A stretch of DNA of 40,728 nt. Origin: a virus. The notes beneath the pieces were generated by a model that was given only the letters and a program-made list of their open reading frames with translations, made no database searches and was not told the origin of the DNA. The DNA is taken from positions 1-40,728 of IMG/VR virus record IMGVR_UViG_3300032073_005982; one strand, given 5' to 3'. The translations under genes were made by a program, and so were the position numbers. Below, in pieces: positions 1 to 40,728 of the stretch; the first letter of the stretch is position 1; each line of letters begins with the position of its first letter.

Positions 1-1
1 A

Positions 2-382
2 ATGGCAACCAATCCGCTTACCTTGAGATGCTCCGCTATTCTTGGGGAAACTATGAGGAAAAATAACTTTCGTAAAGTAATAGAAGATAGTGATCCCAAT
101 CTTTCTTTATCCGGAGAATCTAGTTTCAATTATATATTACAAGAAGATATTCTAAATTTCTTAAACATTGCGATAAAAAAAGACTATAATGGCATAGTTG
201 ATTTTGTTTCCTCTGCGAATATTACGTTACAGGAGGTGGCGGATCTTCTAGAAAAAAAGGTTAGTTTTGGAAAATATGTGTACAAGACTCCAGAACTATC
301 AAGCGAGAGTCTGGCATCAGTTTTTCCGCCAGCCGCTCTAACATCTAAACAAAATGTCAAAAGATATTTGAAGGACATATAG
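2..382 (+). CDS. NAD-dependent sugar epimerase/dehydratase, C-terminal part (5' end cut by window)
   Basis: About 126 codons are visible, and the frame is open to the left edge, so the ATG at position 2 is probably an internal methionine. The segment with RCSAILGETMRKN, then SLSGESSFNYILQEDILNFL, then a helix starting EVADLLEKK, resembles the substrate-binding C-terminal region of extended short-chain dehydrogenases acting on nucleotide sugars. The Rossmann GxxGxxG motif and catalytic YxxxK would lie upstream of the window. It ends 2 nt before the next SDR gene and has the same orientation, so it probably belongs to the same sugar operon. The exact substrate cannot be read from this fragment. 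The family call is moderately secure; the reaction is inference. Confidence 0.6.
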   Translation: MATNPLTLRCSAILGETMRKNNFRKVIEDSDPNLSLSGESSFNYILQEDILNFLNIAIKKDYNGIVDFVSSANITLQEVADLLEKKVSFGKYVYKTPELSSESLASVFPPAALTSKQNVKRYLKDI

Positions 383-384
383 GA

Positions 385-1335
385 ATGAAAAACATTTTAC
401 TTTGTGGTGCTACCGGTTTTATCGGACGAAACCTTTTAGAGCACTTTGCTAATAATTCAAAGTACAAAGTTCGAGCAGTGTATCATAATAAATCTGCTGT
501 AGAGGGTTACGATAATGTTGAATGGTGCCAGGCGAATTTAAATGACCCATCCGATGTTGGACGCATTATGGAAGGCATTGATGTGGTATTACAATTTGCT
601 GCAACAACGTCAGGTGCTAAAGATATTACAACTAAGCCGTTTATCCATGTTACAGACAATGCAGTTATGAACTCCTTGTTATTGCGATCTGCTTACGAGA
701 ACAATGTTGAGCACTTTGTTTTTCCTAGTTGTACAGTGATGTATCAACCAAGTGAAGAGGCCTTATCCGAGGATGATTTCTCCGGAGAAGATGAGATATA
801 TTCAAAATACTTTGGTGTCGGTAATACAAAAGTTTATATTGAAAAGATGTGTGACTTTTATTCCAGACTTGGAAGAACAAAACACACTGTGATTAGACAC
901 TCAAACATATATGGACCTCACGACAAATACGATCTTGAGCGAAGTCATGTTTTTGGTGCAACTGTTACCAAGGTTATGACCGCAAAAGATAAAGTTGTTA
1001 TGTGGGGAACTGGGGAAGAAAAGAGAGACCTTCTTCACGTCGATGATTTGTGTAGGTTTGTTGAATTGGCGCTAGAAAATCAGAGTAAGGAATATGAATT
1101 ATTTAACGTTGGTTTAGGCCAAGCTGTTCCCGTTCGTGATCTTGTTCAGAAAATGATTACTGCTTCGGGCAAGAATTTAAAAATTGAATCTGACTTAACT
1201 AAGCCAACTATTAAAACTAGTTTATATTTAGACTGGAAAAAAGCTTTTGCAGTTTTGGGCTGGTGTCCTCAGATAACTCTTGATAAGGGTATAGAAAAAA
1301 CTTTGAAGTGGTATAGGGAAAATATAGATGTCTAA
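385..1335 (+). CDS. SDR-family nucleotide-sugar epimerase/reductase, GDP-L-fucose-synthase-like
   Basis: The 316-residue protein starts with a Rossmann nucleotide-binding motif, GATGFIG (residues 8-14). It has a central strand ending FPSCTVMY (113-120) and a segment NIYGPHDKYDLE like the NxYGPxD loop of GDP-fucose synthase and related reductases. In the position of the catalytic YxxxK motif it reads YFGVGNTK (142-149). Lys149 is present, but the residue four before it is Val145 rather than Tyr; the nearest tyrosine is Tyr142. Family members probably share this variant, so it need not be inactive. The start is set by AAGGA about 10 nt upstream, and the 3' end overlaps the next gene by 8 nt. 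Likely role: epimerisation or reduction of a 4-keto-6-deoxy sugar made by the dehydratase that follows. The substrate is inferred. Confidence 0.75.
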   Translation: MKNILLCGATGFIGRNLLEHFANNSKYKVRAVYHNKSAVEGYDNVEWCQANLNDPSDVGRIMEGIDVVLQFAATTSGAKDITTKPFIHVTDNAVMNSLLLRSAYENNVEHFVFPSCTVMYQPSEEALSEDDFSGEDEIYSKYFGVGNTKVYIEKMCDFYSRLGRTKHTVIRHSNIYGPHDKYDLERSHVFGATVTKVMTAKDKVVMWGTGEEKRDLLHVDDLCRFVELALENQSKEYELFNVGLGQAVPVRDLVQKMITASGKNLKIESDLTKPTIKTSLYLDWKKAFAVLGWCPQITLDKGIEKTLKWYRENIDV

Positions 1336-2338
1336 AAATGTCTTTATTACTGGTATTACGGGGATGGTCGGCTCTCATTTGACTGATTTTCTTTTGGATA
1401 ATACAGATTGGGAAATCTATGGTTTTTGTAGGTGGAATGACAATTTTGAAAACATACAACATATTTTTCCAAGAATAAATTCTAAAGATAGAGTTCGTTT
1501 GATATATGGTGATTTAAACGATTATCCGTCTGTAACAAAAGCGCTTAAAACCAGTAAGCCAGATTATGTTTTTCACTTGGCTGCACAAAGTTATCCACAG
1601 ACTAGTTTTACTGCTCCATTGGAAACTCTTGAAACTAATATTCTAGGGACAGCGAAGTTACTAGAGTCTATTCGGGATTTAGACCTTGATCCGGTAATCC
1701 ATGTCTGTGCATCTTCAGAAGTTTTTGGAAGAGTTCCAAAAGAACATTTACCAATAAATGAAGAAGTATCTTTTCACCCAGCATCACCTTATGCAATATC
1801 TAAGGTTGGCACTGATTTGGTGGGCAGATACTATGCGGAAGCTTACGGACTAACCATTATGACAACTAGAATGTTTACACATACTGGACCACGAAGAGGT
1901 GATGTTTTTGCAGAGTCAACCTTTGCAAAACAAATCGCTATGATTGAGGCTGGTAAATTACCCCCTGTGATTAAGGTTGGAAATTTACAATCACTGAGAA
2001 CTTGGTCTGATGTTCGAGATGCAGTTAGGGCGTATTATATGCTTGTCACTAAGAACCCGACGGCCGGCGAGTATTACAATATTGGTGGTGCTTATAGCTG
2101 TACTGTCGAAGATATGTTAAATTATTTGATCAGCCAATCAACTGTCAAAAATATTAAAATTGAGACAGACCCTGATAGGCTTCGTCCAATTGATGCTGAT
2201 TTACAGGTTCCAGATACATCCAAGTTTAGGAACCATACTGGATGGGAGCCATCAATACCATTTGAGAAAACAATGAATGATTTGTTAGATTACTGGCGTG
2301 AGAAGGTCAAAGGAGATAAGGAGTTTCTTTCTAGGTAA
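1328..2338 (+). CDS. gmd: GDP-mannose 4,6-dehydratase-like enzyme
   Basis: The 336-residue extended SDR carries GITGMVG (residues 9-15) for NAD(P) binding, HLAAQSYP (83-90), the catalytic SSE (129-131) and YAISK (155-159). The SSE-then-YxxxK arrangement, the HTGPRRGD loop and the late RTWSDVRDAV segment fit GDP-mannose 4,6-dehydratases, which convert GDP-mannose (or GDP-heptose in some surface-sugar pathways) to the 4-keto-6-deoxy form. All catalytic residues expected are visible and the length is normal. The ATG is preceded by AGGGAA with 7 nt spacing, lies inside the end of the previous gene, and the stop overlaps the next ATG (TAATG), indicating translational coupling. The choice of GDP-mannose rather than GDP-heptose or another nucleotide sugar is inferred. 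Confidence 0.8.
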   Translation: MSKNVFITGITGMVGSHLTDFLLDNTDWEIYGFCRWNDNFENIQHIFPRINSKDRVRLIYGDLNDYPSVTKALKTSKPDYVFHLAAQSYPQTSFTAPLETLETNILGTAKLLESIRDLDLDPVIHVCASSEVFGRVPKEHLPINEEVSFHPASPYAISKVGTDLVGRYYAEAYGLTIMTTRMFTHTGPRRGDVFAESTFAKQIAMIEAGKLPPVIKVGNLQSLRTWSDVRDAVRAYYMLVTKNPTAGEYYNIGGAYSCTVEDMLNYLISQSTVKNIKIETDPDRLRPIDADLQVPDTSKFRNHTGWEPSIPFEKTMNDLLDYWREKVKGDKEFLSR

Positions 2339-3081
2339 TGTCTGTTAAAGTCTTGGTCATAGGCGAAAGCTGTAAGGATGTTTTTAATTACGGTAATTGC
2401 GACCGTCTATGTCCAGATGCACCTGTTCCTGTGTTCAACGGAACATCAACTACTGTATCAGATGGTATGGCCATGAATGTTTTACACAATATTAAATCAC
2501 TTGGTATGGAATGTGACATTATTACAAACAGTAATTGGCAACTGATTAAGAAAAATAGATATATTGATAACAAGACTAACCAGATGCTTTTACGAATCGA
2601 TGAAAATGACGAGGTAGTAGATGAGCTTGATATTTCCTTAATCGAAAAGAATATTAAAAACTATGATGCAGTAATTATATCTGATTATTGTAAGGGGTAT
2701 TTGTCCGAAGAGACGATAGAAAAAATTGCCCAAATGCATGACAGAGTTTTTTTAGACACAAAAAAATTACTGGGTGATTGGTGCGATAATGTGACTTATA
2801 TTAAAATAAATTACTATGAGCATGCTAGGACCAAGCATTTATTGAAAAAAGATTTGTACAATCAACTCATAATAACACTAGGTTCTAATGGTTGTGAACA
2901 TCGTGGCAAAACATACCCGGTGGATAAAGTAGAGATAAAAGACTCTTCAGGCGCTGGCGACACATTTATAGCCGGACTTGTAGTCGAGTATTTAATGAAC
3001 TACGACATTGACGATGCAATACACTTTGCTAACCAATGTGCTACAAAAGTAGTTCAAAAGCGAGGTGTAAGTATAGTATGA
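2338..3081 (+). CDS. PfkB-family sugar kinase resembling the HldE/RfaE kinase domain
   Basis: The 247-residue protein resembles the N-terminal kinase domain of bifunctional HldE, which phosphorylates D-glycero-D-manno-heptose 7-phosphate at C1. Visible markers are RLCPDAPVPVF (residues 23-33, cf. RxSPEAPVPV), DYCKGYLS (116-123) and the PfkB signature DSSGAGDTF (202-210) with catalytic Asp208. It is shorter than the roughly 315-residue HldE kinase domain. The usual GGAxNVA sugar-binding segment reads SDGMAMNVL, so substrate preference may differ. It overlaps its upstream neighbour by one base and its downstream neighbour by ATGA, and that neighbour encodes the nucleotidyltransferase half of HldE. 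The kinase family call is firm; the heptose substrate is inferred from the neighbour. Confidence 0.8.
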   Translation: MSVKVLVIGESCKDVFNYGNCDRLCPDAPVPVFNGTSTTVSDGMAMNVLHNIKSLGMECDIITNSNWQLIKKNRYIDNKTNQMLLRIDENDEVVDELDISLIEKNIKNYDAVIISDYCKGYLSEETIEKIAQMHDRVFLDTKKLLGDWCDNVTYIKINYYEHARTKHLLKKDLYNQLIITLGSNGCEHRGKTYPVDKVEIKDSSGAGDTFIAGLVVEYLMNYDIDDAIHFANQCATKVVQKRGVSIV

Positions 3082-3476
3082 AAACTGTTTGGACTAATGG
3101 TTGTTTTGATGTTCTCCATAGAGGACATATTGAAATGTTAAAATACGCAAAATCTTTAGGGGACAAACTTATTGTTGGACTTGACACAGACGATAAAGTT
3201 AGGCTGGCGAAGGGACCCAATCGACCTTTTAACACTTTGGAAGACAGAGAGTTTTTAGTGGGATCTATAAAGTATGTTGACGAGACAATTTCATTTTCAT
3301 CAAAAAGTGATTTAGAGAGCTTAATAAAATCTGTAAAGCCTGATATCCTTGTTGTGGGATCAGACTGGGAAGGAAAATATGTTGTAGGGTCTCAATACGC
3401 AAAAGAATTAAAGTTCTTTAATCGTATTGGGGAATATTCAACAACAAAAATTTTACAAAATGCTAATTTACGTTGA
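3078..3476 (+). CDS. Cytidylyltransferase-like nucleotidyltransferase (HldE/RfaE C-terminal domain type)
   Basis: The chosen start is the ATG at 3078, which overlaps the kinase stop as ATGA and gives a 132-residue protein starting MKTVWTNGCFDVLH. An earlier in-frame ATG at 3036 would add 14 unlikely residues inside the kinase gene. The HRGH motif (residues 14-17, family HxGH), preceded by TNGCFD, is the nucleotide-binding signature of the cytidylyltransferase superfamily. The later GSDWEGKYVVGS and FFNRIGEYSTT segments match HldE domain 2, which transfers AMP (or GMP in HddC-type pathways) to heptose-1-phosphate. Length fits a stand-alone RfaE2-type enzyme. The 3' end overlaps the phosphatase gene by 17 nt. 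The family is confident; the donor nucleotide is not readable. Confidence 0.85.
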   Translation: MKTVWTNGCFDVLHRGHIEMLKYAKSLGDKLIVGLDTDDKVRLAKGPNRPFNTLEDREFLVGSIKYVDETISFSSKSDLESLIKSVKPDILVVGSDWEGKYVVGSQYAKELKFFNRIGEYSTTKILQNANLR

Positions 3477-3777
3477 CATAGATGATACAATCTGCACTTA
3501 TGATGGTGATCGCCATTATCCAGATGCTATTCCAATCCCCGAGAGAATACAAAAAATTAATAACCTGTATGATTCAGGACATCAGATAGTCTATTGGACT
3601 GCTAGGGGTGGTACCACAGGAATTGACTGGACAGAATTAACTCAACAACAATTGAAAAATTGGGGGGTTAAATGTCACGAAATAAAAATGTGGAAACCAC
3701 CATATGATTTATTCATATGCGACAAGGCCATAAACACTTTAGAATACTTTAAGGAGAAAAAAGATGAAACTATCTAA
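3460..3777 (+). CDS. Small HAD-superfamily phosphatase
   Basis: Using the ATG at 3460 gives 105 residues and places the HAD motif I at the N-terminus, as usual: YVDIDDT with Asp6 (nucleophile) and Asp8 (acid/base). Motif II is the Thr of YWTARGG. Motif III/IV is WKPPYDLFICDKA, with a Lys and a downstream Asp pair. There is no large cap domain, so it resembles small capsule/LPS-sugar phosphatases. An upstream in-frame start at 3427 would add residues inside the previous gene and is less likely. Next to a heptose-type kinase and nucleotidyltransferase, it could play the GmhB role, removing the C7 phosphate between the kinase and nucleotidyl-transfer steps. That assignment is inference from context; the HAD fold call is strong. 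Confidence 0.8.
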   Translation: MLIYVDIDDTICTYDGDRHYPDAIPIPERIQKINNLYDSGHQIVYWTARGGTTGIDWTELTQQQLKNWGVKCHEIKMWKPPYDLFICDKAINTLEYFKEKKDETI

Positions 3778-3955
3778 GCAAGCAATCGGAGCTTTACTAA
3801 TGACATTACAAAAGTGTCTATCCGAAGAAACAGATATCACAGAATTATTGTCAAATTGGGATCTTTCTGTTAAAGGCAAAGAAATTTGGGTCGATAATCC
3901 TCCTGCTGTACACCAGCGAGAAGAAGCTACTGTTCCAAAGTTTGAAACAGAGTAA
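3764..3955 (+). CDS. Small conserved-looking protein of unknown function
   Basis: A 63-residue reading frame overlaps the phosphatase gene by 14 nt. A strong AAGGAG at 3751-3756, 7 nt before the ATG, supports translation. The protein begins MKLSKQAIGALLMTLQKCL, an amphipathic helix, followed by an acidic stretch (SEETDITELLSNWDL) and a charged tail. No catalytic motif, signal peptide or membrane segment is visible. Its stop codon directly abuts the next ATG. Similar short proteins with this type of start are, from memory, present beside late-gene regulators in marine T4-like phages, but no function is known to me. Confidence 0.7.
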   Translation: MKLSKQAIGALLMTLQKCLSEETDITELLSNWDLSVKGKEIWVDNPPAVHQREEATVPKFETE

Positions 3956-4210
3956 ATGCCGACTTATGTCTACAAATGTGATGATTGTGATTCGGTGTTT
4001 GAATATTTTCACTCATTTAAAGTCAAAAGGACCACTTGCGAAAGCTGTGGGCAGGATTCTTTAAAGAAAATGTTAAATACTCCAATTAATATTGCAAAAA
4101 AAGCGAAGACACCAAAGTCAGAACCAGGTAGGGTGATCAAAAAAACCATCGAAGAAACAAAAAAAGAAATGATAAAAGATAAAGAAAAATTAAAAAGGCG
4201 ACAAAAATAG
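3956..4210 (+). CDS. FmdB-type zinc-ribbon protein
   Basis: The 84-residue protein starts MPTYVYKCDDCDSVFEYFHS and contains Cys8, Cys11, Cys28 and Cys31 in two CxxC knuckles. This is the layout of the FmdB/CxxC_CXXC_SSSS regulatory zinc-ribbon family. After the ribbon comes a lysine- and glutamate-rich, probably helical tail (residues 46-84) that could bind nucleic acid or a partner protein. It abuts the genes on both sides with no spacer and sits two genes before the late sigma factor. A role in transcription is possible from the family and the context, but nothing in the sequence proves it. The domain call is confident. Confidence 0.8.
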   Translation: MPTYVYKCDDCDSVFEYFHSFKVKRTTCESCGQDSLKKMLNTPINIAKKAKTPKSEPGRVIKKTIEETKKEMIKDKEKLKRRQK

Positions 4211-4525
4211 ATGTTAGCCTGGGGTTTTGTTATACTGTTGTCTGTTGTTTCGTTGGTACTGGCTTGGTATGTTAGAGAAGTTTTGAAAAGGTTCAGATTT
4301 TTATCTGATAATAGTTTTGTTCTAAAAGAAAAAATAGAGAGGTACAGAGAACATCTGACGAGTGTTTATGAACTGCCCATGTTTTATGGTGACGAAACCA
4401 TAAAGGGGTTGATGGCGCACACACAAGATCTAGTTCTTGATTTACAGGAGCTTGAAGAAGTATTCTTTCTAACTGATATAACAGAGGAGGAATACGATGC
4501 CGAAGAAAAAGAAGAAGAAAGCTAA
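4211..4525 (+). CDS. Small single-pass membrane protein, unknown function
   Basis: The 104-residue protein has one clear hydrophobic segment at residues 3-22 (WGFVILLSVVSLVLAWYV), followed by basic residues (REVLKRFR). This predicts an N-terminal membrane anchor with the rest in the cytoplasm. The soluble part is a probable helix pair ending in a very acidic tail (EEEYDAEEKEEES). It starts immediately after the previous stop codon. Its last 29 nt overlap the start of the sigma-factor gene and include that gene's ribosome binding site. It lacks the features needed to call it a holin or spanin. Function unknown. Confidence 0.7.
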   Translation: MLAWGFVILLSVVSLVLAWYVREVLKRFRFLSDNSFVLKEKIERYREHLTSVYELPMFYGDETIKGLMAHTQDLVLDLQELEEVFFLTDITEEEYDAEEKEEES

Positions 4526-5186
4526 CTATTATTTTACATCGGAAACAGAACAGGCCATCATTGAGTATGCTCGGGCTGACTGTAAACAAATTCGTGAGGA
4601 TTTATACCGAGAAAAAATACAACCAGCATTTAATGAATTGGTTGACAAAATTGTATATACTTACAAATTTACGTCACTTGAAAACATTGATGTTTTAAAA
4701 GATGATTGTAAAATTTGGCTCACAACCATCTTAGGAAAATTTGATCCCTCTAAGGGTACAAAGGCATTTTCTTATTTTTCTGTTGTTACAAAAAACTGGT
4801 TTACTCATAAGGCCAAAAAGCAAACACAAAGAAATAGAAGAGAAATAAACTATGATGATCTTATCAAAGAGATAGAGGTTGTCAATGCAAACGAGAAAAA
4901 GACATTTGAAGACAAGCAGGAAGAGGCAGAGTTTTGGATGCATCTATTAAGCGAAATAAAAAGCTGGGATAGACCAAACCTCCGAGACAATGAAAAATGT
5001 GTTTTAAACGCTGTCCTGACTTTGATGGAAAGTATAGACCAAATTGAGATCTTTAACAAGAAGGCCATTTATTTATATCTTAGAGAGATAACGGGATTAA
5101 ACACAAAACAAATAGTAAGTTCTCTTAATAAGATGAGGGAAAAATATGGCACCTTTAAGAAAAAATGGGACAACGGAGAAATATAA
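4497..5186 (+). CDS. gp55: Late-transcription sigma factor, T4 gp55-like
   Basis: The 229-residue protein contains a reduced sigma-70 region 2. The segment FDPSKGTKAFSYFSVVTKNW (about residues 81-100) matches the GxxAFxYFxxxxKN pattern that in T4 gp55 contacts the RNA polymerase clamp and melts the -10-like late promoter. No region 4 for -35 recognition is apparent, as expected for gp55, which works with the sliding clamp and a coactivator. The N-terminus is strongly basic (MPKKKKKKA). The start has GAGGAGG about 7 nt upstream, inside the end of the previous gene. It probably directs host RNA polymerase to the late structural genes downstream. The family call rests on motif recognition and length (T4 gp55 is 185 residues). 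Confidence 0.82.
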   Translation: MPKKKKKKANYYFTSETEQAIIEYARADCKQIREDLYREKIQPAFNELVDKIVYTYKFTSLENIDVLKDDCKIWLTTILGKFDPSKGTKAFSYFSVVTKNWFTHKAKKQTQRNRREINYDDLIKEIEVVNANEKKTFEDKQEEAEFWMHLLSEIKSWDRPNLRDNEKCVLNAVLTLMESIDQIEIFNKKAIYLYLREITGLNTKQIVSSLNKMREKYGTFKKKWDNGEI

Positions 5187-5221
5187 CAAGGACCTACTTA
5201 CAATAGGCGGAGGTGTCATTG

Positions 5222-5518
5222 ATGAAAAAAGACCTAGACTCTTTAATCGAGCAAGCACTAGACAATATTAAAAATGACAGGCAGACCACGGAAACTCTCC
5301 TTATGGAATTACAGGAGTATATGGGCGTTCCTGGCAATCAGGATAGGTACTCCGACTCAGGACCAATAGCGGCTAAGTTTGTAGAGACACTACAAAGAAG
5401 TAACGAACAGTTGGTCAAGCTTGCAACTCTTGTCCAAAAGAAAGACGCTGCCAGTGCTCAAGAAGGTTTATCCGACCTTGATCGGGAAAATATTTTTAAA
5501 ATGATCAAGGAGGATTAA
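5222..5518 (+). CDS. Small helical protein of unknown function
   Basis: The ATG at 5222 is preferred because AGGCGGAGGT ends 7-8 nt upstream. An in-frame GTG at 5213 lies inside that ribosome binding site and would add only three codons. The 98-residue product is charged and probably all-helical (DSLIEQALDNIKNDRQTTE at the start; a second helix around KFVETLQRSNEQLVKLATLV). It ends in a short acidic helix (DRENIFKMIKED). No membrane segment, zinc site or enzyme motif is visible. The ribosome binding site for the following baseplate hub gene lies in its last codons, so it is coupled to the structural operon. Function not recognised. Confidence 0.72.
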   Translation: MKKDLDSLIEQALDNIKNDRQTTETLLMELQEYMGVPGNQDRYSDSGPIAAKFVETLQRSNEQLVKLATLVQKKDAASAQEGLSDLDRENIFKMIKED

Positions 5519-5519
5519 A

Positions 5520-7064
5520 GTGTCAGATAATTCCAATCCTAATAAACCTAACGTATTATCTACTAATTCTAAATTAATACCAAGGCCGCAACAACGAAAG
5601 CTCCAGCGTCCTTACTCTCCTGGAAGAGAGGGCTTTTTTGATGTTATGCAGGAGCTTATGTTTGATAAGCTTACCGGCAATGTAAATCAGAGCGAAACAA
5701 AATCTTCACACTATGCAACAGTGTATAGAATAGATGAGGCTAGTGGCTTTCTGGACAGTTTGTTTGGCGCTGGAAACGTAAGAGTCAGGGCTAGGATAGA
5801 TTCTCCAGATGTTGCTCATGGCGCTATAATGATACCAGATAGTTTTGAAGATCAGGCCAAAATTAATCTTCTTGTAGAGTTTGAGGGAAGCACAGATGAC
5901 CTCGGCGGCAAACCAAAACTTGGTGATATTATTGAGGTTGATTTCTATAATACTACTAACAAGACCAAAATGTATGGCAATGGTAGAATAAAAAAAATTA
6001 TTACCACATCAAAAGTTGTAGGACTTGATAACGCTGGTAACACGGGTATCTTTGGAGCAATAGCGAACCTGTTCTCACCAACTTCAGATAACTGTGCAAA
6101 ACCTGGAAACCCATCAGGACTGAAGACATCTCCCGCTGCTGGTGCAACATTGTCTGGTGAAAATCGAATTGTCACTGTTAGTGAGCGAAATCCAAGAAAA
6201 TTAAATTCACCGACAGAAGATTCTACAGAGGGAATCAGCCAATCTAGGTTGCCAGAAAACCAACAAGCTTCAAACATTCCAGCAGGATCTTCCACGCCAA
6301 CCCCACAAGATAATTTTGCAAACTCAAGATCCTCTGGTCCAGGACCATTTCAATCTTCTCCAGGTTCCAATCAAGATACGCCCAATGGTGGACCTAAAAA
6401 GAATGACCCCTGCGATAGTCAGATTGCTACCGTGGGAGCTTATCGTGCCCGAAAAGCCGAGGAGCGGGGTTCAATCCTCGGTCGCCTAACCGGCGATACC
6501 AACGCTGACGGTGTGCCATTTACTTGGGATAGGGGAACTGATAGAAGAATTAAAAAACTACACCCCGATGCAAGACAGGCGGTTGCTGATTTTATAAACT
6601 TTTCGGCAGAGCAAGGATATTATCTTAGGGTTACAGAAACCTATAGAACTATACAAAGACAGAGTGAACTGTATGCAAAAGGCAGAACAGTTAGACCGCC
6701 TAATAAGCCAGCAACTTACGCCCGAGGGAATCCAAAGAGTAGTATACATCAATTCGGAATAGCATTTGATTGTGTTGAAGTGGCCAGTGGCAGAGACAAG
6801 ACAAAAAAAGGGAAAAGATTTTCAACCCCTGGCATTGGATCAAGTGGCTTTGATAAAGCTTATCCAAAAAGCAGGTGGCAGGAAATTGGCGCTATTGGAA
6901 AACAGTTTGGTTTTGTTTGGGGAGGAAACTTTAGAAAGCTTTTTGACGGACCACACTTTGAGGTATTCAGGGCAAAACCTTCAGAGCTAAGAAGAAAGGA
7001 GGCAAGAGGACGAGTTGTTGTAGATCCAGATCTTGGACCAAATTACAAGTTCCCAAAATTTTAA
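5520..7064 (+). CDS. Baseplate hub protein with C-terminal M15-family peptidoglycan peptidase
   Basis: The 514-residue protein uses a GTG start with AAGGAGG 6 nt upstream. Residues about 60-165 look like an OB-type beta barrel (GNVRVRARI...GDIIEVDFYN...GRIKKI), as in hub/spike proteins. Residues about 170-300 are a low-complexity Ser/Pro/Asn/Gly linker. The C-terminus is a peptidase M15/VanY-like domain: SSIHQFGIAFD gives zinc ligands His410 and Asp417, and GPHFE gives His479 and Glu481. M15 enzymes cut peptide cross-links or L-Ala-D-Glu bonds in peptidoglycan. Sitting beside a spike-like gene and the gp25/gp6 pair, it probably perforates the cell wall during DNA entry, in the place where T4 gp5 carries a lysozyme. 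The peptidase is strongly supported; the hub role is inferred. Confidence 0.82.
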   Translation: MSDNSNPNKPNVLSTNSKLIPRPQQRKLQRPYSPGREGFFDVMQELMFDKLTGNVNQSETKSSHYATVYRIDEASGFLDSLFGAGNVRVRARIDSPDVAHGAIMIPDSFEDQAKINLLVEFEGSTDDLGGKPKLGDIIEVDFYNTTNKTKMYGNGRIKKIITTSKVVGLDNAGNTGIFGAIANLFSPTSDNCAKPGNPSGLKTSPAAGATLSGENRIVTVSERNPRKLNSPTEDSTEGISQSRLPENQQASNIPAGSSTPTPQDNFANSRSSGPGPFQSSPGSNQDTPNGGPKKNDPCDSQIATVGAYRARKAEERGSILGRLTGDTNADGVPFTWDRGTDRRIKKLHPDARQAVADFINFSAEQGYYLRVTETYRTIQRQSELYAKGRTVRPPNKPATYARGNPKSSIHQFGIAFDCVEVASGRDKTKKGKRFSTPGIGSSGFDKAYPKSRWQEIGAIGKQFGFVWGGNFRKLFDGPHFEVFRAKPSELRRKEARGRVVVDPDLGPNYKFPKF

Positions 7065-7067
7065 ACT

Positions 7068-7994
7068 ATGGTATTAAAGAAAGCTCAAAGCACAGTCGGA
7101 GTTCCTGCCTCTGAATTAGAAAAATTAAAAAATTTACCTGCTGGCGATAAAAATAATAGTGGATTATCTAACACCAGTATTGTTGAAGCTGTGCCAAACT
7201 TCAACCAAACAGCGGCAGAAACTGTTTACAAAGGGAAACATAATTCCTATATTGTGATGGGCAGAGATAGGCCCAGAGATATTCAGTCTGGTTATGGTGG
7301 AATTGGCGTTACACAGTGTGGAACAATAGATCTTGTTGTTGGGCTTGGCGGCGCAACAGGCGTAGAGGTCAACGAACAGAACCAATCCGTTTATACCGAC
7401 AAGAGCCCAGAGCTAGATTCGGCCAGAATTTATATTAGCCAAAGAACAGATGTCGATGATAATTTTGGATTACCTGAAGGAAAAGTTGGAAATTCAACAA
7501 ATAAATCTGCTGTTGCAGTTAAGGCTGATGCTGTTCGGTTAGTAGCAAGAGATGGTATAAAGCTGGTTACAGGAACTGATGTGTATGACGGACAAGGTGT
7601 AAGAATAGACATCCAAGAAGGCATCGACCTGATAGCAGGTAATAATGACGAAGGACTTCAGCCCCTGGTTAAAGGGAGTAATCTTCAGGAAGCCCTAAGA
7701 GAAATAATAGATTTGATAGCCGACTTGAACGGAGCAGTTACTAGTATGGCTATGATGTACTTTTATTTGCTTAATAACTTAGTATTGCACACTCATATTA
7801 CTACAGTACCTGGAAGCCCGACAACCCCGTCTATTGATTTTGCCGCTATAGCAGCGCCTATTCAATACCCCCAACTGATAAAGTTGTTTTTAGATTTGGG
7901 GATACACCAAAAAAATACTGTGTCAACAAAACTTGATTACACTTATGAAACAGGCGGCGGCTATATTAATAGCTTATTTAACAACACAAACTAA
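7068..7994 (+). CDS. Baseplate central-spike-like structural protein
   Basis: The 308-residue protein contains a beta-rich stretch, SAVAVKADAVRLVARDGIKL (about residues 145-165), continuing into GVRIDIQEGIDLIAG. Short regular strands of this kind are typical of the triple-stranded beta-helix of phage membrane-puncturing spikes. A helix then follows (NLQEALREIIDLIADLNGAV), and a His-Thr-His pair at residues 241-243 before a Thr/Pro-rich loop. It starts 3 nt after the hub peptidase gene, without a clear Shine-Dalgarno, so translation may depend on coupling. Its position between the hub and the LysM/gp25 genes fits a spike or spike-hub adaptor. It is not a clean match to T4 gp5; the role is inferred. 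Confidence 0.6.
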   Translation: MVLKKAQSTVGVPASELEKLKNLPAGDKNNSGLSNTSIVEAVPNFNQTAAETVYKGKHNSYIVMGRDRPRDIQSGYGGIGVTQCGTIDLVVGLGGATGVEVNEQNQSVYTDKSPELDSARIYISQRTDVDDNFGLPEGKVGNSTNKSAVAVKADAVRLVARDGIKLVTGTDVYDGQGVRIDIQEGIDLIAGNNDEGLQPLVKGSNLQEALREIIDLIADLNGAVTSMAMMYFYLLNNLVLHTHITTVPGSPTTPSIDFAAIAAPIQYPQLIKLFLDLGIHQKNTVSTKLDYTYETGGGYINSLFNNTN

Positions 7995-8002
7995 GTAATT
8001 TT

Positions 8003-11000
8003 ATGAAGAATATAGTAAACCCAGTACCAGAAATATTTGAAGCTGCCTTGCCTGAGGCCACAATAGTGGGTGGTATAATAACTGGCTGGAGCAACATACC
8101 AGAGCGAGATGGAAATGGGAACTACCCATCCTTAAGGCGTGGTCCATCTGTGGAGTGGTATGAGGATGAGAGAAACAAATTCATCATTGATATGATTCAT
8201 ACATCTGTTTTGGGAGGTTACGCACATTTAAGTATTGGACAGAAAGTTCCCGATAGTGTTACCGGATTTGGACTAACAACTGATAATAGGTTTTTGTCCT
8301 TAGAGGACGCACTGGCATACGCTGCCTTATATCCACAAAATGCAAAAGTAGGACTATCTGCAACATCACCCCCGAACCTGAAAAATCCAAGAATAAATGG
8401 CCGGTGCTGGGCTTTGCAATTTGTTGGTAAAAAAGAACAACAAGATATGTTGACAGTTATTACAAATGCCATCGCTATGATGGATAATAACATGCAAAAC
8501 TCTGCATTTGATACTGTAACAACTGAGGCTGCCCAAAAACCAATAAACCAAACAAAAGTAAATGATCCAGCAGGACCTGGTACATCCAAATCAAAATATA
8601 CAGTCAAAGAGGGTGATTGGCTCTCTAAAATAGCCATAAGGTACGATACCACAGTCGAAGCTATCTTAGCAGAAGATGCAAACGCACAGTACAGAGAAAA
8701 TCCAGACCTTATTGAACCTGGTCAAATTGTTACGCTTCCCTATAACGAAACTAATGCAAGGATACCAGAAATAGTTCCTTCTTATTCTATTGAAAAAGTT
8801 AACCAACTATTAGAGGCCGCTGGTCGTCCAACGGGCTCAATACCATCCGGACTTAGCGTTGTTAAAAAAGATTTATCTGAGGAAAAAAGAAAAGTTGATT
8901 CTGAAGTTGACCTTACTGACTGGGTAAAAAATGTTCCACCAGACGCTACAACAGGAAATGAACAACTGGGGGTAACAAATGATATACCTGTCGATATAGT
9001 TTCCTATGCAAACAAAAACCTACTAAGCAAAACATATTACAATACAAGCGAAAAAAATTATTGGTGCGTGTTTAGGACTTTAGCAAAGAATCCAAAGTCT
9101 TTTGACGTGGCGGCCGGCGAAGAATCAGTTCAAAATATAAGAAATTTTAAATTTGACTTTGCCGTCCCTGAGATTCTAAAATTTGCAAGTAGGGACAAGC
9201 CTGAAAACAGATCAGGGATTGATTCTTCAAAAGTTGAATTTTTTAGTATGTATGGCAGCCCAAGTAGACCACAGCCTGCGCCGGCTGGACAAAGCTTTTG
9301 GATGGTGGCAGCAAAAATACCACAGGATGAAGTAGAGAGACTCCCTACTGCGGGGGCTAAATCAAAGCTTGATGATACACCAACTCCTTTGCAGAGGGCT
9401 AAAAGCCTACTGAGCGACAAAGGAGTACAGGGCAAAGAGGGTTTACGCCGAGCACCATTTAATGTATCAGATCTTCGATCGACACTGCACACTGTTGTTC
9501 AGGTTGTAAATCAATATGCTGATGAACTTGACAAAGAGGGCATTACTCCATCAATGATGGAACACACAAACGTCAGGATTGCGGCTGAAGATCTAAAAAG
9601 TTTTTATAATAAAGTAAAACGTTTTACCGAGAATAATCAACTTGATATACTAATAACTGATAAGATTGAATTTGTTTTTGATGCAAATTACAAACTTACA
9701 AATGTCTTTTACAATGGCAAGCAATATGCTGGAGAAGCAGACCCAAAAACTGGATTGTATACAGCGTTCGGGGCAACTCAAGATAAAACATTTGCACTTG
9801 TCTTCCATGCAAACGAAATTGCAGGATTGTTAAATTCTGACTCAAGGCCGTCTGCCATAGAGTTTGTACAAAAGTATATGTACCCAAGTCCGGTTATTAA
9901 ACCAACAGACATAAAAAACAAACAAGAAGAAAACAAAAAGAGCAATAAGTATCCGGAAGAAAAAGGTGGCAGCGCTCTTGGAAAAAATACTTTTGAGGTA
10001 ACGCCGGAAAAGAAGAAGAAAAAATCTAAAGCCAAAACAAAAGAAGAAGTAGAAAGAGAGTTTCAGGCAAGGTTTAACAAAGGAAAAGATGCTCTTGGCT
10101 TCTTTACTAGTACATTAAACAATGCAGGCTGTGAAACTCCTTTAGCAAAATATCTTAATGATGCTTTTTTAATATACCAGTTGTTTGGAGGAAAAGCAAG
10201 CATAAAACAAATCATCGGCGTTGTTGTTAAGATTCTTAGAGATGAAGTTATAGAACTTAAGAAAAACGAACAACTCTTATTACAGGGCGCTGGCTACCTG
10301 GACGATCCAGATCAGTTTATTCGTGATATTGAGCGAGAAGTTAATAGGCAGTTTTTTGCCTGCTTTAGAGTTCTAGGGGATATACTTTCAAAAGAAGTAT
10401 TAGATCCTGGTGGTGTTCCACCCGATGTTCAAGCTCTTATTAAAAGCGGACTGACACCTCCTCGGGGTGTAAAATTAGGAAAAACCCCTTCAAGTGACTT
10501 ATGGGCTCTGTGGAGGAAGCAATTACTAAATCTTATAATCGAATTTGTTAAACAGCTTATATTACAAGCGTTCAAACAGATGTTGCTAGCTATTTCTGGC
10601 TGCGGGCCAGAGACAGTAGTTGATAAATCAAACATTACCAGAAATAGGGTTAAGGGGGTCAATTCCCCATACGGTATTGTTAGGATAAATGATCTTGTTG
10701 ACTATGCAGGCATTGATTTGATGGAGATTGCTGAAGAATTAAGAATTCAAAACACATATGTTGAAGGAAGAGAACTTGTAAAAAGACCCGCAACTCTTGA
10801 TCAGATAAGACAACTAAACGACGACTGCTCAGATCTAATGGTCGATATAGATGTTGTGGCAATTTTACAGGGATCAGGCGGACAAGCATTAATAGACTCA
10901 TTATATCGAGGTATTAATTTAGGTCAATTAAATACGAATGAACTTCCGCAAGCTGATCAAACAAATATTCTAAGGGGAGGTTATAGCGAAGAACTGACAA

Positions 11001-14000
11001 GAGCACTTTTGAATAGTGTTCAGGAATCGGTTCATGTTGGTGATGTTCGCTATGCTACACTAGATTTTACAAAGGATCTTATTGTAAGATATTTCAAGAG
11101 ACTGGGGCAACTTCTTGGTCCTGGGATATCTCTTGGTATTGAAAACCCACTGGACACTAAAGAAGCATATTGCGATAGTCGTGACCTTTTGGCATATGGC
11201 CTCGGCGCAGGGATTGATATAGGGTTAGAAGATTTATCTGCGCTTGGTGACGATGATAGTACACCAGTTGCTGGTGGTTTAACCAAGAGACAGTTAAATT
11301 CACAAATTGGACAACAAATTGATTCAACGTCATTTAAGATAGAGCTTCTGTGTGAGTTAGCGTCTAAAAACTTTGATTTTGCTTTTGAGATACAAAATTT
11401 TTGGGATAGCATTGGGTTGGCACAGTGGCTTATGGATCTTTTGAGTGCTATAGCAGCCGCTTCTCGCCAAGCACAAGGAGTTCAAGCCCGAGCCCAAGCC
11501 CAGCTTATGAGCACAGCTTCTCCGGCACCTGATGTTAACTCAGATATAAATGCACGAATCGAACAAACAGAGCTTTTTAGATTCTATAAACATTATTTTG
11601 GCGCAGGAGACAATTTGTATTTACCACCTGCAACCATCAAGTACAATGTTAATCAAGTGGCTGATATACCTGGCAATCATCCTCATTATGATATAGGGTC
11701 TAACGTGACCCTCCAGGGTAGAAATGCTACCAATCCGTTTAGTGAGGAGGAGCAACTTGCCATAAATGACAAATCATTTGGACGCCTACAATTAGATTAT
11801 ATCCCTCGCCAAGGTGGAGATGAAAAAGTTAGAGTTTACTATAGTACGGGTGTTAGAAGTGTTGTGCAAGGTGATAATGGGGGTCAGCTTGACTACACAA
11901 AAACACCATCCGAGCTTGTTTGTGAATTTGATTTAGTAGATGATAATACGCCAGATACAGGCGGTAAATATTCTGTCAAAAGTGCGCTAGGTCGAATATC
12001 TCCAATTTTATTGTCAGAGGGCAGAAATGTTCGTAATGCGACATCGGCCCTCGTTAATGGCATACATAAAAACCTGTTACACATTGGGTATGGAACTGTC
12101 CCAGGACAAAAGACCAGTATAGGTGGGGCAGGTTCCAGAAACGTTGCTACTAGTATAGCAAACAGTACATTTCGAGGTATTGATTACGTTGATTCCTCTG
12201 CGGTTCGAGCAATACCGGGGCCCTTTCTGAATGGCTATTATGGAGTTACTAACGGATTAACACGGAACTTATACGCAAATCAAGATCCCAAATTTAAAAA
12301 AAGAGTTGAACAAATAATCGAAAGAGCATCTCTACTTCCGTTTGGGCCAAGCGGAGACCCTTGTAACTTAGGCAAAGACGAACAAAACGCTATAGTGACA
12401 TTGGATACAATTAACCAAAGAATTTTTAATTTTATACTGAATGTAGCTCCACTTTTCAATAACGGATATGGGCTTGAAACACCTGACACTATGAATATGT
12501 TGACTTCATACTTGTCAAATAAAATTATTAGAGATTTTGAGGAAAAAGGTATTTTAGGATACATTGTTGATGGGTTGGGATTTGTTGCCAGAACTTGTTC
12601 GACAACTGAACCTGATGAGTTTGGTTTAGTATTCAACCCAGCTTTAAAACAAGATCCCCACGAGCAGTTAGATTATGTTATCAAATTAATGCTCAGAAAA
12701 ACTTTTTTCAACTTATCAACTGAGGTGAGTGATGATTCGGACTTTTCTGGCTGGGCTGTAATGACTCGAAATCTGTTTGATGATATTAATACTAGCAAAC
12801 CAGTTCTTAACAGAAATGGAGGAACCGCATTTTCTAAATCAACTGCATACAACATGTTAGTTAATTATATGCATAGTGGATATGGTTTCGGCGCATATGG
12901 ACCAGACCGAAACCTACCAAGAAGAAATTATAATCTGTTGGAATATTTGGTCGAAAGAACTCCAGGTGCTGATGCATTTATAAGTCGATTAGGCTTCAGT
13001 GATAATTTCAACACATTTAGAGATAGAGAATATTTGGGTCTTGTCCCAATACCTTTATTAGTTGGGTTGCAATATTTATTTTACGATAAAGTTGTCGATC
13101 TAACGGGCAAATTTCCATCAATGGCCTTTTACGCTAAAAAGAGGGTAGATGGAGCCGACGACAACCTAAGAGCTATTCTTGATCCTGCCAGTTCTCAGAA
13201 TTATAGTATAGCCGTTGTTACTCCGGCACAACCAAAGTCTCTTCGAGAATCAATAGAAGAGGATATTGCACAAGAAGCAAGAATGCAAGAGGAGCTTAAT
13301 CGAGCCCGCCGAAGACAACAAGCTGAACTTGACCAAGCTGGACAAGAAAATCAGCAAGGTGCCCCCAGGGATGAAGATGTGGGACAGAACCTTGCAGACA
13401 GGGTACAGGGTGGTCCGCCTGGTAACCAACAAACTCCTCCCAATCAGAGTACAAGAGATATGCAACAACAGCAGCAAGAAGAGGGTATATCGCAGTCTGA
13501 GCGTGAACGGCGTGCTGCTGAAAGACGTGAGAGAGTTAGGCGAGAGGGTTCTCAAGGACAGCAACAACAACAGCAACAGCAACAACAGCAGCAACAACAG
13601 CAGCAAAGACCTAGAGTATTCCCAGCCGATATTGGTGGCAAAACATATGCTAATATAAATGATCTAAGAAGAGATAAAGCTAGATACCAATCTTTGTGGG
13701 AAAAATGTAATCAAATACGATCTTACAAAGAGGCTCTTGAAACTCGCCTTGGGTACTTTGCAAGTGAAGTTGCACGATCAGAACAATTGTATAAAAACGG
13801 TGGGTACAACTTTAGAGGTAAGAGCGAATATTGGGACGATTTCATTCGAAACGATGATGCCGAGCGAGCATACCGAGGGCGAATTCACTCATTTGTCATG
13901 TTGGTAAATCGAAACACTTCTTTAGGGTTAAGTCAATATGGGTGTGCAAATCCTGATGGACATAGTAACGGTTACATGGACGGCGCTCGCTTGTATTCTT

Positions 14001-14494
14001 CAGAAACAGATTTAAAAATATCAAATAAAGACACTATAACACAATCCGATTTTGATCTTGCTGCGCAATATCATCCATCGCTACCGTTTAGTAAAAGTCA
14101 GGCCTTTGGAGCCCGAACCTTGCGCTCTCTCGAAGATCTAATTATTGGTGGTATGTTATCATCTTGGGCTGGACTTAGGGATACTAGAGAAACTACGGCT
14201 TTTTACACAGCAATTGTGCGTGCTGCTTCTCACTTTACTGGATTTAGTCAATTGCCGGCAGCAGAGTATAGCCGCAGTCCAGATTATTCTCTAGAGCGCA
14301 CTGCCGACAGAGCAGCAAGAGGTAACACGGTTACGGGAATTATAGCTTTGATCACACTTAAGACTACTGAACTCGATGAGTTAGAGTTATTTAGGGACTT
14401 GGGAATAAACTCTTGGAACCCAGACCAAAGAAATCGTGTTGAGAGCATAATTACTCAAATGACTGATTTAGAACTACGAGCAAGGGGAGAATAA
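8003..14494 (+). CDS. Giant LysM-containing baseplate/tail protein
   Basis: The 2163-residue protein has an N-terminal module (about 1-190) of unknown fold, then a LysM domain at about 195-250 (YTVKEGDWLSKIAIRYDTT, ending LIEPGQIVTLPY). A lysine-rich patch follows at about 668-690, and hydrophobic helical segments near 840-880 (LLNLIIEFVKQLILQAFKQM). A charged, probably coiled-coil region is near 1740-1800. A Gln/Arg-rich disordered stretch contains 16 consecutive glutamines (1853-1868). The last 290 residues are helical. LysM proteins bridge spike, baseplate and sheath in contractile injection machines (T4 gp53 region, Afp7/PVC7), and this gene sits between spike-like and gp25-like genes. 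A tape-measure function is a less likely alternative. The start has only a weak ribosome binding site. Confidence 0.65.
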   Translation: MKNIVNPVPEIFEAALPEATIVGGIITGWSNIPERDGNGNYPSLRRGPSVEWYEDERNKFIIDMIHTSVLGGYAHLSIGQKVPDSVTGFGLTTDNRFLSLEDALAYAALYPQNAKVGLSATSPPNLKNPRINGRCWALQFVGKKEQQDMLTVITNAIAMMDNNMQNSAFDTVTTEAAQKPINQTKVNDPAGPGTSKSKYTVKEGDWLSKIAIRYDTTVEAILAEDANAQYRENPDLIEPGQIVTLPYNETNARIPEIVPSYSIEKVNQLLEAAGRPTGSIPSGLSVVKKDLSEEKRKVDSEVDLTDWVKNVPPDATTGNEQLGVTNDIPVDIVSYANKNLLSKTYYNTSEKNYWCVFRTLAKNPKSFDVAAGEESVQNIRNFKFDFAVPEILKFASRDKPENRSGIDSSKVEFFSMYGSPSRPQPAPAGQSFWMVAAKIPQDEVERLPTAGAKSKLDDTPTPLQRAKSLLSDKGVQGKEGLRRAPFNVSDLRSTLHTVVQVVNQYADELDKEGITPSMMEHTNVRIAAEDLKSFYNKVKRFTENNQLDILITDKIEFVFDANYKLTNVFYNGKQYAGEADPKTGLYTAFGATQDKTFALVFHANEIAGLLNSDSRPSAIEFVQKYMYPSPVIKPTDIKNKQEENKKSNKYPEEKGGSALGKNTFEVTPEKKKKKSKAKTKEEVEREFQARFNKGKDALGFFTSTLNNAGCETPLAKYLNDAFLIYQLFGGKASIKQIIGVVVKILRDEVIELKKNEQLLLQGAGYLDDPDQFIRDIEREVNRQFFACFRVLGDILSKEVLDPGGVPPDVQALIKSGLTPPRGVKLGKTPSSDLWALWRKQLLNLIIEFVKQLILQAFKQMLLAISGCGPETVVDKSNITRNRVKGVNSPYGIVRINDLVDYAGIDLMEIAEELRIQNTYVEGRELVKRPATLDQIRQLNDDCSDLMVDIDVVAILQGSGGQALIDSLYRGINLGQLNTNELPQADQTNILRGGYSEELTRALLNSVQESVHVGDVRYATLDFTKDLIVRYFKRLGQLLGPGISLGIENPLDTKEAYCDSRDLLAYGLGAGIDIGLEDLSALGDDDSTPVAGGLTKRQLNSQIGQQIDSTSFKIELLCELASKNFDFAFEIQNFWDSIGLAQWLMDLLSAIAAASRQAQGVQARAQAQLMSTASPAPDVNSDINARIEQTELFRFYKHYFGAGDNLYLPPATIKYNVNQVADIPGNHPHYDIGSNVTLQGRNATNPFSEEEQLAINDKSFGRLQLDYIPRQGGDEKVRVYYSTGVRSVVQGDNGGQLDYTKTPSELVCEFDLVDDNTPDTGGKYSVKSALGRISPILLSEGRNVRNATSALVNGIHKNLLHIGYGTVPGQKTSIGGAGSRNVATSIANSTFRGIDYVDSSAVRAIPGPFLNGYYGVTNGLTRNLYANQDPKFKKRVEQIIERASLLPFGPSGDPCNLGKDEQNAIVTLDTINQRIFNFILNVAPLFNNGYGLETPDTMNMLTSYLSNKIIRDFEEKGILGYIVDGLGFVARTCSTTEPDEFGLVFNPALKQDPHEQLDYVIKLMLRKTFFNLSTEVSDDSDFSGWAVMTRNLFDDINTSKPVLNRNGGTAFSKSTAYNMLVNYMHSGYGFGAYGPDRNLPRRNYNLLEYLVERTPGADAFISRLGFSDNFNTFRDREYLGLVPIPLLVGLQYLFYDKVVDLTGKFPSMAFYAKKRVDGADDNLRAILDPASSQNYSIAVVTPAQPKSLRESIEEDIAQEARMQEELNRARRRQQAELDQAGQENQQGAPRDEDVGQNLADRVQGGPPGNQQTPPNQSTRDMQQQQQEEGISQSERERRAAERRERVRREGSQGQQQQQQQQQQQQQQQQRPRVFPADIGGKTYANINDLRRDKARYQSLWEKCNQIRSYKEALETRLGYFASEVARSEQLYKNGGYNFRGKSEYWDDFIRNDDAERAYRGRIHSFVMLVNRNTSLGLSQYGCANPDGHSNGYMDGARLYSSETDLKISNKDTITQSDFDLAAQYHPSLPFSKSQAFGARTLRSLEDLIIGGMLSSWAGLRDTRETTAFYTAIVRAASHFTGFSQLPAAEYSRSPDYSLERTADRAARGNTVTGIIALITLKTTELDELELFRDLGINSWNPDQRNRVESIITQMTDLELRARGE
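13559..13606 (+). repeat. CAA/CAG glutamine-codon tract inside the LysM protein gene
   Basis: Sixteen consecutive glutamine codons mix CAA and CAG without a strict period, so the tract is not a pure trinucleotide microsatellite. It lies in a wider Gln/Arg/Glu-rich segment (about 13260-13610) that begins with charged, coiled-coil-like sequence. It probably encodes a flexible linker between the main body of the protein and its last 290 residues. The tract can change length by slippage without breaking the frame if units of three are gained or lost. Confidence 0.9.
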
Positions 14495-14899
14495 ATGGCG
14501 AATAAGCTAGAAGGTATATCGGTTTCATTACCGTTGGTTTATGATAGCGTTGATGGGCCTTATGAACTTAACAAAACATTAAAGGATGTTGTCAAACAAA
14601 ATCTAAAAAATTTAGTATTGACATCACCTGGTGAAAGAATTATGTTGCCAGAGTTCGGAGCAGGTATCCGGAGATTACTATTTGAGCCAGTTACACCTGC
14701 CACTTCATCCCAGGCTAAAGAAAAAATATCTACACAAATTTCTAAATTTATGCCATTTGTTGAAATAGAACAGATCCTTATTTTGACATCTGATGAAGAC
14801 GCTAGTTTATCACCTAATGCGGTCAGGATAATTCTAAAGTATAATATAGGTCCAATTAATGATAGTGATACCTTGATAATAACTCAGAACCAAGACTAA
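14495..14899 (+). CDS. gp25: Baseplate wedge protein, gp25-like (GPW/gp25 family)
   Basis: The 134-residue protein has the defining gp25-family segment, TSPGERIMLPEFGAGIRRLL (about residues 43-62), followed by FEPVTPAT. The Arg of GERIM and the EFG turn are the conserved core. Length equals T4 gp25 (132 residues). gp25 is a wedge component that starts sheath assembly and binds the gp6-type protein. The upstream stop overlaps nothing but abuts the ATG (TAAATG), giving coupling with the giant LysM gene. The next gene is the gp6/baseplate-J homologue, the same pairing as in T4 and in other contractile systems. The family is very well supported. Confidence 0.93.
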   Translation: MANKLEGISVSLPLVYDSVDGPYELNKTLKDVVKQNLKNLVLTSPGERIMLPEFGAGIRRLLFEPVTPATSSQAKEKISTQISKFMPFVEIEQILILTSDEDASLSPNAVRIILKYNIGPINDSDTLIITQNQD

Positions 14900-14923
14900 T
14901 TATTGAAGCCTAGAGGTTTAATG

Positions 14924-16717
14924 ATGCCAAAACGCCCGATAAATTATACAAGTAGAGAATTTGATTCAATTAAAGAATCGCTTGTAAATTATGCAAAACG
15001 TTATTATGCTAACACATATCAAGATTTTAATGAGGCGTCCTTCGGCGCTTTGATGATGGACATGGTAGCCTATGTTGGCGACCAGCTTTCATTCTATACG
15101 GACTACCAGGCCAATGAAAGCTTTTTAGACACCGCTATTGAATTACCTAATGTGCAGAGATTAGCCAAGCAATTAGGTTACAAGATGCCTGGATCCCCTA
15201 CATCAACCGGTGTTTGTAATTTTTATGTTTTGATTCCGGCTGCATCAACAACGGGCGGGCCTGATACAAATTACATACCAATATTAAAAAGAGGCACTCT
15301 TGTTGGCAGCAACGGGGGTGCTGTATATACTGTTACCCAAGATATTGATTTTACAAATAGCAATAATGAAATAACAGTTGCAAAAGTTGATCCCGATACT
15401 GGTGTCCCGACTGAGTTCGCAATAAAAGGTCAGGGTACCGTGGTCTCAGGGAGACTATTAGAAGAGGAATTAGTGGTAGGCGATTATCAAAGATTCTTAA
15501 GGTTGAGAATGTCTGCTGCGGAAGTTTCTGAAATAGTATCGATAGTTGATTCGCAAGGCAATGAATATTTTCAAGTTGATTATCTGACACAAGATATTGT
15601 CCTATCTAAGGAGCCAAATCGAAGTACCAACCGTGATACTGTTCCATTTATAATGAAAACAAAGCCAAGCCCAAGAAGATTTGTTGTGGAATATGATTCT
15701 AATGGAACCGCATTTTTACAATTTGGGTACGGGTCCTCTGACAATCTTACTGGCGACTTAGTTGCCAATCCCGCTGATGTTGTTTTGGATGTCAATGGAC
15801 GTGAGTATGTTTCTGATACCACATTTGATCCAAGTAATTTAATAGAAACAGATAAGTTTGGAGTTGTTCCAGAAAATACAACCTTGACGGTAACATATCG
15901 TTCAAATGAATCATCAACAGTTAATGCTGCTGCAAGCACAGTAAATCAAATTTTGCAATCATCGCTTACATTTACGAATCGTGATGCTCTTTCTGGACCG
16001 CTCGTCACGGGAGTGGAATCATCTTTGGAGGTTGAAAATCCCGAACCCATTCTTGGAGACACCTCTGAACTAACCGCAGATGAACTCAAGGTTAGGGCAT
16101 ATGCTACTTACGCATCTCAAAATAGAGCCGTTACAAGGTCAGATTATGTCAGTATCTGTTATCGTATGCCAAGTGGGTTTGGAAAAGTTAAGCGTGTTAA
16201 CATTATACAAGACCCAAGGTCAACCAGAAGAAACTTAAATTTGTATGTTTTGGCCGAAGGTTCAAACGGAAAATTTGCAGCACCACCAAGCCAACTAAAG
16301 ACAAACGTAAAAACTTGGATTGATCGTTATCGAATGATAAATGATAGTGTTGACATTTTGGACGGAAAAATTATAAATTATGGCATTCAATTCGAGGTTA
16401 TAGCCGAGACTGGCGCTAATCGTTTTGACGTGCTAAATGCTTGTGTAAATAAGTTACAAGAGAAATTTTTGAATGTGTCTAAAGAGATGGGCGAGCCCGT
16501 ATACTTAGCAGAAATTTTTAAAGCTTTGAATAGTGTTTCTGGGGTTGTCGATACAACTATGGTTAAGTTGGTAAACAAGACTGGTGGATCATATAGTTCA
16601 TATAATTATGAGATTGACAAAAATATGTCTAATGACGGTAGATTTCTTATGATCCCCGCAGATGCAGTTGCAGATATTTTGTTTCCTAATGATGATATAA
16701 CAGGAGTTGTCAGATAA
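14924..16717 (+). CDS. gp6: Baseplate wedge protein, gp6 / baseplate J-like
   Basis: The open frame begins at a TTG at 14903, but GAGG at 14913-14916 fits ATG 14924 (7 nt spacing) or ATG 14921, so 14924 is chosen (597 residues). The N-terminus, INYTSREFDSIKESLVNY then NEASFGALMMDMVAYVGD and NESFLDTAIELPNVQRLAKQ, is the typical baseplate J/gp6 start, which forms the wedge fork around the hub. The C-terminal third (VRAYATYASQNRAVTRSDYV, then FGKVKRVNIIQDPRS and a last alpha/beta domain with AEIFKALNSVSGV) matches the end of the family. It lies directly after gp25 and overlaps the next ATG by one base. Recognition is confident; the T4 name reflects function rather than close identity. Confidence 0.88.
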   Translation: MPKRPINYTSREFDSIKESLVNYAKRYYANTYQDFNEASFGALMMDMVAYVGDQLSFYTDYQANESFLDTAIELPNVQRLAKQLGYKMPGSPTSTGVCNFYVLIPAASTTGGPDTNYIPILKRGTLVGSNGGAVYTVTQDIDFTNSNNEITVAKVDPDTGVPTEFAIKGQGTVVSGRLLEEELVVGDYQRFLRLRMSAAEVSEIVSIVDSQGNEYFQVDYLTQDIVLSKEPNRSTNRDTVPFIMKTKPSPRRFVVEYDSNGTAFLQFGYGSSDNLTGDLVANPADVVLDVNGREYVSDTTFDPSNLIETDKFGVVPENTTLTVTYRSNESSTVNAAASTVNQILQSSLTFTNRDALSGPLVTGVESSLEVENPEPILGDTSELTADELKVRAYATYASQNRAVTRSDYVSICYRMPSGFGKVKRVNIIQDPRSTRRNLNLYVLAEGSNGKFAAPPSQLKTNVKTWIDRYRMINDSVDILDGKIINYGIQFEVIAETGANRFDVLNACVNKLQEKFLNVSKEMGEPVYLAEIFKALNSVSGVVDTTMVKLVNKTGGSYSSYNYEIDKNMSNDGRFLMIPADAVADILFPNDDITGVVR

Positions 16718-18225
16718 TGGCTATTAAAAGATATTTTGCTTCCCAGGATAATACTATTACAAACGCTTTTAAATCCAATCTTAGGACCAGAGGTACTGGT
16801 TCTAATATGGGTGCCTCTGATATTTTAGAGGCTTTTGTGATACATGGGCAGACTTCAGCTTCCATAGACGCATCCAGCGCAGAGCAGTCTAGAATATTAA
16901 TACAGTTTCCAATTGATTCAATTATATCAGATGTGACGGATGGTACAATACCCTCCTCTAGTGTTGAATACAGATTAAAAATGTTCAATGCACCACACGC
17001 TGATACTCTCCCTTACGATTATCCTCTAAAGGTCGCTGTTGTCAGTGGCAATTTTTGGAACGAGGGCCGTGGATTAGATATGAACGAGTACTCCGACTTT
17101 GGTGTGTGTAACTGGGAATCTAGTTCTGAGGGGGTAGCCTGGGAACATGAAGGAGGAGACTTTTATAATAGCGCTAGCGTAGGCGATACATCCTATTCTT
17201 CAAGTTTCTTTTTGTCTGGCGGCATAGAAGACTTAGACGTAGATGTTAGTTTTGCTGTTGATTTATGGAGATCGGATGGAATAGGTACGGCTTCAAATTA
17301 TGGCTTTATGATAAAACACGATGATGACATAATTTCTGGATCTTCTGGTTCATTCTTTACAAAGAAATTCTTTGGACGTACAAGTGAATATTTCTTGAAG
17401 AGGCCTTACATTGAGGCGAGATGGGATGACTCTAGAAAAGATCAAAGAGGTTTGACGTTTATTTCGAGTGCGCTTGCTCCTCCAGCCGACAATCTTAACA
17501 CAGTGTATCTTTATAACCGAATACGAGGCAATCTAAAAGACATACCAAGTCTTATTGGTACAGATCAAATAATATATGTCAGCTTCTTTAGCAGTAGTAA
17601 TGATAATCTACCTTCTGGACACCGATTACATGTTTTGGATGCAGGGGGTCTAGTACAACAAGAAATAACTGGTGGAATTGTTGTAGAGGGCGGCGCTGCT
17701 CAAACTGGTATCTACAGTTGCTCATTTGCCATAACAAGTTCCTTGGATACTGTACATGATGTTTGGCACTCCGGAAGTATAGAGTACTTTACAGGATCTA
17801 TTAATTTAGAAGGTTTATCAGCTAGTTTCACACAATATGAAACACAACATATTAGCGACATTACAAATCTCAAGAAATCATATGTAAAAGGTCAGACACC
17901 AGTTCTTAGAGTGTACGCAAGAGAAAAGAATTGGAACCCCAATGTTTATAGTATGGCCGCTTCTGAGCCGCCATCTCAAATAGTTGAGGATGCGTATTGG
18001 AGATTGTTTAGAGTTGTTGACCACATGGAAATTGTTCCATATGGTACAGGATCTACAAACCACACCAGAATGTCTTATGATGTTAGTGGAAACTATTTTG
18101 AAGTCGATACGAACATATTGGACGAAGGTTATGCCTATGGATTACAGTTTGTTTATTACTTAAACGGAAAGTATGTCGAGCAGCCAGAAATATTTAAATT
18201 TAAGGTTGATGAAGAACCCGTATGA
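16717..18225 (+). CDS. Virion structural protein of unknown fold (baseplate-associated)
   Basis: The 502-residue protein follows gp6 with a one-base overlap (TAATG) and itself overlaps the next ATG by 4 nt. The sequence is rich in Ser, Gly and aromatic beta-strand patterns. It has a recognisable block KKFFGRTSEYFLKRPYIEAR (about residues 215-234) followed by WDDSRKD, and a C-terminal block with PYGTGSTNHTRMSYDVSGNY. I associate these blocks with structural proteins of large marine myoviruses but know no assigned function. There is no signal peptide or enzyme motif. Its position suggests a baseplate periphery or tail-tip component. Confidence 0.7.
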   Translation: MAIKRYFASQDNTITNAFKSNLRTRGTGSNMGASDILEAFVIHGQTSASIDASSAEQSRILIQFPIDSIISDVTDGTIPSSSVEYRLKMFNAPHADTLPYDYPLKVAVVSGNFWNEGRGLDMNEYSDFGVCNWESSSEGVAWEHEGGDFYNSASVGDTSYSSSFFLSGGIEDLDVDVSFAVDLWRSDGIGTASNYGFMIKHDDDIISGSSGSFFTKKFFGRTSEYFLKRPYIEARWDDSRKDQRGLTFISSALAPPADNLNTVYLYNRIRGNLKDIPSLIGTDQIIYVSFFSSSNDNLPSGHRLHVLDAGGLVQQEITGGIVVEGGAAQTGIYSCSFAITSSLDTVHDVWHSGSIEYFTGSINLEGLSASFTQYETQHISDITNLKKSYVKGQTPVLRVYAREKNWNPNVYSMAASEPPSQIVEDAYWRLFRVVDHMEIVPYGTGSTNHTRMSYDVSGNYFEVDTNILDEGYAYGLQFVYYLNGKYVEQPEIFKFKVDEEPV

Positions 18226-21200
18226 GCATAAAAAAGTTATTTCAAAACAACAAGCAGGCAAATTCTGTAGGTAAGTATCTCAAGAGCAGCGCAATAGGTG
18301 CTCTTAGTGGCGGTATGGAATCAGCCCAGCATTTAAGCGAGAGCTTAAAGAGACAAAAGCAATTTACCGCACCTCTAGATTACGGTAATCCTGATGAGTT
18401 TGCAAAATATGGATCAGCAGAAAAATACTACGAAAATTCTTTCAATTATATCTTGCAGAATTATCCCTATGACGGTTCTGCATTTGAAAAAGAAAAGTTT
18501 TATAATGACTTAAATCCTTTAGAAAAGTATATTTTTAATGAGAGATATCCTAAGAGCACTGGATTTGTTAATATTGGAACAAACTATGGCACCGCTGTAT
18601 CTCATAGTAGTCATTACTTCTCGTCTCCAAAGGCAGAATACATTCAGGTAAAAGGCGGGCCTCATTCGGGAACTGTATTTTCTTCCAATTTTAGACAAAA
18701 CAATCTAGAGTTTGGTGGTCCGAGTGGATCAACTGTTGAATTTTTTCTGTCTAAGTCTGCTGTTCCCGGCGGCAGCGCCGTAGTAACAACTCAATCCCCA
18801 AGACAGGTTATATTTGATCTGTGGAATGGTGTGTCTACGGGATCTGTAGATGACGATGAAACAAACGGCTGTTATGGTAACTTAAGAATTGAGCTTTCAA
18901 AAAGTTTAGAAGACAGGTTCTTGGTTACAATGTTGTCGGGCACAAAAGGATATGTAACTCAGTCAATCCCAACAACAGGCGGCGTAGGAAATTATATTAC
19001 CGGAAGCGGTTTCAATCATTTTGCGTTTGTATTTAATACTTCTGAAAGCTCTCCAACTATTGATTTTTATATTAACGGTGTTTGCCACGAGCCAGGCATA
19101 GCCCCGACCGGACACCAAGCAGGACAGATTAGTCTTGTAACTGGTAGCTTAATAGGTAATATTGGTGCTCTTCGTGTTGCTCCATCTGGTGTTTCTGACA
19201 CTAACTCAATGGAGGGGCGTGGAAAATTATCTGGCTCCATAGATGAGTTCAGATTCTGGAAAACGGCCAGAAGCGGAGAGGGTATAGGGAGAAACTGGTT
19301 TACGCACGTCAATGGCGGCACAGATATAGAAGATGCTAATGTTGGACTTGGGGTATACTATAAGTTTAATGAAGGGGTATTCGGAACTAGTAGTGTCGAT
19401 AACGTTGTTCTTGATTATTCTGGAAGACTTTCAAATGGCGCTTGGTCTAACTATGCGGTAGGTGCAAGAGATACAGGCTCTGCTATTACCCAACAGTCCC
19501 TAACTCAATCTATACCATATAGAACAGAGACCGAGGATCCCATAATTATTCCATCTGCATCAGCTTTGACAGTTCGAAGGGATGATCTAAAACAGATTGG
19601 CGAACAACACGATAGAACGAATACATCTTATATTTTAAACACTTTCCCAGATTGGATTGTTGAGCAAGACGCTGAATTTGGTTCCGAGTTAAAAAATTCA
19701 ACCCAAATAATATCAACATATTTTGATACTCTGTATTCTCAGGTTTCTTACCTGACAAAGATTAAGTCAATGGACTATATCAGCGGAAGTGCAACAGGGA
19801 GTATTTTTGAGTTCCCGCACAATGATCGTCTTATGGAAGAACTAGGCGTAGAAGCGCCAGAAATATTTGAAAATGCTAGCATTCTATCTCAGTTTCTGAA
19901 AAGGGACGAAGATATAAATTTTCAACATGACTTGACATCCATAAAAAATACGATATACAAAAACATTTACAACAACTTAAATCACATATTAAAGTCCAAG
20001 GGCAATGAAAAGGCCATAAGAAATTTAGTAAGATGCTTTGGTATTGATGAAGAGATAATAAAAGTCAATGTATATTCGGACAATTCAACTTATAAACTTG
20101 ACAACAACTACCGGGCAGATACTAGCAATAAAAAGTATGCTGACTTTACAGGACTTTTCAAAAGAGATTCATCGGACGCAACGATATATCAGTATCCTAA
20201 TCCAGATCTGCCGGAAGCTTATGGTGTTGTAAGCGGTAGCAGCGGAAGTCTTAGTCTAATAGAATTTGGGTTTACTGCCGAGTGTGAGTTTGTTTTTCCC
20301 AACAAAAAAGAGCAAGACACCTTATCTCACTTTCCTGTACAGGTAGTAACCTCATCTCTATTTGGTTGGCACACACCACGAGGCGAACACAAATTATTGT
20401 CCTCTTCTACGGACACGAGTTGGCACTATCCCAATGCGGATTCTGGGTTACAGGTGGTGGCTGTCAAATCAGCCTCACAGATGGCCGAAGTTATTTCTCC
20501 AGATTACAAAGTTAAAGATGTCTTATTTAAGGTCTTAGATAGGCACAATAATGAAATAATAGTATCACCTGTTTTTAGGAACGTCTATGAAAATCAGAAG
20601 TGGAATATTGCGCTATCAGTTCATCCAAAAAGATTTCCCTTTGCACAAAATTCTGGAGCTAATGCGAATGTTCATGATGGGTATGACATAGATTTTTACG
20701 CCGTTAACTATGACTCGGGAATTAGGCAAGAGAGTTATTACAAAACAGGATCTTTAACTTATAAGTCAGGCTCAGATATTGTTTCCGCTGCGAAAAGATA
20801 TTATGTTGGCGCACACAGAACAAACTTTACTGGAACAGTTCTAACTTCTAGTGATGTTCGTGCCTCAAGTCTTAGGTATTGGACAGATGTTTTGCCAACC
20901 GGCGCAGTAGATATGCACGCTAGAAGTGCTGAAAGCTACGGTACTTTAAACCCAACAAGACAGGCTTATACATTCCAGAGTAAAAACCCTGGTGTCTATG
21001 TTCCTCAAGTTGACACTCTTGCTTTACATTGGGACTTTGCTGATGTAACTGGCAGTGATGCTTCGGGAAGATTTAACGTCAATGACTTTTCGTCCGGATC
21101 CCTAGACTCAGGAAGTGGTGGTGATTTATTCCACGAATCACCGCAGCACATAAATTCCAGACAACACACAGGGCGTGGTGACTTTTTCCCTGCTTCAGAT

Positions 21201-24200
21201 AAACCTATCCGTAAAGAACTTGTATACACAGACAGACTAGAGTTACCAGAATATGCTATTAGTAGCGACATGGTTCAGATAAAAAATATAGACGATCAAG
21301 CCTATGCTCCAATGCTTAGGCCTGAAAAATTATTCTATGCAGTAGAAAAAAGCATGTATCGAAGCATATCAGAAAGAATGCTTCATCTGTTTGCATCGGT
21401 GGAAGAATTGAACAATTTAATTGGCGACCCAGTTAACAGATATAGACAAAACTATAAGTCTATGGAAAAACTGCGCCAGATTTTCTTTTCCAAGGTCGGC
21501 AATATTCCAGACCTGCAAAAATATCTTGATTATTACAAATGGCTGGACTCCTCTCTTGGGCAGATGTTAGAGCAAATGTTCCCAGCCTCGGCTAAGGTAG
21601 CTCCTGGTGTAAGAAATATAATAGAAAGTCATTTATTAGAGAGGTCCAAATTTAACTATACGTTTATGGGTAACCGTAAAAAATCCACCCGACAATCATT
21701 GGCCGGTGGCGATGAGGTTCAGGTCATTGCAAATGCACAAGACCCAGGGGAACTATTAGTAGAGTCAGACGAAGAGCCACCACCTCAAAGGACACCTTAT
21801 GCGGCTAAACCTGTCAAGCCACCTAAAAATGTATCACAAACTAAAAATTTAAAGATTGAATCCGCCCAGGGTGAAAATGTATCGATAGGGTATGCACAGT
21901 CTCACGCACCATTGCCATCTTCACCACCACTAGAAAACGAAAACCGTTGGTGGTGGATGACTCGTGCAGAGAGAGACAATATTACAATAGTTCAATCGGA
22001 CGCTGGAGTGATGAAATCCAGAAATGCAATATTTAAACAAGCCAAGTCTTTTTATGCCCCAAACAGATTAGTAACAATTGGTGCCTTTCTGCCGAAAGAA
22101 AACCAGCCAACAAACCAAGGTATTGGAAATGTAAAAGAAAGTAAAACTGAAGTTGCTGTTGCTAAGGTAAAATTTGGTGGACTTCAGTTAGACCAAGACG
22201 TTAAAGATGTTTTTATTCCAAATTTAAAACAAAACCGTCAACTAAGTGCATCTATAGACGGAGATGATATAAAGGGACAAGTTGTATTGCCGTTTACTCC
22301 GGTGAGTTCTACTGTTCACGAGGGATACCAGAAACAACTGCAAGATGCTGGATTAACAAATGTTGATTTCTCAAACTTGCATGTGCGTCCGGTAGCTGTA
22401 CAATCTCCATTTACACTGGCCCACGTCGGCGGACAACAAGCTAGATCGGCACCTGTGGGTGCAAAGCTTAATCAATCTGATAATGTTCGAAAAGAATCTT
22501 ATCAATTAGAGATTGCGGATGGTGCCGGTGAATTTGACAAACCAGCAGCAAAGACTCCTAAAGGGCAATATAAACGAGGCACGGGAGCATCTAGACCTGT
22601 AAACGTGGCAAATATACAAACGCTCACAACGGACATAGCCCCAGAAGGCGGCGCTAGAGTCTTGGGTAATTTTTCTAAGTTTTATGAGGTATTAAATACC
22701 TCAGACCGTTCTGTAACCAATGTTGACCTTGCCTTTAGTCCTGAGGCTTACCATACGTCTTCTCTGTTGTTGCAAAGCGGAACAATGCCTTCAGCCTTCT
22801 TGACTGATGTGCCAAGAAGAACCCAAGGACTAACTGGTTCGGCAGAATTTACAGCACCAAGACAGAGAGCGGGAGTCAGGACAAACAAGACAATTATAGC
22901 AGATAGGTTCTCGGCACCCGGAAGTAAAGAAGACTCTAAGCAGTTGTTCAGAGATAGAACTTCGGATCAATTCTCACCAAATAATGCTTTACCATTTAGA
23001 AATATAAAAGTTAGGCAGCGTTATAATACGCTCCTAAAACGACATACCGGGTTTGGAGGTTTCCAAACATCATCTTTGACAACATTGTTGGATAGAAATG
23101 ACTCTACAGATTTGGGTGCATTTAACGAGGGGATCGTTATACTTCCTGCGGTACATGGTGATCCACTATCTATACATACAGCGTCTTTGGTAGCAGTTCA
23201 CAAGACTCAAAGAAATACAATCCTAAGAGCAGAACTTGCATCATACAATTTAAATTCTCCCCTGGTTCCTATCATGACAACTGGTTCCGTGAGAGATAAT
23301 GCATTTGTAACAAGACCAATACCTGCGGGTGACCGTTATTCTTGGTTTATGGCCCTGTCACACTCACAGGGTACACCGGGTGATCATCCAGGACAAAACG
23401 TCGGCGATAATTTCCATTTCTTTATCTTGTCAGCTTCAAGATATCCTGGCGATATAACTTTATACACTTCCTCCATTGCTCATGCTGAAAAGTATAAACT
23501 ATATCCAGGCACTTTTGCTGCTCAAGCAAATGGTGTATTTAGTAATTCTGCTGGCGGTCTTAGTTATATTTGGGAAAGAAACGGTGCAGGACTTTGGGCA
23601 CCTTGGACACAAACTCGATATGGACAATTCACTACCAAGGGTATGTTTAATTCTAAACAAAACTTTTACATCATCGATGCAGCAAACATAACAAGAAAAG
23701 CAGAGAGCGTTGAACAAGTAGCCGGCAAAAAACTAATGGTTATGGAGAAGGGAGAGACTGTAAAAGATTTTACAAAATCAATCGTAGAAGATAATGATAA
23801 CTCTCTACAAGTATATCTAGGCAGCGTTGGTAATACCGTTACTCATCGTATCGCCAAAAGATATAAAGAGCCGCCATTGACCTCAAGATACAAGCCGATC
23901 TTACATCAGATAAAAACAAAAAGAGGCACGCCGGCACTAACAGATAAGAAATCTGTCGATGTGACTGTTAAGTATTCTTATGGTAACGAACTGCAAGGGT
24001 TTGCCAATAGAGGACTTAATATTGATCTTGGCAATAAACAAGACTTTAAGTTGGGGCAGCTAAAAAGACCTTATGAAATTATCAGGGACACATTTGTAGA
24101 CGGTGTGGATCCTTCTATTGATGGGGTTGAGCTTATCAAGATGATGAGTTACAAAGAGACAATATACCCTAGAGAAATCTATGCATACCTATCGGCTACC

Positions 24201-27200
24201 AGAGCAAGAAATTTTTACAGAAACAATTTCTGGAGATCTGATATAGCAACTGGATCTGTAGCAGTTCTTACAGCAAGAAGTATTACAGAACTTTCAGGGC
24301 TTTTACACGATCACAACATAAAAGAATTTAATAATTCTTGGGAAAGAAGAATTACTGATGAGGCAGCGGGCGCTGGATTTTCTTCATCGTTTGATTACTA
24401 TGTTAAAATGGATGAACAGTTCCCAATACCAATATTCCAAGGTAATACTTCAGGTAATCAAGGTTATATCCCACCAGTAAAGACAACACCATATGTTGAT
24501 GCAGAGGGTAACAGAAACCCTGGGTCTGGATCTATGTGGCCTTTAGATTCTTTTTACTATGCAGAATTTTCGGGTGCTTTGCCCACATCATCATATAGCG
24601 GAACAAATATAGGAAATAATCTTCTGTTCTGTATGGCTTCAACAATGCCGGCTGGTGAATTAATGATGCCGCATTACGGAATTGTTATGAGCGGCAATGC
24701 AGCTAATAGCAGTTCGGAACTTGGTGGCATTCGATTTAACACCTCTAGTGTTAACTCACCGCAATATATTTACTCAGTTCCAACTGAAAAAATCCGTACA
24801 ACAGATCTTGCCAATGGGAAGGCAATATTTATTGCTGAACCTAATGCTGTTGCTGGACCAGTAGCAAGGCCAGCTTGGACCGCAGGACGAAAAAGAAAGT
24901 TTGTTGACGGTCCAAAGAAAAATTCTCTTGCACCCGCTAGATTTCCGTGGTATAATAACTATGAAAACTGGCAAAAAGAACTAAGAAACTTAGGTAAAGA
25001 TTACACAATTATTCCTGAATATCGCATCAGTGAGCTTATGCCTACCTATAAAGAATTAGGAAGCTTTGGGACTGTATTGTCTGGTGCTCTAAGTGTCACA
25101 GGAGCGACAAACAACACTGGAACTAACTCCCCGTTTAATAGTGCAGACAGAGAGTTTTTGCCACGATATGCCACAAGTGATGCTGCCGAGTATTTAAAGA
25201 CATTTATGAAAAAAGGCTCAAAGGATGCGGAGTTTAACAAGGATCCAAGACACCTTGAGATTAAATCAGAGGCACTCCTGAAGCTATTGCCCTATGAGGG
25301 ATTCTACCCCGTCCTAAGAACCTTAGAGTTGGCCAGACTATTTTCTCAGTCTTATGGTCCTGCAATTGAATATTCTGGTGAGGGATACACGCCCGGAGCA
25401 CCCAACTTTAAAGATATAACATCTACAACACCCGGCGAAAACGATGATAAAAATCCAAGATCTTTTAGAACGATATCTCGCCCATTCTTTGCTCCAGGTA
25501 TTGTATATAATTCTATTAAAGCTGGTGTCGCTGTACAATATCCTATACTTCGAAAAGGTATGAGTGCTTTTACTTCTGCATCTATACAAGACCCTCTAGC
25601 TGGGCAGCTTAGCTCGTCCGTTTTCTTCTCATTAGCTACAGGGGACCTGCAAATGTCAGGCGCTTCTGAAACCGCTATTACTTTGCCCGGCGGTCGTCGC
25701 CGAAGAAAAGAAGGAACTGCTGAGAATTTTGACTTCTTTAAATTGGATGTTGCGGTCGAGGGAGATCAATTAAAAGATGGTAGTCGAGGTGCGCCGCACC
25801 GCATGTTCTACTCAGATGTCATACCATTTGAGGGAATATTTAAACCGATGGAGCACATTTCATCGGAAAAGAGAGGCGTGGTTTTAGCCGATTCAAATCC
25901 AGTTTTGTATCAGGAAATAACAGGCTCGGTTCCTACAACGGGCGCTCTTGTGACAAGTCAGTTCGAGGGCGAAGCAGGAATGGAGGAAAGAGTCCATTTC
26001 GTTAAGTTTGATGATGATTTGTATCGTCTCGGGATGTCAAACTTTATGGCAAATGTTCCAAGATTCTTTTTGAAAAAACAAAACGACGGCGGGTTTATGT
26101 CTAAATTTGTCGCAGAGATACCATCCAGAGCTACAGCAGATAATCCTGCCGGCGCTGCGGCTGCAAATCAAAATGAAGCCAGGACTGTTGCAGTATCCAA
26201 AGATAAGGCTTATATTATGGAAATTGGTATGAAACAAACCGATAGACATATGATGTATAGTAACCCGGCAGCTTTTGGACCTCCAACTGCAACGGGTTCA
26301 TTTGATTGGAATGAGATGCTAGCTGCTGGGCCTGGCGCTACTACGCCAGCAACTGTAACCTATGGCGCTCAAGCAACAGCTTCTTTAGAAATTAATACTT
26401 TTGATGAAAATATTCTTGATGGTAAGTTTATAGGCATTACGGGATCAACAAACGATGGCACGACAACCGCAGTTACTTTTGAGTTTGACAAAAACGTTGC
26501 TCCTGGCTCGCCGGCTAAGACAGATGCCACAAACTATACAATAGGTTGTCAGAGCGTTAGTGATGCTCCTGCTGTCGGAACAGCAATACTCAATGCCTTC
26601 AACCTTGCTAGCACCAATGGGGACTTTAAAACAGTCTCAAGTGTTAACGGATCAACGGGTACAGTAACCGTTAAACAGTTACTGAGAACTGCCAAATTTA
26701 ATGGATTAGAAATTGTTGGATCTTCTGTTAATCCGGACCAGGCTGGTGCTGGTGTTACTGTAGAGGGTCCGTTTGCTGGAGGACAGCTAGCTCCTTTATT
26801 CACCGTTGCTACCACGCAACAGAGTGGTGGAGTTCCTCAAGGAAAAGACTGGCCTCACCATAGAGCCGAGTTTGCACCTTATACACCAAGTTATTACTAC
26901 GGACCAAGCGTTGTAAGAATAACTTATGTGCCTAAGAAATCAGGAGAAGTCACGCTCAGAGAGATACTCAGCGGCGAAGAATTATTTGTTGAATACAATA
27001 ATGAAAATGGATATTATTATGATTTTGACTCTGGATCATACGTTGGAGCTAACGACCAAGTATTTAGCCTAGATGGAGTTCCGGCCTATGGGTTTAACCG
27101 AGCTTGGCAAAATAGACAAGATTTAGATTCGTCTGTTGTCATCGATAATGTATACCCAACAGACGCAGCGGATGTTTCACCACGGGATCAAAATAAGTGG

Positions 27201-29021
27201 GTAATTATGCCCAAATGGGAATGTCCAGTATTAGATTTCCCGACAACAGATGGTGGTTATAACTATAGCGCCTCAGTTAACGTCGGGGAGCATGATCCTA
27301 AGGTTAGGGGAATGTGGCACCAGTACGGCACGATGCCATCTTCTTCTGTTGAGGGTGTGTTTATGTATATTTCAGATGTTTCGGTTGAGTCAACTGAATT
27401 AAGACTCTTAGGAAACCCAACTGGTTCTGCTGCACAAAGAAGCGGTGAATCAACAGGAACTGTTCTTTCGGGCACAGCAAAAGTAGAGGTGGTTAGAAAA
27501 GTTCCAAAATTTGTGATAGATTCCGGTCGAGAGGTTGACTCTTTGGCAAGATTGGTAGGGTTCAAAGAAGACAGTATTCAGGCACCGGGAACTTTCCAGC
27601 CAGAAAAGGCCAAGCGCCTTGGACAATTGGCTGAGAGTGGTGAAAAAACAATTTCTGAAGCTGTGTTAGCAATGCCATATTACTTAGAGCCAACCACTCA
27701 AGAGATGAAAGTAATGACCTTGAAGGGTAACATGGATGCTTTGGGTCCAAAAGTTAAAGAGTTTAGAAAAAACTTTACAAAATATTCCTTGCCTCCGTCG
27801 CTCAAGAAACAGTTAACGTCCTTATTGCCGCCAAACTATCCAAAGGTTTCCAAGTTCATCAATCCCTTTGGGGGAGATGATTATGATTCGATCATACCAA
27901 CTGAAGAAGATGTGAGTATACCAATTGTATATTTACTAGAGCATACAGTGGGACTTTCCAGGCAAGACTTGGCAGATATTTGGCAAGGTATAATGCCAGA
28001 TATAGCAGCTACAATGAAAACTAGTGTATCATCTATTGATCATTATATGCCAGGAGATAGAGCTTCTGGTACAGGCAATAAAACAGTCTTCCCAGAAATT
28101 TTACTTAAAGAGCTTGAGCTTGGAATTCCAAGAAACGGACACCCAAGAGTTGATTTGATAGACGTTGCACCACTTGGTTCTCGTGATGGTTTTATTCCAG
28201 AAATAAAATGGATGATATTCAAGGTCAAGGAACGAGGCGTAGATCGATTCTCGACCTTCATATCCGAGGAACTAAACGGCGGCCCCGGATCATTTTCGTA
28301 TGATAATGTCTTTGGTGTTATAGCAGAAAATTTACCACAAGAACAAAAAGATTTCTTGAAAAGAAAGAAGACAGAATATACTAAAGGTCTCTTCGTAAGT
28401 GATGACCTTGGTGTCGCTGGCAATACCTATAACTGGCCTTATGATTATTGTTCGCTTGTTGAAATGGGTAAGCTATCTGTTAACGTTGGATTTAGACCGG
28501 AACTTGAAAGAGAGACAGAAGACATTTCAGAAGATCAAGAGACAAACGCCAGAAGTCGAGGCGAGAGAAACAAGAAAGTCTTAGATAATAAAAACCTAGA
28601 ACAAAGAAGGCTTTCTTCTCCTCCAAGAATATTACCGGCAACACCTCTAACTCCGCCAGCCGGTGCGACTATAATGTCACCTCCACCAGGAGCAGAGGCT
28701 TTACCCCAAATGCCAAACACACCATTGCCTGGGGATATGACACCGCCACCTGAAGGTATGACGCCTCCACCACTTGGTCAACCACAAGAAATAGATCCTT
28801 TTGCTGGAGAAGCACCAGCATCCCCAGAACAGTTTGACCCCGGCAAAATTCCTGCTGGTGAAATCCCAGAACAGTTCAGAGATATGACACCGGCCCAGAT
28901 GGAACGCCGTCGAGCAGAAGAGATGTCTAAAGCACAAGAACAACGCCAGCCTCCACCTAGTTTTAGACCACCAAGAGGCGGTGGTAACGGTGGCGGCGGA
29001 TCAGGCGGCGGAGGCTACTAA
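18222..29021 (+). CDS. Giant virion protein with LamG-like domain
   Basis: The 3599-residue protein begins with a helical region, then a concanavalin-like LamG domain at about residues 130-420 (DFYINGVCHE, LSGSIDEFRFWKTAR, LGVYYKFNEG, LDYSG). Residues about 560-640 include IRNLVRCFGIDEEIIKVNVY. Residues about 1045-1140 form a helical block with LNNLIGDPVNRYRQNYKSME and YLDYYKWLDSSLGQMLEQM. An immunoglobulin-like or beta module at about 2720-2856 looks inserted. The last 135 residues are Pro-rich, ending in a Gly run. LamG domains bind glycans, so receptor contact is plausible. Its place after gp6 is where T4 has gp7-gp10, but no clear homology to those is visible. The frame is open without interruption for 10.8 kb, and the gene ends overlapping the next start (TAATG). 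Confidence 0.75.
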   Translation: MSIKKLFQNNKQANSVGKYLKSSAIGALSGGMESAQHLSESLKRQKQFTAPLDYGNPDEFAKYGSAEKYYENSFNYILQNYPYDGSAFEKEKFYNDLNPLEKYIFNERYPKSTGFVNIGTNYGTAVSHSSHYFSSPKAEYIQVKGGPHSGTVFSSNFRQNNLEFGGPSGSTVEFFLSKSAVPGGSAVVTTQSPRQVIFDLWNGVSTGSVDDDETNGCYGNLRIELSKSLEDRFLVTMLSGTKGYVTQSIPTTGGVGNYITGSGFNHFAFVFNTSESSPTIDFYINGVCHEPGIAPTGHQAGQISLVTGSLIGNIGALRVAPSGVSDTNSMEGRGKLSGSIDEFRFWKTARSGEGIGRNWFTHVNGGTDIEDANVGLGVYYKFNEGVFGTSSVDNVVLDYSGRLSNGAWSNYAVGARDTGSAITQQSLTQSIPYRTETEDPIIIPSASALTVRRDDLKQIGEQHDRTNTSYILNTFPDWIVEQDAEFGSELKNSTQIISTYFDTLYSQVSYLTKIKSMDYISGSATGSIFEFPHNDRLMEELGVEAPEIFENASILSQFLKRDEDINFQHDLTSIKNTIYKNIYNNLNHILKSKGNEKAIRNLVRCFGIDEEIIKVNVYSDNSTYKLDNNYRADTSNKKYADFTGLFKRDSSDATIYQYPNPDLPEAYGVVSGSSGSLSLIEFGFTAECEFVFPNKKEQDTLSHFPVQVVTSSLFGWHTPRGEHKLLSSSTDTSWHYPNADSGLQVVAVKSASQMAEVISPDYKVKDVLFKVLDRHNNEIIVSPVFRNVYENQKWNIALSVHPKRFPFAQNSGANANVHDGYDIDFYAVNYDSGIRQESYYKTGSLTYKSGSDIVSAAKRYYVGAHRTNFTGTVLTSSDVRASSLRYWTDVLPTGAVDMHARSAESYGTLNPTRQAYTFQSKNPGVYVPQVDTLALHWDFADVTGSDASGRFNVNDFSSGSLDSGSGGDLFHESPQHINSRQHTGRGDFFPASDKPIRKELVYTDRLELPEYAISSDMVQIKNIDDQAYAPMLRPEKLFYAVEKSMYRSISERMLHLFASVEELNNLIGDPVNRYRQNYKSMEKLRQIFFSKVGNIPDLQKYLDYYKWLDSSLGQMLEQMFPASAKVAPGVRNIIESHLLERSKFNYTFMGNRKKSTRQSLAGGDEVQVIANAQDPGELLVESDEEPPPQRTPYAAKPVKPPKNVSQTKNLKIESAQGENVSIGYAQSHAPLPSSPPLENENRWWWMTRAERDNITIVQSDAGVMKSRNAIFKQAKSFYAPNRLVTIGAFLPKENQPTNQGIGNVKESKTEVAVAKVKFGGLQLDQDVKDVFIPNLKQNRQLSASIDGDDIKGQVVLPFTPVSSTVHEGYQKQLQDAGLTNVDFSNLHVRPVAVQSPFTLAHVGGQQARSAPVGAKLNQSDNVRKESYQLEIADGAGEFDKPAAKTPKGQYKRGTGASRPVNVANIQTLTTDIAPEGGARVLGNFSKFYEVLNTSDRSVTNVDLAFSPEAYHTSSLLLQSGTMPSAFLTDVPRRTQGLTGSAEFTAPRQRAGVRTNKTIIADRFSAPGSKEDSKQLFRDRTSDQFSPNNALPFRNIKVRQRYNTLLKRHTGFGGFQTSSLTTLLDRNDSTDLGAFNEGIVILPAVHGDPLSIHTASLVAVHKTQRNTILRAELASYNLNSPLVPIMTTGSVRDNAFVTRPIPAGDRYSWFMALSHSQGTPGDHPGQNVGDNFHFFILSASRYPGDITLYTSSIAHAEKYKLYPGTFAAQANGVFSNSAGGLSYIWERNGAGLWAPWTQTRYGQFTTKGMFNSKQNFYIIDAANITRKAESVEQVAGKKLMVMEKGETVKDFTKSIVEDNDNSLQVYLGSVGNTVTHRIAKRYKEPPLTSRYKPILHQIKTKRGTPALTDKKSVDVTVKYSYGNELQGFANRGLNIDLGNKQDFKLGQLKRPYEIIRDTFVDGVDPSIDGVELIKMMSYKETIYPREIYAYLSATRARNFYRNNFWRSDIATGSVAVLTARSITELSGLLHDHNIKEFNNSWERRITDEAAGAGFSSSFDYYVKMDEQFPIPIFQGNTSGNQGYIPPVKTTPYVDAEGNRNPGSGSMWPLDSFYYAEFSGALPTSSYSGTNIGNNLLFCMASTMPAGELMMPHYGIVMSGNAANSSSELGGIRFNTSSVNSPQYIYSVPTEKIRTTDLANGKAIFIAEPNAVAGPVARPAWTAGRKRKFVDGPKKNSLAPARFPWYNNYENWQKELRNLGKDYTIIPEYRISELMPTYKELGSFGTVLSGALSVTGATNNTGTNSPFNSADREFLPRYATSDAAEYLKTFMKKGSKDAEFNKDPRHLEIKSEALLKLLPYEGFYPVLRTLELARLFSQSYGPAIEYSGEGYTPGAPNFKDITSTTPGENDDKNPRSFRTISRPFFAPGIVYNSIKAGVAVQYPILRKGMSAFTSASIQDPLAGQLSSSVFFSLATGDLQMSGASETAITLPGGRRRRKEGTAENFDFFKLDVAVEGDQLKDGSRGAPHRMFYSDVIPFEGIFKPMEHISSEKRGVVLADSNPVLYQEITGSVPTTGALVTSQFEGEAGMEERVHFVKFDDDLYRLGMSNFMANVPRFFLKKQNDGGFMSKFVAEIPSRATADNPAGAAAANQNEARTVAVSKDKAYIMEIGMKQTDRHMMYSNPAAFGPPTATGSFDWNEMLAAGPGATTPATVTYGAQATASLEINTFDENILDGKFIGITGSTNDGTTTAVTFEFDKNVAPGSPAKTDATNYTIGCQSVSDAPAVGTAILNAFNLASTNGDFKTVSSVNGSTGTVTVKQLLRTAKFNGLEIVGSSVNPDQAGAGVTVEGPFAGGQLAPLFTVATTQQSGGVPQGKDWPHHRAEFAPYTPSYYYGPSVVRITYVPKKSGEVTLREILSGEELFVEYNNENGYYYDFDSGSYVGANDQVFSLDGVPAYGFNRAWQNRQDLDSSVVIDNVYPTDAADVSPRDQNKWVIMPKWECPVLDFPTTDGGYNYSASVNVGEHDPKVRGMWHQYGTMPSSSVEGVFMYISDVSVESTELRLLGNPTGSAAQRSGESTGTVLSGTAKVEVVRKVPKFVIDSGREVDSLARLVGFKEDSIQAPGTFQPEKAKRLGQLAESGEKTISEAVLAMPYYLEPTTQEMKVMTLKGNMDALGPKVKEFRKNFTKYSLPPSLKKQLTSLLPPNYPKVSKFINPFGGDDYDSIIPTEEDVSIPIVYLLEHTVGLSRQDLADIWQGIMPDIAATMKTSVSSIDHYMPGDRASGTGNKTVFPEILLKELELGIPRNGHPRVDLIDVAPLGSRDGFIPEIKWMIFKVKERGVDRFSTFISEELNGGPGSFSYDNVFGVIAENLPQEQKDFLKRKKTEYTKGLFVSDDLGVAGNTYNWPYDYCSLVEMGKLSVNVGFRPELERETEDISEDQETNARSRGERNKKVLDNKNLEQRRLSSPPRILPATPLTPPAGATIMSPPPGAEALPQMPNTPLPGDMTPPPEGMTPPPLGQPQEIDPFAGEAPASPEQFDPGKIPAGEIPEQFRDMTPAQMERRRAEEMSKAQEQRQPPPSFRPPRGGGNGGGGSGGGGY

Positions 29022-30031
29022 TGTCTAAATTTCTAGATCGAAAAGAACAAGTTATAGAGATTGAACTTACCAAATATGGTAGAAGGTCTTTCGCTATGGG
29101 TAAATTTGTGCCAAAATATTATTCTTTTCATGATGACGACATTTTGTATGACAGTGATTATATTCCAAGTGGAAGTATTCAAAAGTCTAATCCGAAAAAT
29201 CAAGAAGAAGAGCAAAACGATATTGTTGATAGAATCGAAACAACTCCAAGAGTTTCGATTATTAGCGATGGTGGCTGGGAAAAGAATCATAGATTTTTCA
29301 CCGCTACGGGAGAAATAAGCACCGAAACAACCAATGTTGGTTCTTTAACTCCAGGGCAAATTTCTCCGGCCAATGCTAAATTTCTTAGACCAATAGGCAC
29401 TAGTAGTCCTCTTAATGACTTTGCTCCTGCCTGGGAAATAAAGGCAGTTGCTGGTAGTGAAACTTTGACATTATCGGGCACCGAACAGTTCCCATATAAG
29501 ATCGGAGCATCTGGTTCTGAGGTGATTGTGCCATATTTTTCATCTAGTTTGCCTTTGGAGTATGAGGTACAACCAATAACTATAAACGTGGATGGTAACG
29601 ATGTTGTTATTGAGGATGGAGGCAGAGAAGTTACAGAGAATCTTTTTGAGATAACTAAAGAGGGTCGTTTGCTTTTAGATGTCCAAGAGCTTAATACTGT
29701 GCTGAACTCAGCAGGTAATTTCGATATAGAGGTGTTTAGAGCACCAATAATACAAGGAGTAGAGTACCAGCTTGGAAGACTTGATTTCATAAATGAAAAT
29801 TTTATGGGAGCTAGAGGCTTAAGTGTTCAACAGGACCCAGATGAATACGCTCGTGCTTTAGCAGGAGATGATGAAATAATAGGTGAAAATGTTCCTTTGT
29901 TGGACCCTAGTTATGTTGAGTACTTTTTGTCCATCAGAGTAGATGATGGTATTGAAGATATAGAGCAGATAGGTGAGACCCTATACCAAGGTGGTCCATC
30001 TGATCCAGTTGACCCTTGCGAGGATGTGTAA
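29021..30031 (+). CDS. Virion structural protein with N-terminal LTxxGR module
   Basis: The 336-residue protein starts MSKFLDRKEQVIEIELTKYG, continuing RRSFAMGKFVPKYYSFHDDD (about residues 20-40). The LT-x2-GR-x5-G-x4-K-Y/F pattern ending in DD-x3-Y is shared with the N-terminus of the protein at 37085. The rest is beta-strand-rich with an acidic C-terminus (DPVDPCEDV). It overlaps the giant LamG gene by one base, and its stop abuts the following ATG. I recall similar N-termini in structural proteins of large marine phages, but no function. Likely a small virion subunit; role unknown. Confidence 0.7.
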   Translation: MSKFLDRKEQVIEIELTKYGRRSFAMGKFVPKYYSFHDDDILYDSDYIPSGSIQKSNPKNQEEEQNDIVDRIETTPRVSIISDGGWEKNHRFFTATGEISTETTNVGSLTPGQISPANAKFLRPIGTSSPLNDFAPAWEIKAVAGSETLTLSGTEQFPYKIGASGSEVIVPYFSSSLPLEYEVQPITINVDGNDVVIEDGGREVTENLFEITKEGRLLLDVQELNTVLNSAGNFDIEVFRAPIIQGVEYQLGRLDFINENFMGARGLSVQQDPDEYARALAGDDEIIGENVPLLDPSYVEYFLSIRVDDGIEDIEQIGETLYQGGPSDPVDPCEDV

Positions 30032-33000
30032 ATGGTAAAAAATATTTCACAAAACCAGAACACTTTTTTCCCAAGCTTGGTACAAGGTCTTCAATCACAA
30101 TCTGGATTAGTTTATTTATCTTCAAATTATCCCAGTGTTTCAGTGGATGAGGCGATAGTAGCTAATGATATAAAAACAGTTGGCGAAGCTGCTGGCGAAG
30201 AAACTATAACTGTGACTGTGAACTCAACTATATCAGAGGCTATATTGGAAACGTTGGCTGATAACAAAGAGTTCAAAAGATTTTATAATACACCTAGTTA
30301 CATTAGTAATCTTAGAGTAAGAATTATAGCTTGCTTCGGAAAGCAGGGCATTGATTTAGATTTTATAACCCAAAGAACAAATGAATACCAAGCGGGGTTA
30401 ATGGCATTGTCTGGCGAGGAGAACGCTGATAATTTTTACGTTAACTTAATTAATAGTATAGGGCCATCAAATTACTCCCTACTTGCGCCAGCAGGTCCAT
30501 TTGGTTCCGATGCCATTCTCAATACTTTAAAAACGAATCTTCAAGATAAGTTATATTACGATGCTACCTCTGCAAATAACGGAATTATTTTGTGTGATAT
30601 GCCTATGGACGATGCTCTTTTAAGAGATAAAGACGGCAACGTAACCAGAAGAGAAAGAAGAAAACCAGCACAAAAAAATAACGCAGCCCTAGATTCTGAC
30701 GAATATGCAAGTTATGTTTTAGATAGCATTATGCTAAAGCCGTTTGTTTTCAGGATGGGTAAAAACGAAACATACACTAGTACCGACATGTCGAGTATCA
30801 GATTCTATGCATTTACCTATATGGATAATCAAGCTTTTCTTGAAGATAAGGGCATTTCTAAGGATTACGTCCAAGGCGAGGAAGATCGCCTTTTAGAAAC
30901 TGGAATGGGCTTTGTTAAAAGATCAGTTTTTAGAGGCACCGAATATATTTTTGTCCCTCAGGAAAAAACCTTGGTGGTTAGAAGTGACCAAATTCAGTCT
31001 GAGACCGCATCACCATCCATGGCGGCAAAATTATCAGATGAGAGAGGTTACGATAGATTAAGTATTGTTGATTTTAAAAGTCAAATAAATGTGACAACAA
31101 GCGATCTCTTGAAGTCATTAGATACAAATAATAAAATATATGAAGATATTAAATCAGAAAACTTTTTTTCTGAGTTCTGGGTCACAAGGTGTGAGAATGA
31201 TAGTGCTAGGTTTGGTTTTGTCTTTGACAAACTAGCCTTCCTGGCAAAACATAGTGAGTTTTCATTCTTGTATGCAAACCCTGCTACAGCCGCCGATCTA
31301 CTTAGTGGCGATGGTAGCTTAGCGGCAGAGGATGAAGACACTGTTAGGTGTTTAGATATAACAATGTCTAAACGGCAAATTAGAACTGAGCCTACGATAG
31401 GTGTCAACAAGTTGACCTTTGGCAGACACAAAAAATATGATGAATCGTATTACAGGCCTGAAGAAATAGTTCAGGAGCCAATTCTTATCCCGGCTATAGG
31501 AGAGTTCTTAGACCCAGCAATTTCTAAAAGAATGAGTTTTTACGAGGGTTATGATACTTACGAAGATGAGTTTAAAACTTTGACTGCTGGTATGTACCAG
31601 TATGCTGCTACTGTAAATGTATATGATCCATCTCTTTCGTACCTTAGGCGGTATGCTCGTGCTTTGTCGGCGATTTCCTTAAGAGCTATTGAGGCATATG
31701 ATTTGATTGTTAACTCACCTCCAACCGACCTAGAGAGAAAATTAGGGGTAGTCATTGATGGTGCTGGTTTATATAACGGATCAAAGAATGAAAGAATCGT
31801 TCCCCTTGGATCAATACAGTTTAATTCACAGACAATGCTAGAAAGCATAACGTCAGACATTAGAAGTTATGTAGATCTTTTTACGAAGATGACGCCGACC
31901 ACACCGCTAAGTTCAGATGCAATAATCAACATGTTGTTATCAATGGTTAAGAAAAAAGACCCTTACGGAATAAAAGAATTCTATAACATTGTTGAGAACT
32001 TCAAAAGGGGCATAGAACAAATACTAGAAACTAAAATGCCGAAAGATCCTAATTTAGAATCAACGACGGCAGTTCAAAAACTAGGGGCCAATACAACCCC
32101 AACAAAAATTAACATTCTAACTTTCAAACATTATTTTGATGATTTGTTTGAATTTGGGACAAAGTATGGAACAGGATACTTATACCTGTCCCAAGAAGTG
32201 GCTGGCAATATACCTAATCCTGGTGGATTGCCGACATTTTCAAGGGACTTCTATAACAGCAGAAGATCCGAAGAATTCAATAAATATTTTGGTTCTTATA
32301 ACCAGCCAGGGTCACCTGCCTCGTTTGCAAGCCCTGATGGAACATCATACGAACAATCAAGTTATCAATATTTCACGCCTAAAGCAATTAAAAATTTTGG
32401 AAAACAAACAATTGTCCAAACCTCATATCGATCGCAAGATGAAAACATTCTGGCTTATGACATAGACAAATACGCTGATTTGTTCACAGACCTGGTAAAC
32501 AATAGGATATACTCTCACAATAATAGCTTGCCATTTTTCTCAGCACAAGACTTTGATGTTACGCCAAGAGATCTTTTTAACAGCGCTAACAACTCTTTAT
32601 ATGCTCATGGGTGTTTGATTAGCGAGGGGATTGAGCAACAATTTAGTATTCCAAGCGTCGGAGAAAATATTAGCAAAGTCATAAAAATAGGAAAAGATGG
32701 CAGTGAAAATCCTGAAGTAGACGCACCACGAATTGTGGGAACATTTCTTGGAGGAAATGAGGATACAGATTTAGATGCTAAAGATTTTTTCAAAACAACG
32801 GAACAAGAGTTGACTCCATTTGCCACAGGTACATACGGGGCCATAGTTGATCCATCTTCTATCGATAGTGACGAATTGCCTATTTCTCCGGCTGGTCTTC
32901 CTCCGACCAAATTAACCTTTGCTATTCTTGGAGAGTTAGAACTCGATTCAAAAATAGACAGCACAACATACCTCAAAGAGACATTTAACTCTATGGTCAA

Positions 33001-33622
33001 CAATGTTAATAAATTAGGATTAGATGACAACAGTATTCAAAGTGCTGTTGAAAATAAATACTCTTCAATTCCTAATCAGTTTAAATCAATGTTTGTGATC
33101 GCCGCTTCACAGCAGGAAAAATCTTTAGCAGGATCAGGGTTTGATGCTGTCAGGCCACAACTTGAAGATGCCGACACCGCTGATTTTTCAGATTCAATAT
33201 CATACATTAATCAAAACGAAAACTTTCCTCCTTATCTTTCAACTCGTGATCCCATGAAAACCTACGCTAAATTCTTAGCGTTTTGGATGAACTATAAACA
33301 GATAGGTGTAATAGAGTATTTATCAGGATTTGATGATCTTGGCAACATACCTTTCGGAGTCAGGCTCGGCAACAGTGATCCGACATTTTCAAAAAAACCT
33401 TTAAGACCGATATGGAGAAAGTTCACCCCTGACTTTTTTAATTCCACCACGCAACAGTCTTTTCTGTGTCGAGTAAGAAACATATCAAAAAATGATATGG
33501 TCACAATTTCTGATAACATGTCTGGATCTGTATCTGATCTTAACAAGGGAATAGATATTGATTTTAAGGAAATGTTTGATCTGCCTATTTACAACAGATA
33601 CTTTATTTTGAGAGGACAGTGA
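30032..33622 (+). CDS. Large virion protein of unknown function
   Basis: The 1196-residue open frame directly follows the previous stop (TAAATG). The product is mixed alpha/beta with no catalytic motif, transmembrane segment or recognised domain. Visible stretches include FYNTPSYISNLRVRIIACFG near residue 90, a helical block near 530-570 with LRRYARALSAISLRAIEAYD, and a C-terminal block KTYAKFLAFWMNYKQIGVIE followed by FNSTTQQSFLCRVRNIS. It is most likely structural because of size, position and coupling to its neighbours. It may be a tail or baseplate peripheral protein. I do not recognise the family securely. Confidence 0.6.
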   Translation: MVKNISQNQNTFFPSLVQGLQSQSGLVYLSSNYPSVSVDEAIVANDIKTVGEAAGEETITVTVNSTISEAILETLADNKEFKRFYNTPSYISNLRVRIIACFGKQGIDLDFITQRTNEYQAGLMALSGEENADNFYVNLINSIGPSNYSLLAPAGPFGSDAILNTLKTNLQDKLYYDATSANNGIILCDMPMDDALLRDKDGNVTRRERRKPAQKNNAALDSDEYASYVLDSIMLKPFVFRMGKNETYTSTDMSSIRFYAFTYMDNQAFLEDKGISKDYVQGEEDRLLETGMGFVKRSVFRGTEYIFVPQEKTLVVRSDQIQSETASPSMAAKLSDERGYDRLSIVDFKSQINVTTSDLLKSLDTNNKIYEDIKSENFFSEFWVTRCENDSARFGFVFDKLAFLAKHSEFSFLYANPATAADLLSGDGSLAAEDEDTVRCLDITMSKRQIRTEPTIGVNKLTFGRHKKYDESYYRPEEIVQEPILIPAIGEFLDPAISKRMSFYEGYDTYEDEFKTLTAGMYQYAATVNVYDPSLSYLRRYARALSAISLRAIEAYDLIVNSPPTDLERKLGVVIDGAGLYNGSKNERIVPLGSIQFNSQTMLESITSDIRSYVDLFTKMTPTTPLSSDAIINMLLSMVKKKDPYGIKEFYNIVENFKRGIEQILETKMPKDPNLESTTAVQKLGANTTPTKINILTFKHYFDDLFEFGTKYGTGYLYLSQEVAGNIPNPGGLPTFSRDFYNSRRSEEFNKYFGSYNQPGSPASFASPDGTSYEQSSYQYFTPKAIKNFGKQTIVQTSYRSQDENILAYDIDKYADLFTDLVNNRIYSHNNSLPFFSAQDFDVTPRDLFNSANNSLYAHGCLISEGIEQQFSIPSVGENISKVIKIGKDGSENPEVDAPRIVGTFLGGNEDTDLDAKDFFKTTEQELTPFATGTYGAIVDPSSIDSDELPISPAGLPPTKLTFAILGELELDSKIDSTTYLKETFNSMVNNVNKLGLDDNSIQSAVENKYSSIPNQFKSMFVIAASQQEKSLAGSGFDAVRPQLEDADTADFSDSISYINQNENFPPYLSTRDPMKTYAKFLAFWMNYKQIGVIEYLSGFDDLGNIPFGVRLGNSDPTFSKKPLRPIWRKFTPDFFNSTTQQSFLCRVRNISKNDMVTISDNMSGSVSDLNKGIDIDFKEMFDLPIYNRYFILRGQ

Positions 33623-33623
33623 C

Positions 33624-36600
33624 GTGCCAGCCGGAGACAGAAACAGAGAAGGACAAGAGCCAGAGGTCACCAGGGAAGAACTGAGTGACAGAAGGGCACA
33701 GTTCCTTTTAGATCTTACACTCGAAGACCGTGGCACACAAGTTGGTAGTGGTCAAGAGTTTTACGAATTTGTAAAACCAGCCGGTACTATCAACCAAAAG
33801 GCAGATTCAGTTAATGTATTATCAGGGGAAAGAAGCCCAGATTTTACCTCAAGACAGGTTATTGCACAAAGAAATCTTACAACGCTTGATCCTATAAATA
33901 GATATTATGCTATGGGGGGCGATAGAGTTTTATCCGACAAGGTTTCATTCACTCCATTAGAATCAGATGATGCGTATGGTAACAGTGCTCTGTCTCCCGA
34001 GGCCCCTACCTCAGTTAACGTAAATTTTAATATCGGCGGATATACAAGACAAGGACCAAGAACAATAATTAGGGGAATATCAGAAAACGATAAGAATGAT
34101 ATTATAGCTGCTCGTGCCGGGACTGCAAGAGTGAATGGCACACCGGGCAGGAATGTAATTGATAGGTATAGGGGTTATGTGTTCCCGCCTGAATACCCCA
34201 CAATTACCGCTGGCGCTGAAAAATTCAACTTTTATAATGAAATAAGTAATCTATCCAGTCAGGGGTTGCCTGAAATATTTGAAACTTTTGAACAAGTAGA
34301 AGATTTTTTTCCACGACGTGTTGCGCTTGAAAATGGCAGTCTAACTAAGACTATTGGTGGCTCACCAAATGTAGTAACAACTAACAACGGTACTGTAAGA
34401 CTTTGGCAGCCTAGTCCAAGAATGAGAAGAATTCTCCGTGTTTTAGACTACGACGATATGGATGATTTTACTGATGATCACTCAATGTTTTTTCCAGATA
34501 GGGTTTCAAACTATACCTATTCAGACAGACACATACCATTCAATAAGCGCAACTCGCCTTACGACGGCTACAATAATTCTATTATTGCAGTTCTTATGAG
34601 AATAAGGACAGAGTATAGCCTTGAAAAAGCTTTAGAAGCTGCAAACTCAGCTTTAACAAGATCGGAAAGAATTATCCTGGCCCAACAAACAGATCCGGTT
34701 GTTTTTGAGTTTTATGATTTTGAGACTAAAACTAGCTTTGTGAGAGATCCATATACCGCAGTTTTGAATGAAGTGCCGGCAACCAGAGTTCAGTTAAGTG
34801 CTGAAGCTGACATAGCACAACCGGCAAAAATAGCCGGCATTTACAATTATGGATTACCTGGGTATGAAGACTCTATTAAAAATCGAGCCATTCCTGAATC
34901 GGCATTGCCAAACCTTTATGTTTATCAGTTAGCCGCTGGTTCTGATCCTATAAGTGGACTATCTGGCCGAGGTTGGGACTCTTCACCTCAGGGCGATGAA
35001 GTTAGAAGAGGGTATGACGGGTTAGTTAGATTAAATGAATTTATAACCGGCACTTTACCTAGGCTTAGGGCACAGCAAGCAGGGGGAGAAGATAGAGGTA
35101 TATCTGATTATCTTATACAATATGGACGTGCAACAAGAAATTCAAATGTGGTCATAGATCTGACTTCTTCAATTGCTAGAAGATTTTATAATCAAACAAC
35201 TGATGCTACATCAATGAATTTATTTGAGGAGTTTAATGAATATAAAAATGAATTCCCTATGTATTCTGAGATCTCAATACCTATGCTTGAGCAGGGTAGT
35301 CTTAACAGACTTCTAAACGAAACTCTTGGTGCTACTTCTATGGTCAATTCAATTATCAATGCAAGTGTTGATGAAAGGGAACAATTTTCTTTTACAACAT
35401 ATGGTGCAATCGCTCCAACAGGAGTAACTACGTTGGGCCCCGACCAATCTGATTCTAGGCAAAGAGAAGTTGCAATCGTTGAATCACGCCGCCCAACAAA
35501 AGTTTATAATTTTGACGAATGGATACGAGAGACAACAGCCGCTCTTAATCTAGACGACATGTCGGAGCTTAGTCTAAGAGGACCTTGGCGTGAGCGTAAC
35601 GGCGGACAATCCGCTGTCTCGGCCTGGACAAATCAAGTTAATGTTTTGGTTAGGCGTCAGGCTCGACAAAGGGCTGTAAAGTACAAAGAACTATTAGAAG
35701 GCAGAAAAACTCTATCTGATTCTGAAACTATAATATACAAGCTTGTCAAATACAGCGCAGGCGGCTCAATCAATAATCCAGGCAGAAGAACAGTTTTGCA
35801 GAACTATTATTTTGCCAACACTAACGAGATAGACTTGCTAAATTTTGTAGACACACAAGTAAAGGCAAATAAATTTTATCAGTACGAGTTGTATGCATAT
35901 GATGTGGTATATGGTTCAAAGTTTTTGTTTAGGACAAGGTTTGCAACGTTTCCAGGTTCTAGAGATATATTAAATGTAAGAAGCCCTGGTGAAACTCGGG
36001 GTGGGACTTTGGCCTTCTATTCGTTTAACGTGGATACTCAGCCGAATATTAAGATAGTTGAATACCCACTTATAATTGGTGACTGGCGTCGCCGACGTGA
36101 TAATCGAGGTAATCTTGGCACTTTTGCCGTTCCTACGGTCAGGACACGTCCGGATCTTGTGATTGGGGGTGTTTCTTATCCTATTATCAAAATAATTCCA
36201 TATCCTCCGTTGACACCAGAGGTTAGTATATTCTCATATCAAAATACAGACAATAAAGTTTTGATAAACTTATCGCCGTCCGTAGGTGAATATATAGGTG
36301 AAAAATCTTTCCCTTATATATCTTTTGATGCAGAAGAAAAAGAATTGCTTGACGAAATATGTGCAAACCAGAGAGTACAAGATCCATCTCAAAGACGCAA
36401 TACTTTAAGTTATAAGGAGAGCCAAGTTCCACCAGAGATGTTGATTTATAGAACAGACGAGATTAATACGAATGTTGCGTCACCCGTGGACCTTTACAAA
36501 TCTTTTTCTGGAAAACTAATAAAAAGACTTAATCTAAGTCCCTCCGCAAATTCTGAAGATTTTGCAGCGGGATATGATTTTATAGATGATATAGAGCCAA

Positions 36601-37001
36601 ACAGAAAATACTACTACACTTTTAGGTCCGCATCCGGTATTTACATCTCAAACCCAACGCCCATTTATGAAGTTGAGCTTCGATTAACTAACGGGTTTTA
36701 CTCACCAATTATAAAAGAATATACACCTGTTATTACAACAGCAAAAACGTCCACTAAGAAAATGAAAAGGTTCATAGAAATTAAAGGGTCTGACATTCAG
36801 ACGCTACCATTTTCAGAGGTTAGTCAAAATAGTGGTTTTGCAAATTCAAGGACGGGACTCTTTGTCTCGGAAAAAAGTCTTGTTCCGCAAACAGGCGTCA
36901 ATGGAATTACAGGGAATAAATTTATTGTCAGGCTGACATCTCGTGATACGGGACGAAAAGTTAATATTGTTGTGAACTTTACCAGCACTGAAATAAGGTA
37001 A
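33624..37001 (+). CDS. Large virion protein with C-terminal fibronectin-III-like region
   Basis: The GTG start at 33624 has AGAGGA 7 nt upstream and lies 1 nt after the previous stop. The 1125-residue product begins with a charged region and contains a long mixed alpha/beta body. Residues about 860-1020 resemble fibronectin type III or similar beta-sandwich sequence (PLTPEVSIFSYQNTDNKVLI, then DDIEPNRKYYYTFRSASGIY). The end is another beta-rich segment (FIVRLTSRDTGRKVNIVVNF). No enzyme motif is visible. FN3-like modules are common in tail and baseplate proteins. The 83-nt gap after this gene is the largest intergenic space in the structural block. The structural role is inferred. Confidence 0.65.
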   Translation: MPAGDRNREGQEPEVTREELSDRRAQFLLDLTLEDRGTQVGSGQEFYEFVKPAGTINQKADSVNVLSGERSPDFTSRQVIAQRNLTTLDPINRYYAMGGDRVLSDKVSFTPLESDDAYGNSALSPEAPTSVNVNFNIGGYTRQGPRTIIRGISENDKNDIIAARAGTARVNGTPGRNVIDRYRGYVFPPEYPTITAGAEKFNFYNEISNLSSQGLPEIFETFEQVEDFFPRRVALENGSLTKTIGGSPNVVTTNNGTVRLWQPSPRMRRILRVLDYDDMDDFTDDHSMFFPDRVSNYTYSDRHIPFNKRNSPYDGYNNSIIAVLMRIRTEYSLEKALEAANSALTRSERIILAQQTDPVVFEFYDFETKTSFVRDPYTAVLNEVPATRVQLSAEADIAQPAKIAGIYNYGLPGYEDSIKNRAIPESALPNLYVYQLAAGSDPISGLSGRGWDSSPQGDEVRRGYDGLVRLNEFITGTLPRLRAQQAGGEDRGISDYLIQYGRATRNSNVVIDLTSSIARRFYNQTTDATSMNLFEEFNEYKNEFPMYSEISIPMLEQGSLNRLLNETLGATSMVNSIINASVDEREQFSFTTYGAIAPTGVTTLGPDQSDSRQREVAIVESRRPTKVYNFDEWIRETTAALNLDDMSELSLRGPWRERNGGQSAVSAWTNQVNVLVRRQARQRAVKYKELLEGRKTLSDSETIIYKLVKYSAGGSINNPGRRTVLQNYYFANTNEIDLLNFVDTQVKANKFYQYELYAYDVVYGSKFLFRTRFATFPGSRDILNVRSPGETRGGTLAFYSFNVDTQPNIKIVEYPLIIGDWRRRRDNRGNLGTFAVPTVRTRPDLVIGGVSYPIIKIIPYPPLTPEVSIFSYQNTDNKVLINLSPSVGEYIGEKSFPYISFDAEEKELLDEICANQRVQDPSQRRNTLSYKESQVPPEMLIYRTDEINTNVASPVDLYKSFSGKLIKRLNLSPSANSEDFAAGYDFIDDIEPNRKYYYTFRSASGIYISNPTPIYEVELRLTNGFYSPIIKEYTPVITTAKTSTKKMKRFIEIKGSDIQTLPFSEVSQNSGFANSRTGLFVSEKSLVPQTGVNGITGNKFIVRLTSRDTGRKVNIVVNFTSTEIR

Positions 37002-37084
37002 AAGGAACAAAAAGGTAAAAACAATACTACTTATTAAGAACTTTGACGTTCAACAATAATAGTTATTCATAAGAGGGAGCCAAA
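37002..37084 (+). promoter_or_regulatory. 83-nt intergenic gap, possible promoter or processing region
   Basis: This is the longest non-coding stretch in the window. It contains TTGACG at 37043-37048 (5 of 6 matches to a sigma-70 -35 box), a perfect small inverted repeat AATAA-TAG-TTATT at 37055-37067, and the downstream gene's ribosome binding site AGAGGGAG at 37072-37079. No good -10 box sits at 17 nt spacing, and no T4 late-promoter TATAAATA is present. The stem is A/T only, with no U-run after it, so it is not a convincing terminator. A transcription start for the last three structural genes is possible but unproven. Confidence 0.3.
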
Positions 37085-38125
37085 ATGGCGTTTTTAGACA
37101 ACAGTGGTGATATCATCTTAGATGCGGTTTTAACTGATACAGGTAGAAAAAGATTGGCAGCAGGTGACGGAAGCTTCCGCATCGCAAAATTTGCTGTTGG
37201 TGACGACGAAGTGGACTACACGCTTTATAGAAATAGTAATGCCGCCGAAGGTGTTCACCCAAGTGGTTCTGCTTATTATGATATAAACATTCTTCAAACG
37301 CCTGTCTTAGAAGCTTTTACTAATAATACATCAATTATGAATCACAAGCTTGTCTCTTACGTTCGGGACGATTTATTGTATCTTCCCGTTATCAAGAACA
37401 ATGACACAATTTCACAAACCGTTGATAAAAACACGGCGGCCTTGACAGATATTCCAGTTGGTGGATATTTGGTTACCACTGATTACACAACATCAGATCC
37501 TGATACATTTGCAGCATCGACTGCAACTTCGCCCTTTAGAACATTTATCGGGGTTATTCGAGGTAATCGTAGCTTCGCAACTGCCGGACAATTTATCTGC
37601 CTTGATCAAGGCATAGATAATACTGATTTGTCAATACAAAAATTAGACAATGCTGATGCGTTAAGAGAGACACAATTTCTTGTTGAGATGGACAATAGGT
37701 TAGGACAAGTATTGTCGCTTGACGGAAACACTGTGGCTAGACCATCTTTCATAGATGATGATAACATTGCAAGTTATTACTTTTCATTGAATTCTAACGG
37801 GCAATATTTTGCTGCGCCTGATGGACAAGCTCCTGGCGTGGCTGAGTTCAATAGATCCACAAACGAAACGTCACCAGCCGATACATTTTCAGTCATTGGG
37901 GACACTAACGGCGGACGTTATGGAACTAGATTTGCATTTCGTCTTTTGGCGGCAGAAAATTTACAGACGAGCAATGTCTTGTTTAGTAAACTAGGCGGCA
38001 ATACAGCTTCCGACTATGTTAGTAGTGGTGCTGTCTTTAGGTTCATCGATTCAACAATTAGGGTAACAGGTTTTACAACTGGATATAGAGTTGATATCCC
38101 TGTAAGATTCGTAAAGAAAATATAA
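37085..38125 (+). CDS. Virion structural protein with N-terminal LTxxGR module
   Basis: The 346-residue protein starts MAFLDNSGDIILDAVLTDTG, then RKRLAAGDGSFRIAKFAVGD, sharing the LTxxGRxxxAxG and DDExxY pattern with the protein at 29021. After residue 50 it is beta-rich, with the block SGSAYYDINILQTPVLEAFT near residues 60-80 and a C-terminal strand pair ending YRVDIPVRFVKKI. A strong ribosome binding site (AGAGGGAG) lies 5 nt before the ATG. Near-identical starts are, from memory, frequent in marine myovirus structural proteins. It is probably an abundant virion component because it follows the only sizeable intergenic gap. Exact role unknown. Confidence 0.75.
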   Translation: MAFLDNSGDIILDAVLTDTGRKRLAAGDGSFRIAKFAVGDDEVDYTLYRNSNAAEGVHPSGSAYYDINILQTPVLEAFTNNTSIMNHKLVSYVRDDLLYLPVIKNNDTISQTVDKNTAALTDIPVGGYLVTTDYTTSDPDTFAASTATSPFRTFIGVIRGNRSFATAGQFICLDQGIDNTDLSIQKLDNADALRETQFLVEMDNRLGQVLSLDGNTVARPSFIDDDNIASYYFSLNSNGQYFAAPDGQAPGVAEFNRSTNETSPADTFSVIGDTNGGRYGTRFAFRLLAAENLQTSNVLFSKLGGNTASDYVSSGAVFRFIDSTIRVTGFTTGYRVDIPVRFVKKI

Positions 38126-38140
38126 TATAAGGGTTAAATA

Positions 38141-39289
38141 ATGGCGACTTCATTCAAAACACTACAGGCCTCCGATGTACAAGCATCGAGAACCAAACTT
38201 CACGAGGCAATCCCAGTTACTGGTACAATAGTCTCGGGCACATATTTGGTTGCCAACGCATCAACCAACGTAAAGAATTTTAGCCATGGGATGTTTCAAA
38301 GCGTTTATGACTATCCATTCTTAAGTTCTTCAGCAAATCATATTTTTGATATTACGGTTGGAATGAGTGCGAACTCGGCCTTGTCTGCCTCTACAAATGT
38401 GCAAGGTAAGCAAAAGCTTCAATTGTATAATCAGATGGCGCAGATTCTGGTAGGGCACGATGCCACCGGTAGCATTAGAGAGTTTGACAGAGATGGTGAT
38501 CTGACCTCAGGAGACAAGTTCCATGATGGAATATTCTTCAACTTTTCAAGACTTTTAGTAAAAGATGAGTTGCAGAAAGGCACATTCAGGATGGAGTTCA
38601 GTGTGGACCCAACGGGGACATACGATCAAATATCCAGAACAAACAGAGTAATAAAGATTACGGATACGAGCGGTTCAAATTCGTTTAAGACAAATTCGCC
38701 TGCTGGCGAATATGGTATTTTGTTTGTTACCTCGTCAACTAGTGGTACTCTTAATACTGACCTTGAGCACAATCAAGGACTTCCTTGTGGACTCTTATAT
38801 TATCAAGCAGGCATAGCAGTTCTTTCTTCATCTTTGTTTAAAGTTCACGCCAGTGGCGGACTTCTTGGTAACGAATTATACGGATGGGGTGGTAACCTAG
38901 CTCCTAATACAGGTGGCAAGGTTACTATGAGCAGCGCATCAAACTTTAACATTGATGAAGATTTACAAGGAAACTCAATTAGCGGAACAGCAGATGATTT
39001 GCGGAACAGACTTCAAGACATTTATTTTGCTAACACAACTGAGTTAAACTCAACAATTTATTTCTGCCGTGCTAACGCATCAGATTTTAATTACTCAAGT
39101 AACCCAACGTATTTATCTAAGAGTCAGATCAGAGTTAAAGAAACTAGAGAAGATTCGCCCGTGTCGTATATCACGACAGTTGGCTTGTATGGTGCAAACA
39201 ATGAGTTGCTCGCTGTGGCCAAACTGAGCGAACCACTCAAGAAGACGCCAGCAAACGAGTTCACGTTACGGGTCAGACTAGACTATTAG
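38141..39289 (+). CDS. Virion structural protein, paralogue of the next gene
   Basis: The 382-residue protein is Ser/Thr/Asn-rich and beta-patterned. Its ATG has AAGGG 7 nt upstream. Its middle has GTFRMEFSVDPTGTY and the block GLLYYQAGIAVL. The C-terminus has SYITTVGLYGANNELLAVAK followed by LSEPLKK and ends FTLRVRLDY. Equivalent blocks occur in the same order in the protein at 39302 (GLVLYDEGFVVL; TFISKIAIYDDDKNLLGIAK; FKLKMDF), so the two arose from one ancestor or share a multi-domain module. No enzyme or membrane features. I associate the family with marine phage virion proteins, function not known; an oligomeric tail or fibre-attachment part is a reasonable guess. Confidence 0.72.
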   Translation: MATSFKTLQASDVQASRTKLHEAIPVTGTIVSGTYLVANASTNVKNFSHGMFQSVYDYPFLSSSANHIFDITVGMSANSALSASTNVQGKQKLQLYNQMAQILVGHDATGSIREFDRDGDLTSGDKFHDGIFFNFSRLLVKDELQKGTFRMEFSVDPTGTYDQISRTNRVIKITDTSGSNSFKTNSPAGEYGILFVTSSTSGTLNTDLEHNQGLPCGLLYYQAGIAVLSSSLFKVHASGGLLGNELYGWGGNLAPNTGGKVTMSSASNFNIDEDLQGNSISGTADDLRNRLQDIYFANTTELNSTIYFCRANASDFNYSSNPTYLSKSQIRVKETREDSPVSYITTVGLYGANNELLAVAKLSEPLKKTPANEFTLRVRLDY

Positions 39290-39301
39290 TGGGGGTGGAA
39301 A

Positions 39302-40678
39302 ATGCCGTTCCTCCACGAGTTTGGTCCAGACGATATATTTCAAAATAACCTAGAGACTAGTCCGGGTAAGAAGTTCACTGCCTACAGCGGGTCTCTGTAT
39401 GTTGACGAGAACCGATTTAAGGGACAGAACGTTGGTACGTCATCTATAAGCTTGTACGAACTAAATGTCGATAGGGCTGCCACACTTGATGATACAAACA
39501 GTATACACGCTTATGTAATTAAGGATGGCAGTAACATGTCATTTAAAAGCATCCTGACTGGTACTTACAGTGAACAAGAGTATGGTACAAAGCTCACAGG
39601 GGCTTATCCTTTAACGGCAAGTATCGAGCGTCAATATATTTATGGGGGCAGAACCCACCCAGGTATTGGCCCACCAAACGTCGCAGGACGTTCAATCCCT
39701 GTTGCAGCTAACACGACAGACTTATATTTTAGTCAAAGTAAGAGCCTTTTGTCTTTAAGGACATCAATAGATAAGTATAGAAACTATAGTCAATTATACA
39801 CTTTTTCCAGCAGCAAAACAGTTGACCCAACGCTACCTCCATTCCTGACTGGTGCAATTAACCTACTCAGCATCCCATCAATTTTTTATGGAGCAACTAT
39901 AGAAAGAGGCAGCGTAGATCTAGAGTTTTATTATAGCGGGACACTGATGGATCGATGCAGGGATGAAAGAAGAAATGGTGAGCTAATATCGACACAGCCG
40001 GGGTCACTGGTTAGTGGATCAACAGTTGGCCTTGTTTTGTATGATGAAGGGTTTGTGGTGTTGTACAACGAAGAGCCGATAAACGGCAACGCTGCGATTA
40101 GAGATTCCTATACGGGAACAGGCTCACAAGATACTGGTGGTGCCGGCACCTTTGATGGAACAGGGGTCCAGTTTAGACCCAATTGGACTTATTTCTGGTC
40201 ATATAACACGGGATCATCCGGTAGCGCAGGTATTGCCGCAGCAGCAGGAGTTGATCATGCCCCAGGCGGAGCTACTCGGACAGACGGTGCAAATGCTATT
40301 TTTCCCAGCGCTAGTCAATTTGTAATGAAGTTCAGAGGTAAAAATACAATACCTACTATGACAATGTTTGCGAACGCTCCAGCGGGTAAGTTAAATAACT
40401 CTCTTAACCCAACTTGGATCTCCTCTTCATATTCAAACTGGAGAGACCAGATACATTTTGATAGCTCATCTTACATAGAGCCAAAACAAATAGCGATAAA
40501 AAATACTATTCAATCAAAATATTCTAACTACGAAGATAGTTTTGAAAAACAAACCTTCATTAGCAAAATAGCAATATATGATGATGACAAGAACCTTTTG
40601 GGGATTGCAAAGTTGGCCACACCTGTTATGAAAAAAGAATCAGACTCGTATACATTTAAACTTAAGATGGACTTCTGA
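39302..40678 (+). CDS. Virion structural protein, paralogue of the preceding gene
   Basis: The 458-residue protein starts after GGGGGTGG (39291-39298), 3 nt before the ATG. The N-terminal half (residues 1-200, MPFLHEFGPDDIFQNNLE at the start) is not similar to its neighbour. The second half shares the strand block GLVLYDEGFVVL and the C-terminal block TFISKIAIYDDDKNLLGIAK, followed by LATPVMKK and YTFKLKMDF. A Gly/Ala/Thr-rich loop lies near residues 270-320 (SYTGTGSQDTGGAGTFDGTG). Ser/Thr/Gly content and strand periodicity fit a virion beta-structure. The variable N-terminus joined to a conserved C-terminus suggests a shared docking module carrying a different outer part. Function unknown. 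Confidence 0.72.
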   Translation: MPFLHEFGPDDIFQNNLETSPGKKFTAYSGSLYVDENRFKGQNVGTSSISLYELNVDRAATLDDTNSIHAYVIKDGSNMSFKSILTGTYSEQEYGTKLTGAYPLTASIERQYIYGGRTHPGIGPPNVAGRSIPVAANTTDLYFSQSKSLLSLRTSIDKYRNYSQLYTFSSSKTVDPTLPPFLTGAINLLSIPSIFYGATIERGSVDLEFYYSGTLMDRCRDERRNGELISTQPGSLVSGSTVGLVLYDEGFVVLYNEEPINGNAAIRDSYTGTGSQDTGGAGTFDGTGVQFRPNWTYFWSYNTGSSGSAGIAAAAGVDHAPGGATRTDGANAIFPSASQFVMKFRGKNTIPTMTMFANAPAGKLNNSLNPTWISSSYSNWRDQIHFDSSSYIEPKQIAIKNTIQSKYSNYEDSFEKQTFISKIAIYDDDKNLLGIAKLATPVMKKESDSYTFKLKMDF

Positions 40679-40690
40679 TATACTTCTTGT

Positions 40691-40728
40691 ATGATATTGG
40701 GATTAGATATTTCGACCACAATGGTTGG
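40691..40728 (+). CDS. Start of a RuvC/RNase-H-like nuclease gene (3' end outside window)
   Basis: Only 12 complete codons are visible, reading MILGLDISTTMV. A first strand followed by Asp6-x-Ser-Thr is the typical opening of RuvC-like Holliday-junction resolvases in large phages (MILGLDxST). The same pattern can open actin-like ATPase or FGGY kinase folds, so the call is provisional. No good Shine-Dalgarno is seen upstream. It begins 12 nt after the stop of the last structural gene. Confidence 0.5.
   Translation, partial: MILGLDISTTMV

Follow-up and report, generated by a model that had tools for sequence, protein, structure and literature searches.

A 3599-residue phage protein that probably joins a baseplate wedge protein to a new peripheral baseplate unit

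The window that we analyzed, a 40.7-kb virus record (40,728 nucleotides), encodes a 3599-residue protein, here called the giant, in which a wedge protein and a new peripheral baseplate unit are probably fused. We regard it as a familiar component, a contractile-tail wedge protein, that has taken on an extraordinary form. The giant consists of at least two parts, A (residues 1-1148) and B (residues ~1150-3455). The first-pass annotation had suggested a fused wedge and peripheral protein. That idea survives in that a structural-type giant lies in a baseplate operon, a wedge-type part is joined to another part and the parts are separately encoded in relatives; a joining of T4 gp7-gp10 is not supported.

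The giant is encoded by a single ORF (18222-29021, plus strand) that starts with ATG and continues for 3599 stop-free codons, as first annotated. The start overlaps the end of the preceding gene by 4 bases, the last base is the start of the following gene, and the intact chain amounts to ~390 kDa. In 12 close loci, orthologues hold the frame and the gene order at 34-86% identity. When the window was compared with the near relative L003, dN was 0.096 and silent sites were saturated; therefore, the frame encodes a real protein, and the gene is under strong purifying selection. The whole protein has no meaningful match in Pfam, PHROG, NCBIfam or PDB, and sequence searches of PDB with the whole giant and with several profiles returned nothing meaningful.

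The giant follows a gp25-like gene (14495-14899, plus strand; PHROG baseplate wedge, E 8e-20), a gp6/J-like gene for 604 aa (14903-16717, plus strand; Pfam Baseplate_J, and PHROG baseplate wedge at E 5e-24) and a gene for a 502-aa CBM96/Disaggregatase-like protein with weak Pfam matches (16717-18225, plus strand). It had been placed directly after the wedge genes. The baseplate operon is indeed its setting, but the 502-aa gene sits between gp6 and the giant. The closest relatives of the gp6-like protein come from Flavobacterium phage immuto, Microcystis phage Mel-JY01 and LR756508. In these genomes, gp6 is followed by a relative of the 502-aa gene (369/386/420 aa; hhalign probability 97-99%), and behind it the next large gene specifies a protein of 1265-1400 aa. 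The order gp25, gp6, 502-aa gene, giant in the window thus parallels gp25, gp6, 369/386/420-aa gene, 1265-1400-aa gene in all three, and the CBM96/Disaggregatase-like protein is kept right behind gp6 in the giant's lineage.

Just upstream of gp25, the gene at positions 8003-14494 encodes 2163 aa, of which aa 199-246 form a LysM domain. The product is another giant of the same operon, relatives have long orthologues of it, and it might act as a hub or tape measure or be a gp53-type fusion. Positions 30032-37001 code for a pair of large proteins, of 1196 and 1125 aa, that match no family and whose counterparts in relatives vary in size from about 868 to 1450 aa; they are candidates for fibre or receptor-binding proteins. 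Near the tail operon, positions 385-3476 hold two nucleotide-sugar epimerase-like genes and one HldE-like gene, which suggest sugar-nucleotide synthesis.

A profile of residues 1-1148 matches the proteins in the equivalent position of the three related genomes (immuto gp161, QQO92079.1; Mel-JY01 WWT39511.1; the 1400-aa ORF of LR756508.1) twice and in order, at aa ~437-624 and 1015-1116 (E 4e-16 to 5e-3). The matches define a helical wedge-type module (aa 440-640; 19539-20141, plus strand) and a module that we call C1 at the end of part A (aa 1000-1148; 21219-21665, plus strand). Because the matches are conserved in order and the operon layout is shared, with each protein lying behind gp25, gp6 and a CBM96-like gene, the giant occupies the slot of the immuto-type protein. 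The immuto-type proteins carry a different N-terminus in place of the first LamG-like domain described below. Segments X2-X5 of the giant had no match anywhere in the immuto, Mel-JY01 and LR756508 genomes, in which positive controls were detected. On sequence comparison, then, the giant appears as an immuto-type protein with another N-terminus and a large C-terminal addition.

Across 49 segment-target profile pairs, only the pairing of the helical module with P2 gpI stood out. Against a gpI profile of ten sequences, hhalign gave P values of 6e-4 to 1e-3 with the KGT motif in register and a score of 30.6, whereas 100 column-shuffled gpI profiles averaged 12.1 and did not exceed 17.5; the hhalign probability was only 18-29% and the resemblance spans ~40 residues. 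The module, which is common to immuto, Mel-JY01 and LR756508, carries a KG(T/N) helix-turn-helix-strand motif at aa ~571-619. AlphaFold2 predicts (DSSP assignment) a helix at 571-591, a helix at 596-605 and a strand at 613-619, in agreement with the gpI motif. Pfam Tail_P2_I (PF09684) has no match in the window protein itself; at the motif, with positions compared by hand, it reaches 12.7 bits, under the cut-off of 20.6, in the giant of relative L010 and the LR756508 protein. C1 had no match to the gpI profile in profile comparison.

The operon resembles that of P2 as well, where W (gp25), J (gp6) and I follow one another; in the window the one 502-aa gene intervenes after gp6. P2 gpI has ~176 aa, whereas the giant carries LamG domains and another ~2400 residues besides, and the likeness is short and sub-threshold. 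By analogy, we take part A to work like gpI/gp7, yet because the curated Tail_P2_I cut-off is missed we do not file it as a gpI member. In XM1, gp17 forms (gp16)2-gp17 wedges, is called the T4 gp7 orthologue and carries the tail spikes via a loop and its C-terminus (PMC10457771). From its size and gene order, our own reading is that XM1 gp17 is a gpI-type protein. The gpI-type domain of XM1 is homologous to gp6 domain I; the corresponding likeness between gp6 domain I and the helical module of the giant was not significant. The spike-bearing XM1 wedge is the arrangement that we propose for the giant.

A remote-homology comparison with T4 gp7, gp8 and gp10 had been proposed as a check on the giant; no profile comparison showed such homology, and it is P2 gpI that the wedge-type motif resembles. 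Segments of the giant were compared with T4 gp7, gp8, gp9, gp10, gp11 and gp53, using reversed-profile controls, and nothing was found. Among these targets gp7 alone was a multi-sequence profile (seven sequences), and no segment rose clearly above its reversed-profile background. The Pfam gp8 and gp9/10 families (PF09215/PF07880) are absent from the window, from the contigs of seven relatives (155-190 kb) and from immuto and Mel-JY01, with a positive T4 control. These two results give no support to a fusion of T4 gp7-gp10. T4 gp7, a 1032-aa wedge initiator, is like the giant in being large, in following gp6 in a T4-related phage and in its wedge role, which for the giant is predicted; its profile similarity to the giant is undetectable.

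Part A is predicted to hold two LamG/concanavalin-like domains, not one. The first-pass annotation had seen a LamG-like domain near the N-terminus, and both sequence and structure prediction agree with it: Pfam Laminin_G_3 reaches 20.6 bits (E 5e-4), under its curated cut-off of 27.6, at aa ~140-430 (18639-19511, plus strand), and the AlphaFold2 model resembles LamG, pentraxin and lectin folds. This model of residues 1-1148, built from 75 sequences, has a mean pLDDT of 79 and a modest pTM of 0.54, so that the arrangement of domains within it is unreliable. A Foldseek search of PDB with the model matched its predicted jelly-roll to pentraxins, LamG domains and legume lectins (E 3e-5 to 1e-3), including a Bacteroides putative carbohydrate-binding protein (BACOVA_03559, 4dqa). 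Because two-LamG chains of neurexin and laminin align over about 770 query columns, and AlphaFold2 predicts strands at aa ~640-960 (20139-21101, plus strand), we place a second LamG-like domain there. The region from 640 to 2700 had been described as free of recognised domains; this domain lies in it, together with a helical module that is conserved and a portion of a large new fold. The giant shares the predicted jelly-roll and a GSIDEFRFWK motif with LamG/pentraxin-type domains (Laminin_G_3; BACOVA_03559, 4dqa) and differs from them in its weak sequence score and its setting in a phage baseplate-operon protein.

From the modeled fold, it is plausible that the LamG segments bind the cell surface. 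It is also possible, although we lean somewhat away from it, that they bind neighbouring virion proteins and take no part in cell contact. A jelly-roll fold alone is no proof of sugar binding, and the domains are conserved across the lineage beyond what would be expected of a host-specific receptor site. The nearest structures, however, include lectins and a putative carbohydrate-binding protein, a similarity of fold only. We found no relevant paper on giant phage proteins or on LamG domains in baseplates in the open literature.

Part B begins with a poorly conserved Pro-rich linker (aa ~1150-1240; 21669-21941, plus strand), recognised from the sequence and the orthologue alignment, and then the X1 region (aa ~1240-1970; 21939-24131, plus strand), which is conserved in orthologues and lies apart from part A in split forms. 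A large single fold is predicted to follow, at aa ~1980-3440 (24159-28541, plus strand, excluding an insert described below). AlphaFold2 modeled the orthologous stretch of relative L012 (aa 1950-3140 without the insert, 1191 residues) with a mean pLDDT of 86 and a pTM of 0.91, which suggests a single unit. When this model was compared with 350,542 PDB chains, the best Foldseek match had an E value of only 1.4. Among predicted viral structures, seven matches were strong (E 2e-59 to 2e-20), the next was at E 0.55, and the sole named one of the seven belongs to an uncultured marine virus. As modeled, aa ~1970-3440 would be a fold without solved relatives at the Foldseek sensitivity used. The secondary structure of part B had raised the suspicion of a capsid-type fold, which we rejected on the Foldseek null and the presence of a T4-type gp23 elsewhere in the same genomes. 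The protein ends in a fast-evolving Pro/Gly-rich tail (aa 3456-3599; 28587-29018, plus strand).

The insert at aa ~2702-2860 (26325-26801, plus strand) is missing from that position in the alignment of more distant relatives. A profile of this domain (~140 aa) finds it elsewhere in other clades: within X2 and within X4, in the stretch that separates X1 from X2 and, in one weak case, inside X1. Three sites of the domain could be placed on the L012 model, and all are loops (193, 624 and 776). The roaming domain is confined to giants, as no other ORF of the loci matches it (L158, L127, L041 and others), and it has no match in Pfam or PHROG. We tentatively propose that aa ~1970-3440 is an unseen fold of ~1200-1450 residues that may make up the peripheral baseplate in a major lineage of aquatic phages, where it would do the job of T4 gp8-gp11 without kinship to them and serving as a chassis for one mobile ~140-residue domain at clade-specific loops.

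Would these features fit a receptor-binding or fibre protein that merely comes after the wedge genes, with the LamG domains and part B as a host-contact arm and the wedge-like motif incidental? LamG-like folds are typical of adhesins, and a roaming domain and a fast-evolving tail suit a surface-exposed protein. We nevertheless consider this unlikely. No tail-fibre or spike family in Pfam, PHROG or NCBIfam gave a meaningful match to the whole giant. Distant phages keep the helical and C1 modules in the slot while the N-terminus is replaced. Most of part B evolves slowly (dN/dS 0.02-0.10 where measurable), unlike a typical receptor-binding tip, and the next two large proteins, with their variable sizes, suit a fibre role better.

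The wedge fusion that we prefer is supported by relatives that encode the parts of the giant separately. Of 74 representatives, 46 encode the giant in a single complete ORF and 22 in two ORFs; in the other 6, contig ends truncate it. Because the giant is encoded as two genes in 22 of the 68 informative representatives, and is cut at several places, we conclude that it is a fusion of separable pieces. The first ORF ends at 1165-1267 aa in twelve split forms, which makes the Pro-rich linker the commonest split point, and at 1613-1691, 1786-1819, 1963-1975, 2422 or 2975 aa in the remaining ones. In the split relative L056, for example, part B is a separate ORF of 2189 aa (L056:13681-20250). A 75-row tree, quickly built and with some weak branches, requires at least 10 fused/split changes. 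Nine split forms make up one supported clade with short spacers and are therefore unlikely to be assembly errors; single split cases might be. The short form in immuto-type phages suggests, by analogy, that part A predates the joining of part B.

Separate genes with several split points, and a main boundary at a Pro-rich linker, would also be seen if the giant were a polyprotein-like fusion of unrelated virion proteins that is cleaved after translation, with part B acting elsewhere, such as in the neck or head. We think this quite improbable. No cleavage site was identified, split points scattered also within X1 and X2 suit pieces that stay together better than one processing scheme, and every relative examined keeps parts A and B side by side in the baseplate operon.

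The profile of the first 1148 residues finds at least 411 stretches of viral contigs, and that of the remainder finds 249. In INPHARED, tblastn gave a sole match of 101 residues, in the 484-kb uncultured phage LR756508, and no cultured carrier of the giant was found. Genome bins with one relative each are assigned to WOR-3, Maricaulis, Poseidoniales and Flavobacteriales; these were too inconsistent to use for naming a host. One relative (L175, CP070664.1 582492-597920) lies inside a 2.8-Mb record titled as a WOR-3 MAG chromosome and is either an integrated phage or a misassembly.

Seven large relatives were checked, and T4-type gp23, portal and sheath genes occur elsewhere in them. The sheath of L045, L010, L127, L168, L101, L073 and L173 is unusually long, with Phage_sheath_1C in frames of 988-1140 aa; the frames in immuto and Mel-JY01 are 711-817 aa. 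In a tree built with the gp23 of the seven relatives, these carriers group with RM378, immuto and Mel-JY01 (support 99/98), apart from T4 and P-SSM4; RM378 and T4 are long branches. Because of the long branches, we only tentatively place the carriers, by gp23 sequence, near the Far-T4 phages (PMC4360716), of which a marine genome has been linked to Bacteroidetes (PMC7198788). Neither part A nor X2-X5 had a match in RM378.

In the arrangement that we propose, part A would replace the P2 gpI/T4 gp7 wedge protein, its helical module, possibly with C1, joining the gp6 dimer in each of six wedges. The two LamG-like domains would point outward and may bind host glycans or adjacent fibres. Part B, tethered by the Pro-rich linker, would form the peripheral baseplate where T4 has gp8-gp11, and the covalent link between A and B would set one giant copy per wedge. 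Contact at the LamG domains, the roaming domain or attached fibres could then pass via the wedge to the sheath.

Relative to the open literature that we found, the features that are new are the fusion itself, a second LamG-like domain, a fold that lacks matches and the roaming domain. The natural breakpoints of the split forms make the giant tractable piece by piece, the core can be studied in the laboratory in immuto, an isolate that has the short form, and a large, confidently predicted unit for which no structural match was found is well worth solving. The carriers, which belong to a widespread uncultured T4-related group, occur frequently in viral contigs. If our reading is true, these phages would have rebuilt the contractile-tail baseplate on one fused protein, with an old wedge core and a large periphery of unmatched fold, and they may touch and open cells with a previously unseen component.
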